DNA of 64,000 nucleotides from Deltaproteobacteria bacterium (GTDB lineage: Bacteria; Desulfobacterota; DSM-4660; Desulfatiglandales; Desulfatiglandaceae): positions 1 to 64,000 of the forward strand of contig JAFDIS010000005.1 of NCBI GenBank assembly GCA_019307945.1, written 5' to 3'. The notes beneath the pieces were generated by a model that was not told where the DNA came from, searched no databases, and saw only the letters and a program-made list of their open reading frames with translations. Positions 1-64,000 of this stretch are shown piece by piece. The translations under genes were made by a program, and so were the position numbers. Within the stretch, counting starts at the first letter, position 1. Each line of letters begins with the position of its first letter.

Positions 1-107
1 GCAGTGTGAACCTCGTGCCCGTCGCGGTTCAGCAGAAGTTGCAGGCTTTCCCGCATCCGGGGCTCGTCGTCCACCACCAGTATCTTCGTCCGTGTCTCCA
101 TGACCAT
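1..107 (-). CDS. response regulator, receiver-domain N-terminus (partial)
   Basis: Only the first ~35 codons lie in the window; the gene runs off the left edge. The frame reads MVMETRTKILVVDDEPRMRE and onward, which matches the first beta strand and acidic pair of a CheY-like receiver domain. The run KILVVDDEP followed by MRESL and a short leucine-rich helix is especially common in NtrC-type (sigma54-dependent) regulators, but the output domain is not visible, so that is a guess. Two in-frame ATGs (107 and 101) could start it. It diverges from pdxA; the space between holds the pdxA promoter. Confidence 0.8.
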   Translation of the reverse strand, partial: MVMETRTKILVVDDEPRMRESLQLLLNRDGHEVHT

Positions 108-225
108 CGCCCCCGAGGCACTCATCCGTCCTCCGCATGAAAACGGGCCGGTCGACCCAGCGATTCCCTACAAAAACCTTGTCCGAAGTATAGGCGAAAA
201 CCGTGTGGTGTCAAGCGCATTCAGA

Positions 226-254
226 TTGACACTTTCTTTCGGAAAACAGATAAT
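226..254 (+). promoter_or_regulatory. sigma70-type promoter for pdxA-uvrA
   Basis: TTGACA at 226-231 and GATAAT at 249-254, separated by exactly 17 bases: a near-consensus housekeeping promoter. The predicted transcription start is near 261, only about 12 bases before the first ATG of pdxA and about 27 before the preferred TTG start. Confidence 0.75.
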
Positions 255-287
255 TCATCATTGTTTTAGTTTATGGAGATCACTGCT

Positions 288-1325
288 TTGACGAAATCTC
301 CCCTCATCGGTATCACCATGGGCGACCCTGCCGGGATCGGCCCGGAAATCATCGCAGAGGCCCTCCTGGACCCGGAGATTCGTTCCCGCTGCAGGCCCCT
401 GGTGCTGGGAGACCCCGATGTAATGGCCGAGCGGATCCGACGCCCCGGATCCGGGTGTGGACTGCGGATCCTGGACGACCCGCGGGGAGCGGATCCCTCC
501 CCGGCGTGCATCGATTTGCTTTGTTTAAGCAACTTGGGCGGTGGGAAAATCGTGCCGGGCAGACCCTGCGTGGAAGGGGGTAGGGCCATGATGGCGTACA
601 TACTTCGCGCCGTGGAACTGGCTATGGCGGGCGTGCTTGATGCCGTGGTAACGGCGCCCATCAGCAAGCGCCTCATGAAGGAGGCGGGTTACCCTTTTGA
701 AGGGCACACTCAGCTCCTGGCACATCTGACCAAGACCCGGAAAGTGGTGATGATGCTGGCAGGAGCCAGGCTCCGTGTGAGCCTGGTCACTATTCACCTG
801 GCCCTCAAGGATGTGGCCGGAATCCTGACGGAAGAGGCCGTCTATGATACCATCGTGATGACCGCCGGAGCGCTTCGAGACGACTTCGGCATTCCCCGAC
901 CGAGAGTGGCCGTGGCCGCCCTGAATCCCCACGCAGGCGAAGAAGGCCTCTTCGGCCGGGAAGAGAGCAGGTTCATCGCGCCTGCTGTCAGAAGAGCCCG
1001 GGGGCGGGAATATGCGGTTGAAGGCCCTTTTCCCGCAGACACTCTTTTTCATAAGGCCGCTTGCGGCGCTTACGACGCCGTGGTGGCCATGTACCACGAC
1101 CAGGGTCTCATTCCTTTGAAACTTCTTCATTTTTCCGATGCGGTCAACGTGACCCTCGGTCTTCCCATCATTCGCACCTCCGTGGATCATGGAACGGCCT
1201 ACGACATCGCCGGAAAGGGGATTGCAGACCCCTGCAGTCTCAAGGCCGCTGTTTTCATGGCCGCCGAAATGGCGCTGAGGCGGCGGGATGCCCGGCAGGG
1301 TCGGTCCGGCGGGGGGCGTTGTTGA
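288..1325 (+). CDS. pdxA: 4-hydroxythreonine-4-phosphate dehydrogenase
   Basis: PdxA oxidises 4-phosphohydroxy-L-threonine with NAD in the DXP-dependent pyridoxal phosphate pathway; it is a cytosolic metal-dependent dimer. Seen here: the N-terminal signature [10 protein letters not shown], then VTAPISK, the [10 protein letters not shown] segment, [13 protein letters not shown], and [10 protein letters not shown] followed by [12 protein letters not shown] near the C-terminus, in the family order. Length about 345 residues is typical. An ATG at 273 is in frame but has no Shine-Dalgarno sequence; the TTG at 288 is preceded by GGAG at 275-278 with 9-base spacing and gives the usual short N-terminus, so I prefer it. 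uvrA begins 3 bases after the stop, so the two are probably co-transcribed. Confidence 0.96.
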
Positions 1326-1328
1326 CAC

Positions 1329-4148
1329 ATGTCGGGCCGCTTCATCAAGATCCGGGGGGCGAGGGTCCACAACCTCAAGAACATCTCCCTGGACATCCCG
1401 CGAAACAAGCTGGTGGTGATCACAGGGCTGTCGGGTTCCGGGAAATCCTCTCTGGCCTTTGACACCGTCTACGCGGAAGGACAGCGTCGCTACGTGGAAT
1501 CGCTCTCCGCTTACGCCAGGCAGTTCCTGGAACAGATGGAAAAGCCCGACGTGGACACCATTGAAGGACTCTCGCCCGCTATAGCTATCGAACAGCGGTC
1601 TTCCCGGCACAACCCCCGCTCCACCGTGGCCACTGCCACGGAGATTTATGATTACCTCCGACTTCTCTTCGCCCGGGCAGGCAGGGCTCATTGCCCTGGA
1701 TGCGGGAAGGAGATTCGACCTCAGAGTGTCCAGCAGATAGTGGACCAGATCCTGGCCCTCGTCGAGGGTGCCAGGATCCGGATCCTGGCACCGCTTGTCA
1801 AAGGCAGAAAGGGGCGCCATGAGAACCTCCTTCGGAGACTGCGAAGGGATGGTTTCACCCGCGTTCTGGTGGACGGCGAGATTCGCTTGCTTGAAGAAGA
1901 GATTTCCCTGGATCGCAACCGGACCCATGATATATCCGTGGTTGTGGACCGCCTAGTGGTGAAACAGGGCATCCGGCAACGTCTGACCGACTCCATGGAA
2001 CTGACCTTGGGCCTTTCCGGGGGGAGGGCAGTGGTGCACGTGCTTCCGGACCGCGAGATATTTTTCAGCAGGAATGCCTCGTGCGAGGCTTGCGGAATCA
2101 GCATTCCCGAACCAACCCCGCAGATGTTTTCCTTCAACAATCCACAAGGAGCCTGTCCCGAATGCGGTGGTTTGGGCTCCAAACGCCACCTGGACCCGGA
2201 ACTGGTCATAGCGGACCCATCCCTGCCGGTGACCGGGGGCGCCGTGGCCCCGTGGAGCGGTCGGCTGAGTGGGTATTACGCCCAACTGCTTGCCTCGGTT
2301 TGCCGGCACTACGGAGTGGATTCCGAAGCCGCGTTCCAGGACCTTCCCCCTGTCGTCCAGGATGTTATTCTCCACGGGTCAGGCGAGGAGGAGATTCAAT
2401 TTTCCTACCGCGGACGCAAATCCCGCTACGAGGTGCGGCGTCCCTTCGAGGGAGTGATTCCTTCCCTGGAGCGGCGGTTTCGCGAAACCGAGTCACAGAA
2501 AGTGCGGGAGGAGATTGCAAGGTACATGGCGGTGAGACCCTGCCCGGCCTGCGGGGGAGCGCGCCTCGGACCGGTGAGCCTCTCAGTGAAGGTGGGAGGC
2601 AGGTCCATCAGCGAGATCACGGCGCTTTCCGTGGAGGGAGCAACAGCGTTTTTCGAGGAACTTGAACTGGAGGAGCGGGAGCAGGCTATCGCGCAACGAA
2701 TCCTGCGGGAGATTCGAGGCCGCCTCGGTTTTCTTCAGAGCGTGGGGGTGGGTTACCTCACCCTGGATCGCGCGGTGTCCACCCTTTCCGGAGGGGAGGA
2801 TCAGCGGATCCGGCTGGCCACCCAGATCGGCTCGGGCCTGGCCGGGGTCCTCTACGTCCTGGATGAGCCCAGTATCGGTCTTCACCAGCGGGACAATCGG
2901 CGCCTGCTCCGGAACCTCAAGAGACTCAGGGATCTGGGGAACACGATCCTGGTGGTGGAGCACGACGCGGAGACGATCCTTGCGGCCGATCACGTGGTGG
3001 ACATGGGTCCCGGCGCGGGTAGAAAAGGAGGGGAAGTGGTTTTTCAGGGTCCTCCCCGCCTGCTGGTCCAAGATGAGCGATCTGTTACGGGCGCATACCT
3101 GTCGGGGCGCAAAATCATACCCGTGCCCTCCAGGCGGCGAAAGGGCTCGGGCAGGACCGTGGTAGTGGAGAGGGCCGCGGAGAACAACCTGAAGGATATC
3201 ACCGTGACATTTCCGTTGGGAATCATGATATGTGTCACGGGGGTTTCCGGTTCCGGCAAGAGCAGTCTGGTGAACGGAATCCTGTACCCTGCGCTCAGCA
3301 GGGCCCTTTATAGATCGCGAAGGCCGGTTGGCAGGGTGGGAGAGGTGAGGGGGGTGGAGGCCATTGACAAGATCGTCCACATCGACCAGAGTCCCATCGG
3401 CCGGACCCCGCGGTCCAATCCGGCCACCTACACCGGTCTTTTCAAGGATATCCGCGAATTGTTCGCCATGCTCCCCGAGGCCAAGGCCAGGGGGTATAAA
3501 CCGGGACGGTTCAGTTTCAACGTGAAAGGGGGACGGTGTGAGTCGTGCAAGGGAGAGGGAATCCTCCGCATCGAGATGCATTTCCTGCCGGATATCTATG
3601 TGCAGTGCGAGACATGTCGGGGGCTGCGTTACAATCGAGACACCCTTGACGTGCGATACCGGGGACAAAACATCGCTCAGATCCTGGACATGACCGTAAA
3701 CCAGGCCTACGCTTTCTTCCAGAACATCCCTGCTCTCAAGACGAAGTTGGAAACGCTAATGGATGTGGGGCTGGGCTATATCAAGCTTGGGCAGGCGGCC
3801 ACCACCCTTTCGGGCGGGGAGGCACAGCGGGTGAAGCTTTCCAGGGAGCTGGCGCGCCGGGGTACAGGAAACACCCTCTACCTCCTGGATGAACCTACCA
3901 CGGGACTTCATTTCGAAGACATTCACAAGCTCCTTCAGGTCCTGAACCGATTGGTGGGCATGGGCAATACCGTGGTGGTCATCGAGCATAACCTGGATGT
4001 AATCAAGACCGCGGACCACATCATCGATCTGGGGCCTGAGGGAGGAGAGCGCGGTGGGTTTCTCGTGGCCTCCGGCACACCAGAAGATGTGGCCCGGGTT
4101 CCCGGATCATACACCGGTCGCTATCTCAAGGCGGTCCTGGGGATCTGA
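1329..4148 (+). CDS. uvrA: excinuclease ABC subunit A (UvrA)
   Basis: Damage-recognition ATPase of nucleotide excision repair; the dimer loads UvrB on damaged DNA. The 939-residue length is standard. Both ABC modules are visible: Walker [10 protein letters not shown] near residue 32 and GVSGSGKSS near 638, signatures near 485 and 826, each followed by a Walker B ending in LDEP. Zinc-binding cysteine pairs CPGCG, CEACG/CPECG and [14 protein letters not shown] are present. One oddity: the first ABC signature reads [14 protein letters not shown], with Asp where the family almost always has Ala (LSGGEAQ); the second is canonical. The gene follows pdxA with a 3-base gap. Confidence 0.98.
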
Positions 4149-4210
4149 ATCCGCCCGAAAAGAGCGTCGGCCCGCCCCCCCTGAGACGGCGTATTGCGGG
4201 GCCCGCGGGC

Positions 4211-4239
4211 TTGATTCTTCCGCCCTTACACTGTATAGT
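4211..4239 (+). promoter_or_regulatory. sigma70-type promoter downstream of uvrA
   Basis: TTGATT at 4211-4216 and TATAGT at 4234-4239 with a 17-base spacer. A transcript would start near 4246 and run through a strongly structured 165-base stretch before the DnaJ-domain gene at 4413. It is the best promoter candidate in the 264-base gap after uvrA. Confidence 0.55.
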
Positions 4240-4245
4240 AGTGAA

Positions 4246-4341
4246 TATAGTGCGGTCGAGGATGACTGGGGGAGGAAGTCCCCTTTGCGGGGACCTGCCC
4301 ATAGCGGGGGCGGGAGACGGGGGCATCCTCCATTGCTTTTT
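4246..4341 (+). ncRNA. candidate structured RNA or leader
   Basis: The gap between uvrA and the DnaJ-domain gene can fold into a compact multibranched element. GAGGATG (4258-4264) pairs perfectly with CATCCTC (4324-4330) and encloses two smaller hairpins: GTCCCC/GGGGAC (4278-4283 with 4289-4294) and GCCC/GGGC (4297-4300 with 4308-4311). A run of five T follows at 4337-4341, and the sigma70-like promoter at 4211-4239 would start a transcript right at its 5' end. I do not recognise a known riboswitch, 6S, SRP or RNase P signature, so it could be a small RNA, a leader, or a chance fold in GC-rich DNA. Confidence 0.3.
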
Positions 4342-4412
4342 CATCGGGGAGTCCCGGGGTCTCGCGAAACGGCGCCGAGGAGCGAGGCGCCCCGGCGTGA
4401 TCGGAATTTCAA

Positions 4413-5150
4413 GTGCCGAGTCGAACGTCCAAAAAAAACAGCGTGGTCACCACATCGGCTCGCAGGAGCAGGCGCTGCCTCGCATGCGGCACTGAGAAAA
4501 TCGAGCCCCGCAGACGCTATTGCTCGGACGAATGCCGCCGCCAGATTCTCTGGGTCCTTGCCTTGTCAAAGGGTCTGCTCAAGGCGTTCAACGCGCGGTA
4601 TGCGGCCTTCTCCTTTACCCCTGAGCACGTGATTCTGGACGTGATCCCGGCCTGGTCCAATGCCATTTCCAGATTCACCCGGGCCCGGACCAACGGCTGC
4701 AAGCCTGCCGAAGATCTCAAGTGCCTGGTCCTGGACTGGGGTCGGGAGTGGCACGGACTGGTGGGCAACCGCAACTCCCGCAGCTACGCCTCCATGCACC
4801 TGTTGCGTGAAAATCACAAGGAAGACCTGGATCCGTCGGCCATTAAGCCGGACAAGAAAAGACGGCCTCGTCTGTCCAAGCCGGAAAGGGATTCTCTGAA
4901 ATTGCTGAAGCTTGAAAGAGAATCCCTCTCCCCCGACTGCTGCCGGGAGAAGATCAAGGCGGCATACAAGAAGATGGCCAAGATTCACCATCCGGACGTG
5001 GGAGGTGACGCGGAGATGTTCAAGCGCTTGAACGAGGCCCATCGTCAGATGCTGGGGTGGGCCGAAAACCCGCAGTTCACGTCGAGAAAGGCGCTTCCTG
5101 ACTCCTGGTCTTACGATGGGGCCACCAGCAGGTGGTATCCCCCCCTCTGA
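4413..5150 (+). CDS. zinc-finger and J-domain protein
   Basis: 245-residue protein with a J domain at its C-terminal end (about residues 165-220): KIKAAYKKMAKIHHPDVGGD followed by MFKRLNEAHRQML, with the HPD tripeptide that stimulates DnaK ATPase near residue 192. The N-terminus has a cysteine cluster, CLACGTEK then YCSDEC (CxxC-N11-CxxxC), which looks like a zinc knuckle. The middle (LDVIPAWSNAISRFTRARTNG...) I do not recognise. A C-terminal J domain with an N-terminal metal site differs from DnaJ/CbpA, so this is a specialised co-chaperone-like protein of unknown client. Likely transcribed from the promoter at 4211-4239. Confidence 0.8.
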   Translation: MPSRTSKKNSVVTTSARRSRRCLACGTEKIEPRRRYCSDECRRQILWVLALSKGLLKAFNARYAAFSFTPEHVILDVIPAWSNAISRFTRARTNGCKPAEDLKCLVLDWGREWHGLVGNRNSRSYASMHLLRENHKEDLDPSAIKPDKKRRPRLSKPERDSLKLLKLERESLSPDCCREKIKAAYKKMAKIHHPDVGGDAEMFKRLNEAHRQMLGWAENPQFTSRKALPDSWSYDGATSRWYPPL

Positions 5151-5279
5151 CTCGTTCGAGTTCCAGTCGGATTAATGGCGGGCCGGTGGAAGCCTTTATA
5201 CTGCTCGCAGAAAGCCGCGGGCTTTCGCCGTGGATGAATGCGGTTACATGAACCCCCTGAGCTTTAGACGGGAGACGCC

Positions 5280-5501
5280 GTGAGTTCGCTCTGGTTCGCC
5301 CTTTTCCGCGGTGAACTGTGCAGGATACGCCTGACGAAACGTGGTTGCCTCGCCACGGAGGTGTGGCGAGGCGGCTCGTGGGAGCGGGGGCCTGATTTCA
5401 GTAAAGTGGATTTCACGGGTAGGGTGATCAGCGCCGAGGAGGCTCGCGCCTGGATCAGGGCTCGGTTTCGGAGAGGGCCCGCTCGAGGGCAGGGTCGGTG
5501 A
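5280..5501 (+). CDS. small hypothetical protein
   Basis: 73-residue frame starting with GTG at 5280, preceded by GGAG at 5271-5274 with 5-base spacing. Its TGA overlaps the GTG that could begin the nitroreductase (GTGA at 5498-5501), a spacing typical of coupled genes and the main reason to accept it. Composition is protein-like (SSLWFALFRGELCRIRLTK..., then DFSKVDFTGRVISAEEARAW), with the last part very basic. No family recognised. A -10-like TATACT lies at 5197-5202, and a small GAAAGCC/GGCTTTC hairpin at 5210-5226 precedes it. Confidence 0.5.
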   Translation: MSSLWFALFRGELCRIRLTKRGCLATEVWRGGSWERGPDFSKVDFTGRVISAEEARAWIRARFRRGPARGQGR

Positions 5502-6025
5502 GGGAGAAGACGGAGTATATGAAGGCCATGCTGGATCTGATCAGGACACGCAGGAGTATTCGCCGTTTTACAGGGGAGACCGTAGGCGATGAAATGCTTC
5601 GTACCATCATGGATGCGGGGACTTGGGCCCCGTCCGGGCTCAACAACCAGCCTTGGCGGTTCGTGGTGGTGAAGGACCCCGAGGTCAAACGGCGGCTTTC
5701 CGGTTACACCAAGTATTCCCAGGTCATCGAGGGAGCAGCGGCCTGTATCGCGGTGTTCCTGGATGTCTCCCGGAGCTATGACCGGGAAAAGGACCTCCAG
5801 GCCGTGGGCGCCTGCATCCAGAACATGCTGCTGTGCATCCATTACCTGGGGCTGGGGGGTGTGTGGCTGGGCGAGATCCTGAACCGCCGGGAGGAGGTGG
5901 AACGCTGTCTGGATGTGCCGGAGCATTGCGAACTAATGGCGGTGGTGGCACTGGGTCATCCCGACGAGACCAAAGGGAGAGGAAACCGAATGCCCCTGGA
6001 GGAGGTCCTCATAAAAGATCTGTGA
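5498..6025 (+). CDS. nitroreductase-family FMN oxidoreductase
   Basis: Small flavoprotein of the nitroreductase superfamily, which uses NAD(P)H and FMN to reduce varied substrates. Seen: the N-terminal LDLIRTRRSIRRFTGETV motif (FMN phosphate contacts), WAPSGLNNQPWRFVVV, and the C-terminal GLGGVWLGEI and VALGHPDETK segments. At about 168-175 residues it is on the short side but complete. The GTG at 5498 overlaps the preceding small gene; an in-frame ATG at 5519 gives a more usual N-terminus (MKAMLDLIRTRRS). The physiological substrate cannot be told from sequence. A strong terminator follows. Confidence 0.9.
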   Translation: MREKTEYMKAMLDLIRTRRSIRRFTGETVGDEMLRTIMDAGTWAPSGLNNQPWRFVVVKDPEVKRRLSGYTKYSQVIEGAAACIAVFLDVSRSYDREKDLQAVGACIQNMLLCIHYLGLGGVWLGEILNRREEVERCLDVPEHCELMAVVALGHPDETKGRGNRMPLEEVLIKDL

Positions 6026-6049
6026 TACTGTATGGATGGTGGTGAACCG

Positions 6050-6096
6050 AAAAACCCCGTCCGGGGCGCGGGCGTGCGCACCGGGCGGGGTTTTTG
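6050..6096. terminator. bidirectional rho-independent terminator
   Basis: A GC-rich stem built on AAAACCCCG and CGGGGTTTTT arms with a GC-rich inner loop, flanked by A-run and T-run, so it works for both strands. It sits between the convergent nitroreductase and flagellin genes. Confidence 0.8.
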
Positions 6097-6119
6097 TTGA
6101 GGGTTTACTGGCCGTATTC

Positions 6120-6950
6120 CTAGCCGAACAGGGAGAGCACGTTCTGTGGTGCCAGGTTGGCCTGTGCCAGCATGGCGGTACCGGCCTGGAGCAGAATCTG
6201 GTTCCGCGTGAAGGAGATCATCTCGAAGGCCATGTCCGCGTCCCGGATGGTGGATTCCGAGGCCGCGATGTTCTCGATGGACGTGGCCAGGTTGGCCGAG
6301 GCAAAGGAGAGCTGGCTCTGGGCCGCACCGATGCTCCCCATACCGGTTCCGGCAACGCTCACGCCCTGGTCCACGCTCGTAATGGCCGACTGTGCACCGG
6401 ACTTGTCGGTGAGGTCCAAGCTGTTTACGCAAAGGGCAGTGGCCGTGAAATTCACGTTGGACAAGTCCACGGTGATCCGGGCGTCGGACGAGGCGGTGGT
6501 TCCTACCTGGAAATCCAATGAGCCGCCCTCCCCGTTGATCAGGGTGACCGCGCTGTACTTGGTGTCGGCTGCGATCCGGTTGATCTCATTGATGAGCTTC
6601 CCTGCTTCCGCGTTCAGGGCCGTGCGCCCGGCCGAGTCCGTGTTGTCGGACGCCGCGGAGGTGGCCAGCTCTTTCAGACGTTCCAAGATCGTTTCGACCT
6701 GGTTCGCCGCACCTTCCGCCTGCTGCAGCATGGCGTTGGCCTGGGCCGTGTTCTGCTGGGCCATGCGCAGGCCGCGCACGTCGGTGCGGAAGGCGTTTGC
6801 GATCTGAAGACCCGCCACGTCGTCACGGGCCTGGTTGATCCTGAGGCCCGATGAGAGCCGGGCGATGGACTTGGAAAGGGCGTTGTCCGTCGCCGTCAAC
6901 TGCCTGTGGGCGTTGAACGCCGCGATGTTGTTGTTGATCCTAAGTCCCAT
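6120..6950 (-). CDS. fliC: flagellin
   Basis: Filament subunit secreted by the flagellar type III apparatus. The N-terminus GLRINNNIAAFNAHRQL and LSSGLRINQARDDVAGLQIA, and the C-terminus ILLQAGTAMLAQANLAPQNV ending in LSLFG, are the conserved D0/D1 helices. At 276 residues it is short: nearly all D0/D1 with a small central domain. The region centred on residues 95-195 is rich in Ser/Thr/Ala/Asp, the kind of surface that Maf-type enzymes O-glycosylate. AAGGAGG precedes the ATG. Only one flagellin gene is seen. Upstream lie sigma28-like and sigma54-like promoters and a leader of about 130-165 bases; the neighbouring Maf and glycosyltransferase genes point to a glycosylated filament. Confidence 0.97.
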   Translation of the reverse strand: MGLRINNNIAAFNAHRQLTATDNALSKSIARLSSGLRINQARDDVAGLQIANAFRTDVRGLRMAQQNTAQANAMLQQAEGAANQVETILERLKELATSAASDNTDSAGRTALNAEAGKLINEINRIAADTKYSAVTLINGEGGSLDFQVGTTASSDARITVDLSNVNFTATALCVNSLDLTDKSGAQSAITSVDQGVSVAGTGMGSIGAAQSQLSFASANLATSIENIAASESTIRDADMAFEMISFTRNQILLQAGTAMLAQANLAPQNVLSLFG

Positions 6951-7089
6951 GGTGAAATCCTCCTTGAATGTCTATACTCCCCGGCCATCCCTGCCGGGGG
7001 TCGATGGTGAGTCACGGCCGAATGCAATCCTGGAAAACTGGGCGCCTCATCCCCCCTTTCCGGTGCCTGATTTTCGACCTTCAATGGCC

Positions 7090-7117
7090 TTATCGGTCTG
7101 CTGTTGTCGAATCTTGA
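7090..7117 (-). promoter_or_regulatory. sigma28 (FliA)-type promoter of flagellin
   Basis: Read on the minus strand: TCAAGATT, 12 bases, then ACCGATAA. The -10 differs from GCCGATAA at one base and carries the diagnostic CCGATAA; the -35 matches TAAAGTTT at 6 of 8 with a spacer one base longer than usual. Transcription would start near 7083, leaving a leader of about 130 bases. Confidence 0.55.
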
Positions 7118-7125
7118 AGCCTTTT

Positions 7126-7141
7126 TGCAATGTGGAAGCCA
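7126..7141 (-). promoter_or_regulatory. sigma54-type promoter of flagellin
   Basis: Read on the minus strand: TGGCTTCCACATTGCA. It has the invariant GG and GC dinucleotides separated by 10 bases, with TGGC at -24 and TTGCA at -12. It lies directly upstream of the sigma28-like element and 271 bases or less from the neighbouring gene's stop, so both promoters can only serve fliC. Confidence 0.6.
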
Positions 7142-7221
7142 CCCGCCGACAGGAGCAGGGGGTGTGGCTGGTGCGGTTCGGAAGGGATTTCAGGGTTGAT
7201 TTTCTTCAGCCTGCCTCTTCC

Positions 7222-9006
7222 TCAGAATCCGGCGAATCGTAGTACTTCACGGGCGGCCTCTTCCTGTCCGCAGAAGCGGAGAATGGCGGAGAGGATTTCT
7301 GCAACTTGCCGGTCGCCCGGGTGTTTTTCGAGGTGATCGCGACAGACTTCGATGGCCTCACCCAAGGCCCCTTCCTCCGTCAGGGCCTGAATCAGATCCA
7401 GGCGGTAGGTGTGGTTGTCCGGGATCAGGTCCAACGCAACGCGGAAGGCCTGGGCGGCCAGGTCGGTCTTGCCCTGCGACGCATAAATTCCACCCAGTGC
7501 GTGAGCCGCCGCCGCGTCAAAGGGATTTCGCTCCAGTGCACGATCGAGGATCCTGGCGGCACCTTCCGCATCGCCCTTCCGTTTTTCAAGCCCGGCGATT
7601 TCCACCCAGGCGGGCGCGAAGTCAGAAAAGATCGCGAGTGCTTCTTCAAAGGCCTTTGCCGCGCGCTCCGGATCCTCGTCCCTCAGGGCCTGGCCCTGGA
7701 GCATCCTGAGCCTCAGGGATTTGGGGTGTGCTCTTTGGAGGTCTGAAAGCCTGTCGGTTCCGTCCTTGTCCCCTGCATACGCCCTGAGCAAGGCGGGGTG
7801 GTAATAAGCGGGCATGAGGCGGCAGGCCTCTTTCCATAAGGCCAGCGCTTCGGCTTTCTCGCCGTGATTCCACAAGTCTATACCCTGCACCGTCTTGGCC
7901 TCGGCCTCGCTCACGCGGGAATAATAGAGGCGGGTCCCGGGTACCTGCTCCAGTGCATCAAAGGGGAGTTCTTCTTCTGAGCGGACGCGGCAGAGGGACT
8001 GATAGAACCGCACCCGTTGCGCCGCGTGGTCGTCTTCCAGGCGGTTTTGCATGACGTAGCGGTGGGCGTTGCGGGCCAGCTGGAATATCAGAGAGGGGGT
8101 CCGAAGCAGACGGTCCAATACGGTGTGAAGGGTCGATGCATCCTCGAAGAACAGCGCTGTTTGCCCCTCTCTTGCGTTTTTCAAGTATGGCCCTACGCGG
8201 GAGAGTACGGGTACCACGCCACGGGATCCGTACTCGATGAACTTGACGTCGGAACGGCATAGATTGAACGCCGTGGGGGCGAGCGGAGCGATACCCACGT
8301 CCAGCTCGTCAAGAAATCGGAAGTAGTCCTCCAGACTCCCTCCCTGCCGGTAAAGAAGACGCGGATCGTCGTGGGAGCCGAAGACCTCTTCGAACTGCCT
8401 CCTATTGCCCATGAAAGAGAAGCGGACGAAGGGGTAGGACCGGAGCACGTCCCGGATCACGGGTGCGACTGCCTTGAGATCCTCCGTATGGCCCAGTGAT
8501 CCGCCCCATCCGATGGTGATCTCCCCGCCCGGGGGGCCCGGCGGAGGTCCCGGCAGAGCGATCTGGTTCTCGAACACCACGCGGCGCGGATTGAGAAACG
8601 AGAATCGATCCAGCAGGACTTGGCTCACGCCCTGGGCCGCGTCCGCCATCCGGATGAGCTGGAACACGGTACCCAGACAGACGGGATTGCTGAAAGAAAG
8701 CTCGAAGTTCACGCTGGGGGGAAGAGCGGTGAAATTGTCCGAGATTTCATAAACCGTGGCAAGCCCCTTTTTTTTCCTTTCATCTACGATGGGCAGGAGA
8801 TCCGGCTCCCAGGTCAGATGGAGGATCAGGATGTCCGCGCATCTGCACAGGATTTCCAGATGGGGTGAAAGAATGGATGTATTGACCACCACCACGCCGG
8901 GGATTCTGCCCATGGCCGCTCCGGGCTGGTGAATTCGATAGATGTAATCGCCCTCGTTCAGCCGGGCGTTGGCGGTAACCTGCACTATTTTGAAAGGCTC
9001 TTTCAT
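7222..9006 (-). CDS. glycosyltransferase with C-terminal TPR repeats
   Basis: 594-residue cytosolic protein. Residues ~1-350 form a GT-B-like glycosyltransferase (ADILILHLTWEPDLLP, ITIGWGGSLGHTEDL, then DVKFIEYGSRGVVPVLS in the donor-site region). Residues ~370-590 are helical tetratricopeptide units (ALWKEACRLMPAYYHPALLR, AAKAFEEALAIFSDFAPAWV, AARILDRALERNPFDAAAAH). TPR-linked glycosyltransferases near flagellin commonly modify flagellin or surface glycans. It is the last gene of the maf operon, 63 bases after the Maf-like gene and just upstream of the flagellin promoters. Sugar and acceptor unknown. Confidence 0.85.
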   Translation of the reverse strand: MKEPFKIVQVTANARLNEGDYIYRIHQPGAAMGRIPGVVVVNTSILSPHLEILCRCADILILHLTWEPDLLPIVDERKKKGLATVYEISDNFTALPPSVNFELSFSNPVCLGTVFQLIRMADAAQGVSQVLLDRFSFLNPRRVVFENQIALPGPPPGPPGGEITIGWGGSLGHTEDLKAVAPVIRDVLRSYPFVRFSFMGNRRQFEEVFGSHDDPRLLYRQGGSLEDYFRFLDELDVGIAPLAPTAFNLCRSDVKFIEYGSRGVVPVLSRVGPYLKNAREGQTALFFEDASTLHTVLDRLLRTPSLIFQLARNAHRYVMQNRLEDDHAAQRVRFYQSLCRVRSEEELPFDALEQVPGTRLYYSRVSEAEAKTVQGIDLWNHGEKAEALALWKEACRLMPAYYHPALLRAYAGDKDGTDRLSDLQRAHPKSLRLRMLQGQALRDEDPERAAKAFEEALAIFSDFAPAWVEIAGLEKRKGDAEGAARILDRALERNPFDAAAAHALGGIYASQGKTDLAAQAFRVALDLIPDNHTYRLDLIQALTEEGALGEAIEVCRDHLEKHPGDRQVAEILSAILRFCGQEEAAREVLRFAGF

Positions 9007-9069
9007 TTTCTATCCGCGAGACGTTGTCGGGCCGATCCAGGCCGTATGGCCCTGGGACCCCGTTACCGA

Positions 9070-10962
9070 CTATGGTCCGGTGACCGGTGGCTTTACCTCC
9101 ATGTCCGCAGGAGCCGGGGTGTTTCTCCGCACCGCCTTTTCCAATTCCGGAAGTATGCCCCTCAGATCCTCCGCCAGCTTCCGGGCCACTGACCCGCAAC
9201 CGGTGAAAGACTTTTCCAGGGATTCGAGGCTCAGCATGAGGCTTTTTGTGGGGTCCGAAGCCCTTTTGAGGCGGTAGCCCAACCGGTATTGCTCAAGGAA
9301 GAGAGTCGCATGAAAATCCACGGTCAGATCGTGAAACATGCTTTGGGCCTTTAGCCGCCTGTCCATGGAGAGCAGTCTTTCCACTGACCCCGATGATTTC
9401 CCATCAAAACCGTTCGCTGCGGACAGACTCTGTTTGGCCCGGGAAAGGAGGGGTGTGGCCTGCGTTTCGAGGCTCGCCACTTGTTCCGCCTGGGCCAAAA
9501 GCCCCCGGATCCCCTGGAGGAGCCAGGGTGCGCGATCCCCGGCGCGACTTTTGGAATGGATTTTTCGAACGGCCTCCAATGACGATGGTTTTTTCGCAGT
9601 CAGTGTACGGAATGCCGTTTCCAGGCTCATGTGCCGGGCCCCGCGAATCAAGGCGCCTGCCTCGCCCGTGTTGATACACAGCGCCCGGGTTCTGGCCAAC
9701 TCCTCTTCGAAAAGACCTATCATGGCCAAAAAACCCGGCAGGGTCTTTACCGTTCCCCCTCTAAGGCATGGTACGTGGATCCATTCCTGTTCCTGCCCGG
9801 GTTCCCAGCATGCAGCCGCCCCCCTGGCATGATGCGCCGTGCCCGGGAACGCCAGATCGAGGCCCGCGAGGATGATGGGGTCCGCTCCCATGTGGCGGGC
9901 GAGGTGGAAGGCGAGGTGTGCGGCGGAGGTCATTTCCGCATCCATCCGCCCCAGGCCCAGGAGCCCCAGTATCCATCTTGCCAGGGAGTTGGTACTCCCC
10001 GTGACGAACGGAGTCTCGGGGAAAAAGCCTGGAATCCGATGATACACACCCGGTTCGAAGATCAGTGGAATGTCCGGGGTTTCCGCCAGAGATTCAAATT
10101 TCTCGAAATTCTGCTCCCATGGATCGACGCTCACCACGAAATGGGGGACGATCCCTTGTTCCATGAGAGGTTTGAGAGCGGTGTCCACCGCGATGAGGCA
10201 TGCCTTGGATGAGAATGTCTTGAGCGGGTCGATACATGCGTCCAGGGACGGTCCTGCGGCGATCACCACGGCGGGGGTCCCAGCCAAGATGCCCTCCAGG
10301 TCCCATGCGTCCCCTGATCTACACAGAGCGGGGATGTTTCGTATCAGATTCTCCCGAAGGATGTCATTGTCGATCAAGTGTCGATAGCTGTACCGCAGGT
10401 GCCACAGGATCTTTCGGATGCGATCGCCGGCCTCTGCGTATTCTTCCGGAAAAACCTCTTCCAACGGACTGAGGACCAGATCATTGAGATGCCCCCCCAC
10501 GATGCGCAGTAGATGGAACCTCAATGTTTCCTTGAGATCCAGTAGCCCCCGGTCTCCGTGAAAGTGCACGCGCTCATGAAGGAACAGGGCTCTTAGATCT
10601 CTTGCCTCCAGGGCCGTCTTGAGCGCCCGGGGGTTCGGTTCCACAACGAAGACCTGGTGGTCGGCCTCCATGAGCCGCGTGATTTCCTCCAGATGGTAAC
10701 CCAGACCGATCCCGGTGAACAGTGTGGCGTCCTCCGCGCGGAAGGCCGTGCCGCGAACATCGGCCTGCGCCGCCCCCCTGGGATCGGACACGTCATATAC
10801 CGGGCGGAGCGTACCTGCTTCATGAAAGACCCAGAGACCCGGTTGGCCTGCCCGGGACTGCTTGACCAGAACTCTTCGAGAAGGTTGTGCGTTTCGGACC
10901 GCTTCAGCAAGGCCCGGGGACCGTTTCCCCAGGATTTCCAGATTGGATTCAAGATATCTCAT
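9070..10962 (-). CDS. Maf-type (DUF115) flagellin glycosyltransferase
   Basis: 630-residue protein of the motility accessory factor/DUF115 family, whose studied members transfer nonulosonic acids (pseudaminic or legionaminic acid) from CMP donors to flagellin Ser/Thr. Seen: N-terminal region ending TLFTGIGLGYHLEEI and VFVVEPNPRALK, then the DUF115 core TPAVVIAAGPSLDACIDPLK, CLIAVDTALKPL, HFVVSVDPWEQNFEKF, and GADPIILAGLDLAFPGTAHHA. Its ATG overlaps the upstream glycosyltransferase stop (ATGA at 10959-10962), so translation is coupled. The NeuB-type synthase and CMP-sugar synthetases elsewhere in the window could supply the donor. Confidence 0.9.
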   Translation of the reverse strand: MRYLESNLEILGKRSPGLAEAVRNAQPSRRVLVKQSRAGQPGLWVFHEAGTLRPVYDVSDPRGAAQADVRGTAFRAEDATLFTGIGLGYHLEEITRLMEADHQVFVVEPNPRALKTALEARDLRALFLHERVHFHGDRGLLDLKETLRFHLLRIVGGHLNDLVLSPLEEVFPEEYAEAGDRIRKILWHLRYSYRHLIDNDILRENLIRNIPALCRSGDAWDLEGILAGTPAVVIAAGPSLDACIDPLKTFSSKACLIAVDTALKPLMEQGIVPHFVVSVDPWEQNFEKFESLAETPDIPLIFEPGVYHRIPGFFPETPFVTGSTNSLARWILGLLGLGRMDAEMTSAAHLAFHLARHMGADPIILAGLDLAFPGTAHHARGAAACWEPGQEQEWIHVPCLRGGTVKTLPGFLAMIGLFEEELARTRALCINTGEAGALIRGARHMSLETAFRTLTAKKPSSLEAVRKIHSKSRAGDRAPWLLQGIRGLLAQAEQVASLETQATPLLSRAKQSLSAANGFDGKSSGSVERLLSMDRRLKAQSMFHDLTVDFHATLFLEQYRLGYRLKRASDPTKSLMLSLESLEKSFTGCGSVARKLAEDLRGILPELEKAVRRNTPAPADMEVKPPVTGP

Positions 10963-12869
10963 GCTCCCTCCGCTGTCTCCATGGGCCTGATTTCTTTTAA
11001 GGGCTCGTTCGGAATCTCTGCCGGTCCGGCGAAAGGCTTCTCTTCTCGCTGTCCTGCGGGACCGGAAGGCACGTCCGATTCCCCGCGGCCCAGTGCCGCC
11101 CTGAGTCTGACAACCGCCTCACCGGCCTCTCGGTCATCCGGATCTCTTTCCAGCAGCGTCTCGTAGGTTTCCAGGGCCTCCTCGGCCTTTCCGGCCTGAA
11201 GATATACATGGCCCAAGTTTCTGAGGGGGGTTTCGGCTCCAAGGCTGAATCTCGCGGCTTGCTTCAGGTGGTAAAGGGCCGGGCCCAACCGCCCTCCGGC
11301 ATGGAAGAGGACGCCCAGGTCGTTATGGGCATCCCCGTGTCGCGCATCGGCGCGGACCACTTTCAGGAGGTGGTCCATGGCCTTTTCGCGCCTGCCCCTA
11401 GAAATTAGAAACGATGCGTACAAGTAGTGACCCTCCACAGGGCGGGGGTGCTCTTCCACGGCTTTTTGCAGGTATGCTTCAGTGTTTTCCTCTTCGCCCT
11501 TTTTCATGGATTCGGACGCGAGGCTCAAGAGGGAGGCCGTCTTGGCCCGGGCAACCTCTCTACGCCTGTTTTCATTCCGCGCCCTCCCGTAGACCTCCGA
11601 TAGTTCCTCTGCGTGGCGCTTCATACCGTGAGGGGGACTTATGCCGGCGCGAAGTGCGGGCAACAGGCCCTCTTCCTCGATCACCCGCGCCATGGCGCGG
11701 GCCAGGTCCATAGGATCGTTAGGCCTAAAGAGGAGCCCGTTGACACCGTGGGAAACAAAGTCCGGGATCCCTCCCATTCTCGATCCCAGCACTGGGACCC
11801 CCGCGGCGAGCGTCTCCATGACGGTCTGGGGACCGTTGTCTTCCCATATAGGCGGAATGACCGCCACATCCACTTGTCTCAAGAGTTCGGGAAGATCCTC
11901 CTGTGTATAGGGGCCCGGGAACCGCACGTGATCCCATAGAAGTGGGGCGCGGGCAAGGGCCCTCTCCATTCGGGCCCAGTAATTTGCACTGAGGCCCGCC
12001 CCGTGAAACACCACCTCGAAACGCCCTCTGAACCGTTGGAGATGCTCAAGCGCCTCTATGATGATGTGTGGGCCTTTGCGGACCATTATGGTACCGAAAA
12101 AACCGAAGCGGACCTTTTGGGGGCCGGTTTCGTCTAACCGTCTGGCGGAGCCCAGCCTAAGCCAGTTTTCTTCCGCCGCTCGGGAGCCGATCTTCAGTAC
12201 CTCGATTTTCTCCTCCGGCACGCCGCACCGAGCCAGGATTTCCTTTACCCTGTGAGAGACCGCCAGGATGAGGTCAGTGGAATGATCAAGGATTTCCCTT
12301 GCCCGCTCCGCCCGGATCATGAAATCTTCCGTCTTGTCGGGGACGCCAACACAGGAGGCGCATCTGGCCCCGTCTCCAGGGCCCTCGCAACAGGCCTCGT
12401 TCGGGGCGAACAGATCGTCCCTGGGGCAGAGCATCCAGTAGTTATGAGCCGAAAAGACCGTGGGGAGGTTAAACTCCTTTGCCGCTTCAACCAGAGACAT
12501 GGTAAGTCCCACAAGGTTGTGAAAATGCAAAATCCCCGGTTTCGTTGCCTCCAGTATCCGGACGAAAAGCCTTTCCAGATCTTTGTCGTCCGCCTCCCTT
12601 GCGGGGTTTGCCCAATCAAAGTAGTGAGCAGGCCTCCGGTCCACGATATGGTAGGCGACTCCGTCGATGACTTCGTGACGAAGCAGGATTTCATCGGTGC
12701 TTTCCTGCTTTTTGGCCGTGCCGGCCACAAAGCACGCCGCCTGCATTCCCAGTGCATTTTGTTCCTTGCACAGGTGGTGGAGATAATAGATGGGTCCTCC
12801 ACCGATCACCGGTGGGTGACCGAAGCCTACGTGCAGGATGTCCAACGCCTCTCTGTTCTCATGAATCAT
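10959..12869 (-). CDS. family 4 glycosyltransferase with TPR tail
   Basis: About 636 residues. The N-terminal half is a GT-B enzyme: HVGFGHPPVIGGGPIYYLHH (acceptor-domain glycine loop), FGFFGTIMVRKGPHIIIEAL, and the donor-binding ETLAAGVPVLGSRMGGIPD preceded by a Glu seven residues earlier (PQTVMETL). The C-terminal third contains TPR units (AYLQKAVEEHPRPVEGHYLY, AMDHLLKVVRADARHGDAHN, ALETYETLLERDPDDREAGE). The frame is open to 13028, but the extra N-terminal stretch is Arg/Gly-rich and unlike the family, so I start at ATG 12869 (AAAGGAG 11 bases upstream). First gene of the glycosyltransferase-maf-glycosyltransferase operon. Confidence 0.87.
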   Translation of the reverse strand: MIHENREALDILHVGFGHPPVIGGGPIYYLHHLCKEQNALGMQAACFVAGTAKKQESTDEILLRHEVIDGVAYHIVDRRPAHYFDWANPAREADDKDLERLFVRILEATKPGILHFHNLVGLTMSLVEAAKEFNLPTVFSAHNYWMLCPRDDLFAPNEACCEGPGDGARCASCVGVPDKTEDFMIRAERAREILDHSTDLILAVSHRVKEILARCGVPEEKIEVLKIGSRAAEENWLRLGSARRLDETGPQKVRFGFFGTIMVRKGPHIIIEALEHLQRFRGRFEVVFHGAGLSANYWARMERALARAPLLWDHVRFPGPYTQEDLPELLRQVDVAVIPPIWEDNGPQTVMETLAAGVPVLGSRMGGIPDFVSHGVNGLLFRPNDPMDLARAMARVIEEEGLLPALRAGISPPHGMKRHAEELSEVYGRARNENRRREVARAKTASLLSLASESMKKGEEENTEAYLQKAVEEHPRPVEGHYLYASFLISRGRREKAMDHLLKVVRADARHGDAHNDLGVLFHAGGRLGPALYHLKQAARFSLGAETPLRNLGHVYLQAGKAEEALETYETLLERDPDDREAGEAVVRLRAALGRGESDVPSGPAGQREEKPFAGPAEIPNEPLKEIRPMETAEGA

Positions 12870-13199
12870 CTGCGTAGTGACTCCTTTCTTCGGGGCCCGA
12901 CCCGACCCCGTGACGCCTCCCTCGTCACCCTGCGCCGGCGGTCGCATGAGAGGGGCGCCTCTTCTTGTGCAAGTCAGGGCAAGGAAACGGCAGGTGCCGT
13001 TTCGTTCACGCCGGGTAACACGTGGCACCGATCCGGAGACCGCCCGTTGAAGATCTTCCCCGCAGGCCCTTACTGTTTTGGCCGGGTTTTTGAATAGACA
13101 TAGCTTCGTATGCGTTCCGGCCGCCCGGCGACCATATGATCCTTACAGCCGGCGGGTCTCTGATCAATGAGTGAAGCAAAGATCATGCCAAGGATGCCT

Positions 13200-13228
13200 A
13201 TTATAACAAAGTGTAATATCAATGTGTT
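13200..13228 (-). promoter_or_regulatory. possible promoter of the maf operon
   Basis: Minus strand AACACA (weak -35) and a perfect TATAAT (13200-13205) with 17-base spacing, inside the AT-rich part of the divergent region. It would give a leader of roughly 320 bases before the start at 12869. Confidence 0.4.
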
Positions 13229-13300
13229 ACATCCAAGATCGAGGCGTATTTTGCGGGAAAAGAGCGAAAAGCGCCGTTCTTTCAGCCAGGTGTCATGATT

Positions 13301-13322
13301 TTGACGCTTCTTCCAGCGTCAA
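13301..13322. repeat. perfect inverted repeat upstream of glycosyltransferase
   Basis: TTGACGCT (13301-13308) and AGCGTCAA (13315-13322) form an 8-base perfect stem with a 6-base loop, about 50 bases ahead of the ATG at 13374. No T-run follows, so an operator or leader hairpin is likelier than a terminator. Confidence 0.45.
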
Positions 13323-13373
13323 GATCTCGGCCATATTTGTGTCGCAAGATCGGGAAACGGAGAAAGGAGGATC

Positions 13374-14444
13374 ATGCCTTCCTTGAGCGCGTGCATCATC
13401 GCGAGGAACGAGGCCCATCGCCTCCCCGGTCTTCTGCCCCCCCTTCGGGGCGTTTGTGACGAGGTGGTGGTAGTGGACACGGGCTCCGAGGACGGCACGG
13501 AGCGCGTGGCCCGCCAACTGGGCGCTCGCGTCGTCACCTACCCCTGGACGGAATCCTTTTCAGACGCAAGGAATATGTCGCTTGATCAAGCTGCGGGCCC
13601 ATGGATTGTCTGTCTGGACGCGGATGATGAATGCCCGGCCGACACCCTGGCCGGAATCAGGCGGTTGAAGGTCCATCCCCCGGACCGGGCCTTCGGGTTT
13701 CAGGTGTTGAGCACCCAGGACGGGGTGACCGGGCCTAGCTCTTCTCAGGTCCGCATGTTTCCCAAACATCCCCGGGTTCGGTTTCGTTACAGGGTCCATG
13801 AACAGATTCGACCCGCCCTGGCGGACGAGGGAATTCCCATCTACTTCACGGACCTTATCATACACCACAGGGGATACACGGACCGGGAGACTGTCCGGGC
13901 CAAGCAGCGAAGAAATCTCGCTCTCCTGGAGAAAGATCTTCGGGAACGTCCAGCCGACGCCTACCTGCGATACATGGCGGCCATGGCCCTGGCGGACCTG
14001 GACAGAGGGCATGAAGCCAGAGCGGAGCTGGAAAGGGCCTGGAATTCGTCGCGGTGCGATGGGCGGATGCGGCACATCGCCCTTGGTTCGGCCCTCCAGT
14101 TAGCGGCAACGGCCCTGGATGAGCAGGGGGCTCGGCCTGAAGCGATTGAGCTCTGGCTGGATGAGGCCGAGGCGCTGGACGGGGAGCACCCGCAGCTTCT
14201 TTATCTGAAGGGCCGGTTTCTGGTGGGCACGGGCCGAACGGAGGCGGGGGTGTCCTGCCTCCAACGACTCATGAAGTGCGAGGCTGCTGATCCGTTCCTC
14301 CCCGTGGACATGGTCATGCTCAAATCCCAGGGGGCGGCACTTTTGGCCCAGGTCCTCATGGAGCAGGGAAAGACAGGGGAGGCCGTTGCGGTGATAGAGG
14401 AGGCGCAAAGGCTGTTGAAGGGGGGATCCACGAAGGGCCTTTAA
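13374..14444 (+). CDS. family 2 glycosyltransferase with helical C-terminus
   Basis: 356 residues, GT-A fold at the N-terminus: LSACIIARNEAHRLPGLLPP, then VVVVDTGSEDGTERVARQ and the metal/nucleotide acid cluster CLDADDECPAD near residue 80. The C-terminal half (from about 190) is TPR-like helices (DAYLRYMAAMALADLDRGHE, ELWLDEAEALDGEHPQLLYL), as in the many 'GT2 plus TPR' proteins of deltaproteobacteria. A strong AAAGGAGG precedes the ATG. The next gene starts 19 bases on. Probably adds a sugar to a protein or glycan in the same process as the maf operon; substrate unknown. Confidence 0.9.
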   Translation: MPSLSACIIARNEAHRLPGLLPPLRGVCDEVVVVDTGSEDGTERVARQLGARVVTYPWTESFSDARNMSLDQAAGPWIVCLDADDECPADTLAGIRRLKVHPPDRAFGFQVLSTQDGVTGPSSSQVRMFPKHPRVRFRYRVHEQIRPALADEGIPIYFTDLIIHHRGYTDRETVRAKQRRNLALLEKDLRERPADAYLRYMAAMALADLDRGHEARAELERAWNSSRCDGRMRHIALGSALQLAATALDEQGARPEAIELWLDEAEALDGEHPQLLYLKGRFLVGTGRTEAGVSCLQRLMKCEAADPFLPVDMVMLKSQGAALLAQVLMEQGKTGEAVAVIEEAQRLLKGGSTKGL

Positions 14445-14463
14445 CCTGGTTAGGAGGCGACGG

Positions 14464-16176
14464 TTGCGTTTCGGAAGTGTTGATACCTTCATGGAGTTCG
14501 GGGGGTGGGAGTATCGCATGGGGCGGCCCATCGCGAATGAGGGATTCCTCAAGGCCCTGCTCACATACGGCACCTACGATTCATACGAGTTTTTCTGCCC
14601 GGACGTGCATCACATGGAACGGTTCCGGGAGAGGCTCGAAAGCCTCGTCCCTTCACCCGAACTGCGCTCCCGGGTGGAGGTCTCCCTCCATGTGTCCCTG
14701 GCCGAATCGCTCGAAATCCGGGGCTACGATGTTTTTCACCTGGGCGATTTTACCTATTTCATGCCGCATTTGGTCTTATTGAGGAATCGGAAATCCCGCA
14801 AAGCCTTCCCAGTAACGGGTGTGACCCATTCCCTGGACGGGGTGTTCATGAATCTGCGCTACATGGAACTCTTGCTGGCCGGCCTGACACCTTACGATGG
14901 TGTGGTCTGCACCAGTCGTTGCGCCCTCGAGGCCGTGAGAAAGAGTCTGTATGAGGCGGGAGCTCGTCTCAAGGAAACCACTGGAGCGGATTTTTCGCCG
15001 TCCGTTCGTCTGGCGAAAATCCCTCTTGGCGTCGACGAGACCTTTTTCGACTCCGTAGACCGGCGGGAGGCGAGGGCCTATTTCCGCATTCCCATGGACT
15101 GGAAGGTGTGCCTGACGGTGGGAAGGATTTCACCCCGGCAAAAGACGGATCTCACCCCGGTAATCGAGATGTTCTCCCGGATCTTTTCCGAATCCGGCAC
15201 GGACCGGTGGATCTGGCTCATCGCGGGGGGCGGGGATGACGGCGCCGTAAAGGACCTGGAGGCCTTGTTGGCGCAGGCAGGCCTCGGGAATCGCGTGGTG
15301 CTTTTCCCTAATTTTCCGGAAGAGGCCAAGACCAGGCTTTACGGCGCCTCCGACTTTTACCTCTCCCCAGTGGACAATTTCCAGGAGACCTTCGGCCTGA
15401 GTGTGGTGGAGGCCATGGCGTGCGGCCTTCCGGTGATCTGCTCCGACTTCAGCGGGTATCGGGATCTGGTTGTCAACGGCCGCACCGGCTATCTCGTGGA
15501 GACGGTTTGGCCGGAGAGGCTGCCCGGGTTTGTCCTGGAGAACCTGGGTGTGCTGGACGACTCCCTAGCTTCCTTTTACATGGCCCAGTGCGTGGCCCTT
15601 GACCTGGGGCGGTTGGAGGATGCAATCCTGAAGCTTTTCAGGGATGATGATGAGAGAAGGAGGATGGGTCGGGAGGCGCAGAGGCGGGCAAGGGCCTACC
15701 GGTGGCGTGAGGTGATCGGCTCTTATGAGAGTTTCTGGGACGAATTGAGGCAGGAAGCGCGGAAGGCGGAACCCCGAGGGTCAAAGGCGATGCGGAATCC
15801 CCTGGTCTCCGACCCGTCCCTCATCTTTTCCCATTATCCCACCAGGCGCTTGAAGGCGAGCGACAGGGTCACGCGTACGCCCCTTGGAAAAGAGGCGCTG
15901 AAGGGCGCGTTTCAGCCCCTGCGCTATGAGGACGCCCGGGCCTGTCTCTTTGAGGAATTGGAGGGGTACCTGCTCCGGAGCCTGGAGGCGGGCGGGAGAA
16001 CGGTGGAGGGATTGCGGGATGGGGCCTCAGAGGCCCTTGGGGCCACAAAGAGGCAGGTGGATTTTCATCTGCTCTGGATGATGAAGCACGGTTTGGTGGA
16101 ATGTGCTCAGGCGGGGCGTGAAAAGGGCGAGGATGCATTCGGGTCGGGGGAAGGGGAGGCGGGACCCTGCGCCTGA
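14464..16176 (+). CDS. family 4 glycosyltransferase with winged-helix-like tail
   Basis: 570 residues with a TTG start, chosen because AGGAGG at 14452-14457 sits 6 bases ahead and no better start exists. GT-B core: VCLTVGRISPRQKTDLTPVI, the IAGGGDDGAVKDLEALLAQA loop, and the donor motif FQETFGLSVVEAMACGLPVI (E-x7-E) near residue 308. After the enzyme domain, residues ~440-560 are unusual: the stretch from YLLRSLEAGGRTVEGLRDGA to LLWMMKHGLVE reads like a winged-helix fold (helix, helix, recognition helix, wing), not a typical part of glycosyltransferases. Ends 6 bases before the stop of the convergent FAD oxidoreductase. Confidence 0.87.
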   Translation: MRFGSVDTFMEFGGWEYRMGRPIANEGFLKALLTYGTYDSYEFFCPDVHHMERFRERLESLVPSPELRSRVEVSLHVSLAESLEIRGYDVFHLGDFTYFMPHLVLLRNRKSRKAFPVTGVTHSLDGVFMNLRYMELLLAGLTPYDGVVCTSRCALEAVRKSLYEAGARLKETTGADFSPSVRLAKIPLGVDETFFDSVDRREARAYFRIPMDWKVCLTVGRISPRQKTDLTPVIEMFSRIFSESGTDRWIWLIAGGGDDGAVKDLEALLAQAGLGNRVVLFPNFPEEAKTRLYGASDFYLSPVDNFQETFGLSVVEAMACGLPVICSDFSGYRDLVVNGRTGYLVETVWPERLPGFVLENLGVLDDSLASFYMAQCVALDLGRLEDAILKLFRDDDERRRMGREAQRRARAYRWREVIGSYESFWDELRQEARKAEPRGSKAMRNPLVSDPSLIFSHYPTRRLKASDRVTRTPLGKEALKGAFQPLRYEDARACLFEELEGYLLRSLEAGGRTVEGLRDGASEALGATKRQVDFHLLWMMKHGLVECAQAGREKGEDAFGSGEGEAGPCA

Positions 16177-16182
16177 CCATGT

Positions 16183-17727
16183 TCAAGGGCCATGGCGGGT
16201 TGGGGCTTGGAAGGATGGATCGTCGGTCCTGAAGTGGCTCCCGAGAGATTTCGTTCGGGCCAGTGCACTCCGGGCCACGTGGCTTGCCGTTTCCAGCAGG
16301 GCAAGCGTCCGGAAACGGGATTCCCGATCAGCGGGCCCGGTCCGGGTCTCCCTCAGTTCCTGTTCCAGTTGTTCCAGTTCCTCCAGGCAAAGGCAAAGAC
16401 CCGGGCGGTCACGGAGGATTGAGAGCCGCTCCGATATGATGCGCCGCGCACGTTCCCGGATGGACCCGCATGCGGCCGGATTCCCATTACGAGAGGGCCT
16501 GCCCGGAGGAAGCGGCGGGTGGAGGTTCAAGGACGGGAAGCGTCGGTATTGCAAGGCCTCCCGGGACGCCGATTCCCCCGCACGTGCGCCGAAGACCTGG
16601 GTCGCCGTGATCATGGCGCCCCCGACCCGGTCGGCGCCGTGGGGACCGGCTGCCGCCTCCCCCGCCGCAAATAGTCCGGGCAGGGACGTACGGCCCTCCT
16701 CATTGATCATGACGCCGCCGTTGAACGCATGGCAGCACACGATCACCCGGAGGGGCCTGGAGCCGTTTCCACCCTCTTGCCAGAAGACTTGGGCCCCTTC
16801 ACGAAGTTCCTTTGCCACGGCCAGGTCCACGAGGACGGATTCATCCCTGCAACTGAATGGGTAGTGGGCCTTTCGCAACGCAATGGCCCGATCTTTCGTC
16901 TCCTGGCAGAGGAGGCTCCCGGCCAGGAGGTCTCCGGCATCCTGGTCCAGCAGGGAGCCCTCCCGCCCAAGCCTGTCCAAGGGCAGGAACCGGACTTCGC
17001 CTCCATCCTCAATCCCCAGCATGAACTGGATGAATTCCATATTGGACAGCTCCGCCCCGGCCCTTGCCGCTATGGCGACACCCTCTCCCACTTGATGGTC
17101 ATGGGCAAGGTGATACTGGAATATGGCCGCCCCGCCCCCCATGGCAAGGACGGTGGCCCCGGCCTTTGCAAGGATCCATCGGTCTCCTTTTCCCAGGATC
17201 CAGGCTCCCCAGCAGCGGCCGTTCGAGGTCACGAGTTCCACCACCGTTCCCGTGAGGGTCGATACCCCTGAAGCGCGGGCCATGAGGCCGAGGGTCTTAC
17301 GGATTTCAGGCATCCGGGCCACGAAGGCACGTTCGCTCCGGCTGAAGCATCCCCTGACCCGTATGTGATTCCCGTCCGAACCTTTCACGAAGCCCAGTCC
17401 GAAGGAGACCAGATCCTCCCACCGGGGACCCGACTCGAGGACCAGGACTTCGGCCAGTCGGGGGTCGCAGCAACCCAGGCCCACCTCGAGGATCTCTTGG
17501 TAAAATTCCTCGAGTGCTTCCTCCGTCCGTTCATCGCCCACTAGGGCCTGCATGCCCCAGCCGGCGGCATGGGGAGAGAAGGTGGAGCCGGAACGGGTGA
17601 TTTGTCCGGCGCAGACCATGGCGACGGATGCCCCCCGGCGGGCCGCGGCCAGGGCGGCCCTGATTCCCGCCGCCCCTCCTCCCAGCACAAGCACATCGGC
17701 TGAAACTGTCTCCAACGGCTTCCTCAT
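16183..17727 (-). CDS. FAD-dependent oxidoreductase, fumarate reductase/SDH flavoprotein-like
   Basis: 514 residues. N-terminal dinucleotide fold ADVLVLGGGAAGIRAALAAA, a flavin segment ITRSGSTFSPHAAGWGMQAL, and the C-terminal FAD motif SLPGLFAAGEAAAGPHGADR with GGAMITATQVFGARAG. This is the succinate dehydrogenase/fumarate reductase/L-aspartate oxidase flavoprotein architecture. The usual HYTMGG-type active-site segment reads CHAFNGGVMINEEGR, so the substrate is probably not a simple dicarboxylate. It is translationally coupled (ATGA) to the CgeB-like glycosyltransferase, which suggests a role in glycan or cofactor chemistry of that operon. No heme or iron-sulfur partner is adjacent. Confidence 0.82.
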   Translation of the reverse strand: MRKPLETVSADVLVLGGGAAGIRAALAAARRGASVAMVCAGQITRSGSTFSPHAAGWGMQALVGDERTEEALEEFYQEILEVGLGCCDPRLAEVLVLESGPRWEDLVSFGLGFVKGSDGNHIRVRGCFSRSERAFVARMPEIRKTLGLMARASGVSTLTGTVVELVTSNGRCWGAWILGKGDRWILAKAGATVLAMGGGAAIFQYHLAHDHQVGEGVAIAARAGAELSNMEFIQFMLGIEDGGEVRFLPLDRLGREGSLLDQDAGDLLAGSLLCQETKDRAIALRKAHYPFSCRDESVLVDLAVAKELREGAQVFWQEGGNGSRPLRVIVCCHAFNGGVMINEEGRTSLPGLFAAGEAAAGPHGADRVGGAMITATQVFGARAGESASREALQYRRFPSLNLHPPLPPGRPSRNGNPAACGSIRERARRIISERLSILRDRPGLCLCLEELEQLEQELRETRTGPADRESRFRTLALLETASHVARSALARTKSLGSHFRTDDPSFQAPTRHGP

Positions 17728-19034
17728 AAGCCCCGGACCGGAGCCTCCGTGAGTGGTGGATCCTGCAGGGATTGGGCGAGGCGCGAGGCGGCCAGATGAT
17801 GGGGATTTATCTCGAGTACCAAGGCCGCACAGCGGGCGGCCAGCTTCCTGTCGCCCTTTCGGGCCGCGTGCCGGGCCATCATATAATGGTAGTGGTCCTG
17901 GTTGAGCTTCACCATTTCTTTTACGGGGTCGGAGGTGAGCAGCCCCAGGGCCCGATCGGGATCCTTTGACGCTGTTTGTTCAATGCGGTCAAAGACCTGC
18001 TGTTCCTTGAAAAAGTCGGTTATCAGCGGAGCATTGGCCTTCATACGTGCAGCGTAGGTATGCTCCCTGGCAACTCTCCTCCTTCCTGCTTCGGCGATTT
18101 GCGCACGCTCGCCGGGGTGGTCCAGATAGTAGCGGGCCTTTTGTCTCAGTTCCCGGGGTGTGCTGTAGGTGACCAGTTCGCTGCCTGCTTCGAAAAGAAG
18201 CCGGGCGTCGCCTTTTTCGTCCGTAAGCATCATGGCGCCCGCTGCCATGGCCTCGTACACGCGCATGTTGAGGCTGGAAAAGCCATGGGGTCTGGTGACG
18301 TTCACCGCTATCTTCGCATCGTTGTAAGCCTGATTCAAGAGGGCGCGGTCCGTAATGGGCGGGTGCAGGCAGGCCCTGAGGCCGGGGTCCTGGGCCCATT
18401 CCTCCTCGCCGTAGCCGTGGATCTTCAACCCGAGGTCGCTTACGGCTGAAAGATGCAGGATGCGCTCCGGCGTGGGTCCGCCTGCAAAGAGGATGTTGGT
18501 CCTGCGGCCGTGCTGGCCGCAGTTCTCGATCCGGTGGAAGACCCCCGGGTTATAGGCCATGGGGAAGTAGTGGGATTTGAGAAGCCCAAACGCCTTCATC
18601 CTGGAAAGGGCTTCACGGTCCCAGCAGAAAAAGAGAAAGTCCGGGCTCTGCCAACGCTCGAAAAGCCTGAGGCCCTCGGCGTCCAATTCCCTGCTGAGAA
18701 AGGGGCTTCCGAAGTCGAAAAGAAAAAAAACGGCGGGCAGGCCCAGGATTTCGTGAAAGGGCCGGGAAAGGGCGGGATCCAGTTCCTCGAAGACCGGACA
18801 GACGTATTCGATGCCGTAACTGAAGACCAGATGGGGGTTGAAGGCCCGGATTTCCTCCACGATATCCCGTACCAGCCTTTCCTTTTCAGCGAAGGGGCGG
18901 TGGCGATGGACGGCCACCCGGTGTTCCAGGTCCATCCAGAGGATTTCCCAGCCGAGATCCCGCACCGCCTCCGCTATGTCCGCCATGATCAGCTTGGCGA
19001 AACTGGGCTGCCGGATGAAAAGAAAGATTCTCAT
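17724..19034 (-). CDS. CgeB-like glycosyltransferase
   Basis: 436 residues resembling the CgeB/DUF3880 group of GT-B-like proteins: RIFLFIRQPSFAKLIMADIA at the N-terminus, PHLVFSYGIEYVCPVFEELD, then NILFAGGPTPERI and the C-terminal SSLNMRVYEAMAAGAMMLTD followed by the typical YYLDHPGERAQIAEAGRRRV. CgeB relatives are associated with surface polysaccharide and spore-coat glycan maturation. The start overlaps the preceding radical SAM gene (19031-19034) and the stop overlaps the FAD oxidoreductase, so the three genes form a tight operon. The last ~70 residues are helical and may be TPR-like. Donor and acceptor unknown. Confidence 0.85.
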   Translation of the reverse strand: MRIFLFIRQPSFAKLIMADIAEAVRDLGWEILWMDLEHRVAVHRHRPFAEKERLVRDIVEEIRAFNPHLVFSYGIEYVCPVFEELDPALSRPFHEILGLPAVFFLFDFGSPFLSRELDAEGLRLFERWQSPDFLFFCWDREALSRMKAFGLLKSHYFPMAYNPGVFHRIENCGQHGRRTNILFAGGPTPERILHLSAVSDLGLKIHGYGEEEWAQDPGLRACLHPPITDRALLNQAYNDAKIAVNVTRPHGFSSLNMRVYEAMAAGAMMLTDEKGDARLLFEAGSELVTYSTPRELRQKARYYLDHPGERAQIAEAGRRRVAREHTYAARMKANAPLITDFFKEQQVFDRIEQTASKDPDRALGLLTSDPVKEMVKLNQDHYHYMMARHAARKGDRKLAARCAALVLEINPHHLAASRLAQSLQDPPLTEAPVRGL

Positions 19035-20404
19035 TTTGTTGCGTAGCCGGCGGTCGGTTCGCCTGAAAGGACACTTTCGGGTCTTTCAAGCACGTCCGAG
19101 TTTTCGTCCATGGCCTGCTTTAAGCGAAACAGGCGAGCCTCTTCGAAGTCTGTGAGGTTCACTGTGAATTGCGTGGCGTTTCCCAGGGAGAGAATGTAGG
19201 TTTCTTCGTCCGGAATGCGGTCCCTGCACTTTTCGTAGAGCGGGGTGCCGGGGTAGGGGGTCGCGAAGAAGGACCCGCAGCGGATTCCCAGGGACTTTTT
19301 GAAATCTATGGTTTCCTGGATCGTCTCCAGGGTCTCTCCCGGGTAGCCGAAAATAAAGGTGGTGTTGGCAAACATGCCGGCTTGCCGCGTGCGCAGGACG
19401 GCGCGGCGCGCCTCTTCCACACGCACCTTCTTGTTCATGGCATCCAGGATCCGCTGACTCCCGGATTCGATGCCGTAGCCGATCCAGACACAGCCCGTCT
19501 CGGCCATGCGCTGAAGGATATCGGGCTTGGCGCTGGTCACCCGGGCGTGGCAGCCCCACGTAATGGGAAGCTTTCTTCTTTCCAGGAGATCGCAGAATTC
19601 AAGGAGACGTTTCTCGGAGGCCATCATGTTGTCGTCCACGAACCCCACGAAATCCACGCCGTAGCGGTCCACGAGTTGTTCCACCTCCGCCGCCACGTTT
19701 TCGGCGGATCGAAAGCGATAGTGGGACCTTCCGAAAAGGTGGTAGCAGAACTCGCAAGCAAAGGGACAACCTCTGCTGGAAATTACGTTCATGCTGCGGC
19801 TGACCCTGACGTGAGGGAGGAACCCCGAGGAATTTCGGGCCTCGCCTCCCCAGACGGGATTGGGCAGATAGACCTCCATGGGCAATAGGTCCCAGGCCGG
19901 GAACGGCACGGTGTCAAGGTCCGGGATATTGGGCCGGGGCGAGGTGATGCGCACGCGGCCTTCCTCGCGGTATGCTAGGCCCTGGACGGACGAAGGGGCA
20001 TCCCCCCTCTCCAGGGTCTCCACGAGTTCGGCCATGGTTTCTTCCCCTTCTCCCATAACAGCGAAGTCCAATGGCGCGTGTTTGAAAAGGAGGCGCGGGA
20101 TCGATGTGGCAAGTCCACCTCCCGATACCACCGGAGCCTGTGGGTTCATGGCCTTGAGGCGTTCGATAATCCAGACCTGGAATGAAAACGTGGTGACGAG
20201 TCCCGAAACCCCAGCAATGTCCCATTGGATCCTGCCGAGGTCCCTCAGCAACTCTTCACGGGTGGGCCTCAGGGCGTTGGCGTCGTAAAGGGTCACCTTG
20301 TGGCCCTCGTTTCGCAGGACAGCGGCCACCGTCGCAAGCCCGTAGGGGATGCAGTTGGGCCTTGCGTCCAGTCTTACGGGGGAATTGACAAGGAGGATAT
20401 TCAC
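19031..20404 (-). CDS. B12-binding-domain radical SAM protein
   Basis: 457 residues. An N-terminal B12-type Rossmann domain (NILLVNSPVRLDARPN, PYGLATVAAVLRNEGHKVTL, FAVMGEGEETMAELVETLE) is followed by the radical SAM barrel with SSRGCPFACEFCYH (Cys 213, 217, 220 for the 4Fe-4S cluster) and the GYGIESGSQRILDAMNK segment. The cobalamin-ligand DxHxxG motif is not evident, so B12 use is uncertain. The family (BchE/HpnP-like) does methylations and ring chemistry on lipids, sugars and other targets. GTG start at 20404 with no clear Shine-Dalgarno; a promoter candidate lies at 20438-20467. First gene of the radical SAM-CgeB-FAD operon. Confidence 0.9.
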   Translation of the reverse strand: MNILLVNSPVRLDARPNCIPYGLATVAAVLRNEGHKVTLYDANALRPTREELLRDLGRIQWDIAGVSGLVTTFSFQVWIIERLKAMNPQAPVVSGGGLATSIPRLLFKHAPLDFAVMGEGEETMAELVETLERGDAPSSVQGLAYREEGRVRITSPRPNIPDLDTVPFPAWDLLPMEVYLPNPVWGGEARNSSGFLPHVRVSRSMNVISSRGCPFACEFCYHLFGRSHYRFRSAENVAAEVEQLVDRYGVDFVGFVDDNMMASEKRLLEFCDLLERRKLPITWGCHARVTSAKPDILQRMAETGCVWIGYGIESGSQRILDAMNKKVRVEEARRAVLRTRQAGMFANTTFIFGYPGETLETIQETIDFKKSLGIRCGSFFATPYPGTPLYEKCRDRIPDEETYILSLGNATQFTVNLTDFEEARLFRLKQAMDENSDVLERPESVLSGEPTAGYATK

Positions 20405-20437
20405 AAACCAGCGGTTATTTCAGATTTTTACGTGTCT

Positions 20438-20467
20438 TCTATAACAATGTGAGCGGGAATGTGTCCG
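20438..20467 (-). promoter_or_regulatory. possible promoter of the radical SAM operon
   Basis: Minus strand CGGACA (20462-20467), 18 bases, TATAGA (20438-20443). Start of transcription near 20431 would leave a leader of about 27 bases before the GTG at 20404. Confidence 0.4.
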
Positions 20468-20488
20468 TCTGGAAATACGCTTTTTCTA

Positions 20489-20698
20489 TCAAAGTAACCA
20501 GATCCTTATTCTTTCGTAGATGGGCTCCCTGATCTCGGCTGTGCGCGGCGAACCCTTACAGGCTGTGACCTGCTGTTCAAACGGATAGTAGGTGGCGGGA
20601 AAGGTCTCGACCGGGCGTTGCTGGACCCGGAACCGCACCTGCGGGGCGCGGAGGGCGTTTTCTTCGCAACCCAAAATGGTTCGGAGGTCGGCCGCCAT
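20489..20698 (-). CDS. doubtful small ORF
   Basis: A 69-codon frame (begins MAADLRTILGCEENALRAPQ) in the otherwise empty gap after the glycan island. Parts such as TFPATYYPFEQQ and EIREPIYERIRIWLL look protein-like, and AGGGAAAA lies just before the ATG. I recognise no family. It may be a real small gene, the degraded tail of a lost gene, or chance. Confidence 0.22.
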   Translation of the reverse strand: MAADLRTILGCEENALRAPQVRFRVQQRPVETFPATYYPFEQQVTACKGSPRTAEIREPIYERIRIWLL

Positions 20699-20810
20699 TT
20701 TTCCCTGGCGCGGAGGTGCCTCCTGGGAGGATCTTTGTCGCCTCAGGGTGGTGGCGCTCGAGGCGCTTCAGGTGGCGGGTAAGCAGATCTGCTTGGGGTC
20801 TCAGGCAACG

Positions 20811-21644
20811 CTAACTTCCAGCAGAGCGGGTACGGGAGTGTCTTTCCAGGTAGATGCGGGCTCTCATGGCGCATTGTTTTGATTCGGCAACCAGGTTGGC
20901 ATAGCGGTCGGGGCTGTGCTGGCCGGTTTTGCGTTCTTCTCCGTGCCAGCGCACCGAGTAGAGTATACGGGGGAGGTGATAGAAACGGCAGCCGGCCATG
21001 GCGAACCGCAGGTGGTGGTCGTAGTCGTTGGCCCCGCTGTACGACTCGTCCATTAAGCCGACCTGCTGATGCAGCTCGGTGCGGTAGAGCCTGCTCACCC
21101 CCAGATGGTACCACTCGGCCAAGCAGACGGAAAAGTCGTAGTCTGGAAGGCGCACCTGACGGATGATACGGCCATCATCGTCGACGATGTTCATGTCCGA
21201 GTAGACGAAATCCACCGCCAGTCTCTCCAGGGCTGCTGCCATTTCCTCGATCATGTGCGGATGTGGCAGATCGTCGCCCACCACATAAGTGCAGTATTTC
21301 CCCCGGGCCCGCTTCAGTCCTTCGTTGATGGTCCGGGTCGGGCCGATGTCCTCGGCAAAGGTGACGATTTCGATTCTTCGATTAGCGGGACGGGTGCGGA
21401 TATGTTGCCGGACGATTTCGCCGTTTTCGTCCAATCGTTGGACCGGATCCATGGAAGCGGAGGCAATTTCGTGGCGCAGCGTCTTCAGCCACTCCTTGGT
21501 GGTGTCGGTTGAGCCGCCGTCGACAATAATGATCTCCAGGTTCGGGTAGGTCTGGAAGAGGCAGTGGTCCACACAGGCAGGGAGATACCGGCCCTGGTTG
21601 AAGCTAGGAATGACGATGGTGACCAACGATTGGGAATCACTCAT
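20811..21644 (-). CDS. family 2 glycosyltransferase
   Basis: 277 residues, GT-A: LVTIVIPSFNQGRYLPACVD, QTYPNLEIIIVDGGSTDTTK, IGPTRTINEGLKRARGKYCT, and the acidic metal site in VVGDDLPHPHM, followed by DFVYSDMNIVDDDGRIIRQ and YDHHLRFAMAGCRFYHLPRI. This is the common polymer/side-chain glycosyltransferase type acting at the cytosolic membrane face. It is the last clear gene of the long minus-strand island and follows the methyltransferase by 18 bases. An internal stretch (ASASMDPVQRLDENGEIVRQ) between the donor motifs is longer than in most relatives. Sugar specificity unknown. Confidence 0.9.
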   Translation of the reverse strand: MSDSQSLVTIVIPSFNQGRYLPACVDHCLFQTYPNLEIIIVDGGSTDTTKEWLKTLRHEIASASMDPVQRLDENGEIVRQHIRTRPANRRIEIVTFAEDIGPTRTINEGLKRARGKYCTYVVGDDLPHPHMIEEMAAALERLAVDFVYSDMNIVDDDGRIIRQVRLPDYDFSVCLAEWYHLGVSRLYRTELHQQVGLMDESYSGANDYDHHLRFAMAGCRFYHLPRILYSVRWHGEERKTGQHSPDRYANLVAESKQCAMRARIYLERHSRTRSAGS

Positions 21645-21662
21645 GCTGTCTTGTCAAAACAA

Positions 21663-22289
21663 TCAATAATGGTCATAGACGTCTGTTTCTTCATGAACCG
21701 GATGTGGATAAGCAGGATCCGAGGCCAGAAAGACCGAGCAGTTACCCACGTATCTGCCACGGTCCAGGCCGCGGTGTATCACCTGTTCAACTGCAAGTCC
21801 GGCCCTTGTCAGCATAGACCGCCATTGTTCATCGGTATAAAAATGCTCGTCCCCGTAGCTCCGTTTTCTGCAGCGGTGGTTGGGAACGTCCACCAACACG
21901 CGGTGGGCGACCCGCCGTTGTTCAGCCAGCAAGAAGATAATTTCTTCGGGGGTGAAGTGTTCCAGCACCCCGCAGCTGTAGCAGATGGCGAATGATTTGT
22001 CGCTGAAGGGCAGGGCAGTGATATCACCGTTGAGAAGGCTAAGACCGGTGAAAAAGGCCGTTGCAGGCATAATGCGGCGCAGGAGACTCCTTGATAGATC
22101 CAGGGCCGCGACGCGATACCCCATGTCGGAGAGTAACATAGCGGTCCTGCCAGACCCGCACCCTGCCTCCAAGATCATTTCGCCGGGTCTCGCCAGCCGA
22201 CGGATAATCTTGATGGTCGGCATGTAAACCAGGGCACTGATATAAAGATTGAAATGGGCCCTGTCACTGAGAAAGGCTTCCCACCTCAT
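21663..22289 (-). CDS. class I SAM-dependent methyltransferase
   Basis: 208 residues. Motif I is MILEAGCGSGRTAMLL near residue 40, then VAALDLSRSLLRR (motif post-I) and GDITALPFSDKSFAICYSCG with LEHF (motifs II/III). This UbiE-like layout is typical of small-molecule and sugar methyltransferases. The start overlaps the end of the diverged cytidylyltransferase gene (22286-22289), so the two are translationally coupled and the methyl acceptor is probably a sugar or glycan intermediate made here. The C-terminal HPVHEETDVYDHY tail is acidic and unassigned. Confidence 0.88.
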   Translation of the reverse strand: MRWEAFLSDRAHFNLYISALVYMPTIKIIRRLARPGEMILEAGCGSGRTAMLLSDMGYRVAALDLSRSLLRRIMPATAFFTGLSLLNGDITALPFSDKSFAICYSCGVLEHFTPEEIIFLLAEQRRVAHRVLVDVPNHRCRKRSYGDEHFYTDEQWRSMLTRAGLAVEQVIHRGLDRGRYVGNCSVFLASDPAYPHPVHEETDVYDHY

Positions 22290-22999
22290 GGCTCGTTCCC
22301 ATTCGGCAGCGAGATGTCAGCGCCTGCCCTTCTCTGGAAATAGAACTCAACCAGCTCAAAGTCGGATTCCCGTTTGATCTCTAGCCCTTCCTCGCGGGTG
22401 ACGCGATATCCCTTCGTATGGGGAATGATTTCCAGGAGTCTTTTTGTGTGGATCACGCAGACGTTTACGACGCGATAAAGTTGGGGAGCAAGCTGGCGGT
22501 CGAGGCCGGGAGCGCACCACACCGGGAAATAGCGTTTCAGTCCGGGGAGGCGTGTGTAGAGGTGCGGATCAACAGGCAGAATCGGCACGATCCGAGATGC
22601 GCCGCCGTCTTCCATGAGACTGTGATACATATTTTCCAGGGTGATCGGTTTGAGAAGAGGCGTCCGCCACCCGAGGAAGAAATGCACGTCACCTAAGGGA
22701 AAGGTCTCCTTGAGACCATGCAATTCATAGTTGAACCGCCAGAATTCGTAGGTCAAAAAATGGAAAGGATGTCGGGCCAGCCTTGGCGCGAGGGGCCTGA
22801 CATCGGCGCCACAGAAGTCCTTGCGGTCCATCAGGTTTTTGTCATCGGTGATGATATAAACTGCATCAATTACCGGGACCTCCCGCAGAGTCGCCAAGGT
22901 ATGCTCCAAGGCATTCTTGCCAGCCAGAGGGCGATCCCAAGAACCAGGGAATCCTTCATTGTGTTGCCGGACAAGCAGTGACGCGGTAATGCGGATCAT
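22286..22999 (-). CDS. diverged CMP-sugar synthetase homologue
   Basis: 237 residues with the size, spacing and C-terminal motif (VTREEGLEIKRESDFELVEF, like the EEGLDFQNEDDVALAEF of its neighbour) of acylneuraminate cytidylyltransferases. The N-terminal nucleotide loop, RGG-x4-RKN in the neighbour, is degenerate here: SLLVRQHNEGFPGSWDRPLA then GKNALEHTL. The two genes lie in tandem, 9 bases apart, so this looks like a duplicate that changed function. It could activate a different sugar, act as a partner subunit, or have lost transferase activity. Downstream it overlaps the methyltransferase gene. Confidence 0.65.
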   Translation of the reverse strand: MIRITASLLVRQHNEGFPGSWDRPLAGKNALEHTLATLREVPVIDAVYIITDDKNLMDRKDFCGADVRPLAPRLARHPFHFLTYEFWRFNYELHGLKETFPLGDVHFFLGWRTPLLKPITLENMYHSLMEDGGASRIVPILPVDPHLYTRLPGLKRYFPVWCAPGLDRQLAPQLYRVVNVCVIHTKRLLEIIPHTKGYRVTREEGLEIKRESDFELVEFYFQRRAGADISLPNGNEP

Positions 23000-23008
23000 G
23001 TTCCTCCC

Positions 23009-23716
23009 CTACCCGGAATCGCCTGTTTCAATGCGGCCGCCCCATCGCTTCATGAGGTAAAATTCGGCCAGCGCCACGTCGTCCTCGTTCTGGAAGTCGA
23101 GGCCTTCTTCCGGCGATACAGGGAAATGCAAGGTGTCCCTGATCCCCTCCTCCAAGCGCAGCCGGTGGGCGATATTGACCCCGATGGCCCGGAATAGGGG
23201 CGGATATTCAACCGGCTTCGTGTCCGGGTCGTTCCAGAAGGGAAAGAGATAACCGGTTTTGTCATTTATCAGGCACAGATCGGGGTCAACGGCTTTGACG
23301 CCCAGGATACGGCCCAGATTCGGGTTGTCCATGAGTACGTCAAACATTGCGTCCAGGGTGGCCGGCCGGATGAGAAGATTGTTGCAGTTTAGGGAGAGGT
23401 GGACGTCACCCTGGGTTCCAGCGATGGCCTGAATCTGGTCGTACTTGTTGCGGTTGAACTCCTCGGCCGAGTGGAAGCCGCTGTGGTAGTGGACCATTGA
23501 TTTGGGGCGCGTAAGGCAGTGCGCCCCGAGCTTTTCAGCGATGGAACGGATCTCTTTGTCCTCGGTCCAGACAAAGATCTGGTCAACACACTGGGCCCGG
23601 AGGCAGGCCTCAATGGCCCAAGCGATGACCGGCTTGCCTAAGAGGGGGTACGTATTTTTCCGGTAGAAGGTAGAGCCGCCGCCGCGAGCGGTGATCATGG
23701 CGAACGTGGTGGTCAT
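23009..23716 (-). CDS. acylneuraminate cytidylyltransferase-like CMP-sugar synthetase
   Basis: 235 residues. N-terminal nucleotide-binding loop FAMITARGGGSTFYRKNTYP followed by LLGKPVIAWAIEACL, then VDQIFVWTEDKEIRSIAEKL, and the C-terminal SPEEGLDFQNEDDVALAEF. These are the landmarks of NeuA/PseF/LegF/KdsB-type enzymes that make CMP-activated acidic sugars from CTP. Together with the NeuB-type synthase at 39.2-41.1 kb it implies a CMP-nonulosonate or similar donor, which the Maf-like enzyme could use. ATGA overlap with the upstream glycosyltransferase gene (23713-23716). Confidence 0.88.
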   Translation of the reverse strand: MTTTFAMITARGGGSTFYRKNTYPLLGKPVIAWAIEACLRAQCVDQIFVWTEDKEIRSIAEKLGAHCLTRPKSMVHYHSGFHSAEEFNRNKYDQIQAIAGTQGDVHLSLNCNNLLIRPATLDAMFDVLMDNPNLGRILGVKAVDPDLCLINDKTGYLFPFWNDPDTKPVEYPPLFRAIGVNIAHRLRLEEGIRDTLHFPVSPEEGLDFQNEDDVALAEFYLMKRWGGRIETGDSG

Positions 23717-25398
23717 GATTTACACCCTTTCTCTGGTCCGCCCGCCAGGACGAGGTCATAGAGGCGCGCCAGCTTTACAATATGGTTGTCCATCACGTTC
23801 TCCTCCCGGTAGCGGTAGATATTGGCGCAGAGGGTGTCCCGATCCGCCGAGGCGAGGAGGGCGGGCAGGGAGTCGAGATCCTCCTGGGAGACGACCACTC
23901 CCAACCCGTGCTTCCGGACGATGGTTGCCACGAATGCGAGTTCCTCGCTGACGATGACCGGGATGCCGGCCTCCATGAAGGTGAAGAACTTGGTGGGAAG
24001 GATGCCCTGCAGGTGATCGGGCAATACCCTGAAATCATCGCTGAAGAGATAAAACATGACTCCGTAGTCATAGTCAATCAGGGCATGAGTGATCTCGTCC
24101 GGCGGCAGCCCGTTCAATATATTGAAATAAGGGGTGCTGTTTTCGAAATAGGAGTAGTCCCAGAGGGAGTTGTTTTTGGCCTGGTACGGCAACAGAAAAA
24201 TATCGCAGTGTATCTTCTGCCGGACCAGCCGTTTGAGCATCGGCAGTAGCTGGACGTCTCCGAAAAACTCTTTCGGGAGATTGGAGGCGTTCAGAGTGCC
24301 GATGAAGGCCAAACGAAATTCTTCGGAGGGAGTTTTTTCCGCCCCTCCCGGGGGAGCGGGTGGTGCAAAAAACTCTCGGACCGGATAGCTGTGAAACTCG
24401 ATTTTTGGCAACACCGAATCATAGCGCCGCATCAATGCCTCGGCAGAGGGGGCCGCAAGGTTGAATATAAGACCGTCCATATGCCGGAAGAGCATTTCCT
24501 CGGAAATCTGTTCCAGCCGGGCATCCGCCTTGTTCCAGATCATGGCAAAGGACTTCCAGTCGGTGAATAGACTGCTAATGTCGTTGAACTCGCAGACAAT
24601 TTTTGATTTTTTGTTGGCGGCCTTGATCAGCAGGGGGAGGTAGGACAAGGTCATCCAGCCTTGTACGTGGATCAATGGCACCTTCAGCAGGGCGAGAATA
24701 TGGCAAAACAGGATGTCGTCCGTATGACTGGTGAACATGGCGTCGAAATACTGTTCCTTGAACTCCATATTGTTGGGAATTTGCAAGAGAATCGCAGTTT
24801 TTTTGCCGTTTTTTCTCAGGATCATGCTCTGTTTGCAGAGATTGAAATAGGCGAAGTGGCCCAGGTAGAGGACGTCCGGCTGAAGCGCATTGATTTCCCC
24901 GGCGATTTGTTCGGCGATTTCTTGCCGGTGTCGGTCAATGTGTGTCTGCGGATCAAAAGGGTAGACCTCCAACCTGTTGTCCAGGGCGAGGCTCTCAAAG
25001 CGGGTGCGCGTGGAGGTCCGGAGGGATGTGTCCAGCACTACGGCATCGAGAGACCGTGATTCCAGGTCCTTCGTGGAGAGAGGGTGTTGGATGCCAAATG
25101 ATTGGGCGTAATAGGAGGTGACCCGGTCGTCGTCGATGAGGTGTACTTCCTCGAAATTTTTGGCCGAGGAAAAGGAGAGAAAGGTGTCGAGCAAGCCGGT
25201 GTTGCCGATAATACCTATCCTAGTTCGCGAGTCGCGGGCCAGTTGGTCGAGCAACTCCTGGACGGCCTGCTGTTTGCCATGGGTAACCAGGCGGGAGTTG
25301 GGGCTGCGTTTGGTTAACTTCAAAAGCCCCGGAAGTTCAGGGTGGTATTCAGCCAGGTTCCGGTTCACCGATTCCAAGGTATCGGCAATCGATGGCAA
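23713..25398 (-). CDS. glycosyltransferase-like protein with N-terminal Rossmann domain
   Basis: 561 residues in two parts. Residues ~55-130 look like a Rossmann unit: TRIGIIGNTGLLDTFLSFSS then EEVHLIDDDRVTSYYAQ and LDAVVLDTSLRT. From about 160 the protein resembles a GT-B glycosyltransferase (LQPDVLYLGHFAYFNLCKQS, FRLAFIGTLNASNLP, and LPTKFFTFMEAGIPVIVSEE near the donor site). The C-terminal half closely echoes the glycosyltransferase at 29970-31250. Coupled to the CMP-sugar synthetase downstream. The N-terminal unit resembles the Rossmann add-ons on neighbouring proteins and might sense or hold a nucleotide sugar. Confidence 0.72.
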   Translation of the reverse strand: MPSIADTLESVNRNLAEYHPELPGLLKLTKRSPNSRLVTHGKQQAVQELLDQLARDSRTRIGIIGNTGLLDTFLSFSSAKNFEEVHLIDDDRVTSYYAQSFGIQHPLSTKDLESRSLDAVVLDTSLRTSTRTRFESLALDNRLEVYPFDPQTHIDRHRQEIAEQIAGEINALQPDVLYLGHFAYFNLCKQSMILRKNGKKTAILLQIPNNMEFKEQYFDAMFTSHTDDILFCHILALLKVPLIHVQGWMTLSYLPLLIKAANKKSKIVCEFNDISSLFTDWKSFAMIWNKADARLEQISEEMLFRHMDGLIFNLAAPSAEALMRRYDSVLPKIEFHSYPVREFFAPPAPPGGAEKTPSEEFRLAFIGTLNASNLPKEFFGDVQLLPMLKRLVRQKIHCDIFLLPYQAKNNSLWDYSYFENSTPYFNILNGLPPDEITHALIDYDYGVMFYLFSDDFRVLPDHLQGILPTKFFTFMEAGIPVIVSEELAFVATIVRKHGLGVVVSQEDLDSLPALLASADRDTLCANIYRYREENVMDNHIVKLARLYDLVLAGGPEKGCKS

Positions 25399-25410
25399 TG
25401 GAGTCTCCTT

Positions 25411-27279
25411 TCAGGCCAGGTCAACGGGAATGATGTTTTCCGGTGGCACGCCGCACTCCTTGGCGAGATGTGAAATAATAACGCCCTGCCGCAGACAGGG
25501 TAAGACAATGATCAAGTGATCCTTGCACCGGGTCTGGATTGTTTTCCGGTCCCGGAGCAGAACCTCGAATTTGGACAGAAAACGTTTTCCTTTTTTTCGG
25601 GGGTCGTAGTCCAGAACATAGGCCAGGTTGATCTCACGCCAGTTCAAGCCGAGCAGTTCCATGCTCTGGTAAAAAAGGTGTTTGGGCAGAAAGGGCGTCA
25701 CGCTGACGGGCCGGCCGGCCCGCACCGCGGCAAGGATGGCCCCGCGCGTGGCGTCCACGCCCGCCCCGACATGGTCCAGGGCTGCCGATGACAGGTCATA
25801 GCGTTGGTTGCATATGCGGCAGGCGAGCTTGAAGATCTCCAGTCCGTCCTTGTGAAAGTGGCGGTAAGTGTTGCGGCCGCCGCAATGGGGGCATTCGGTC
25901 TTCAGTGTATAGAGCGGGGTGCCCTTGACCGGGTCATACCTCTCCCGCTCGGCGGCGAGGATGGTCCCGAAAATCCGGTGTTCGTAGGTGGCCTGAAAAA
26001 TTTCCTGGAACATGGCGTCGTAGGTTTCCTGGTCCATTTCCGTCATATTGATGGACGGGCAGCCCGCCTCAATGAAGGCCAGGCGGTCCGGGATCAGTCC
26101 TTTTTCCACGCAATACCTGTAATCCTGACAGCCGGGATAGGGGATAATCGGCGTGAGGTTGATCTGATACTGGTGGTGCTTCTTCCACCAGTCCAGTGTT
26201 TGCTTATAGGTGTCCATGGTTTCGGCCGGGTCGCCGAAGAGAAAATTTCCCTGGATGCCTATACCACACTCTCGGGTCATGGCAAGGGTGGATTCGATCT
26301 GCTCCACGGTGATGTGCTTTTTCATACTTTCAAGCACCGGCGGCGAGGCGCTCTCCAGGCCATAGCTGATATAGAACATACCGCTTTTTTTTAGAAGCTC
26401 CAGGGTCTCTTTGCTGGAGCGGTCAACCCGCATCTGGGCCAGCCATTTGAGGTTGTATTTTCGCATGCGTTGGCAGAATTCCCGGAGGCGATCCTCCTGG
26501 AGCGAGAAGAGTTCGTCGAGGATGGCGAGCATGTTGATGTCATACGTGCTTACCAGGTACTCCACCTCCTCGAAAAAGGAGTCCAGGGAACGCTGGCGGT
26601 AACGATTGCCCAGCGGATGGAAGCAGAAGGTGCAGTTGAACGGGCAAGAGCGACTGGAAATGATCGGCAGAATTCTTGGGTTGTCAAATGGATAGAGGTA
26701 GTAATTGTCATTGGGGCGTTGCAGGTCGAGGTAATGGCCGACATCGAGGCCCTCGTAGTCGGGGTAGGGCAGGGCGTCGAGGTCCATGATTGGCGGGCGC
26801 GGTTTTGTTTTGACGATCTCTCCGGCCCGGTTGCGGAAAACGAGGCCTTGGACGGTATGGAGATCGCGGCCGGTGGTCAGCGCCTCGGCCAGTTCCACGA
26901 TGGTTTCCTCCCCCTCGCCGACGACACCGATGTCGAAGCCCAGGGCGTTTTGCATAAGCTCCGGCTCACTGCAGACGATGCCGCCGCCGACAATCGTAAC
27001 GAGGTCTCGATCCACTGACTTGATCAATTCCAGCAGGGCGCGCAGTTTTTGGTAGTGGGTTGAAAGGCCGCCCGTGCAGACCACGTCGATGGCCTTTCTG
27101 ATAATGGTGGACTGGATGAGGTCCGAGAGGTCGTCTTCCGGAAAATGGTTCAGATTGAGCGAGTCGACGCTGTAGCCGTGATGTTTCAAGACCGCGGAGA
27201 TATAGCCGAGCCCCAACGGGAATTCGTAATATTGGCCATCCCGGTCAATGTAGCGAGGTGCAATGACGAGAAATTTCAT
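25411..27279 (-). CDS. B12-type radical SAM protein with zinc ribbon and C-terminal add-on
   Basis: 622 residues. N-terminal B12-type Rossmann domain (KFLVIAPRYIDRDGQYYEFP, GVVGEGEETIVELAEAL), radical SAM core with SSRSCPFNCTFCFH (Cys 212, 216, 219) and the YGLESASPPVLESMKKH segment. Unlike the homologue at 19031-20404 it continues with a zinc-ribbon-like CPHCGGRN/CRICNQRYDL around residues 465-500, then a C-terminal Rossmann-like piece (LAYVLDYDPRKKGKRF, LIIVLPCLRQGVIISHLAKE). Lies 12 bases upstream of the Rossmann-glycosyltransferase gene. Likely modifies a sugar or lipid-linked glycan; reaction unknown. Confidence 0.87.
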   Translation of the reverse strand: MKFLVIAPRYIDRDGQYYEFPLGLGYISAVLKHHGYSVDSLNLNHFPEDDLSDLIQSTIIRKAIDVVCTGGLSTHYQKLRALLELIKSVDRDLVTIVGGGIVCSEPELMQNALGFDIGVVGEGEETIVELAEALTTGRDLHTVQGLVFRNRAGEIVKTKPRPPIMDLDALPYPDYEGLDVGHYLDLQRPNDNYYLYPFDNPRILPIISSRSCPFNCTFCFHPLGNRYRQRSLDSFFEEVEYLVSTYDINMLAILDELFSLQEDRLREFCQRMRKYNLKWLAQMRVDRSSKETLELLKKSGMFYISYGLESASPPVLESMKKHITVEQIESTLAMTRECGIGIQGNFLFGDPAETMDTYKQTLDWWKKHHQYQINLTPIIPYPGCQDYRYCVEKGLIPDRLAFIEAGCPSINMTEMDQETYDAMFQEIFQATYEHRIFGTILAAERERYDPVKGTPLYTLKTECPHCGGRNTYRHFHKDGLEIFKLACRICNQRYDLSSAALDHVGAGVDATRGAILAAVRAGRPVSVTPFLPKHLFYQSMELLGLNWREINLAYVLDYDPRKKGKRFLSKFEVLLRDRKTIQTRCKDHLIIVLPCLRQGVIISHLAKECGVPPENIIPVDLA

Positions 27280-27367
27280 GGTATGTCAACCATGCAATGT
27301 TCTGGTGCAGGGCCAGCGGGGTCGCTTTCTACCGCCACACCGGCTGCGGGTTTTTTCACTGTCGGTT

Positions 27368-29464
27368 TCAAGCCATCAGTATCCAGCCCGCCGCGTCGTC
27401 CCAAAGAATGACGGGTTGGGAAAGGCCGGCCTTTCGCAGAGAATGGAAGATATCCCGGGGCCAGTCGCCGGTGGTGGCGCATACCACCGCACAGTCGAAG
27501 GCCACCGTGGCGATTTCCTCGGGCTGGACAATGCGCAGGTCCGGGAACATGCGTCGTATCTTTTCGTAGAAGAAGCGGGCGTCGCTCACCGCGACAATTT
27601 CAATATCCATGGGGCGGGTCAGTTCAACCAAAGCGTGGGCCAAGAAATTCATTCCATAGAGAATAACCCTCAGGTTCGGCAAAGCCTTTTCCCGGGCACA
27701 TTCCTTTAGACGGGGCAGCACCTGCCGGGCTTGCTTGGCTTTTTCGATATACAGCTCAGAGAGACGAAAATCCTCCAGCTGGAAAAAATCGTCTACCCGG
27801 TAAAAGTCGTTGAGGCCGTTTTCCATCAACATCTTCGGTAACTCCGGGGAGGTTGAAAGGATCAGGTGCTTAAGGAGATTGTGGTGAAACGGCGTCAGAT
27901 GGGTTGCATGGTCTCCGACAGCGCCGTGTCTGAAGTGGGACGAAGTGCTGGGCAGGGTCGCGAGCTGCTCTTCCTTCATGGCCTCAAAGGAGGTAGCGTC
28001 GACAATGGAGCGGATGGTTTGGTCGTCGGCTTTGCAGCCGAGGAAATCGGCCAGCCTGGCCAATTCCTTTTCCTTTTGGGCCACTAAGTTCTCGTAGGAA
28101 ACGAAATGCACCGGGTATTCTTCGGAAAAACGAATCATGGACTCCATCTGTCGCAAAAAGAGGGAGGCGCCTATCCAGTAATGGGGAGGGAAGTCGAAGC
28201 CGTTGATCATAAAGATCATGGCCCCCTCCACTGAGAGATGGTTGAAAAATTCTTTGTTATTAGTGGGGTAACCCAGGGCGGCGTCCGGTTCGTTCAGAAA
28301 ATGGTAGTAGAGTGAGACCAAGGCATCACCGATGTTGCGGTAGAGAAAGATCAGCCGAGCTTTTTTGTTGCGGATCGTCCGCTGGATTGCTGGTGAGGCC
28401 AGAAAGTGCCAGCTGAAGAAGGTGCCCGGCGGGTGGTCGAGGTAGCGGGGATCCTCAAAGGCGGTACAGTCGCCATCATGGATCGGCTCGTGGGGAGTGA
28501 GGCCGGTCATCTTGGAGAGGATTTTTCGCATCATCCAGGTACCGCTTTTCATCATGCTGGAGAGCATGATCGGCCGTTCAGCGGTGAGTTTTTCTTCCGG
28601 AGGTGGCTGCTGGTCCATGCACGCGTAAAGAGGAGGTGCGGCCGCGAACCGGTAGCCCAGGGACTCGTAGGCATGGACGACCTCCTCCGGAACCAAGACG
28701 GCGAATGCCTTCTGTTTCCAATCCGGCCAGCGCTGATAGGCGGTTTTCTCGTCCACGTAACTCTCTTCCCCACGGTAGACCTGGTGGGCGAAAGCGTACA
28801 CCGTGTCCAGCAGATTCTCGGAAAAAGAGCAGCGACCCTTGGTAAGAAAGCAGACAAGGTCCTTGAGGGCCTGCCGATCGGTGAGCAAGTCCTCGATACG
28901 CACGAAATAGTCGACATGATCCAGGTCTACAAGGACGTTGTGCAGGAGCCACATGCCCTGGTAGGCTGCCCAGATCTCGACTTGTTCCTTGGTATAGGGT
29001 CTAAGGTCTAGGCATTTGAAAAGGTCGTGCCGAGCGTGTTGCCACTCATGCTCCAGGGCGCCGGACCAAGTGCCCGGCATGCGGCAATTGTTCACCCGGT
29101 GGCGGATGTAGAAGTCGAGCCAGGTGTAAGGATGGCGCACCAGGTTGGCGATGGGGACCCGATCGCCATATTTCTTCTGGATTGGGCCCATCTGACTGGC
29201 CCGGTATGCATGACATTCGCCAATGGCCTGGTAGTCGGTGCCGATGTCCTCGAGAAAGGCAGTCATTGTGAGAAGGTCAGGCCTAGTGTCGCGGCCGCGT
29301 CCGTCATCGAAGTACTTGAGGCGGGCCGGTTCGTAGCAGTTGATCACAAAGATCTCCGGATGAGCGTTAAGCGCCTTGGAAAGCCAGTGATCGCCTGCAT
29401 GTCCCCAGCCGGTGAGGTAGAAGACGTTGGTGTCGGCCTCGAAACGTGATGTGGAGACGGGCAT
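27368..29464 (-). CDS. tandem sulfotransferase-like protein with Rossmann-like tail
   Basis: 698 residues containing two sulfotransferase-type folds. The first (~15-270) starts YLTGWGHAGDHWLSKALNAH, a PAPS 5'-phosphate loop variant without the usual Lys/Thr. The second (~298-530) is nearer canonical: IMLSSMMKSGTWMMRKILSK (5'-phosphosulfate loop), FLYRNIGDALVSLYYHF (3'-phosphate motif) and FRHGAVGDH near 511. Residues ~598-690 (LRVILYGMNFLAHALVELT, IEIVAVSDARFFYEKI) are Rossmann-like, as in several neighbours. It probably sulfates a sugar of the local glycan; the first domain may be structural. Gaps of 88 bases downstream and 25 upstream. Confidence 0.8.
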   Translation of the reverse strand: MPVSTSRFEADTNVFYLTGWGHAGDHWLSKALNAHPEIFVINCYEPARLKYFDDGRGRDTRPDLLTMTAFLEDIGTDYQAIGECHAYRASQMGPIQKKYGDRVPIANLVRHPYTWLDFYIRHRVNNCRMPGTWSGALEHEWQHARHDLFKCLDLRPYTKEQVEIWAAYQGMWLLHNVLVDLDHVDYFVRIEDLLTDRQALKDLVCFLTKGRCSFSENLLDTVYAFAHQVYRGEESYVDEKTAYQRWPDWKQKAFAVLVPEEVVHAYESLGYRFAAAPPLYACMDQQPPPEEKLTAERPIMLSSMMKSGTWMMRKILSKMTGLTPHEPIHDGDCTAFEDPRYLDHPPGTFFSWHFLASPAIQRTIRNKKARLIFLYRNIGDALVSLYYHFLNEPDAALGYPTNNKEFFNHLSVEGAMIFMINGFDFPPHYWIGASLFLRQMESMIRFSEEYPVHFVSYENLVAQKEKELARLADFLGCKADDQTIRSIVDATSFEAMKEEQLATLPSTSSHFRHGAVGDHATHLTPFHHNLLKHLILSTSPELPKMLMENGLNDFYRVDDFFQLEDFRLSELYIEKAKQARQVLPRLKECAREKALPNLRVILYGMNFLAHALVELTRPMDIEIVAVSDARFFYEKIRRMFPDLRIVQPEEIATVAFDCAVVCATTGDWPRDIFHSLRKAGLSQPVILWDDAAGWILMA

Positions 29465-29489
29465 GGGGTTGATTTCCTTTCTTTCCAGT

Positions 29490-29973
29490 TCAGATGAAAT
29501 TCACATGCATGGGAGGCGGACCGGGGGCCTCCGGTAGTCGGGCCATCCCCTTCTTCAGATCCCAAAGGAATTCGTTGACTTTATGCTGCAGGCACAGCAG
29601 GCCACATCGCCTGCGGGCGTCGAAGCCGGTGGAGGCGATCTTGGCGATGGTTTTCCAATAGCGGTCGCTTCCCCAGCATGCCACAGGGCGCTACCAGTCC
29701 TGAACCCGACAATTGCAGCATGACCGGTGGCCCGTAGCAGCGGCTGTATTTACGGTTGCGACCGGAAAAGATGAGGTCATCGTGGTTGAGGTGGTCGCAT
29801 ACCCCGACAGCCACTGCCTCCTGGCCGAGATAGAGACGGACGGGTGTCCGCATTTCCTGCTCCGGGTAGAGGGCAATGACCATTTCTTCATACAGCCTCA
29901 GATTAAGGATCCCCCGGTAGGGGGCTGGAAGAGTTTCTGTCGGTATGTTCGTGTTGTTCAGATTAGTGCTCAT
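29490..29973 (-). pseudogene. chimeric remnant: E1-alpha N-terminus joined to radical SAM/SPASM C-terminus
   Basis: The first ~70 codons (from 29973) match the start of ThDP-dependent dehydrogenase E1-alpha subunits: ILNLRLYEEMVIALYPEQ, then VRLYLGQEAVAVGVCDHL and DDLIFS. The frame then jumps without a break into RNRKYSRCYGPPVMLQLSGS and GLVAPCGML, which belongs to the SPASM region of the radical SAM protein at 31308-32411. After CGML about 20 codons are missing and the match continues in another frame: RYWKTIAKIASTGFDARR, LCLQHKVNEFLWDL, ending PPPMHVNFI at 29490. So two genes were fused by deletion and then frameshifted. The 5' end still overlaps the upstream glycosyltransferase stop. Confidence 0.82.
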
Positions 29974-31250
29974 GAGGTTGGTTCATACGCTTCCCCCAGG
30001 ATGGGAATCATGGCATTCATGGAATGGGTCTGCCGGTACTCACGAACATTGTCTCTCAGCCCCTGGTAATCGGCGGCGGCGATCAGAGCCGGAATTTCTT
30101 CGAGCCGACGCAGGGAGTAGACCAGGCCAAGGCCGTGTTCGTTTACCAGCTTCCGAACTGTCGTGAATTCTTCATATACCAGAAGAGGCAGGCCTGCCTC
30201 GAAGTAGCTGCAGACCTTTGTCGGCATGGTGAATCTGAAATGTTCCTCTGGATATTGTGCTCTGGCCAGGTTATCGAAAAGGAGTCCGAAATGATAATTG
30301 GTCAGAATGTCCGGCAGTTGATGAAACGGCACCCCCGGTTTGAAACTAAAACAGGGATATCGTTTTTCCATCCTTTGGTAATGACGGTGTTCTTCCCAAT
30401 GCATGTCTCTGGCATTCTGATTTACGAGAATGTCGAGATGAAGTCCCGTATTCTCAGTGCTCGCAATCATCGGATCGAAAAGATGGTTGCCATGCCCGAG
30501 GGAGTCGGCGAGCCTCGGCGGGATGACTCCGCCGGCGAAGACCAGACGGTTTCGTGTTGAGCCGTTTGGCGTCCGATCTCGGAAGAGTTGCGGTAAAGGC
30601 AGACTCTGAACCGCATAATCGGGGGGTGCTTTTTCATATTTCTGTCGTAGCACCGCAATCGCCTCTGGAGGCATTTTATGAGTGAAGCCGTCTGCCTGCC
30701 GCAGGATCGCTTCTTCCATTGAGATATCAGGATGGTTTGGGTCATTGTGCAAGAACAGCATGGCATCGTTGCTGTCTATAATGGTGTACGTTCCGCTTTT
30801 TTCCTTGGCTGCCACGGCCAGGGCTCCGAGAATCCACGGTTGGATAAAGGCGTGGATGCAGGCGGGGCAGCTGTCTGCAAGGAGGGTCCATAACTCTTGG
30901 AAGTCCCATATCTCGTAAAATTGATCAAAAAATCTTTCCGGCTCGGTGTCTTCCCGGATGCAACAGCCAAGGAGGGTGATGAAATACTTGCCGGTCTCCC
31001 GCAGGATCACGGCGTTTCTTATGAGCCTGGATGAAGGATAATAGGAGACGAAGACGATGTGCCGCCTGCCAGCCACAGTGCTTTGATTCAGATGATCTGG
31101 TTTGTCTCGGTGGACGAGGGTCCCCCGGCCCCTTGGCATGGGCCCGGCCAGCGCAGCGTTGATCATTTCCCGCTGCATGGGTGTCCACTGTCCCGGAATT
31201 TCCGGACGAGACCTTTGAATTTTCGAGATTAAAGTCAAGTTGAAACTCAC
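29970..31250 (-). CDS. glycosyltransferase-like protein
   Basis: 426 residues, GT-B-like. Seen: RRHIVFVSYYPSSRLIRNAV near residue 60, TYTIIDSNDAMLFLHND, NRLVFAGGVIPPRLADS, and the donor-side FTMPTKVCSYFEAGLPLLVY followed by EFTTVRKLVNEHGLGLVY. The C-terminal part strongly resembles that of the protein at 23713-25398, so they are related members of one unusual glycosyltransferase group. Its stop overlaps the ATG of the chimeric remnant, so it was once coupled to the intact E1-alpha-like gene. 57 bases separate it from the radical SAM gene upstream. Substrate unknown. Confidence 0.75.
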   Translation of the reverse strand: MSFNLTLISKIQRSRPEIPGQWTPMQREMINAALAGPMPRGRGTLVHRDKPDHLNQSTVAGRRHIVFVSYYPSSRLIRNAVILRETGKYFITLLGCCIREDTEPERFFDQFYEIWDFQELWTLLADSCPACIHAFIQPWILGALAVAAKEKSGTYTIIDSNDAMLFLHNDPNHPDISMEEAILRQADGFTHKMPPEAIAVLRQKYEKAPPDYAVQSLPLPQLFRDRTPNGSTRNRLVFAGGVIPPRLADSLGHGNHLFDPMIASTENTGLHLDILVNQNARDMHWEEHRHYQRMEKRYPCFSFKPGVPFHQLPDILTNYHFGLLFDNLARAQYPEEHFRFTMPTKVCSYFEAGLPLLVYEEFTTVRKLVNEHGLGLVYSLRRLEEIPALIAAADYQGLRDNVREYRQTHSMNAMIPILGEAYEPTS

Positions 31251-31307
31251 GACCTCGTCTGGCAGATTTGGTATATGTTGGATACCAGAGGGGAGGTCGT
31301 AACATGA

Positions 31308-32411
31308 CTAGATAAAATTTACATGCATAGGTGTCGCACCAATTTGGGTAGAAAGCTTTAAGCGGTCGTTTTTCAAATCCCATAAGAACTCATTTACTTT
31401 ATGCTGAAGACATAATGATCCGCACATCCTACGAGCGTCAAAGTTTTCAGAAGCGATTGTGTTCATTACATGCCAATAGCGAGCACCTTCATATATTTGT
31501 TTGAATGACTTTTCAGCAATGTTACCTATATGAAATTCATTGTATCGCTCATTGAAAAGCATGCCGCAAGGCGCCACTAGCCCGGATCCGGACATTTGAA
31601 GGAGAAAAGGCGGACCGTAGCAACGGCTATAACGTCGCTTCCCGCCACTCATGATTTTGCTCCATTTTGCCTTCACAGAGTAGCTTGATGTCGATATGCT
31701 TTCCGCCTTTCTCAGTATATTGGTGAGGGAGAAATAGGCTTTATAGTCCACCCCCAAACTGCCGTTTTCATCATCGCTGCAGTGCTTGATTACGAGATAG
31801 TCTACGCCCAGGCGTTTCCCCAGACGGGCCAGAGGAATGACCTGGTCGGCATACCAAGGTAATAATACCATTTGCATGCCGATGGTTACAGGGAGGTTGC
31901 GCCTCGCCTTGATCTCTACACTAGAGCGGATGGTACGGCAGACTTTTTCGAAGGATGAAGGCGCACAGCCCATGATTCGTGCATAGCGATGAGGATCGGC
32001 ACCGGAAAAATTGAAACGAAGATATGTGAGCTTTGGGAGTATCTCCTCGAGAAGTTCGGTATCAAGGCGATAACCATTGGTCCCAAGCGCCATGTCCAGC
32101 CCATTGTCATGGCCCCTTAGAATCGCTGCTTTGAGATGCGGGCTCAAGGTACTCTCTCCGTCGCTCACGAAGCTAATGGCTTTTACACCAATTTCGGCTG
32201 CATCGTCTAGAAAGCGAAAAATGACGGCCTTTGTCAGTGGGTATTCTCTATTGGCCTGGAGACGACCGTAGCAATACACGCAGTGGTAGTTGCAGCGCCT
32301 GGTCAGAGCACAGTCGATGGTGATGGGGGCGATTCGTTCTCCCCGAAGCCAGGCTTCGACCCGCTCGCGATGCCATGCCAGCTTGTGTCCATCGAGAATG
32401 AGGGATTCCAA
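31308..32411 (-). CDS. radical SAM/SPASM protein
   Basis: 367 residues. Begins LILDGHKLAWHRERVEAWL, a head shared with the radical SAM protein at 33721-34824, then TRRCNYHCVYCYG (Cys 40, 44, 47 binding the SAM cluster), SFVSDGESTLSP and FNFSGADPHRYARI. The C-terminal SPASM-like region has extra cysteines (RCYGPPFLL, APCGML, RRMCGSLCLQHK) that probably bind auxiliary iron-sulfur clusters; the end is MHVNFI. The DNA here is visibly AT-richer than most of the window. SPASM enzymes modify peptides, proteins or sugars; the setting favours a glycan or glycan-linked target. No precursor peptide gene is evident. Confidence 0.88.
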   Translation of the reverse strand: MESLILDGHKLAWHRERVEAWLRGERIAPITIDCALTRRCNYHCVYCYGRLQANREYPLTKAVIFRFLDDAAEIGVKAISFVSDGESTLSPHLKAAILRGHDNGLDMALGTNGYRLDTELLEEILPKLTYLRFNFSGADPHRYARIMGCAPSSFEKVCRTIRSSVEIKARRNLPVTIGMQMVLLPWYADQVIPLARLGKRLGVDYLVIKHCSDDENGSLGVDYKAYFSLTNILRKAESISTSSYSVKAKWSKIMSGGKRRYSRCYGPPFLLQMSGSGLVAPCGMLFNERYNEFHIGNIAEKSFKQIYEGARYWHVMNTIASENFDARRMCGSLCLQHKVNEFLWDLKNDRLKLSTQIGATPMHVNFI

Positions 32412-32427
32412 CGTAAGAGCCTTTCGG

Positions 32428-32910
32428 TTAAACTCTGAGATAGCCGGGTCGTTGGCTGGTGATCCAGGCGGTCACCAGGTCAGGGAAGTGGACGTTTCCG
32501 GCATAGGGGTCGTACACTTTCATGCCGATAAGTTCCATGATTTTGATATCGTCGCGGCCACAGCAGTGGGAGGGGCCCAGGAACTGGAAGTAATTCTCGA
32601 CGCCTGTGGCGATGAATTTTACATTCAGATGCTGAAGTACGACATCGTTGCGAACCTGTTCCAGGGCCCGGAAGACCAGGAAGTTGACAATGGTGTAAAA
32701 AATAGGAATAAGGCCGCTCATGCTCATACCGGCTGCAATTCCGGTTGCCCCTTGCTCCATGATCCCCACGTTGATTACTCGATCGGGGAATTCGTCTCGT
32801 AAGCGGTCGATAGCGCCGAAGCCCATATCGCCGACCAGCAGATAATACCTTTCATCTCTACGAAAGTGTGGTATCAGAAGGTTGACAACGGTTTTGCGGT
32901 GGTCAGTCAT
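32428..32910 (-). CDS. transketolase C-subunit, pyrimidine-binding domain only
   Basis: 160 residues matching the ThDP pyrimidine-binding domain of split transketolases: YLLVGDMGFGAIDRLRDEFP, RVINVGIMEQGATGIAAGMS (the Glu of MEQ is the cofactor-activating residue) and FIATGVENYFQFLGPSH, ending GYLRV. A typical C-subunit is about 300 residues with a further C-terminal domain; here the stop comes directly after the Pyr domain, and the next gene starts 16 bases on. Start set at ATG 32910 (MTDHRKTVVN), overlapping the N-subunit gene by 8 bases; the longer frame to 32979 adds an unconvincing leader. Either a minimal working partner or a truncated one. Confidence 0.82.
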   Translation of the reverse strand: MTDHRKTVVNLLIPHFRRDERYYLLVGDMGFGAIDRLRDEFPDRVINVGIMEQGATGIAAGMSMSGLIPIFYTIVNFLVFRALEQVRNDVVLQHLNVKFIATGVENYFQFLGPSHCCGRDDIKIMELIGMKVYDPYAGNVHFPDLVTAWITSQRPGYLRV

Positions 32911-33718
32911 CTTCCAACTCTTCCTTGGAAGGAAGTCTAAAATGAAACTTGGGGACGTTTTCCATGCAGCGAACGCCATATCCCTTTACGGTTTCGGCGA
33001 TCACAACACCCGGTGGACCTTGTTGGCGCTCTTTAAGTTGCAGGAAACAATCCCTCAGAGCCAGGGGGTCATGACCATCGCAGGAGACGGGGTCCAGACC
33101 GAAACCTTCGAGTCGGCGCTCAAGATCGTCGGGGTTGCAATCCATCACGGCGGTGATAAAATCCATTGCCTGCAATCGGTTCCGGTCAACAATGACAATC
33201 AGTCGATGCAGGTTCTTCTTAACTGCGAACTGGAATGCCTCCCAAGTGGTGCCCTCTTGCATTTCCCCATCACCGACAAGGCAAAAGACGTGGTATGATT
33301 TGCCTTGGAGTTTCGCTCCGTAGGCAAGGCCTACAGCTATGGGGAGGCCATGTCCCAAGGAACCGCAGCCGGCCTCGATGCCGTATTCAGGCCGTCTATC
33401 GCTACAACCGGCAAGGGTGCTGCGGGGGGTGTAAAAGCCCTTCCATTCTTCCATGGGAATGACACCAAGATGCGCGAGGATGGCATATAGGCCATAGCAG
33501 CCGTGGCTCTTGGAAAAGATCAGGCGGTCACGATCTTTCCAGAGGGGGTCGTTTGGCTCATAGGTCATTGCCCCGGCGTAAAGTGCCACCAGGACATCCA
33601 CACAGGAGAGGGACGGTGCGATGTGCCCCGCACCGTTTTCCACAGCGACGGTCAGTACCTGCCGCCTTATATGCGCCGACATCTCCTCGAGTGCATTAGT
33701 GTATGGTGAGGATTTCAT
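32903..33718 (-). CDS. transketolase N-subunit (ThDP diphosphate-binding)
   Basis: 271 residues. Matches the first half of split transketolases: RRQVLTVAVENGAGHIAPSL, FSKSHGCYGLYAILAHLG, SLGHGLPIAVGLAYGAKLQG and the ThDP/Mg motif VGDGEMQEGTTWEAFQFAV with VIVDRNRLQAMD. Transketolases move two-carbon units between sugar phosphates and can make sedoheptulose 7-phosphate, the substrate of GmhA, whose homologue is in the same operon. Start at ATG 33718, just after the stop of the radical SAM gene; a longer frame to 33763 would only reread that gene's tail. Coupled to the shortened C-subunit by an 8-base overlap. Confidence 0.88.
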   Translation of the reverse strand: MKSSPYTNALEEMSAHIRRQVLTVAVENGAGHIAPSLSCVDVLVALYAGAMTYEPNDPLWKDRDRLIFSKSHGCYGLYAILAHLGVIPMEEWKGFYTPRSTLAGCSDRRPEYGIEAGCGSLGHGLPIAVGLAYGAKLQGKSYHVFCLVGDGEMQEGTTWEAFQFAVKKNLHRLIVIVDRNRLQAMDFITAVMDCNPDDLERRLEGFGLDPVSCDGHDPLALRDCFLQLKERQQGPPGVVIAETVKGYGVRCMENVPKFHFRLPSKEELEDD

Positions 33719-33720
33719 TT

Positions 33721-34824
33721 TCAAATGAAATTGGCGTGAGGATGGGGGTTTTCCAGCTCCCATAAGTATTCGTTTACAAGGTTCATTCGGCAGTTAAGGC
33801 GGCAATGGGAAATATCGAAGCCCTCCCGCATCATCCGGAATAGAGCTTCGCGACGTTTACCTTCCCAAATCTCGCGGAAGTCCTGCTCAAGGAGGTTCCC
33901 GAGAAAAAACCGTTGATCACCCAGGAAGGCACTGCAGGCATAAAGATCGTGACCGGCAGTGAGGTATGCCCAGAAGAAGGGAACGGAGCCGCATGAGCGG
34001 TATCGCTGGACCCCCCTTATATGGCTTTGGAAAGTATTTTTACGATAAATTACCTTAAACGAGCCATCGAAGCCTCGTAAGCTGGAGGTGATTTTTTGGG
34101 TCAGAGGAGTGTAATCCAGGTCCTTGTAACGTCGGATGCGGCTCAGATGATGATGTGAATAGGGCTTGAGCACCAGATAGTCCAGGCCGATCATGTCTCT
34201 GCATAAGCCGATTAGTCTTCCAATTTCGTCGACATTCTCGGGGAGGACCAACATTTGGGCCCCCAGGGTGCAAGAAATGGCGTTTTTCTCCCGGCAGCGG
34301 ACAGCGGATCTCAAGTTGTCTATCACCAAATCGAAGTCCCCCTTGGCCGTTCCATGAAGCTTGGCATAGGTTTCGGCGGTCCCGGCGTCTATGCTTACCT
34401 TGATCCATGATGCCAAGGGTAAAAGCTGTTCGGCAATGTCTTTTTTCAGCAGAACCCCGTTGGTGGTAAAGGCTATGTCGAGGCCGGCATCTCGGGCGGC
34501 CTCGGCAAGCGGGATGATTTCGTGGTAGAGAAGAGGCTCTCCTTCCCCCGCGAACATGATGCTCCTGACGCCGCGTAGGGCCATTTCTGGGAGAGCGTTT
34601 TTCATGACCGCCAGATCCAACCGCCGGGGGCGATACTCCATGTAGTCAAGGGCGCAGAAGGCACATCTGTGGTTGCAGGCGCCTGTCGGGGATATTTCGA
34701 GGTAGATCGGGTAAATGGTCTTGGCCTTTTCCCAGTCGCCCCGCGCCTTCAGCCAGTGCGTAACCCTTTCAGGGTGATAGATCAGCTTGTGGCCGTCTAT
34801 ACGGTACTCATCGTTCTCTGTCAT
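33721..34824 (-). CDS. radical SAM/SPASM protein
   Basis: 367 residues from ATG 34824 (MTENDEYRIDGHKLIYHPER); an upstream extension to 34926 is within the previous gene and not family-like. Radical SAM motif PTGACNHRCAFCALD (Cys 50, 54, 57), then IMFAGEGEPLLYHEI and FTTNGVLLKKD. A C-terminal SPASM-type cysteine set is seen in YRSCGSVPFFWAYL, LYACSAFLGDQ and HCRLNCRMNLVNEYLWEL; the protein ends HPHANFI. Head and tail are shared with the protein at 31308-32411, so these are paralogues of one family repeatedly found with surface-glycan genes. Overlaps the deoxyhypusine-synthase-like gene by 17 bases. Confidence 0.88.
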   Translation of the reverse strand: MTENDEYRIDGHKLIYHPERVTHWLKARGDWEKAKTIYPIYLEISPTGACNHRCAFCALDYMEYRPRRLDLAVMKNALPEMALRGVRSIMFAGEGEPLLYHEIIPLAEAARDAGLDIAFTTNGVLLKKDIAEQLLPLASWIKVSIDAGTAETYAKLHGTAKGDFDLVIDNLRSAVRCREKNAISCTLGAQMLVLPENVDEIGRLIGLCRDMIGLDYLVLKPYSHHHLSRIRRYKDLDYTPLTQKITSSLRGFDGSFKVIYRKNTFQSHIRGVQRYRSCGSVPFFWAYLTAGHDLYACSAFLGDQRFFLGNLLEQDFREIWEGKRREALFRMMREGFDISHCRLNCRMNLVNEYLWELENPHPHANFI

Positions 34825-35785
34825 AATCGTCCTCTTGAGTAAGGGCCGTCCAGAGCTGAGGAAATGTCTCTTTATGCCTGCCGCGCACGTAATGACTTTC
34901 GCCCCCCTGTGCAACAGTTCTGACAAGCATGGTCTTCCAAGGCCTAAAGTAGTAAGCAGGGTCAGTGGGGTCTGCTTCTTTTCTGTAGTCGTTTGGCAGG
35001 TGCACGAGGTCGCACACGAGTGTGGTGAACCGGGCTATCGAGGCATCGCGTCGTGCGGCAACATTGCGAACCATGGAAAGGGCTTTGAGGTACACTTCCG
35101 GTCCCATCACCGCACTGCCGAAGTTCATCACAACACCGTTTTCAACCCGCTCCAAGATGTTTGCCAGCCGAAGGAAATCCGTGTAACTGGCGGCACCGTA
35201 AGCCCCCCCATCGCAATTTGGAAGCTGGTGAACAATGTCTTGGCCGATGCCGACATGGACTGTCACGGGAATACCCAGGCGGTATCCTGCTGCCAGGACG
35301 CTGATCTGGCGGTTAGGAAACCGTTCATCATGAATTACTTTTCCTACGCTTTCCCCCAGTCCTTTCCCCTTGGCTGCGGCTTCACAAACGATGTCGTTGA
35401 TTCGACCCGTTTCCTTCCAGAATCCAAAACGCCCGTCCCGGATATATTCGCTCACACTTTCCGTGGTCCCGCCCACCAGCGCGAACTCGAAATCGTGAAT
35501 CACCCCTGCCCCGTTAACTGCAAAGCAATCTATAAGGTGTTTTTCCATCAAATCAATGATATAACGCTGCAATCCATCCCGGAGCAGGTGGGCGCCAGCC
35601 ATGAGGATAACAGAGGCACCGACCTTTCGTGCACGCCTGATATTACGAGCTACACGTCGAAATGCTTGATTCATTACAGGGCGTGGCTCGAGGTGGAGGA
35701 TACGGTCCAGATCCAGAAGATGATTCCTTTCTTGGAGGGAACAAAGGATCAGACGGGAACGGTCGAATGAGGTAGTGGGTATCAT
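34808..35785 (-). CDS. deoxyhypusine synthase-like protein
   Basis: 325 residues. Landmarks of the deoxyhypusine synthase fold in order: VILMAGAHLLRDGLQRYIID, IDCFAVNGAGVIHDFEFALV, ISVLAAGYRLGIPVTVHVGI, and NGVVMNFGSAVMGPEVYLKA. True deoxyhypusine synthases use NAD and spermidine to modify eIF-5A, which bacteria lack; bacterial homologues include homospermidine-synthase-type enzymes. The catalytic Lys region (WGK in the family) may correspond to PWKTML here, but that needs alignment. It is coupled by ATGA to the HldE-like gene and overlaps a radical SAM gene, so it probably acts on a sugar or amine in the same pathway. Confidence 0.62.
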   Translation of the reverse strand: MIPTTSFDRSRLILCSLQERNHLLDLDRILHLEPRPVMNQAFRRVARNIRRARKVGASVILMAGAHLLRDGLQRYIIDLMEKHLIDCFAVNGAGVIHDFEFALVGGTTESVSEYIRDGRFGFWKETGRINDIVCEAAAKGKGLGESVGKVIHDERFPNRQISVLAAGYRLGIPVTVHVGIGQDIVHQLPNCDGGAYGAASYTDFLRLANILERVENGVVMNFGSAVMGPEVYLKALSMVRNVAARRDASIARFTTLVCDLVHLPNDYRKEADPTDPAYYFRPWKTMLVRTVAQGGESHYVRGRHKETFPQLWTALTQEDDYDRER

Positions 35786-37296
35786 TTCGTTAGAGATACG
35801 ATGGTCTTCCTCATGCTTATTTTGTCAATGGGTTTTTTGTTTCCGAGGATCCCCACCGAAAGGCACCCTGCCACATTTCCCAGGAAGCCTATGATCTCAT
35901 TGGGTTCACGAAGGGCCGCTGCGAGGCTGGTCACTGCGAAGAAGGAATCCCCTGCGCCTACCCTGTCTACAACGGTTTGCGCGAATGCAGGGACAGCCAC
36001 GAAATTGCCCTCCCGGTTCAGCACCAGACAGCCCTTGCGGCCCCTGGTAACCACGAATTGATTTGCTCCCAGTGCATTGGCTAGATCGCTCATCATGGGT
36101 TGGATAGGTCCGTTTCGACGCCGCATCTCCAGGCGGATTTCGTGCTCGGCAATACACACGTAATCGGCTCGCGGGTAACGAGTTATCGTATGAAAGCCCC
36201 GGTTGCCTGAATTGGCCTGAGTGTTGACAGCCAGAAAGCCTTTCCCGTCACACACGGTCCTCACCATCGCGTCACTGACCGTCCCGTGCCCGTAGTCCGC
36301 CATGATTATAACGTCGTAATCCTCCAGGTAATCGCCGACCTTTGCGCAGAGCTCACGATCCAAGTCTCCGGGTAGACCTGAGTCATCCATTATGTACAAT
36401 TCAAAGAGTTTGTTGAAAGAATAGCCGTCAACGAAGCGCCTCTTTATTAGGGTAGGTGCACCCGGCTGATAGGCGAAATGCGGCTTCACATTGGGTAACA
36501 GTTGGGCACGTATGAACGTCTCATGAGAGTCGTTTTCTCCGAGTACGCTGACGATGTGAACCTCGTCAGCGAATCCTGCTACGTGGTTGGCCACGGCCAA
36601 GGCGCCTCCGGCAAAGAGGTCGCAGGAGTGGTAAAGGGCGGTTAGAGCGGGATCTTTATTGGATTTGCCCATGGGCTCGCAATACTGATACTCGTCCAAG
36701 ATGGTATCGCCGATGACCAGCACTCTGAGAGATGCCATCTTGTCTAGGACCTTCAAGATTGTATTCGAGCTGACCCTTTGTCGCATGAGTCTGAGGTATT
36801 CTTGATTTTCTGCAGGAAGATTTGATAAATAGCGGTTAATCAGGTTTGTGGAACTGAATACGATGTCGTCCGTGAATTCGAGTCGGGCCCCGATCTCTTT
36901 TACAATACGGGCCTCTTTGACGATTTTTCCGGTCATATCGGATGCAATATCGCGAAACTCAGACCCTTTTACGAAGATGTTCGGCCGGATGAGCCGGAGA
37001 GTGTTTTCCGCAGTCGGCCAGCGGTTAAGCGCCACGTAGTCCACGCTCTGGAGAGAAGCCACTGCCTCGGCACGGAGGGTTTCGGTAAAAGCGGGGCGGT
37101 GGGGACCCTTGTCAACGAAGCGGTCGGGGGTAACGGTGACCACGAGTACGTCACCCATCCGACGGGCTTGGTCGAAGTGCCTGATATGCCCGATATGAAG
37201 AAGATCAAAGACTCCGTGGCACTGAACCACGGTCCTTCCTTCAGCTTTCAGTTGTGCTACTTTCCGCGCGAGTTCTTCTAGATCAAGTATTTTCAT
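35782..37296 (-). CDS. HldE-like bifunctional protein, domains in reversed order
   Basis: 504 residues. The N-terminal domain (~20-160) is a heptose-1-phosphate nucleotidyltransferase: VVQCHGVFDLLHIGHIRHFD with the HIGH motif, VKGSEFRDI and IVFSSTNLINRYLS. The C-terminal domain (~185-500) is a PfkB/ribokinase-type kinase: RVLVIGDTILDEYQYCEP, LFAGGALAVANHVAGFAD, FVVTRGRKGCLVL and DRVGAGDSFFAVTSLA, whose GAGD holds the catalytic Asp. In E. coli HldE the kinase comes first, so this is the opposite order. It should phosphorylate a heptose 7-phosphate and make an NDP-heptose. Overlaps the gmhA-like gene by 14 bases. No gmhB phosphatase is seen nearby. Confidence 0.87.
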   Translation of the reverse strand: MKILDLEELARKVAQLKAEGRTVVQCHGVFDLLHIGHIRHFDQARRMGDVLVVTVTPDRFVDKGPHRPAFTETLRAEAVASLQSVDYVALNRWPTAENTLRLIRPNIFVKGSEFRDIASDMTGKIVKEARIVKEIGARLEFTDDIVFSSTNLINRYLSNLPAENQEYLRLMRQRVSSNTILKVLDKMASLRVLVIGDTILDEYQYCEPMGKSNKDPALTALYHSCDLFAGGALAVANHVAGFADEVHIVSVLGENDSHETFIRAQLLPNVKPHFAYQPGAPTLIKRRFVDGYSFNKLFELYIMDDSGLPGDLDRELCAKVGDYLEDYDVIIMADYGHGTVSDAMVRTVCDGKGFLAVNTQANSGNRGFHTITRYPRADYVCIAEHEIRLEMRRRNGPIQPMMSDLANALGANQFVVTRGRKGCLVLNREGNFVAVPAFAQTVVDRVGAGDSFFAVTSLAAALREPNEIIGFLGNVAGCLSVGILGNKKPIDKISMRKTIVSLTK

Positions 37297-37987
37297 CGCC
37301 CCACCCGGGAAGTTTCTCCGGACATTGCGGTTGATTTTTCAGGCTCAGCTTCAAGTAGGAGTAAATCAAGTGTCCCAGAATGTTAAAAATGTCCTCCACG
37401 GGGCCGTACTCCCCCACAGGGGTGGGGATATGGATACAGATATCTACTATTTTCTGCAAGGATCCCCCATCAAAGCCGCAGCACCCGATGGTGACGGCGC
37501 CGATACGTCCTGCATATCTCAGGGCCTTGAGTACATTGGGCGAATTTCCGCTTGCCGAAAGAGCCAGAACCACATCCTCAGGCGTTAGCAGTTCCTCTAA
37601 CTGCCTGACGAAAACATGATCGTAGCCCTCGTCATTGGCCAATGCCGTAACAACGGCCAAGTTGTCTGACAGGCTTACGACGCGGAAGGGGGGGGCACCT
37701 GGCGCACGCACGCCTACGCTCAAGTCATTGGCGAAATGTGTGGCTAACGCTGCACTTCCACCATTTCCGAAAACGTAGATAGTATTTCCTCTATTTCCTG
37801 CTGCGATAATGGTTTCAACCATCTTTTGGATCGCTTGGAGATCGAGTCGCAATAGCAAGTCACCGATACGCGAAAAATACCCCGCAGCGAAATCCGAAAT
37901 GGTCGCGGCATTCTGAAAGATGGCCTCTAGGCTGGTGGAAACGGAACCGTTTTTATCCAGAACCGTCTTCAAGTGTTTTAGGCTCAT
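37283..37987 (-). CDS. gmhA: phosphoheptose isomerase-like SIS protein
   Basis: 234 residues with a single SIS domain: TIYVFGNGGSAALATHFAND, then VSLSDNLAVVTALANDEGYD, VVLALSASGNSPNVLKALRY and a C-terminal EYGPVEDIFNILGHLIYSYL helix. These match GmhA, which converts sedoheptulose 7-phosphate to heptose 7-phosphate. Overlap with the HldE-like gene and presence of a transketolase pair in the same run support a dedicated heptose pathway. GAGGAGAAGG precedes the ATG. An 87-base gap separates it from the upstream glycosyltransferase gene. Confidence 0.87.
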   Translation of the reverse strand: MSLKHLKTVLDKNGSVSTSLEAIFQNAATISDFAAGYFSRIGDLLLRLDLQAIQKMVETIIAAGNRGNTIYVFGNGGSAALATHFANDLSVGVRAPGAPPFRVVSLSDNLAVVTALANDEGYDHVFVRQLEELLTPEDVVLALSASGNSPNVLKALRYAGRIGAVTIGCCGFDGGSLQKIVDICIHIPTPVGEYGPVEDIFNILGHLIYSYLKLSLKNQPQCPEKLPGWGDENT

Positions 37988-38074
37988 GGCAACGCCTTCT
38001 CCTCATTGAGTTTGGGTGACTCTTGATTTTACTCCCCTAGTGATCGGGTCACGAAGGTTGAGTTGTTTTCCGGG

Positions 38075-39025
38075 TTACAACGTTTTGTAAAAGGTGAGAA
38101 GGCGGTCCACGGTCGCCTTTTCCGTCCAAACGGTTTCCATGAAATATCGACTTTCCCGTCCCATCATGGTGCGTTTTTCGGGCTCGTTCAGGAGGTCCTT
38201 GAGGCCTTTCTCAAGATGCCGCTCATTCCGCGCAATGACCCAGGGAGAGTTTTCCCGACCCGTAAACTCCTTGATGTGGGAAAGATTCCAATCATCGAGG
38301 CCTGCGATGACGGGCTTTCCCTGGCTCAGGCCTTCAAGGGAGGAGACACCGAAGTAGCCCTGCATGTGGTCGAAGTGGATATCACAGCCCTGCTTGATCC
38401 GCAGGCATTCGGCGTGGGGCTTGTTTTCCACGATCACCGCCTCCAGTTCGGGGTGATTCTTGCGCAGGGAGGAGACCGCGGAAAGGAGGAGGTTCGTGTC
38501 CTTGATCTCCTTCCGCGTTGGGGACTGGCATACCCGGACCTTTCCGTCTCGGGGCGCGTCCGCAGGGAGGTAGCGCGGGTCGTTGACGGGCACGGGATTG
38601 GGCTGCCACCGCGCCTCCGGCAGGAGCTTGAGCAGATCGGGCGTGCTCACGAGGACCTTTCGCCTGAGCTTTCGGTACTTGTCCCTGTAGATTCCGGGGT
38701 TGGCCCTGAAATGGGGGTGGCCGTGGTGGTGATGGAGGATCGCCTTGCCAAGCACAAAGTCCTGGACCCGCAGCGGCCCGAGGGTGAGGTTTTCGTCCGC
38801 CAGGATGTGAAAGTGGAAGATGTCCGCCCCTGCCAGGGTGTAGCGCAGCTCATCGAAGCCTTCATCCGTGAGATCCGGCACATGGAGGTCTTTTTCGAAA
38901 TCAAAGTTGTAGCGCGTGGCGCAGGTCACCAGTCGGCAGCGGTGTTCCGTGTGCTGGTTCAGTGCCTTGGTGAAGGTGATGGCGACCCCTGCAGGGTCGT
39001 TTTCAGAGATCATCACGATGTTCAC
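38075..39025 (-). CDS. family 4-like glycosyltransferase
   Basis: 316 residues, GT-B. Seen: IVMISENDPAGVAITFTKAL at the N-terminus (acceptor-side loop), DIFHFHILADENL, AILHHHHGHPHFRANPG, VRVCQSPTRKEIKDTNLLLS and the donor-side YFGVSSLEGLSQGKPVIAGL, with the conserved Glu in SLEGL. Histidine-rich HHHHGHPHF is notable but probably incidental. It is the first gene of the long minus-strand run, and the only one directly downstream of the palindromic operator at 39156-39176. Probably works on the same glycan as the downstream genes. Confidence 0.85.
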   Translation of the reverse strand: MNIVMISENDPAGVAITFTKALNQHTEHRCRLVTCATRYNFDFEKDLHVPDLTDEGFDELRYTLAGADIFHFHILADENLTLGPLRVQDFVLGKAILHHHHGHPHFRANPGIYRDKYRKLRRKVLVSTPDLLKLLPEARWQPNPVPVNDPRYLPADAPRDGKVRVCQSPTRKEIKDTNLLLSAVSSLRKNHPELEAVIVENKPHAECLRIKQGCDIHFDHMQGYFGVSSLEGLSQGKPVIAGLDDWNLSHIKEFTGRENSPWVIARNERHLEKGLKDLLNEPEKRTMMGRESRYFMETVWTEKATVDRLLTFYKTL

Positions 39026-39123
39026 GGGTTCTTTGGAAAGGGCACAGCTCCGCCCCTTTCCTTTCCTGAATAAAAGGTCATAACTATCTGAATTTCATAT
39101 GTAATGCCTTCATGAAGCCGAAT

Positions 39124-39147
39124 CCTGGGGCCGGCAACGGCCCCAGG
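39124..39147. repeat. perfect 10-bp hairpin with GCAA loop
   Basis: CCTGGGGCCG, GCAA, CGGCCCCAGG: a very stable stem with a GNRA tetraloop, between the NeuB-fusion stop and the glycosyltransferase start. No T-run follows on either strand, so it may end transcription weakly, protect mRNA, or bind a protein. Confidence 0.55.
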
Positions 39148-39155
39148 GGACTAAC

Positions 39156-39176
39156 TGTCCATTCAGTGAATGGTCG
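39156..39176. promoter_or_regulatory. palindromic operator, site 1
   Basis: TGTCCATTCA, G, then TGAATGGTCG. The left arm and the inner part of the right arm are identical to the perfect palindrome at 43069-43091; the outer right arm deviates. It lies 130 bases upstream of the glycosyltransferase start at 39025, at the head of the long glycan run. Confidence 0.7.
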
Positions 39177-39215
39177 GTTATATCATCGGCATCCCGGCGT
39201 CCGATCTTGACGTCT

Positions 39216-41105
39216 TTACAACCCGTAGGCCCGCAGCCGGTCCAGGCTTTCCAAAAACCCCCGCCCCCCCGCAAGGTGCCCCCGCCAGACCTCGGGGACC
39301 CAGGATCCCTGGTAGTCTGAAAAAAGCGGCATGACCGTCTTCATTTCGATGTCTCCTTCACCCACCTGTACCCCTTCTCCGTCCAGGCCGTAGGCGTCGG
39401 CGAAGTGGATATGCCGGATAAAGGGGCGCACGGCGCGGATAAAATCTGCGAGGTCGCGCTCCTTGGCATTGCAATACAGGGCTGCGTGGGACAGGTCGAA
39501 ACAGAGTCCGATCCCGGTTTCCTCGCAAAAGGCGCGGATTTCCCCGGGGTCCATGAAGTAGTTGCCCTTCCACTGTCCCCCGAAATACCAGGGGTAGGGC
39601 GGGAGGTTCTCCAAAAGCAGTTCCACTCCGTCCCTGCGGATCTCTTCGCAGGAGCGGCGAAGGGCCAACCGCAGGGGCTCTCGGTCCATCTTGATATTGA
39701 GGCTCATGGCGCCCGGGTGCGCGATCACCTTGGGCTTGCCGCGAAAATGAGGGGCGAGGGAACGGGCCACGTCAACCGCCTTTTCCACGAGGCGAACGGA
39801 ACGAAGGCGGACCGCCTCATCTCCGCTGCAAAGGTCCAACAACAGCTCTCCCATGTACTCGGGCGCGTGCACCACCAGTTCCTGGGGGTAACGGCCTTCG
39901 AGCCGCGGCACCTGATCCAGATCCCTTTCGGTCAAATGAAACTCGATCACCTTGGGGCCGTATGCCAGCATTTCGTCCATGTCCGAAAACCGGCAGATGA
40001 GGCCCCAACGGGACCGGAAGGAGTTGGAAAAATCAATTCGGGGGCCTTCTCCGAGGTCCTCTTCCAGGAAATAGTCATCCTTCTCCAAGTCCCGCCGGAC
40101 CACGCGGCCCACAAGGTCCCCCATCCGGCCCGGCGAAAGACCTTTGGCAGGGCCCTTGACCGCAATCATCCCTCTGTCGATCCGGGTCCCGGCGGCGATG
40201 GCGCAGGCGGCCACGAGACTCTTGCCGAAAAGCTCCCGGTTGAGGATCTCCCCCCGCAGGAGGAACCGCCTGGAGCGTGCCATGGCCTGGTCCGCCACGC
40301 GGATGTCCCGGATGAGCCTCCGCAACTCAAAGGGCTCCAGGCTGATCTTGTGGTCCGGCCCTTCCATCTTCTTGTCCAGCGTGAAGTGTTTTTCGATGAT
40401 GCACGCGCCCATGGAGGCGGCCACCAGGGGAATGGTGATGCCGATGTCATGCCCCGAATATCCCACGGGAACCCCGAATGTGCGGAGACGATCGATCATC
40501 CGGAGGTTGACTTCCCGCGGCCAGACCGGGTAGACGCTCCTGCAGTGAAGGAGGGCGAAGGGGACCCCCTTTCTCTTGAGAAGGTCCACGGCCTGTTCGA
40601 TCTCATGCCAGTAAGACATGCCCGTGGAGACGATCATCGGTCTTTGCTGTGCGGCGATGTATTCTAGGAGCGGCAGGTTGGTGAGATCCGCAGAGGCCAC
40701 TTTGAAGGCCTTGATTCCCATACGAAGGAGGAGGTCCACACTGGGGTTATCAAATGGTGTACACAGGAACTCCACCCCCCTGGCCAGGCAGAGGTTTCGC
40801 ATCTCCCAGAGGTCGTCTTCTGACAACTCCACCCTTTCGAGGACCGGGATCATGTATTGGAAATGTTGTTCGTACCGCGCCGTTTCCCGGAGCACGTCCT
40901 CCCGGTAGAGGCTTCGGAGGTCCCTTTTCTGGAATTTCACGGCATCCGCCCCGCAGTCTGCAGCAACGTTCACAAGTTCGCGTGCCAGGCCGGGGTCGCC
41001 GTTGTGGTTGATCCCGATCTCCGCAATGACGTATGTGGGCAGGTCCGGTCCGATGAGCCGGTCCCCGATGCGGAGTGGTGCGATGTGAGAATCGGAGGTT
41101 TTCAT
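39216..41105 (-). CDS. NeuB-type nonulosonate synthase fused to SAF and TIM-barrel domains
   Basis: 629 residues, nearly twice the usual NeuB length. Residues ~25-280 are NeuB: TYVIAEIGINHNGDPGLARE, DAVKFQKRD, FKVASADLTNLPLLEYIA, IVSTGMSYWHEIEQAV, VGYSGHDIGITIPLVAASMG and IIEKHFTLDK. Residues ~290-350 look like the SAF/antifreeze-like domain (SLVAACAIAAGTRIDRGMIA). Residues ~365-625 resemble a xylose-isomerase-like/AP endonuclease 2 barrel: ELVVHAPEYMGELLL, VIAHPGAMS, LLLENLPPYPWYF, GLCFDLSHAALYCN and RHIHFADAYG. The NeuB part condenses a sugar with phosphoenolpyruvate; the barrel may isomerise or epimerise the precursor. 18 bases downstream of the epimerase gene. Confidence 0.9.
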   Translation of the reverse strand: MKTSDSHIAPLRIGDRLIGPDLPTYVIAEIGINHNGDPGLARELVNVAADCGADAVKFQKRDLRSLYREDVLRETARYEQHFQYMIPVLERVELSEDDLWEMRNLCLARGVEFLCTPFDNPSVDLLLRMGIKAFKVASADLTNLPLLEYIAAQQRPMIVSTGMSYWHEIEQAVDLLKRKGVPFALLHCRSVYPVWPREVNLRMIDRLRTFGVPVGYSGHDIGITIPLVAASMGACIIEKHFTLDKKMEGPDHKISLEPFELRRLIRDIRVADQAMARSRRFLLRGEILNRELFGKSLVAACAIAAGTRIDRGMIAVKGPAKGLSPGRMGDLVGRVVRRDLEKDDYFLEEDLGEGPRIDFSNSFRSRWGLICRFSDMDEMLAYGPKVIEFHLTERDLDQVPRLEGRYPQELVVHAPEYMGELLLDLCSGDEAVRLRSVRLVEKAVDVARSLAPHFRGKPKVIAHPGAMSLNIKMDREPLRLALRRSCEEIRRDGVELLLENLPPYPWYFGGQWKGNYFMDPGEIRAFCEETGIGLCFDLSHAALYCNAKERDLADFIRAVRPFIRHIHFADAYGLDGEGVQVGEGDIEMKTVMPLFSDYQGSWVPEVWRGHLAGGRGFLESLDRLRAYGL

Positions 41106-41123
41106 GGGTATCTGGAGCCTCCC

Positions 41124-42155
41124 TCAGGCCTTCACGACCTGCCGGCGTCGGGCGGCGCCATGGGTGGGCACCGGAAGGGGCTGGGCCGGCTTTCCTGTTG
41201 CGATCCGCTCCCGCCAGGAATTCAGGAGGTCCGAGAGCGACTCCTCCAAAGACCACCGGGGTCTCCACCCCGTCTTTCTCCGGAATTTTTCCGTGTCCGC
41301 CACCAGCACCGGGATGTCCGACGGCCGCATCCGGGAAGGGTCCTGCTCGATGCGAATCACGCACCGGCTCATCCCGAGGAGCATCTCCAAGACCTTGGAG
41401 ATGCTGTGTGGCTTTCCGGAGCCGATGTTGTAGACTTCACCCGCCTCCCCCTGCTCAAGGGCCAGGACATAGGCTCTCACCACATCGCGGATGTCTGAAA
41501 AATCCCGTTTCGCTTCCAGGTTTCCCACCCGGATCACCGGGTCCCGGAGGCCTGCCTCGATTTCGGCGATTTGCCGTGCGAAATTGGAGGTCACGAAGAC
41601 ATCGCTGCGGCGAGGCCCGGTGTGGTTGAAGGCCCGTGTCCGAACCACGTGAAGCCCGTAGCTTCGGTGGTATTGATAGGCCATGGCGTCCTGCGTCACC
41701 TTGCTGACCGCATAGGGGCTCAGGGGCCTGAGGGGCGTGCTTTCTTTTACGGGCAGTTCGTGCGCCTCCACCATGCCGTATTCCTCGGAGCTGCCTGCCG
41801 TCAACAGGCGGGTTTCCTCAAGACGGAGGCTACGCATGGCTTCCAGGATATTCAACTGGGCCGTCACATTGTTGACCAGCGTCTCTCTAGGGGAGACGAA
41901 ACTCACCGCCACACTGCTCTGGGATGCGAGATGGTAGATCCGTTCAGGCCGCAGCTTGTGCAGGAGCCCGGCCACGGCGAAGGGGTCGCGCAGTTCGCAC
42001 TCGTGAAGTTGCAAGTCGTTCTCGAAAAAGGCGATATTTTCGCGGTTGCTCCGCCACCGCAGCACGCCGTGCACTTCGCTTTGTCCCGAATGGAGCAGGT
42101 ATTCGGCCAGGTGGCTTCCTGCCATGCCCGTGATTCCGGTGATCAATACCTTCAT
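41124..42155 (-). CDS. GDP-mannose 4,6-dehydratase/Rmd-like sugar epimerase-dehydratase
   Basis: 343 residues of the extended short-chain dehydrogenase family: NAD loop VLITGITGMAGSHLAEYLL, IYHLASQSSVAVSF, the Ser/Tyr/Lys active site in AGSSEEYG and SPYAVSKVTQDAMAYQYH, VVRTRAFNHTGPRR, RVGNLEAKRDFSDIRDVVRA and GEVYNIGSGKPHSI. This set fits Gmd and GDP-4-keto-6-deoxymannose reductases (Rmd). Substrate not fixed by sequence. Lies between the regulator (29-base gap) and the NeuB fusion (18-base gap), so it probably makes the precursor sugar. Confidence 0.87.
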   Translation of the reverse strand: MKVLITGITGMAGSHLAEYLLHSGQSEVHGVLRWRSNRENIAFFENDLQLHECELRDPFAVAGLLHKLRPERIYHLASQSSVAVSFVSPRETLVNNVTAQLNILEAMRSLRLEETRLLTAGSSEEYGMVEAHELPVKESTPLRPLSPYAVSKVTQDAMAYQYHRSYGLHVVRTRAFNHTGPRRSDVFVTSNFARQIAEIEAGLRDPVIRVGNLEAKRDFSDIRDVVRAYVLALEQGEAGEVYNIGSGKPHSISKVLEMLLGMSRCVIRIEQDPSRMRPSDIPVLVADTEKFRRKTGWRPRWSLEESLSDLLNSWRERIATGKPAQPLPVPTHGAARRRQVVKA

Positions 42156-42184
42156 GAGGTTTCCTTTCCCAAATTCCTCTCTCC

Positions 42185-42808
42185 TCAGAGGTCCGAAAGC
42201 TTCTTGACCCGGACATTCTCCCCCAAGAGTGCACGAATATCCTGGTGGATCTCCTCCTGCCTGGCAAAGGAGGTGATCACCACCGCGTCCACAGCCATGT
42301 CCCTGAGCCTTTGAGGGGCTTGTACTTCGAACCCGTTGAAAGGGCGTCCCTGCTTGGCGGGATCGCCGTCCACCACCCCCAGGACCCGGAGAGAAGTGTC
42401 CTTGAGTGCTGCGTAGACCACCTCGGCGGTTTCCGCCGCGCCGTAAAGGGCGATGGCATGAATGCCCTCATCCTCGAAATGCCCGAGTCTTTCGGCGATC
42501 TCCCGTTTCGTGGCCCCGTAAAGCTGAACCAGCTCCGCCGAATAGGAGAGCAGACGACTGATCAGGCGCTCCCGCCCGAGAGGGGTCAGGTGGTAGGCCT
42601 GTGACCGATTCGTCTCGCCTGTCACGGTGATCAGACCCTCCCGATGGAATTTCTTGATATAATTGTTGACCATGGAACTGCTCAGGTGGGTGATTCGGCC
42701 GATGCGGTGTTGGCTGTGGCGGGGCGAGTCATGTATGGCCAAAAGGACCGAGAGTTCCCGGAAGGGCTTGGTGGGCGTCAGGAAGTTGGCTTTGAATGGC
42801 TCGATCAT
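42185..42808 (-). CDS. winged-helix regulator with Rossmann-like sensor domain
   Basis: 207 residues. N-terminal winged helix (~15-85): RELSVLLAIHDSPRHSQHRI, ITHLSSSMVNNYIKKFHREG (recognition helix) and a wing ending AYHLTPLGRERL, MarR/ArsR-like. C-terminal ~115-200 is Rossmann-like: IHAIALYGAAETAEVVYAAL, LRVLGVVDGDPAKQG, VDAVVITSFARQEEI, resembling the domain at the tail of sugar C-methyltransferases and of neighbouring proteins here, so it may sense a nucleotide sugar. First gene of its operon; promoter TTGACT-N16-AACAAT at 42833-42860 contains an operator copy, which implies autoregulation. AAGGGG 8 bases before the ATG. Confidence 0.85.
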   Translation of the reverse strand: MIEPFKANFLTPTKPFRELSVLLAIHDSPRHSQHRIGRITHLSSSMVNNYIKKFHREGLITVTGETNRSQAYHLTPLGRERLISRLLSYSAELVQLYGATKREIAERLGHFEDEGIHAIALYGAAETAEVVYAALKDTSLRVLGVVDGDPAKQGRPFNGFEVQAPQRLRDMAVDAVVITSFARQEEIHQDIRALLGENVRVKKLSDL

Positions 42809-42832
42809 GGGATTGACCCCTTGAAGTCCGAG

Positions 42833-42860
42833 ATTGTTCGTTCACTGACTGGACAGTCAA
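42833..42860 (-). promoter_or_regulatory. promoter of the regulator-epimerase-NeuB operon
   Basis: Minus strand TTGACT (42855-42860), 16 bases, AACAAT (42833-42838). Start near 42826 leaves an 18-base leader with AAGGGG before the ATG at 42808. The operator copy fills the spacer. Confidence 0.55.
42834..42855. promoter_or_regulatory. palindromic operator, site 2
   Basis: On the minus strand TGTCCAGTCA, G, TGAACGAACAA: 19 of 22 positions equal to the perfect palindrome at 43069-43091. It lies exactly between the -35 and -10 of the regulator promoter, the position expected of a repressor site. It also contains an internal dyad TGACTG/CAGTCA (42846-42859). Confidence 0.7.
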
Positions 42861-43068
42861 GCAAATATCGTGCCTAAGTTTTTGTAGGCCTGAAATCAGG
42901 TAGTTGAAGTTCGGGTCTATTATCCCGGGAACCGGAGGCCGGAAAAAGATGTCAAAACCCCGGCATTTTTTGCCGTATAGGGTCCCGATTCTTGACGCCT
43001 CAGCACCCGTCAAAGAACCTCACCTCGGTTTCGTTCGGACCTGGGTCGAAAAGGAGGTGGTGTCCAGG

Positions 43069-43091
43069 TTGTCCATTCAGTGAATGGACAA
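43069..43091. promoter_or_regulatory. palindromic operator, site 3 (perfect)
   Basis: A 23-base perfect palindrome: arm TTGTCCATTCA, central G, and the exact reverse complement of the arm. It lies about 260 bases upstream of the regulator start and 102 bases past the DUF4301 stop. Confidence 0.75.
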
Positions 43092-43191
43092 TTTGTGGCC
43101 TTTTTCTTAGTGGCTTTGAGATGGAATGTCAATGATGGATCGACAGGGTCGTCGCGAAGGCACCTTCCTCCCTGCGGCGTTTCCCGGGATC

Positions 43192-44781
43192 TCAAGAACC
43201 AGGCTGGGCGCCGGGCTGGTGGGCGGGCCGCAACAGGTCCGTGACGGTCTTGACCGGGTTGAAAGTCACCGCCGGGACTTCCACGAACAGGGTGTTCCAG
43301 AAGGCCATTGAGCCGTTCCAGAGGCCGGGGTGTTCCAGGGCCTTCAACTCCCGGCCGTCCTTGGACTTCCTGGTGACCAGGTAGGTTTCAGGGTCCACGT
43401 AGCGCCGCAGGTCGAAGGGCTCGGCCCGGCGATTTCGGAGGCCGCAGGCCAGGTCTACGGGATTGAAGTGAGTGGATGCGGTCCAGGCGGCCCGTTGACC
43501 GGGATCGTCCAGGTCCACCTGGGCCTCCTCCACGATCTGCCGGGACACACGGCCGTTGCGGTCTCTGACCCAAAACGGGCCCCCGCCGGGTTCTCCCTCG
43601 TTTTTTACCATGCCGCACACCCGGAGCGGGCGGTCCAGGCACTCGAAGAGGATTTCACGCCTGCGGGACAGGGGCGCATGGTCCAGCTCGGGCGGCAGGT
43701 GGGCGAATAGTTCCTCCCGCAGGAAGGCCGCGGTTTCTTTCACCACCGCCGCATCAGCATGCCCGGAGCCCAGGCGTTCGGCGTGGGAAAATATCTTTTT
43801 CTGGAGCGAGGCCAAAACACCTCCCAGCACCTTTTTCCAGTGGACCGTGTTGGTCTTGAGCCGGTCCGGAACCACGTTGTCGATGTTCTTCATGAATACG
43901 ATGTCGCCTCGAAGGTCGTTGAGGTTTTCGATCAGAGCACCGTGCCCGCCGGGGCGAAAGAGGAGCCTGCCGTCATCCAGCCGGAAAGGTTTATCGTCCT
44001 CGTTTGCAGCGATGGTGTCCGTGGCGGGTTTCTGGACCGAGAAGGTGACGTGGAAGGAGACCCCGAGGCGGCGTTCCATCCCGGCGCGGGCCTGCTCGAG
44101 GAGCGCCTCGAAACGGCTCATATGCTCCGGGGACACTGTGAAGTGCAATCGGCATTTACCTTCGCGATCCGCCACGTACTGCGCCGCTTCCACCAGGTGT
44201 TCCTCAAAGGCGGTGCGCCCCCCTTCTTCATAGGCGTGAAACTTCAGGAGACCTTTGGGTAAGTGGGCATAGCCCAGGCCCTCCTCGGTGAGGAGGAAGC
44301 GAAGCACTCCTTCAAGGTTTCCCTCCCGGACCTGTGCCTGAAGAGACAGGCCCGCCCGGTTCATGACCTGTTCGAGATCCTGCCGGAATGCGAACCGTTC
44401 GATTCCCTCCATGAACTCCAGCATGTTCCTTGCGTCTTTTACGCCTGAACGGAGATCCTCTTGTACACGTTCAGGGGTGACGGGTTTGCCCTGCTCCAGG
44501 TACCAGAGGAGCGATTTGAACATACGGGTCGCCGCCCCCGAGGCCGGCACGAACAGCATACAGCGGCCCTCCTCCGCCACACCTTCGAATGAGCTAGCAA
44601 AGGCCTCCGCCTGTCCTTGAGTGAGCCGGATGATACCGTCGCCCACGGTGCAGGGCCTCACCAGCCTCACATAGGGCCGGGGGGCGCGGAAGAGCGCAAG
44701 CTGCCTGCGGACCTCCGATTCTTCCAGCCCGTGGGCCCGGATCTGTCGCAGATCGGAAGGACCCAACGCTGCACTGCTCAT
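43192..44781 (-). CDS. DUF4301 family protein
   Basis: 529 residues matching DUF4301, a family of unknown function with a nucleotidyltransferase-like look: MLFVPASGAATRMFKSLLWY resembles the glycine loop of UDP-sugar pyrophosphorylases, and FRPGGHGALIENLNDLRGDI with MKNIDNVV resembles their sugar-binding region. Later blocks include RVCGMVKNEGEPGGGPFWVR and ASTHFNPVDLACGLRNRRAE, and the end KSKDGRELKALEHPGLWNGS. Full family length. The ATG follows AAGGAGG. It diverges from ftsH and ends upstream of the operator region. A role in sugar-nucleotide or phosphosugar metabolism is plausible but unproven. Confidence 0.85.
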   Translation of the reverse strand: MSSAALGPSDLRQIRAHGLEESEVRRQLALFRAPRPYVRLVRPCTVGDGIIRLTQGQAEAFASSFEGVAEEGRCMLFVPASGAATRMFKSLLWYLEQGKPVTPERVQEDLRSGVKDARNMLEFMEGIERFAFRQDLEQVMNRAGLSLQAQVREGNLEGVLRFLLTEEGLGYAHLPKGLLKFHAYEEGGRTAFEEHLVEAAQYVADREGKCRLHFTVSPEHMSRFEALLEQARAGMERRLGVSFHVTFSVQKPATDTIAANEDDKPFRLDDGRLLFRPGGHGALIENLNDLRGDIVFMKNIDNVVPDRLKTNTVHWKKVLGGVLASLQKKIFSHAERLGSGHADAAVVKETAAFLREELFAHLPPELDHAPLSRRREILFECLDRPLRVCGMVKNEGEPGGGPFWVRDRNGRVSRQIVEEAQVDLDDPGQRAAWTASTHFNPVDLACGLRNRRAEPFDLRRYVDPETYLVTRKSKDGRELKALEHPGLWNGSMAFWNTLFVEVPAVTFNPVKTVTDLLRPAHQPGAQPGS

Positions 44782-44977
44782 AACTTCCTCCTTGATTTTG
44801 TAAGGAATTTTGTACGGGGGCCTTGCGGGGCGCCGTCGCGTACAAGATTCGAGATCGGCCTGGATCTTGCCTTTTTGAATCCATCATGCCACGTCTTCGG
44901 CCCTCGTTGTCAACCGAAAAGCCCCCGGGGGGTGCAGGGGCGGCGGGCACTGATTATCGTCCCTGGATTCATGGAAA

Positions 44978-45007
44978 TTGACAAAATCTCCCTTATGTTG
45001 AAAGATA
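44978..45007 (+). promoter_or_regulatory. possible ftsH promoter
   Basis: A perfect TTGACA at 44978-44983 with a weak -10 (AAGATA, 45002-45007, 18-base spacer) in the 379-base divergent gap between DUF4301 and ftsH. The rest of the gap is GC-rich with no recognised gene. Confidence 0.3.
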
Positions 45008-45160
45008 AACGTGCATCGGGACGAGCGGCTTCGGGTCCACGGCGAAAGAATGCACGGGACCCGCCCGGGGAGCCCTCGATGGAGGGCCTGGACGGCCGTG
45101 AAGGGATCCGTCCCGTGCGTCCACAGGCGGTATTTTGTTTTTCACGGAAGGGAGATTGCA

Positions 45161-46969
45161 TTGAATCCGTTTTACAAGAACCTTGCCCTTTGGCTGGTTA
45201 TCAGCCTCATGATGGTGATGCTGTTTCAGGTCTTCAAGAACCCAACCCGGGGAAACGTACCCCTGAGCTACAGCGACTTTCTGACCATGGTGGAGAACGG
45301 AAGCGTGGTCCAGGTCACCATCCAGGGCGACAACATTTCGGGTATGTCCACGCAGGGACCGTTTAAGACCTATGCCCCCAAGGACCCTGAACTCATCAAA
45401 CTTTTGCGCAGCAAAGGGGTCAAACTCACGGCCAAGCCGGAGGAAGACTCCTCGTGGTTTCAGGTCTTCCTTTCCTGGATCCCCATGCTCCTGCTCATAG
45501 GCGTATGGATATTTTTCATGCGTCAGATGCAAATGGGGGGTGGCAAGGCCTTGTCGTTCGGCAAGAGTCGGGCACGGCTCATGTCCGAGTCCCAGGAAAA
45601 GGTGACCTTCGAGGACGTGGCCGGGATTGAGGAGGCAAAAGAGGAACTGGGCGAGATCGTGGAATTTTTGCGCGATCCCAAGAAGTTCACGAGGCTAGGT
45701 GGTCGGATTCCGAAAGGGGTCCTGCTCATGGGCGCCCCGGGCACGGGCAAGACTCTGCTGGCCAGAGCCATCGCAGGCGAAGCCGGCGTACCCTTTTTCA
45801 GCATCAGCGGATCGGATTTTGTGGAGATGTTCGTGGGGGTGGGTGCATCGCGCGTCAGGGATCTCTTCGTCCAGGGCAAGAAAAACGCACCTTGTATCAT
45901 CTTCATCGACGAGATCGACGCCGTGGGCAGACATAGGGGCGCGGGTCTGGGCGGAGGGCACGACGAGAGGGAGCAGACCCTCAACCAGCTCCTGGTGGAA
46001 ATGGACGGGTTCGAGTCCAACGAGGGCGTGATCTTGATTTCCGCCACCAACCGTCCCGACGTGTTGGACCCCGCCTTGTTGCGGCCGGGCCGCTTCGACC
46101 GGCAGGTGGTGGTCCCCGTGCCCGACGTCAAAGGCAGGGAGGGCATTCTTAAGGTGCATTGCCGCAAGAAACTTGTGGCCGACGACGTGGACATCTCCAT
46201 CCTGGCCCGTGGGACCCCGGGATTCACCGGTGCGGACCTCGAGAACATGGTCAACGAGGCGGCGCTCATGGCCGCGCGGCGGGGAAAGGACCGCGTGGAA
46301 ATGATGGATTTCGAGGAAGCCAAGGACAAAGTCCTCATGGGCGCGGAAAGAAAGAGCATGATCATCAGCGAAGAGGAGAAGAAAACCACGGCCTACCACG
46401 AGGCGGGGCACACCCTTGTGGCTAAACTCCTGCCAAATTCCGACCCCATCCACAAAGTCACCATCATCCCCCGGGGGCGCGCACTGGGCCTGACCCAGCA
46501 ACTGCCCATAGACGAAAAGCACACCTACCCCAAAGATTATCTCCTGGACAATCTTTCCATTCTCATGGGAGGCAGAGCGGCCGAGGAACTGGTGCTCAAG
46601 ATGCAGACCACGGGAGCCGGCAATGACATTGAAAGGGCCTCGGAGCTGGCCCGCAAAATGGTGTGCGAGTACGGCATGAGTGAGAACCTGGGCCCCCTGA
46701 CCTTCGGAAAAAGAGAGGAGCAGATTTTTCTGGGCAGGGAAATATCGCAACACCGCGACTACAGCGAAAAGACGGCGCAGATGATCGACGAGGAGGTACG
46801 GGATATCGTGATCCAGGCCTATCAAAAGACCTGCAAGATGATAATGGAAAATATGGATGCCCTTCACAACATGGCCAACGCCCTCCTGGAAAAGGAGACC
46901 CTAACGGCAGAGGACATCGACGCCATCATGGGACGGAGTTCGCCGTCCACCGCGCCCGAGGCCGCCTGA
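45161..46969 (+). CDS. ftsH: ATP-dependent zinc metalloprotease FtsH
   Basis: 602 residues, inner-membrane AAA+ protease that degrades membrane and regulatory proteins. Start set at TTG 45161 (reads [10 protein letters not shown]...), with GGAAGGGAG 6 bases ahead; a longer open frame upstream is not FtsH-like. Two membrane segments (~8-25 and ~108-125) flank a periplasmic domain. Then Walker A GAPGTGKT near 191, Walker [14 protein letters not shown], second region of homology [20 protein letters not shown], the zinc-protease HEAGH near 413 and a downstream Asp-containing helix ([12 protein letters not shown]). Stop overlaps folP by TGATG. Confidence 0.98.
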
Positions 46970-47835
46970 TGGAAGGGCGGCACTCTCTACCGGACCTTGC
47001 GTGGGGCAGGTGGGTGCTGCCCCTGAGCAGCAAGGTCTGTATCATGGGGGTCCTGAACGTCACACCCGATTCCTTTTCGGACGGGGGCCGCTATCTGTCC
47101 ACTCAAAAGGCCCTTGAGCGGGCCCTCCAGATGGTGGAAGAGGGGGCCGACATCATCGACGTGGGGGGCGAGTCCACAAGGCCTTATTCTGAAAAGGTGA
47201 CACCCGCCGAGGAGATGGATCGGGTCTTGCCGGTCATCGAAGGTCTCAGGTCCCGGGTCGAGGTGCCCATCAGCATCGACACATACAAGGCTGAGGTGGC
47301 CGAGGCGGCGATCAGCGCTGGTGCCGCCATGGTGAACGATATCAGCGCCCTACGGTTCGATCCGCGGATGGGACCGGTGGCGGCCGAAGCAGGGCTTCCT
47401 GTGATCCTGATGCACATGAAAGGCACGCCCCAGAACATGCAGGACAACCCTACATATGAAGACGTCACGGGGGAGATTATTGATTTTCTGGGGGAGGCGG
47501 TCGGGCGAGCGGTGTCTGCGGGAATCGAGGAGGGTCGTATCGTGGTGGATCCCGGGATAGGTTTCGGAAAACGGTTCGACGACAACCTGGTGATACTCAA
47601 GGAGCTGCCTCGCCTCCAGGTGCTGGAAAAGCCGATTCTTCTGGGATCGTCAAACAAGTCTTTCATAGGTCACGTCCTGGACCGGAAGGTGGACGAAAGG
47701 GACGCCGGCACTATGGCCACGCTTGCCGTAGGCGTCATGAACGGGGCCAACATCGTCCGGGTGCACAACGTGAAGATGGCCTGGGACACCGTACGCATGG
47801 TGGAGGCCGTTGAGCGGGGCAGGGCGCAGGCTTGA
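46969..47835 (+). CDS. folP: dihydropteroate synthase
   Basis: 288 residues. Joins p-aminobenzoate to 6-hydroxymethyl-dihydropterin diphosphate in folate synthesis; sulfonamide target. Seen: [79 protein letters not shown] and the C-terminal VRVHNV. Oddity: the usual S-R-K-S segment reads GSSNKSFIG, with Asn in place of the Arg that lies by the pABA/sulfonamide site. Start ATG overlaps the ftsH stop. The ftsH-folP order is common in proteobacteria. Confidence 0.97.
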
Positions 47836-47890
47836 GCGGCTCGGAGTCTTTGGCGATTCGGACCATGAGACCATCCCTGGAAAATGAATC

Positions 47891-47939
47891 GCCGCAAGAG
47901 AGACAAGCCCCCCGCGGGGGGCTGTCAGTTTTTTGCGGC
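47891..47939 (+). terminator. nested hairpin/terminator ahead of coaX
   Basis: AGCCCCC and GGGGGCT arms (47906-47923) with a CGCG loop, then TTTTTT at 47929-47934. An outer pair GCCGCAA (47891-47897) and TTGCGGC (47933-47939) encloses both and would sequester the T-run. A simple terminator or an attenuator between folP and coaX. Confidence 0.5.
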
Positions 47940-47960
47940 AGGAGAGGGGCGGGAGGCCAC

Positions 47961-48728
47961 ATGTTGTTCTGCATGGACGTGGGAAACACAAATATCGTAC
48001 TGGGCGTTGCGCAGGATGAAAAAATCGTCCAACACTGGAGACTCCGCACGGAGAGGGACGTTACCGCGGACGAGATAGGCATACTGGTAACTAACCTGTT
48101 CCGGGTCTCCGGACTGCAATTGGGCGAGATCCGGCATATGATCGTATCCTGCGTGGTGCCGCCGCTGCTCAACGCGATCGAGGAATTCGCCCGGCGTTAC
48201 TTTTCCGTCAGGCCCCTCATCGTGGGCCCCGGCCTCAAGACCGGGATGCCCATTCTCTACGACAATCCCAAGGAAGTGGGGGCCGATCGCATAGTCAATG
48301 CGGTGGCCGCCTATGAAAAATACCGATGCCCCCTGGTGGTGGTGGACTTCGGAACTGCCACCACCTTCGACTATGTCTCGCGGGAGGGGGCCTATGCCGG
48401 GGGCGCCATCGCGCCGGGGGTGGTGATCTCCTGTGAAGCGCTCTTTCAGAAGGCCTCCAAATTACCCCGTGTGGAGATCTTCGCCCGGCCCAAGACCGTC
48501 ATCGCTAAGGACACCATCAGCAGCATGAACGTGGGGATTGTTTACGGGTACGCGGGACTGGTGGATGGCATCGTGAACCGGATGAAGCAGGAAACGGGCG
48601 AAGAACTGAAGGTGGTGGCCACGGGTGGGCTGGCGTCCATCATCAGCGACGTGTCCGATACCATCGACCACGTGGAGGATTTCCTGACCCTGGAGGGGCT
48701 GGTGATCATTAATCGGAGGAATCGGTAG
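47961..48728 (+). CDS. coaX: type III pantothenate kinase
   Basis: 255 residues of the ASKHA fold; first step of coenzyme A synthesis, feedback-insensitive and using monovalent cations. Motifs: [16 protein letters not shown] (phosphate 1), [36 protein letters not shown] (phosphate 2), [18 protein letters not shown] and [16 protein letters not shown]. The start is ATG 47961 with GGGAGG just ahead; the frame is open upstream to 47832, but that part is the GC-rich hairpin region and is not family-like. A 125-base gap with a terminator-like hairpin separates it from folP. Confidence 0.96.
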
Positions 48729-48779
48729 AGCCCTGGCGGGGGGGGGTGCGGCAAGGTTTACCGCCGGTAAAGGAGGCAA

Positions 48780-49688
48780 ATGGCCACTGACCTTGTCAGG
48801 CCACGCGGGCTCAGGCCGGGGGACCGGGTAGGCATAATTTCCCCTGCCGGTCCGGTGGACACCGAAGCACTGCGGCCCGGGATCCTGATGCTGGAAGAGG
48901 CGGGCTACGAGGTGGTCGTGGGCGATTATGCCTGCGGTGGGGATGGCTATCTTGCCGCGAGGGACGAACAACGGCTCGATGACCTTCATCGTATGTTTGC
49001 GGACCCTGGCATCGCCGCCGTGTTCTGTTCCCGGGGCGGGTACGGGAGTTTCCGGATCTTGCCGGAGATTCGATATGAGGTGATGCGGCGTAACCCCAAG
49101 ATTTTCGTGGGGTACAGCGACATCACGGCCCTGCATGCAGCTGTCTTCAAATATGCGGGTCTTGTGACCTTCCACGGTCCCATGGTCAGGGAGTTCCCTG
49201 TGAAGTCGCCGGAAAATTTTCAGGCCCTCCTCTCGCTCCTCCGCGGTGAACGTCCGGATGAGTTTGCCTTGACGCCGGGTCAGGTCCTGGTTCGGGGAAA
49301 GGCTCGGGGCCCGTTGCTGGGGGGCAACCTGACCACCTTGTGCCATCTGGTGGGGACGCCGTACATGCCGCGGCTGGACGGATGCCTGCTCATTGTCGAA
49401 GAGCGGGGAGAGGCGGCCTATCGGGTGGACAGGTTGCTGACTCATCTTTGGGTCAGCGGGCGACTGGATAAACTTGCGGGTCTTGCGGCCGGCATGTTTC
49501 TGGATTGCGGACCCCAGGAGGCGGTTTACGAAATCCTGGAATCGCTGGGGCGGCGCCTGGGGGTGCCGGTGGTTACGGGTCTTCCATTCGGTCACGGCGA
49601 GGAGAACAGGGCGCTTCCTCTGGGTGTGCCCGCGGAACTGGATACCTACGGAGGAACATTATCCATCACTGATGCAGGGGTTGTTTGA
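48780..49688 (+). CDS. ldcA: LD-carboxypeptidase (peptidase S66)
   Basis: 302 residues. LdcA removes the terminal D-Ala from murein tetrapeptides in cytoplasmic peptidoglycan recycling. Seen: PGDRVGIISPAGPVD at the N-terminus, AVFCSRGGYGSFRILPEIRY, KIFVGYSDITALHAAV with the nucleophilic Ser near 112, LLGGNLTTLCHLVGTPYMPR, LLIVEERGEAAYRVDRLLT with the Glu, and LPFGHGEENRALPLGVPAEL with the catalytic His. No signal peptide, as expected. AAAGGAGG precedes ATG 48780. Confidence 0.94.
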   Translation: MATDLVRPRGLRPGDRVGIISPAGPVDTEALRPGILMLEEAGYEVVVGDYACGGDGYLAARDEQRLDDLHRMFADPGIAAVFCSRGGYGSFRILPEIRYEVMRRNPKIFVGYSDITALHAAVFKYAGLVTFHGPMVREFPVKSPENFQALLSLLRGERPDEFALTPGQVLVRGKARGPLLGGNLTTLCHLVGTPYMPRLDGCLLIVEERGEAAYRVDRLLTHLWVSGRLDKLAGLAAGMFLDCGPQEAVYEILESLGRRLGVPVVTGLPFGHGEENRALPLGVPAELDTYGGTLSITDAGVV

Positions 49689-49721
49689 AAGTACCTCCTG
49701 TCCGAAGGAGACTAATCTAGG

Positions 49722-50078
49722 ATGGATGCGAAAGAATCGATCATGGCGCTGGCCCAGAGCGAAAAGCTTAAAACGGGCATCATATGGCTCTCACAACTCC
49801 TGCAAGTGCACGAGGGGCTCGGCGATGCGGAAGCCCGGGGCGCGGAAAAATTGATCACCGCACTCTCGGGCATGGTGATGAACGAAGTGCGACTGGCGGA
49901 CCGCGTGGCGGGACGAGGTCCCTGGCGGGAAATCGAAGGCATTCTGGAGCAGGGCATGGTGATGATCCGCTCAGGCGTCCCGGCCGAGGCCCTGTTCCAT
50001 CTTACCCAGGCCCTGAGCCATGTCACCAACACGGCCGATCGCGCCATGAAGGATCTGGCTGAAGGGGGCCTGCTTTGA
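49722..50078 (+). CDS. hypothetical protein, helical
   Basis: 118 residues, not recognised. Predicted almost wholly helical: EKLKTGIIWLSQLLQVHEGL, AEKLITALSGMVMNEVRLAD, REIEGILEQGMVMIRSGVPA, ALFHLTQALSHVTNTADRAM. No signal peptide, membrane segment or cysteines. It follows ldcA by 33 bases (GAAGGAG upstream of the ATG) and precedes the flavodoxin-like gene by 42, so it seems part of one plus-strand run. The four-helix look could suit a small dimer or binding protein; no function is proposed. Confidence 0.75.
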   Translation: MDAKESIMALAQSEKLKTGIIWLSQLLQVHEGLGDAEARGAEKLITALSGMVMNEVRLADRVAGRGPWREIEGILEQGMVMIRSGVPAEALFHLTQALSHVTNTADRAMKDLAEGGLL

Positions 50079-50120
50079 TGCGGGGGATTACATCCTGACT
50101 TTTTCGGGAGGTTTCGTGCG

Positions 50121-50603
50121 ATGAAGATCCTGGTCCTTTATTACAGCAAGGGTGGAAACACAAGGAAACTGGCCGAAGCGGTGGCGGAAGGTATCCTTCA
50201 GGTGGATGGCGCCGAGGTGGTTTTGAAGCGAACCGATGAGGTGACCCCTGACGATTTCCTGGAGGCCGAAGGTATCGTGGCGGGATCTCCGGTGTATTTC
50301 GGAGTCATGGCGGCCCAGCTCAAGGACGTCTTTGACCGGTTCGTGGGTGTCAGAAAACGTATGGAAGGAAAGGTGGGCGCGGCCTTTGCCACTTCCGGGG
50401 ACGCCACGGGCGGCAAGGAGACCACCATGATGAGCATCATACAGGCCCTCTTGATATACGGGATGGTGATCGTGGGAGACCCCATGTCGGCCACGGGACA
50501 CTATGGAGTAGCCTGCGTGGGGGCTCCGGACCAGAAGGCCCTGGAAAACGGTGCCAAGTTGGGTAGGCGGGTGGCGGAACTGGCCAAAAGGCTTCAGGGC
50601 TAG
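50121..50603 (+). CDS. flavodoxin-fold NAD(P)H-quinone oxidoreductase, WrbA-like
   Basis: 160 residues. FMN phosphate loop ILVLYYSKGGNTRKLAEAVA at the N-terminus, then IVAGSPVYFGVMAAQLKDVF (second FMN loop) and FATSGDATGGKETTMMSIIQ (third loop). This is the WrbA/flavodoxin_5-type pattern, shorter than WrbA (about 198). It likely moves electrons or detoxifies quinones in the cytosol. RBS-like GGGAGG at 50105-50110 upstream. Exact partner unknown. Confidence 0.88.
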   Translation: MKILVLYYSKGGNTRKLAEAVAEGILQVDGAEVVLKRTDEVTPDDFLEAEGIVAGSPVYFGVMAAQLKDVFDRFVGVRKRMEGKVGAAFATSGDATGGKETTMMSIIQALLIYGMVIVGDPMSATGHYGVACVGAPDQKALENGAKLGRRVAELAKRLQG

Positions 50604-50632
50604 GGGGACGCCCGTTCGAAGATAGGGATATC

Positions 50633-51382
50633 ATGAATGAGGACGCGCTCAAGGAGATGCTCGTTGGTCTCAGGAACGGCGAGACCAGCGTGGAGGACTG
50701 CCTTCAAAGGCTCAAGACTTTGCCCTTCGAGGATCTGGGCTTTGCATGCATCGATCATCACCGGGGTCTCAGGCGGGGGGTTTCGGAGGTCATTTTCGGA
50801 GAAAACAAGGATGCGTCCGACATCATTTCCATCATGGAGCGCATGTTCCTCCACGGAGACAATGTGCTGGTGACCCGGCTTTCCGCCGACAAGGCCCGGC
50901 GGATCAAAGAGAGGTTTTCCGACGCCGTCCACAACGAAAAGGCGCGGACGGTCACTCTTTCGCACCGCGAAATCGCGATGACGGGAAAGGGGCCGATCCT
51001 GGTGATGAGCGCAGGGACCTCGGACGTTCCGGTGGCCGAGGAGGCTGCGGTCACCGCCCGGTTCATGGGAAACGAGGTATGGACCGTCTATGACGTGGGG
51101 GTCTCGGGCCTTCACCGCATCCTGAGTCACCGGGACCGCCTCCTGAAGGCCACGGTCATCGTGGTGGTGGCGGGCATGGAGGGGGCTCTGCCCAGCGTGG
51201 TGGGCGGTCTTGTGGACAAGCCGGTGATAGCCGTTCCCACCAGCGTGGGATACGGCGCCGGCCGGGGAGGTATCGCGGCCCTGTTGGGGATGCTCAACTC
51301 CTGTGCCGCGGGCGTGACCGTCGTCAACATCGACAACGGCTTCGGAGCGGGATACGCGGCCAGCATAATCAACCGGTCGTGA
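50633..51382 (+). CDS. larB: nickel pincer cofactor biosynthesis protein LarB
   Basis: 249 residues. LarB carboxylates and hydrolyses nicotinic acid adenine dinucleotide, the first step of the nickel-pincer cofactor of lactate racemase and related LarA enzymes. Seen: an N-terminal helical part ending FEDLGFACIDHHRGLRRGVS, then an AIR-carboxylase-like core: GPILVMSAGTSDVPVAEEAA, YDVGVSGLHRILSH, VVVVAGMEGALPSVVGGLVD, PVIAVPTSVGYGAGRGGIAA and the end VNIDNGFGAGYAASII. LarC, LarE and LarA are not in the window, so the rest of the pathway must be elsewhere. Confidence 0.95.
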   Translation: MNEDALKEMLVGLRNGETSVEDCLQRLKTLPFEDLGFACIDHHRGLRRGVSEVIFGENKDASDIISIMERMFLHGDNVLVTRLSADKARRIKERFSDAVHNEKARTVTLSHREIAMTGKGPILVMSAGTSDVPVAEEAAVTARFMGNEVWTVYDVGVSGLHRILSHRDRLLKATVIVVVAGMEGALPSVVGGLVDKPVIAVPTSVGYGAGRGGIAALLGMLNSCAAGVTVVNIDNGFGAGYAASIINRS

Positions 51383-51400
51383 AAACCAGGGGGGCGGGAG

Positions 51401-52330
51401 GTGTCATCGGCGCGTATCGCCTTTATCGTGAACCCCAGTTCAGCCAACGGAAGCACCGGAAAAGCCTGGGGCCGCATCCGGGAACGGGCCAGAGAGCGAC
51501 TCGGCCCTTTCGAGTATCATCTCACCGAGGCCCCGGGAGACGCCATACGGCTGGCCCGGGAGGCGGTCCGGGGAGGGGTGGAGATCCTCGTGTGCGTCGG
51601 CGGGGACGGCACCCTGAACGAAATGGTGAACGGGATCATGGGTGCGGGCGGGGGTCAAGGGGTGCGGTTGGGCGCCATCCCCCGCGGCACGGGTTGCGAT
51701 TTTTCCAGATCCGCCGCCATACCCACCGACCTCGACGGGGCCCTGGAACTCCTGGCTCAGGGGGATGCGCGGTCCCTGGATGTCGGAAGATTCACTTTCC
51801 ATGATCACCAGGGCGGGACCTCGGAGCGGTATTTCCTGAACATCCTGAGCTTCGGCCTGGGCGGCGAGGTGGTGGAACGGGTCAACCGTACCACGAAGTT
51901 CTTCGGGGGTTTTCTCTCCTTCATCTGGGCCACGCTCATTTCCATCGTGCTCTACGAGAAGAAGCGGATCCGCATCCTTGTGGACGAGGACTTCGACCGG
52001 GAGGTCCTCTGCTGGAACGTGGCCGTGGCCAACGGCAGATATCACGGGGGCGGGATGCACGTGGCTCCGGACGCCCGCTTGGACGACGGCCTGTTCCAGG
52101 TGACCATCGTGGGGGATCTGTCCCTGCCGGGAGTGTTCAGGCGTTTGCCCTACCTCTACAACGGCAGAATCTACGAAATCCCCGAGGTGACGGCGCTTGC
52201 GGGGCGTCGTATCGAGGCCGCCTCGGACCGGGAGGTCCTCCTGGACGTGGACGGTGAACAGCCGGGCAGGCTGCCCTTGACCGTCAAGGTGGTTCCCCGG
52301 GCGCTCCGTTTCATCCGTCCGGGACCTTGA
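51401..52330 (+). CDS. diacylglycerol/sphingosine kinase-family lipid kinase
   Basis: 309 residues, YegS/BmrU type. Seen: ARIAFIVNPSSANGSTGKAW at the N-terminus, the nucleotide motif VCVGGDGTLNEMVNGIMGAG, LGAIPRGTGCDFSRS, NILSFGLGGEVVERVN, VAVANGRYHGGGMHVAPDAR, LDDGLFQVTIV and DVDGEQPGRLPLTVKVVPRA. It phosphorylates a membrane lipid, probably diacylglycerol or undecaprenol-like, at the membrane's inner face. GTG start at 51401 with GGGGCGGGAG directly ahead (short spacing); no better start is seen. Confidence 0.93.
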   Translation: MSSARIAFIVNPSSANGSTGKAWGRIRERARERLGPFEYHLTEAPGDAIRLAREAVRGGVEILVCVGGDGTLNEMVNGIMGAGGGQGVRLGAIPRGTGCDFSRSAAIPTDLDGALELLAQGDARSLDVGRFTFHDHQGGTSERYFLNILSFGLGGEVVERVNRTTKFFGGFLSFIWATLISIVLYEKKRIRILVDEDFDREVLCWNVAVANGRYHGGGMHVAPDARLDDGLFQVTIVGDLSLPGVFRRLPYLYNGRIYEIPEVTALAGRRIEAASDREVLLDVDGEQPGRLPLTVKVVPRALRFIRPGP

Positions 52331-52366
52331 TGCGGCCGGGAATCCGGTTCGGCGACAGGACTGCCC

Positions 52367-52699
52367 TTGGAACGGCAAGCGTTATTTAGAAAAACCAACC
52401 ACCTGGCGGTGGCGGGTTTTCTCCTGCCCTTCGCAGCCGCAGCCGTGGTGGGGCTCCTGGTGCTGGGCACGGACGGCGCCTGGCGCAGACCCCTGTTCCT
52501 GATTCCCTACCTGACCCTAATCCCCCTCCTCCTGATTGGGGGCCTGGTTTGCGCCGTCAAGTCCCTACCCCTCATCGAACGGCTCAATGACAAGGACTAC
52601 GCCTACGCAGGCCTTGTTCTCAACATCCTGTTTCTCCTGATCTACGCCCTGGGGTTTGCGATAGGCCTGTGCCGTGTCCTGGCCGGGCTCGGATCCTGA
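52367..52699 (+). CDS. small membrane protein, unknown
   Basis: 110 residues with three likely membrane segments: HLAVAGFLLPFAAAAVVGLL, PLFLIPYLTLIPLLLIGGLV and AYAGLVLNILFLLIYALGFA. TTG start at 52367 with a weak RBS; the frame begins 36 bases after the lipid kinase stop. No family recognised. The gene ends 3 bases from the stop of a convergent gene. It may be an accessory of the lipid kinase, but nothing shows it. Confidence 0.65.
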   Translation: MERQALFRKTNHLAVAGFLLPFAAAAVVGLLVLGTDGAWRRPLFLIPYLTLIPLLLIGGLVCAVKSLPLIERLNDKDYAYAGLVLNILFLLIYALGFAIGLCRVLAGLGS

Positions 52700-52702
52700 C
52701 CC

Positions 52703-53326
52703 CTACCCTCCCAGGATCACTTCGGCGGCGATCCGCGCACCGACACCGGCTGGCAGGGCGCATTTCTCATAACCTTGTGCTTCCTGGAAGGCCCTGAAGT
52801 TTTCCTCGCTTGCACGAGGGTCCATGTAGCGGCCGAAGATCACCCCTTCCTGCAGTTGGGGGCACAGGATGCTCCCCAGTTCTTCCTTGAAACGGCTCAC
52901 GAAGGTCCGTGCCCCTGTCATGGCCCTGCCATTGCCCTCATAGTTTTCCGGGTCGTCACTCCCGAAAAAGAGCCCGATGACCATGAGGCCGCCCGTGACT
53001 CCGCCACAAATACCTCCGGTCATTCCAAACCCCGGGAATGGAGAAAGCGCCCTGATCATGTCCCAGTTGCCGAGCCCGAACGCTTCCATCAAGGCGAGAG
53101 CCGATCCTTTAGCGCAACTGTGGGTCAGGTATTCGTACTCCTCGGCACGGCGCTGGATGCGGTCGAGGTATTCGGTCATCTGTTTGCGCATGCTTTCGAG
53201 ATCCGGCCTCTTTCGGTCAAATCCCTCCCGGCGAAGCGTTTCCAGCCGCGCGCGGATCTTTTCCACCTCCCACGCACGGTTCTGCAGTTCGGTGAGCCTC
53301 TTCTTCCACGCATCTGGTCTCTTCAT
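52703..53326 (-). CDS. C_GCAxxG_C_C family protein
   Basis: 207 residues. A helical N-terminal third (KKRLTELQNRAWEVEKIRAR) precedes the family core: a first Cys in THSCAKGSALALMEAFGL, a second in GFGMTGGICGGVTGGLMVIG, a third in GSILCPQLQEGVIFGR and a fourth in QGYEKCALPAGVG. The spacing matches the C_GCAxxG_C_C family, often membrane-linked redox-type proteins common in deltaproteobacteria and clostridia; the biochemical role is unknown. The glycine-rich FGMTGGICGGVTGGLMVIGL could be a membrane segment. Convergent with the small membrane protein, divergent from mraZ. Confidence 0.85.
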   Translation of the reverse strand: MKRPDAWKKRLTELQNRAWEVEKIRARLETLRREGFDRKRPDLESMRKQMTEYLDRIQRRAEEYEYLTHSCAKGSALALMEAFGLGNWDMIRALSPFPGFGMTGGICGGVTGGLMVIGLFFGSDDPENYEGNGRAMTGARTFVSRFKEELGSILCPQLQEGVIFGRYMDPRASEENFRAFQEAQGYEKCALPAGVGARIAAEVILGG

Positions 53327-53446
53327 CTTTTCTTCCCCCCAAACCCTGGAAACACCCTACCCCATTCATCCTGCAGCGGCAAGTGCTTCTAGGTTCGCCT
53401 GCGGCCGGAGCACTGATTTTCTTCCCAGGCAATTCCCTAATTTTTC

Positions 53447-53475
53447 TTGACATCCGGAATGATTTCCCTTAAAAG
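53447..53475 (+). promoter_or_regulatory. mra/dcw promoter
   Basis: TTGACA at 53447-53452, 17 bases, TAAAAG at 53470-53475. Its -10 overlaps the first MraZ-box repeat, so MraZ binding would block RNA polymerase. About 50 bases later comes the mraZ start. Confidence 0.65.
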
Positions 53476-53500
53476 TGTCACATAGTGTCATAAAGTGTCA
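53471..53500 (+). repeat. MraZ operator boxes (direct repeats, 10-base period)
   Basis: AAGTGT at 53473, TAGTGT at 53483 and AAGTGT at 53493, each followed by CA and spaced by four bases, then a degenerate fourth unit at 53503. The six-base motif with four-base spacer matches the AAAGTG-type repeats known to bind MraZ in some bacteria. Confidence 0.75.
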
Positions 53501-53528
53501 TAAAATCCCATCAAGGCGTGGATGCGAC

Positions 53529-53966
53529 ATGTTCCGAGGGCGTTCCAGACACACGTTGGACAGCAAGGGCAGGCTGGCGATCCCGGCGCGGTTCAAGGAG
53601 GTCCTTGAACGGCGGGGAGACCAGTGCCTCGTGGTGACCAACTATGACAGTTGTCTGTGGGCCTTCGCAAGGGACGACTGGCGCGGAATCGAGGAGCGGG
53701 CTTACAATCTTCCACAGCTGGATCGCAACGTAGCCACCTATCTCCGCTACTTCATTTCCGGGGCCGAGGAATGCCCCATCAAACAGGGCCGGATCACCAT
53801 TTCATCCTATCTGCGGGAGATCGCCGGGCTGGAGAAGGACGTGGTGCTGGTGGGCGAACTGAAACGCTTCGAGATCTGGGACAAGAATCGTTGGGACGAG
53901 GAATTCGAGCGGGCGAGGAAGCTCTTTCCGGAGGTCAGCCAGTCGCTGTCGGAACTTGGCATTTGA
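53529..53966 (+). CDS. mraZ: transcriptional regulator MraZ
   Basis: 145 residues, the AbrB-like double-domain regulator that represses the dcw cluster. Two repeats: MFRGRSRHTLDSKGRLAIPA with RFKEVLERRGDQCLVVTN, and ECPIKQGRITISSYLREIAG with VVLVGELKRFEIWDKNRWDE. ATG 53529 fits the family; an upstream ATG at 53475 falls within the repeat boxes and the promoter, so is unlikely. First gene of the cluster that continues to the window edge; 15 bases before rsmH. Confidence 0.97.
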   Translation: MFRGRSRHTLDSKGRLAIPARFKEVLERRGDQCLVVTNYDSCLWAFARDDWRGIEERAYNLPQLDRNVATYLRYFISGAEECPIKQGRITISSYLREIAGLEKDVVLVGELKRFEIWDKNRWDEEFERARKLFPEVSQSLSELGI

Positions 53967-53981
53967 GGAGGGGGGCGGCCG

Positions 53982-54917
53982 TTGCGGTATCCCCACAAGC
54001 CGGTGCTCGCCCGGGAAGCGGCCGATTTGCTGGTCTACGACCCCGAGGGCACCTATGTGGACGGCACGGCGGGAAGCGGGGGACACAGTGAGGTGCTCGC
54101 TTCCCTGCTGGCGGCGGGAGGGCGGCTCATCTGCCTGGACCGGGATCCCGACGCCGTCTCTTTGACCTCACGGCGCATGCTTTCATTCGGGGATCGGGTC
54201 TTGGTTTTGCAGGGCAGTTACGCCCACCTGGATCGACATCTGGAGACCCTGGGCATGATGCGGGTGGAGGGGATTCTCCTGGACCTGGGGATGTCCACCC
54301 ATCAACTGGAGCGGTCGGGTCGGGGGTTCGCCTTCAGCCGTGACGAACCACTGGACATGCGTATGGATCCCGGGAGGGGGGAAACGGCTGCCGAGATGCT
54401 CAACAGACTTCCCATACGTGACCTGGAGAGGATCATCCGGACCTGGGGGGAGGACAGGCGCGCGAGACGCATTGCCGGAGCCATCGTTCGGGCTCGAAAA
54501 CGAAGCCCCATTGAAACCACCCGGCAACTGGCGTCCTTGATTGAATCCCTCTCCACTCCGGGGCGTCGCCGGGGGAGGATCCATCCGGCCACCCGTACCT
54601 TCCAGGCCCTGAGAATCGCCGTAAACCGCGAACTGGATCATTTGGCCGAGTTTTTGGAGAAAGCGCCGTCGCTGGTGAACAAGGGAGGGCGTTTGGTGAT
54701 TCTGGCCTACCATTCCCTGGAGGACCGGATGGTGAAACAGGCCATGAGGCGGTGGGAAAATCCCTGCACCTGCCCGCCCGACATCCCGCGGTGTGTCTGT
54801 AACCGACCGCCTCTTTTCCGGTCGCTCCGAAAAAAGGGGATCAAGGCCGGTGCGGACGAGGTCAGGCAAAACCCCAGGGCCAGGAGCGCGGTGTTGCGCG
54901 CGGCCGAAAGGATTTGA
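53982..54917 (+). CDS. rsmH: 16S rRNA (cytosine1402-N4)-methyltransferase
   Basis: 311 residues. RsmH N4-methylates C1402 of 16S rRNA with SAM. Seen: RYPHKPVLAREAADLLVYDP, YVDGTAGSGGHSEVLASLLA (SAM loop), LICLDRDPDAVSLTSRRM, GILLDLGMSTHQLERSGRGF with FSRDEPLDMRMDP, the RGRIHPATRTFQALRIAVNR block, and the C-terminal zinc-ligand-like CTCPPDIPRCVC. TTG start with GAGGAGG ahead. The stop overlaps the ftsL region by a few bases. Standard position after mraZ. Confidence 0.97.
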   Translation: MRYPHKPVLAREAADLLVYDPEGTYVDGTAGSGGHSEVLASLLAAGGRLICLDRDPDAVSLTSRRMLSFGDRVLVLQGSYAHLDRHLETLGMMRVEGILLDLGMSTHQLERSGRGFAFSRDEPLDMRMDPGRGETAAEMLNRLPIRDLERIIRTWGEDRRARRIAGAIVRARKRSPIETTRQLASLIESLSTPGRRRGRIHPATRTFQALRIAVNRELDHLAEFLEKAPSLVNKGGRLVILAYHSLEDRMVKQAMRRWENPCTCPPDIPRCVCNRPPLFRSLRKKGIKAGADEVRQNPRARSAVLRAAERI

Positions 54918-54919
54918 AC

Positions 54920-55288
54920 ATGACGGGACCGGAAAAGGTTGCGATTCTCAAGAAATCGAGAAACCACAGGACCGGGATCCGCGTGAACAACGCACGCCGC
55001 AGGCGGTCTCGCTTCAGGCTCACGCCCCGGCAGATGGTGTTCATTTTCGCACTGCTGTTTTTGTACATGGGCACCGGGATCAGCTACGTGTGGTCCACGT
55101 TTGAGAAAACGCAGATCGGCTACGATTTGAGTCAACTCAAAAAGGAGGAACTTCGGCTCAAGGAGATCGGGCGCAAACTGAGGCTGGAACTGGCCTTTCT
55201 AAAATCCCCGGAGAACCTTGAATCCCTCGCCACAAAACGCTTCGGCCTGAGGCAGCCCTCTCATGAGCAGATCGTCGTACTGCCATGA
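54920..55288 (+). CDS. ftsL: cell division protein FtsL-like
   Basis: 122 residues. A basic cytoplasmic N-terminus (NARRRRSRFRLTPRQ), one membrane segment MVFIFALLFLYMGTGISYVW near residues 40-60, and a coiled coil after it (YDLSQLKKEELRLKEIGRKL and RLELAFLKSPENLESLATKR). FtsL recruits FtsB and FtsI/FtsW to the division site; sequence is poorly conserved, and the position between rsmH and ftsI is the strongest evidence. Start at ATG 54920 with AAGGA 7 bases ahead; a TTG at 54914 would lie too close to that RBS. ATGA overlap with ftsI. Confidence 0.85.
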   Translation: MTGPEKVAILKKSRNHRTGIRVNNARRRRSRFRLTPRQMVFIFALLFLYMGTGISYVWSTFEKTQIGYDLSQLKKEELRLKEIGRKLRLELAFLKSPENLESLATKRFGLRQPSHEQIVVLP

Positions 55289-57270
55289 AGGTCAAGGAGA
55301 AAAGGTGGATCCGCTTCCGCATCTGGCTGGTGGCCGTGTCTCTTTTCCTGGGGCTGTTCACCATGCTGGCCAGAGCGGTCCAGCTCCAGGTCCTGGAACG
55401 GGACCGCCTGGGGGCCATGGCCGCCGCCCATTACCGGGAGACCGTGAAACTTCCCCCGGATCGCGGGGCCATATACGATCGGCAGGGCCACGAACTGGCG
55501 GCGACCGTGCAGGTGGGCTCCATTTACGCCCACCCCAACCGCATCCGAAAGAAGGCCAAAACGGCGGGAATGCTTGCGGCGGCCCTCAAAGAGGACCGAC
55601 GGTATATCCTGAAGAAACTGCGCACAGGGCGCTCATTCGTTTGGATACGCCGCAAGGTTTCCCCCGAGAAAGTGCAGAGGGTCAAGGATCTCCGCCTGGA
55701 TTACGTGGGGGTCGCAGCGGAGGCTGGCCGCTACTATCCCGGGCGTGAACTGGCTGCCCATATCCTGGGCTTCGTGGGCGTTGACAATCAGGGACTGGAG
55801 GGCCTTGAGAAGAAATACGATGACCTCCTCAGGGGGCCTCAATACCGTCTCGTGCAGATGACGGACGCCATGAGGCGGCCCTTTTACGTAAGCCGTGTGG
55901 TCCCTTCCGGGGAGAGAAAGCACGACCTCGTCCTTACCATCGACAAAGACATCCAGTACCGGGCCCAGAAGGCCCTGCGAGAGGCGGTGAAACGATCGGG
56001 AGCCCGCGGCGGACACTGCGTGGTGGTGAATCCTGCCACCGGTGAAATCCTGGCCCTGGCTGTAGCGCCGGAGTTCAATCCCAACGCCTTCAGTCGTTAC
56101 AGCCCCGATCAGTGGCGGAATCGGGTCGTCACCGACAGCTATGAACCCGGATCCACCATGAAGGCGTTCCTCCTGGCCGCAGCTCTGGAGGAGGACGTGG
56201 TCACCAGACTGACCCGGTTCGATTGCGAGCATGGCGACTATTCCATTGCGGGCCATGTGATCCACGACACTCACAAGTACGGGGTCCTAACCGTTTCGGA
56301 CATCATCGTACGCTCGAGCAATATCGGTGCGGCAAAGATCGGCGGCAGGCTGGGCTATTCCAGGTTTCTGACCTACCTGAAAGCCTTCGGATTCGGGCAG
56401 AGGACCGGCTCGGATTTCCTGGGCGAGGCCAGAGGTTTTCTGAGACCCGCAGCAGCCGCCAGACCCATCGACCGGCTGACGGCCTTTTTCGGGCAAGGAT
56501 TGAGCGTCACATCTCTTCAACTCGTGATGGGCGTCGCGGCCCTGGCCAACGGCGGAAAATTGATGCGCCCCTACGTGGTAAAAGAGGTGCGGGACGACTC
56601 AGGCAAGGTGGTTCGCAGGAACCACCCGCAAATGGTCAGGAGGGTGATTTCTCTGCAGACCGCTCTTTCGGTCTCCCGCATCCTGCAGGGGGTGGTGGGA
56701 GAGGAGGGAACCGGAAGACCCGCCGCTATTTCGGGATACCGGGTGGCCGGCAAGACCGGAACCGCCCAGAAACTGGACCGAAAGACCGGACGTTACTCCA
56801 AGAGCAAGTACGTGGCTTCTTTCGTTGGGTTTGCCCCGGCCGAAGATCCCAAGGTTGCGATCCTCGTGATGATCGACGAGCCGAAGGGCATACCCTATGG
56901 CGGCGAGGTGGCGGGGCCCGTGTTCAGGCAGATAGGGTATTCGGCGCTGAATCACCTGAGGGTGCCTCCATCGGCCCGATACGCTCGCTGCGGCGGCGCC
57001 CCCCGTTCCGGAGCGGAGTGCACGGCGGCTTCCAAGGATGTGAGAAAGATCAGGGTTGACCCGCCGCTAGTCCCGGTGGTCACCACCAGGGGGCGGCTTC
57101 CCGATTTCAGGGGGCTCAGCATGCGGGAGGTTCTGCGCAAGGCCTCGACGCTGGGCGTCGAGGTGAAGCTCAATGGTTCGGGCTTCGCCTACAGGCAATC
57201 TCCCCGGGCCGGAACACCGATCGCCCGTCTGAGACAGGTACGAGTCGGTTTTAGGCCGCCTGCGACCTAG
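55285..57270 (+). CDS. ftsI: peptidoglycan transpeptidase FtsI/PBP with C-terminal PASTA domain
   Basis: 661 residues, class B penicillin-binding protein that cross-links septal peptidoglycan. N-terminal membrane anchor RFRIWLVAVSLFLGLFTMLA, pedestal domain with PPDRGAIYDRQGHELAATVQ, then transpeptidase motifs: EPGSTMKAF (active Ser-x-x-Lys near 289), VRSSNIGAAKI (SxN near 344), AGKTGTAQ (near 489). The C-terminus is a PASTA-like unit (LPDFRGLSMREVLRKASTLG and SPRAGTPI), the usual deltaproteobacterial design rather than the E. coli one. The loop before the KTG box (FFGQGLSVTSLQLVMGVAAL) is canonical. Confidence 0.96.
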   Translation: MKVKEKRWIRFRIWLVAVSLFLGLFTMLARAVQLQVLERDRLGAMAAAHYRETVKLPPDRGAIYDRQGHELAATVQVGSIYAHPNRIRKKAKTAGMLAAALKEDRRYILKKLRTGRSFVWIRRKVSPEKVQRVKDLRLDYVGVAAEAGRYYPGRELAAHILGFVGVDNQGLEGLEKKYDDLLRGPQYRLVQMTDAMRRPFYVSRVVPSGERKHDLVLTIDKDIQYRAQKALREAVKRSGARGGHCVVVNPATGEILALAVAPEFNPNAFSRYSPDQWRNRVVTDSYEPGSTMKAFLLAAALEEDVVTRLTRFDCEHGDYSIAGHVIHDTHKYGVLTVSDIIVRSSNIGAAKIGGRLGYSRFLTYLKAFGFGQRTGSDFLGEARGFLRPAAAARPIDRLTAFFGQGLSVTSLQLVMGVAALANGGKLMRPYVVKEVRDDSGKVVRRNHPQMVRRVISLQTALSVSRILQGVVGEEGTGRPAAISGYRVAGKTGTAQKLDRKTGRYSKSKYVASFVGFAPAEDPKVAILVMIDEPKGIPYGGEVAGPVFRQIGYSALNHLRVPPSARYARCGGAPRSGAECTAASKDVRKIRVDPPLVPVVTTRGRLPDFRGLSMREVLRKASTLGVEVKLNGSGFAYRQSPRAGTPIARLRQVRVGFRPPAT

Positions 57271-57303
57271 CGGTCCCAGGGCACGAGTGGGATTTGAGGC
57301 ACC

Positions 57304-58821
57304 ATGAAACTATCACTGTTGCTCGAGGCGTTGGAGGTGCGGGAGTTCAGGGGTGATCCTGACATGGAGATCGCTGAAATCCGATACGACTCGAGAATGG
57401 TTCGACCGGGAGACATGTTCGTGGCCGTTAAGGGACATGCCCTGGACGGACACGATTTCGTGGATGACGCGGTGGCGAAAGGCGCAGGGGCGGTGGTGGC
57501 CCAAAGGCTCCCTTCAGGCTTTCGTGGTCCGGCCGCCATTGTGGTCGAGGATTCACGAAGGGCCCTTTCGCGGCTGGCGGCGCGGTTTTATGGGAGACCC
57601 TGGGAAAATATGACGGTGGTGGGCGTGACCGGGACCAACGGTAAGACCACCACCAGTTATCTTTTGGAATCGATTCTCGGCGCGGCGGGTTTCATGCCCG
57701 GGGTGATCGGGACCATCGAATACCGTTTCGGCGGCCGGTGCATTCCCGCGGCCGTAACGACGCCCGAGTCGCTGGACCTCATGAGGACGTTGCGCTGGAT
57801 GGCCGACGCCGGTGCGACACATGTGGTGATGGAAGTCTCATCTCACGCCCTCGACCAGGGTCGGATCAGGGACTGCCCCGTCGATGTGGCGGTATTCACG
57901 AATCTATCCAGGGACCACCTGGACTACCACGGGGACATGGATTCCTATTTCCAGGCCAAGAGCATCCTTTTTCGCGGCCTCGGAAAGGAACGCCTTAACG
58001 GCCGGGAGCGGGCCGTGGTCAACCTGGATGACCCGCGGGGCGGCGAGCTGGCCGCCCTGGCCCGGGCCCCGGTCTTCACCTACGGGCTGGGACCGGACTG
58101 CGACTTGAAGGCCGAGGCAATCCGGTTCGACCGCCGGGGCCTTTCCGCGATCCTGGACGCGCCCGGGCGGAAGTTCGCCGTCCATTCCCCTCTCCTGGGC
58201 AGATACAACGTGTATAACATACTGGCTGCGGCGGGGGCGGCCCTCTGCCTCGGGGTGGATCCGGAAGATGTGGCCGAAGGCGTGGGCCGCCTCGAAAAGG
58301 TGCCGGGCAGACTCGAACCGGTAAAGAACGCCAGGGGACTTTTCATCCTGGTCGATTACGCCCATACCCCCGACGCCTTGCTCAAGGCTCTTGAGGCCGT
58401 GCGACCGCTGGCAAGAGGTCGGCTTATCACCGTCTTCGGTTGCGGGGGGGATCGCGACCGGGGGAAGCGGAAGGAGATGGGTCTTGCCGCCGGGCAAAAC
58501 AGCGACCTGGTGATCGTCACCTCGGACAATCCCCGCACAGAGGAACCCCACGCCATCATCTCCCAGGTGGAGGAGGGTGTCAGCGAAAGCGGTATGGCGC
58601 CTCTACAAGACGCCGAGTCGGCAGGAGACGGGGCTGGGGGATACCTGGTGGAACCCGACAGGGAGCGCGCCATCCACGTGGCCGTGGCTGCTGCCGGTCC
58701 CGAGGACCTGGTGCTGATCGCAGGCAAGGGGCACGAGGATTACCAGATCGTGGGCATGCACAAGAGACCCTTCGACGATCGTGTCGTGGCGGGGGCCGCG
58801 GCGGCGGGGCGGGACTCATGA
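57304..58821 (+). CDS. murE: UDP-MurNAc-L-Ala-D-Glu:meso-diaminopimelate ligase
   Basis: 505 residues. Adds the third stem residue to the muropeptide. Seen: IRYDSRMVRPGDMFVAVKGH, ATP loop VGVTGTNGKTTTSYLLESIL near 109, VTTPESLDLMRTLR, VVMEVSSHALDQGRI, FTNLSRDHLDYHGDM, LVDYAHTPDALLKALEAVRP and FGCGGDRDRGKRKEMG. The DNPRTEEP motif near residue 408 marks meso-diaminopimelate as the substrate, not lysine, in keeping with a Gram-negative wall. ATG 57304 lies 33 bases after ftsI; the stop overlaps murF by ATGA. Confidence 0.97.
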   Translation: MKLSLLLEALEVREFRGDPDMEIAEIRYDSRMVRPGDMFVAVKGHALDGHDFVDDAVAKGAGAVVAQRLPSGFRGPAAIVVEDSRRALSRLAARFYGRPWENMTVVGVTGTNGKTTTSYLLESILGAAGFMPGVIGTIEYRFGGRCIPAAVTTPESLDLMRTLRWMADAGATHVVMEVSSHALDQGRIRDCPVDVAVFTNLSRDHLDYHGDMDSYFQAKSILFRGLGKERLNGRERAVVNLDDPRGGELAALARAPVFTYGLGPDCDLKAEAIRFDRRGLSAILDAPGRKFAVHSPLLGRYNVYNILAAAGAALCLGVDPEDVAEGVGRLEKVPGRLEPVKNARGLFILVDYAHTPDALLKALEAVRPLARGRLITVFGCGGDRDRGKRKEMGLAAGQNSDLVIVTSDNPRTEEPHAIISQVEEGVSESGMAPLQDAESAGDGAGGYLVEPDRERAIHVAVAAAGPEDLVLIAGKGHEDYQIVGMHKRPFDDRVVAGAAAAGRDS

Positions 58822-60281
58822 GAGGGGCTTGCGAGGGCCTTACGGCTCGCATGATCCTGGAGGCTACCGGCGGCCGGGGTGTGGCAGGGGACCTTGAAAA
58901 GACGTTTGAGGGTCTTGAAACCGATTCCAGGCAGATCGGACCGCGTTTCATCTTCTGGGCCCTCCGGGGGGAACGGTTCGACGGGCACGATTTCGTGGCC
59001 GAGGCCGCCGAACGGGGAGCTTCGGGGGCCGTGGTCACGCCGGGGCGCTTTGGAGCATCGGATTTTGCCAAAGACTTCACCCTGATCGAGGTGCCCGACA
59101 CCATGAAGGCCCTGGGTGACCTGGCGGCGTGGTGGCGGAGCAGGCACAAACCCTTTGTGGTGGCGGTCACAGGAAGCGCGGGTAAGACCACCACCAAAGA
59201 AATGATCGCGGAGATCCTGGCCCTGTCGGCCCCCACGCTCAAGACCGAGGGTAATTTCAATAATCTCATCGGTCTGCCCCTGACCCTCTTGCGCCTTCGG
59301 CCTGAAACGGAGCGGGTGGTGCTGGAGATGGGGATGAACCGGCCCGGTGAGATCGCCCGGCTCACCCGCATCGCCCGGCCCCACGTGGGCCTCATCACCA
59401 ATGTGGCGAAGGCCCACCTGGAGGGGGTGGGCGATCTGGAGGGGGTGGCGAGGGCCAAGACGGAGTTGATCCGGGAAATGCCCGCCGATGGGCGGGTGGT
59501 TCTCAACGGGGACGATGCTTTGCTGCTGCGCACGGCCCGATCCATTCGTCCGGACGCCATGACCTTTGGCCTGGGTCAAGACAACGACGTGCGGGCCGTG
59601 GGCCTTGAAGTGGGCCGAAAGGGCGAGGTTTCCTTCACCCTGGTTTGCGGGAGCGGGCGCTGGCCGGTGAAACTGCCGGGGTACGCGCTTCAGGACGTAC
59701 AAAACGCCCTGGCCGCCGCCGCCGTAGGCTTCTGCCTTCAGATCGACCCCGGGGAGATCATACTGGGCCTTGGGCGCTTTCGGGGCCTTCCGGGTCGTTT
59801 TCAGGTCACCGCGCTCCGGGACGGCGCAAGGCTTGTTGACGACACGTACAACGCGAATCCCGCTTCCTTGAAGGCGGGCCTCGAATCCCTCGAAGCGATG
59901 GCAGGGCCGGAGAGTGAAATCATCATCGGACTCGGCGAAATGATGGAACTGGGCGAGGAGACCCATTCAGCCCATCGGGAAGCGGGCCGAATGGCGGCCT
60001 CCCTGAAGCCGGTTCTCTTTCTCGCCCTGGGGGCCCACGGACCGGCCATGGTCCAGGGGGCCCTTGAGGGGGGGCTGGAGGAAGACAGGGTCCTGCTGAT
60101 GAGATCCCACGAAGAACTGGCCCAAAGGATCATTGAGAGCACGGGCAGGGAGACCATAGTGTTCCTTAAAGGCTCCAGGATGGCGGGTATGGACCGCGTG
60201 GCCCGGCAAATCACGGACAGGTTGAAGTCGGCGGCTGCCGCTCCGACCGGCAAGGAAGAGACGGCATGCTCTACAAACTGA
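58818..60281 (+). CDS. murF: UDP-MurNAc-tripeptide:D-Ala-D-Ala ligase
   Basis: 487 residues. Adds D-Ala-D-Ala to the muropeptide. Seen: [23 protein letters not shown] loop [20 protein letters not shown] near 118, [93 protein letters not shown] and [20 protein letters not shown], the classic C-terminal signature. Start is ATG 58818, overlapping the murE stop; the longer frame from 58440 only rereads murE in another frame. Overlaps mraY by 16 bases. Confidence 0.97.
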
Positions 60282-61345
60282 TCTATCTATTTCACGGGGA
60301 TGTCTCCTGGCTGAACGTGTTCCGGTACATCACGTTCCGTACGCTTCTTTCCGCCCTTACCGCTCTGGCGGTGTGCCTTCTTTTCGGTGGGCCCGTGATC
60401 CGGAGGCTTCGCGCCATGCAGGTGGGACAGCATGTGCGGGACGACGGCCCTCCGAACCACAAGGACAAGGAGGGCACCCCCACCATGGGGGGCTGTCTCA
60501 TCATCCCCGCCGTGACGGCATCAACTCTCTGCTGGGCCGATCCGTTCAACCCATACGTGTGGCTCGTCCTTTTCGTGTGCATGGCCTACGGCGCCATCGG
60601 TTTCATGGACGACTACCTCAAGACGGTGCGGCGGACGAGCAAGGGCTTGAGCGCATCGGCCAAGTTTCTACTCCAGGTGGGCGCCGCGCTGATCGTGGCC
60701 TGGATCCTTTACGCCTACCCCGGGTATGACACGCGGCTCAACCTGCCGTTTCTCAAGACCGTTTCCCCCGACCTCGGCTGGTGGTACATACCGATGGTGG
60801 TGTTCATCATCACGGGCGCCTCCAACGCCGTGAACCTGACCGACGGCCTGGACGGGCTGGCCATCGGTCCCGTGACCGTGGCCTTCGGAACCTATCTGGT
60901 CTTCACCTACCTTTCCGGGCACGTGAGACTGGCCAACTACCTCCAGATCCCCTCCGTTCCGGGTGCGGGGGAGATGGCGGTCTTTTGCGGGGCGGTGGTG
61001 GGGGCGGGCCTCGGATTCCTGTGGTACAACGCCTTTCCTGCGGAGGTCTTCATGGGGGACGTTGGCTCGCTGCCCCTGGGGGCGGTCCTGGGTACCGTGG
61101 CCGTGATCACCAAGCAGGAGATCGTCCTGGCCCTGGTGGGGGGGCTCTTTGTATTCGAGGCGCTTTCGGTCATCTTCCAGGTGGCCTATTTCAAGATTAC
61201 CGGGGGCCAGCGCATCTTTCGCATGGCCCCCATACACCATCATTTTGAGCTCAAGGGGTGGCCCGAACCAAAGGTCATCGTGCGCTTTTGGATCATCGCC
61301 ATTATCCTGGCCCTCTTGTCCATCAGCACACTCAAGCTGCGCTGA
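60266..61345 (+). CDS. mraY: phospho-MurNAc-pentapeptide transferase (MraY)
   Basis: 359 residues, about ten membrane helices. Makes lipid I from UDP-MurNAc-pentapeptide and undecaprenyl phosphate. Seen: [20 protein letters not shown] (substrate loop), [19 protein letters not shown] with the essential Asp pair, [20 protein letters not shown] near 190, [20 protein letters not shown] and [19 protein letters not shown] (HHH motif). All signature blocks intact. The ATG lies inside the end of murF, so the genes are translationally coupled. Confidence 0.98.
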
Positions 61346-61380
61346 GGGCCTTGGAGAGAGACGAGGGAAGAGATTTGGAG

Positions 61381-62763
61381 GTGAAGGGGAAAAAGATCAT
61401 TGTGGTGGGTCTTGGTATCAGCGGCCTGTGGGCCGCTCGGTGGGCCTGCCGCCTCGGTGCCCGGGTGACGGTGAGCGAAATGCGCCGCGCGGAGGAGATG
61501 GACCCATCCTTGCTGGAGGAACTGGAAGAGCTGGGGGCCCGTTTCGAGGGGGGTGGTCATGATGAAAGATCGTTCCTCGGCGCAGACCTAGTGATCGTAA
61601 GCCCGGGCGTGCCCGCCGATCTGCCGGCCCTTCGGGCCGCAGGGGACAGGGGGATTCCCGTTCTGGGGGAATTGGAGGTGGCCTCCCGCTTTGTCAAGGC
61701 GCCCATCATAGCAGTCACCGGCAGCAACGGAAAGTCCACGGTTACAAGCCTCCTGGGAGATATCCTCAAGGCCTCGGGCCGAAAGGTGTTCGTGGGGGGG
61801 AACATCGGAACGCCCCTGATTTCCCTGGCCGCATCTCCCGAGCCCGTGGACCTGGTGGTTGTGGAGGTGAGCAGTTTCCAGTTGGACACCACCCGGACCT
61901 TTTCGCCCCATATCTCCATCCTGCTCAACATCTCCCCCGATCACCTGGATCGCTACGAAGGATTTGAGGCCTATGTGCGGTCCAAGTACCGCATCTTCAT
62001 GAACCAGGGGCGGGGAGACTACCTGATCCTCAATGACGACGATACCAGGCTGAAGGCTCTGAGCCCGGCTACGAGGGCGGCCGTTCTACGTTACGGACTG
62101 GAACCCGGGCAGGGGCGCGACGCCTTTTGCCGGGGAGAGGAAATCGTGATGCTGCGGAAAGGCCGGACTGCCGCCGTCTGTAGTGTCTCTGATTTTTCGC
62201 TCCCCGGTGACCATAACCTGGGCAACCTGATGGCCGCGGTGCTTGCTGCCCGTCAGGTGGGTGTGGCGCCTCATGATATCCAGGCCGCCGTCTCTTCCTT
62301 CAAGGGTCTGCCACACCGCATGGAGGAGGTAGCCGAGATCGGGGGCGTTCGATTTTTCAATGACTCCAAGGCCACCAACGTGGACGCGGCGGTCAAGGCG
62401 GTGACAGGTCTCGGGCTTCCCATCGTGCTCATCGCCGGAGGTCGCCACAAAGGGGCCGACTACGCAGAACTGACCGAGGCCGCCTGCGGGCGTGTCAAGG
62501 GGGCGGTCCTGCTGGGGGAGGCCAGGGAAATCATGGCCGCCTCCTTCCAGGGAAAGATTCCGGTCCGCATGGCCCGGGACATGGAGCAGGCCGTGGCCAT
62601 GGCGCACGCATGGGCCTCGCCGGGAGAGGCGGTCCTCCTCTCCCCGGCATGCGCCAGTTTCGACATGTTTGAAAGCTATGCACATCGAGGCCGCCTCTTC
62701 CGGGAAGCGGTGACGAGGTTGAGGGATGGGACAGGACAAAAACGTCCGGCACGCGGGCTATGA
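61381..62763 (+). CDS. murD: UDP-N-acetylmuramoyl-L-alanine:D-glutamate ligase
   Basis: About 460 residues. Adds D-Glu to UDP-MurNAc-L-Ala. Seen: KIIVVGLGISGLWAARWACR (N-terminal Rossmann loop), IVSPGVPADLPALRAA, ATP loop AVTGSNGKSTVTSLLGDILK near 114, GGNIGTPLISLAA, VVVEVSSFQLDTTRTFSPHI, ILLNISPDHLDRYEGFEAYV and VRFFNDSKATNVDAAVKA. GTG 61381 is the simplest start; an in-frame TTG at 61375 is also possible with a better-spaced GGGAAGAG. A longer open frame to 61258 overlaps mraY and is not family-like. Overlaps ftsW by 38 bases. Confidence 0.96.
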   Translation: MKGKKIIVVGLGISGLWAARWACRLGARVTVSEMRRAEEMDPSLLEELEELGARFEGGGHDERSFLGADLVIVSPGVPADLPALRAAGDRGIPVLGELEVASRFVKAPIIAVTGSNGKSTVTSLLGDILKASGRKVFVGGNIGTPLISLAASPEPVDLVVVEVSSFQLDTTRTFSPHISILLNISPDHLDRYEGFEAYVRSKYRIFMNQGRGDYLILNDDDTRLKALSPATRAAVLRYGLEPGQGRDAFCRGEEIVMLRKGRTAAVCSVSDFSLPGDHNLGNLMAAVLAARQVGVAPHDIQAAVSSFKGLPHRMEEVAEIGGVRFFNDSKATNVDAAVKAVTGLGLPIVLIAGGRHKGADYAELTEAACGRVKGAVLLGEAREIMAASFQGKIPVRMARDMEQAVAMAHAWASPGEAVLLSPACASFDMFESYAHRGRLFREAVTRLRDGTGQKRPARGL

Positions 62764-63832
62764 TTACGGGCTCCTGATCCCCTACGTCTGCCTGCTCCTC
62801 TTAGGGCTGGTGGCCGTTTACAGCGCCAGTTCCCCCATCGCGGCGTACAAGATGGGGGACGGCAACTACTTTCTCAAGCGTCAGGCCATGTTTTGCCTGG
62901 GGGGCGTTGTTCTGATGCTGCTGGTGGGAAAAATTCCATGCACCCTTTACGCCAAGCTGGTCTACCCCATGCTTTTGGCAAGCCTGGGCCTCTTGATCGC
63001 TCTTTACCTGCCGGGGGTCGGCACGCGGGTGGGAGGAGCCATCCGCTGGATACGTTTTTCGGACTTTTCCTTTCAACCCTCGGAGTTCGCAAAGTTCCCT
63101 CTGGCGGTATATCTGGCCTACTCCATGGCCAAGAAGGGCTCGGAAATGCGGACCCTGTCTCGTGGGCTCTTTCCCCACCTGATGGTCTCCCTGTGCTATA
63201 TCGCGCTGATATATTACCAGCCGGATCTCGGGACATGCGTCATCATCGGCTCTTGGGTGCTCATGTGCCTGTTCGTGGGGGGCGTGAGACTCAGGCACCT
63301 GCTCGGCGTATTCCTGGTATTCGTACCGGTGTCGGCCTGGCTCGTGATCCGGGAGCCCTACAGGGTCAAGCGGTTGTTTGCGTTCATGAACCCTTGGGAG
63401 GATCCCCAGGGGATCGGATTTCAGATAATTCACTCTTACCAGGCCTTCGGATCTGGTGGGATCTTAGGGGTGGGCATCGGTGACAGCAAGCAGAAGCTCT
63501 TCTATTTGCCTGAGCCTCACACCGATTTCGTGCTGTCCATCGTAGCAGAAGAGATGGGCCTGGTGGGGGTGGCGGCGGTGATCGTCCTTTTCGGGGTCCT
63601 GATCGCCAGGGGGATCCGTATTTCCCTGCGAGCGCCGGACCTCTACAGCAGTTACCTGGCCATGGGGTTGACGGCCCTGATCGGGATGCAGGTCTTGGTG
63701 AACATGGGGGTCGTCATGGGCCTGCTCCCCACCAAGGGTCTGACACTGCCCCTGATCAGCTACGGCGGTTCGTCACTGATCGTGACTTCCCTTTTCGTGG
63801 GGGTGCTGCTGCGCATCTCTTCCAGGTCCTGA
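62726..63832 (+). CDS. ftsW: peptidoglycan glycosyltransferase FtsW
   Basis: 368 residues, SEDS family, about ten membrane helices. Polymerises lipid II with FtsI at the septum. Seen: [120 protein letters not shown] (the LPEPHTDFI-type motif), AEEMGLVG and [20 protein letters not shown]. All family blocks are intact. The start lies within the end of murD, a 38-base overlap typical of dcw clusters. Confidence 0.97.
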
Positions 63833-63845
63833 GGAGGCCGGGAAT

Positions 63846-64000
63846 ATGGTGGGGGCCGGGACAAAAAAGTCACCCAAGGTGGTGATTGCAGGGGGGGGGA
63901 CCGGGGGGCACATCTTCCCCGGGATCGCGGTGGCCCGGGAATTCAAGCGGCGGTTTCCACAGGCGGAGGTCTTGTTCGTGGTGGGGCAAAAGGAGATGGA
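63846..64000 (+). CDS. murG: UDP-GlcNAc:lipid I GlcNAc-transferase MurG (partial)
   Basis: Cut by the right edge after about 51 codons. The frame starts at ATG 63846, 13 bases after the ftsW stop, with GAGGAGGCCGGGA ahead. It reads the conserved N-terminal glycine loop [20 protein letters not shown] followed by [19 protein letters not shown]. MurG adds GlcNAc to lipid I to make lipid II on the cytoplasmic face of the membrane. Its place after ftsW is standard. Confidence 0.95.

Follow-up and report, generated by a model that had tools for sequence, protein, structure and literature searches.

The window, i.e., the whole 64,000-nucleotide stretch of DNA analysed here, carries on its reverse strand a gene for a 207-residue regulator, followed by two putative target genes and a long run of glycan genes, with three related palindromes placed among them (Table 1). 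The glycan run encodes a SIS isomerase, an HldE-like kinase/nucleotidylyltransferase, a radical SAM protein, transketolase halves, a sulfotransferase, a cytidylyltransferase, a methyltransferase and a glycosyltransferase, the transketolase being split over two adjacent genes (32428-33763). The NeuB-type synthase scores below both the NeuB and the PseI equivalog cut-offs, and its fusion to a SAF domain and a TIM barrel recurs in many relatives. A full-length DUF4301 protein (43192-44781, E 7e-203) is encoded directly upstream of the regulator locus.

Table 1. Features of the regulator locus and of the adjoining glycan genes (positions in the window).
Feature	Position	Strand	Remarks
Operator O1 (predicted)	43069..43091	.	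Perfect 23-bp palindrome; distal, 283 bp upstream of regulator start
Operator O2 (predicted)	42834..42856	.	Proximal, over putative regulator promoter; 48 bp upstream of start codon
Operator O3 (predicted)	39155..39177	.	Ahead of the 39.0-20.8 kb glycan operon
Putative regulator promoter, TTGACT-16-AACAAT	42833..42860	-	9/12 matches; overlapped by O2; not significant alone
Regulator, 207 aa	42185..42808	-	Winged helix ~14-75, linker helix 76-113, Rossmann-like domain 117-205
NDP-sugar 4,6-dehydratase/epimerase (GDP_Man_Dehyd family)	41124..42155	-	First putative target gene
NeuB-type synthase, SAF domain and xylose-isomerase-like TIM barrel fusion	39216..41105	-	Second putative target
Glycosyltransferase-like gene	38075..39025	-	First gene of the O3 operon
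Rest of glycan gene run	20811..37987	-	Co-transcription suggested by spacing

The perfect copy, O1 (TTGTCCATTCA-G-TGAATGGACAA), was indeed, as first described, a 23-base palindrome, and it is the sole odd-centred palindrome with 11/11 arm pairs in the 64 kb, against a simulated mean of 0.017. The two variant copies, O3 (CTGTCCATTCAGTGAATGGTCGG) and O2 (TTGTTCGTTCACTGACTGGACAG), differ from the 21-bp core by two and three mismatches, respectively. The original prediction had correctly placed a third copy ahead of the 39.0-20.8 kb gene run, but its description of the 42834 copy as a 19-of-22 match lying exactly between the -35 and -10 elements needs amending: its agreement with the perfect copy is 18 of 22 positions, centre included, and it runs over the final base of TTGACT (42860-42855) and the greater part of AACAAT (42838-42833). 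It should be noted that the promoter prediction over O2 is weak by itself, one being found where 1.2 were expected in shuffled sequences. O1 lies between the 3' end of the DUF4301 gene and the regulator, and thus there is no divergent gene that it could control; the DUF4301 gene itself was rejected as a target, since the site stands at the 3' end of that gene and not at its promoter. When the whole genome (4.16 Mb, 185 contigs) was searched by pattern rather than by matrix, only the three window copies were found within three mismatches of the 21-bp core, and the reversed control pattern gave no match at the same tolerance. Copies scattered at random, which would have spoken against a dedicated operator, were therefore not what the genome held: all three are at the regulator locus, and the relaxed consensus with one mismatch added a single, unrelated place.

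The regulator combines two domains, in agreement with the winged-helix and Rossmann-like protein originally described downstream of two of the copies, as judged from Pfam matches and structure prediction. Its winged helix, with the recognition helix LSSSMVNNYIK, scored above the Pfam gathering thresholds of HTH_24 (34.9 bits, cut-off 21.9), MarR_2 (29.7 bits, cut-off 27) and MarR (25.7 bits, cut-off 24.6), so that by domain content the protein fits the MarR family in the broad winged-helix sense. The fold predicted from a 55-sequence alignment (pLDDT 92) comprises the winged helix, a 38-residue linker helix and the Rossmann-like domain, the wing being followed, in this predicted monomer, by that single helix. 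The C-terminal domain falls just under the Methyltransf_14 cut-off and far under that of NeuD; it is nevertheless related by sequence to the NeuD/PglD N-terminus and to Methyltransf_14 (E 4e-5 and 6e-5), and has weak homology to UDP-quinovosamine dehydrogenase as well. In NeuD/PglD and Methyltransf_14 these are enzyme domains, whereas the regulator carries its domain joined to a winged helix. Among known regulators, the EPS-associated MarR-type proteins of TIGR04176 (MarR_EPS) have a related winged helix and their genes also lie in polysaccharide clusters, and 52 of the 55 members of the regulator family match this model at E <= 0.01. However, the regulator itself reaches 19 bits for a cut-off of 88, and the model covers about 105 residues, without a Rossmann-like domain; no operator for TIGR04176 was found in those parts of the open-access papers that our search covered. 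Rex repressors offer the other likeness, with about 210 residues, an N-terminal winged helix, a C-terminal Rossmann domain and palindromic operators, and DNA-binding Rex proteins were indeed the top PDB fold matches of the predicted structure (E 1.5e-7). Identity to Rex is nevertheless about 15%, the full-chain TM-score is about 0.33 and the domain arrangement differs; the regulator also has its own operator and local glycan targets, and neither PF06971 nor PF02629 matched it in the family scan.

Conservation of the site was assessed with a scoring matrix derived solely from the three window sites and then applied to related loci. Orthologues of the regulator, with 44-62% identity, occur in many Desulfobacterota and in one Candidatus Anammoxibacter. 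Each of the 23 loci with a recognition helix reading SSS[M/Q] or SST[M] (SSSMVNNY and close variants) had a site no more than 200 bp upstream of the regulator gene, three loci that are second records of the same genomes (L050, L059 and L064, for L006, L008 and L007) being counted once each. For each of these 23 loci, no more than 0.6% of background stretches scored as high as its best site, and the Mann-Whitney test over all 30 loci gave p = 6e-20. The matrix scan found no clear site upstream in the seven relatives with an LSGAMVNQY-type (SGAMVNQY) helix. In line with the proposed link between palindrome and regulator, the site thus tracks both the regulator and its recognition helix. Overall divergence alone fails to explain this pattern, since three relatives at the same 40% identity part according to their helix: L074 (SSSQINNY) keeps the site, while L068 and L069 (SGAM) are without it. 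When 18 loci were aligned on the proximal site, information reached 1.31 bits per column inside it, against 0.24 and 0.23 in the flanks; it therefore does not reflect general sequence conservation. Across the genomes of 24 relatives, 13 of the 14 exact matches to the relaxed consensus lay, by their coordinates, at the regulator locus, the only one elsewhere being in G473:C402, and the reversed control of this consensus gave none in any of the 24. No exact match occurred in the eight of these genomes that have no close orthologue; with the stricter core and three mismatches, two genomes of that kind (G005 and G034) each gave one isolated match elsewhere in the genome.

The genes next to the site are conserved as well. 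A NeuB-type synthase gene, often with the dehydratase, comes after the regulator in nearly all loci, and a homologue of the 38075-39025 glycosyltransferase comes next in many; in the exceptions (L051, L056 and L061, L056 being judged partly from translations) the neighbours of the regulator are still glycan genes. Counterparts of O3 were found between the NeuB-type and glycosyltransferase genes in G058, L049, L055, L063, L066 and L067, and no O3-like site was seen ahead of the glycosyltransferase in L050, L052, L053, L058, L064 and L065. Counting the window, 7 of 24 loci had a second site within 330 bp upstream of the regulator, whereas only 2 of the 1058 background stretches did. The spacings of the paired sites (110-269 bp) fit no common helical phase, so that looping from O1 to O2, which was also considered, is not supported.

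Taken as comparative evidence, these results lead us to propose, with a probability of about 0.86, that the 207-residue regulator has the palindrome as its operator and would act as a local autogenous repressor of the surface-glycan cluster. The adjacent regulator very probably docks on the palindrome, because this sequence precedes the regulator gene in every relative with the matching DNA-binding helix. From a mechanistic point of view, a dimer of the regulator would use the recognition helix LSSSMVNNY to bind the site of 23-25 bp; bound to O2, with O1, it would govern its own promoter along with the genes that follow, those of the dehydratase and the NeuB-type synthase, and bound to O3 it would control the 39.0-20.8 kb glycan operon. 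A small molecule produced by the pathway, perhaps a nucleotide sugar, would then probably bind the Rossmann-like domain and relieve or strengthen DNA binding. The original prediction of an autoregulated repressor of both operons accordingly stands in part on conservation, which supports autogenous and second-operon control, and in part on the position of the sites over promoters, from which repression is deduced.

The ligand of the regulator is likely to be a pathway metabolite, and a nucleotide sugar is plausible, being favoured by the weak homology of the Rossmann-like domain to its relatives; the likeness to Rex makes NAD(H) the main alternative. A variant of the proposed explanation, not exclusive of it, would indeed keep operator and regulator as stated and let the domain sense NAD(H) redox as in Rex, or bind no ligand at all. 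This we regard as possible but doubtful: the closest folds are those of Rex, and by sequence, too, the domain finds its best PDB match in Rex (E 0.006), but GAAETAE, of which the G and TAE are conserved across orthologues, stands in place of the GxGxxG loop of Rex, the Rex model PRK05472 gives 17.6 bits for a cut-off of 217, and the other best relatives of the domain are nucleotide-sugar enzymes (NeuD, UDP-quinovosamine dehydrogenase and a sugar C-methyltransferase).

As for the sign of control, the regulator most probably acts as a repressor rather than an activator, given that its sites are placed over promoters or beside them. The same protein and sites could serve activation throughout, or activation at O1 and O3 with repression at O2, which we consider unlikely. 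Activation would suit the distance of O1 (283 bp upstream of the start) and the minority of loci (L057, L059, L060, L062 and L065) whose only site is more distal, at -145 to -179, as well as the weakness of recognisable promoters near the sites in most loci, which is usual for activator-dependent promoters. Most loci, however, have a site 39-60 bp upstream of the start codon, and 17 loci besides the window have one, from -39 to -78, at the position equivalent to O2. In L055, L066 and L067, which show a good promoter, the site overlaps the -10 element or lies directly against it, which is a repressing position.

It is far less probable that the site belongs to another factor, such as a paralogous regulator or Rex, with the 207-residue protein a mere passenger. 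The genome does encode such a paralogue (G000:C133, 33% identity), and Rex sites likewise begin with TTGT. However, the site follows the recognition-helix class of the regulator, most genomes that have a paralogue and no orthologue of the regulator are also without the site, and the paralogues have a different operator. These sister winged-helix-Rossmann regulators share the two-domain architecture, with about 22-33% identity to the regulator, and carry the helix LSLGLVN[TS]F. As with the 207-residue regulator, a palindrome stands upstream of each one's own gene, but it reads GTTCAA-N3-TTGAAC instead of the 23-bp palindrome: with at most two mismatches it was found in 21 of 25 sister loci, at a density of 3.87 per kb upstream of sister genes against 0.055 per kb elsewhere, often as two tandem copies about 23 bp apart, and it was also noted at L015-L033. 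In the sister locus of the same genome (L047), this operator lies near 9835 and the regulator at 9932-10474, ahead of a NusG-type gene and polysaccharide genes.

Finally, a transcription terminator hairpin or a mobile repeat can be rejected as an explanation of the palindrome on strand, position and conservation: the perfect copy does score as a terminator-like stem on the plus strand, but both flanking genes are on the minus strand, where no T-run follows, such stems are about as numerous in shuffled sequences, and in more than 20 genomes the copies occur at a single locus only, at regulator promoters.

The sister loci, taken together with the proposed autogenous operator of the 207-residue regulator, suggest that local glycan regulators form a family whose subfamilies each have an operator of their own. 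We would further advance, tentatively and at somewhat less than even odds, that this is a new family of Desulfobacterota and their neighbours, in which a winged helix is joined to a nucleotide-sugar-binding Rossmann-like sensor, each member having an autogenous palindrome (TGTCCATTCA-N-TGAATGGACA or GTTCAA-N3-TTGAAC, according to the subfamily), so that each surface-polysaccharide cluster would be switched by the pool of its own activated sugar. Autogenous palindromic operators are already familiar from winged-helix repressors, and to our knowledge the switching of surface-glycan clusters in sulfate-reducing lineages has been little studied. The titles and abstracts of the open-access literature searched hold no description of this regulator-operator pair, of its Rossmann-like sensor or of the link to a NeuB-type cluster, so that the switch is apparently undescribed; the operator letters, used as a literature query, returned what appear to be chance primer matches in unrelated papers. 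The present results yield a regulator, its exact predicted operators and two putative target operons, together with a recognition-helix code that separates subfamilies. This offers new perspectives for annotating such clusters across many genomes, and one small protein with three short stretches of DNA would suffice for a direct test of nucleotide-sugar feedback on the expression of polysaccharide genes.

Two further observations concern the relatives. The seven regulators with the LSGAMVNQY helix (L068-L072, L075 and L076) also adjoin NeuB-type genes; no clear operator of either type was found upstream of them, and theirs probably differs from both. Downstream of sister regulators, recurrent near-perfect palindromes of the type ATAAAATCNCTGCGNGATTTTAT were seen (near 2589 and 2800 in L020, and near 2596 and 2873 in L032), which are possibly terminators or a repeat family.
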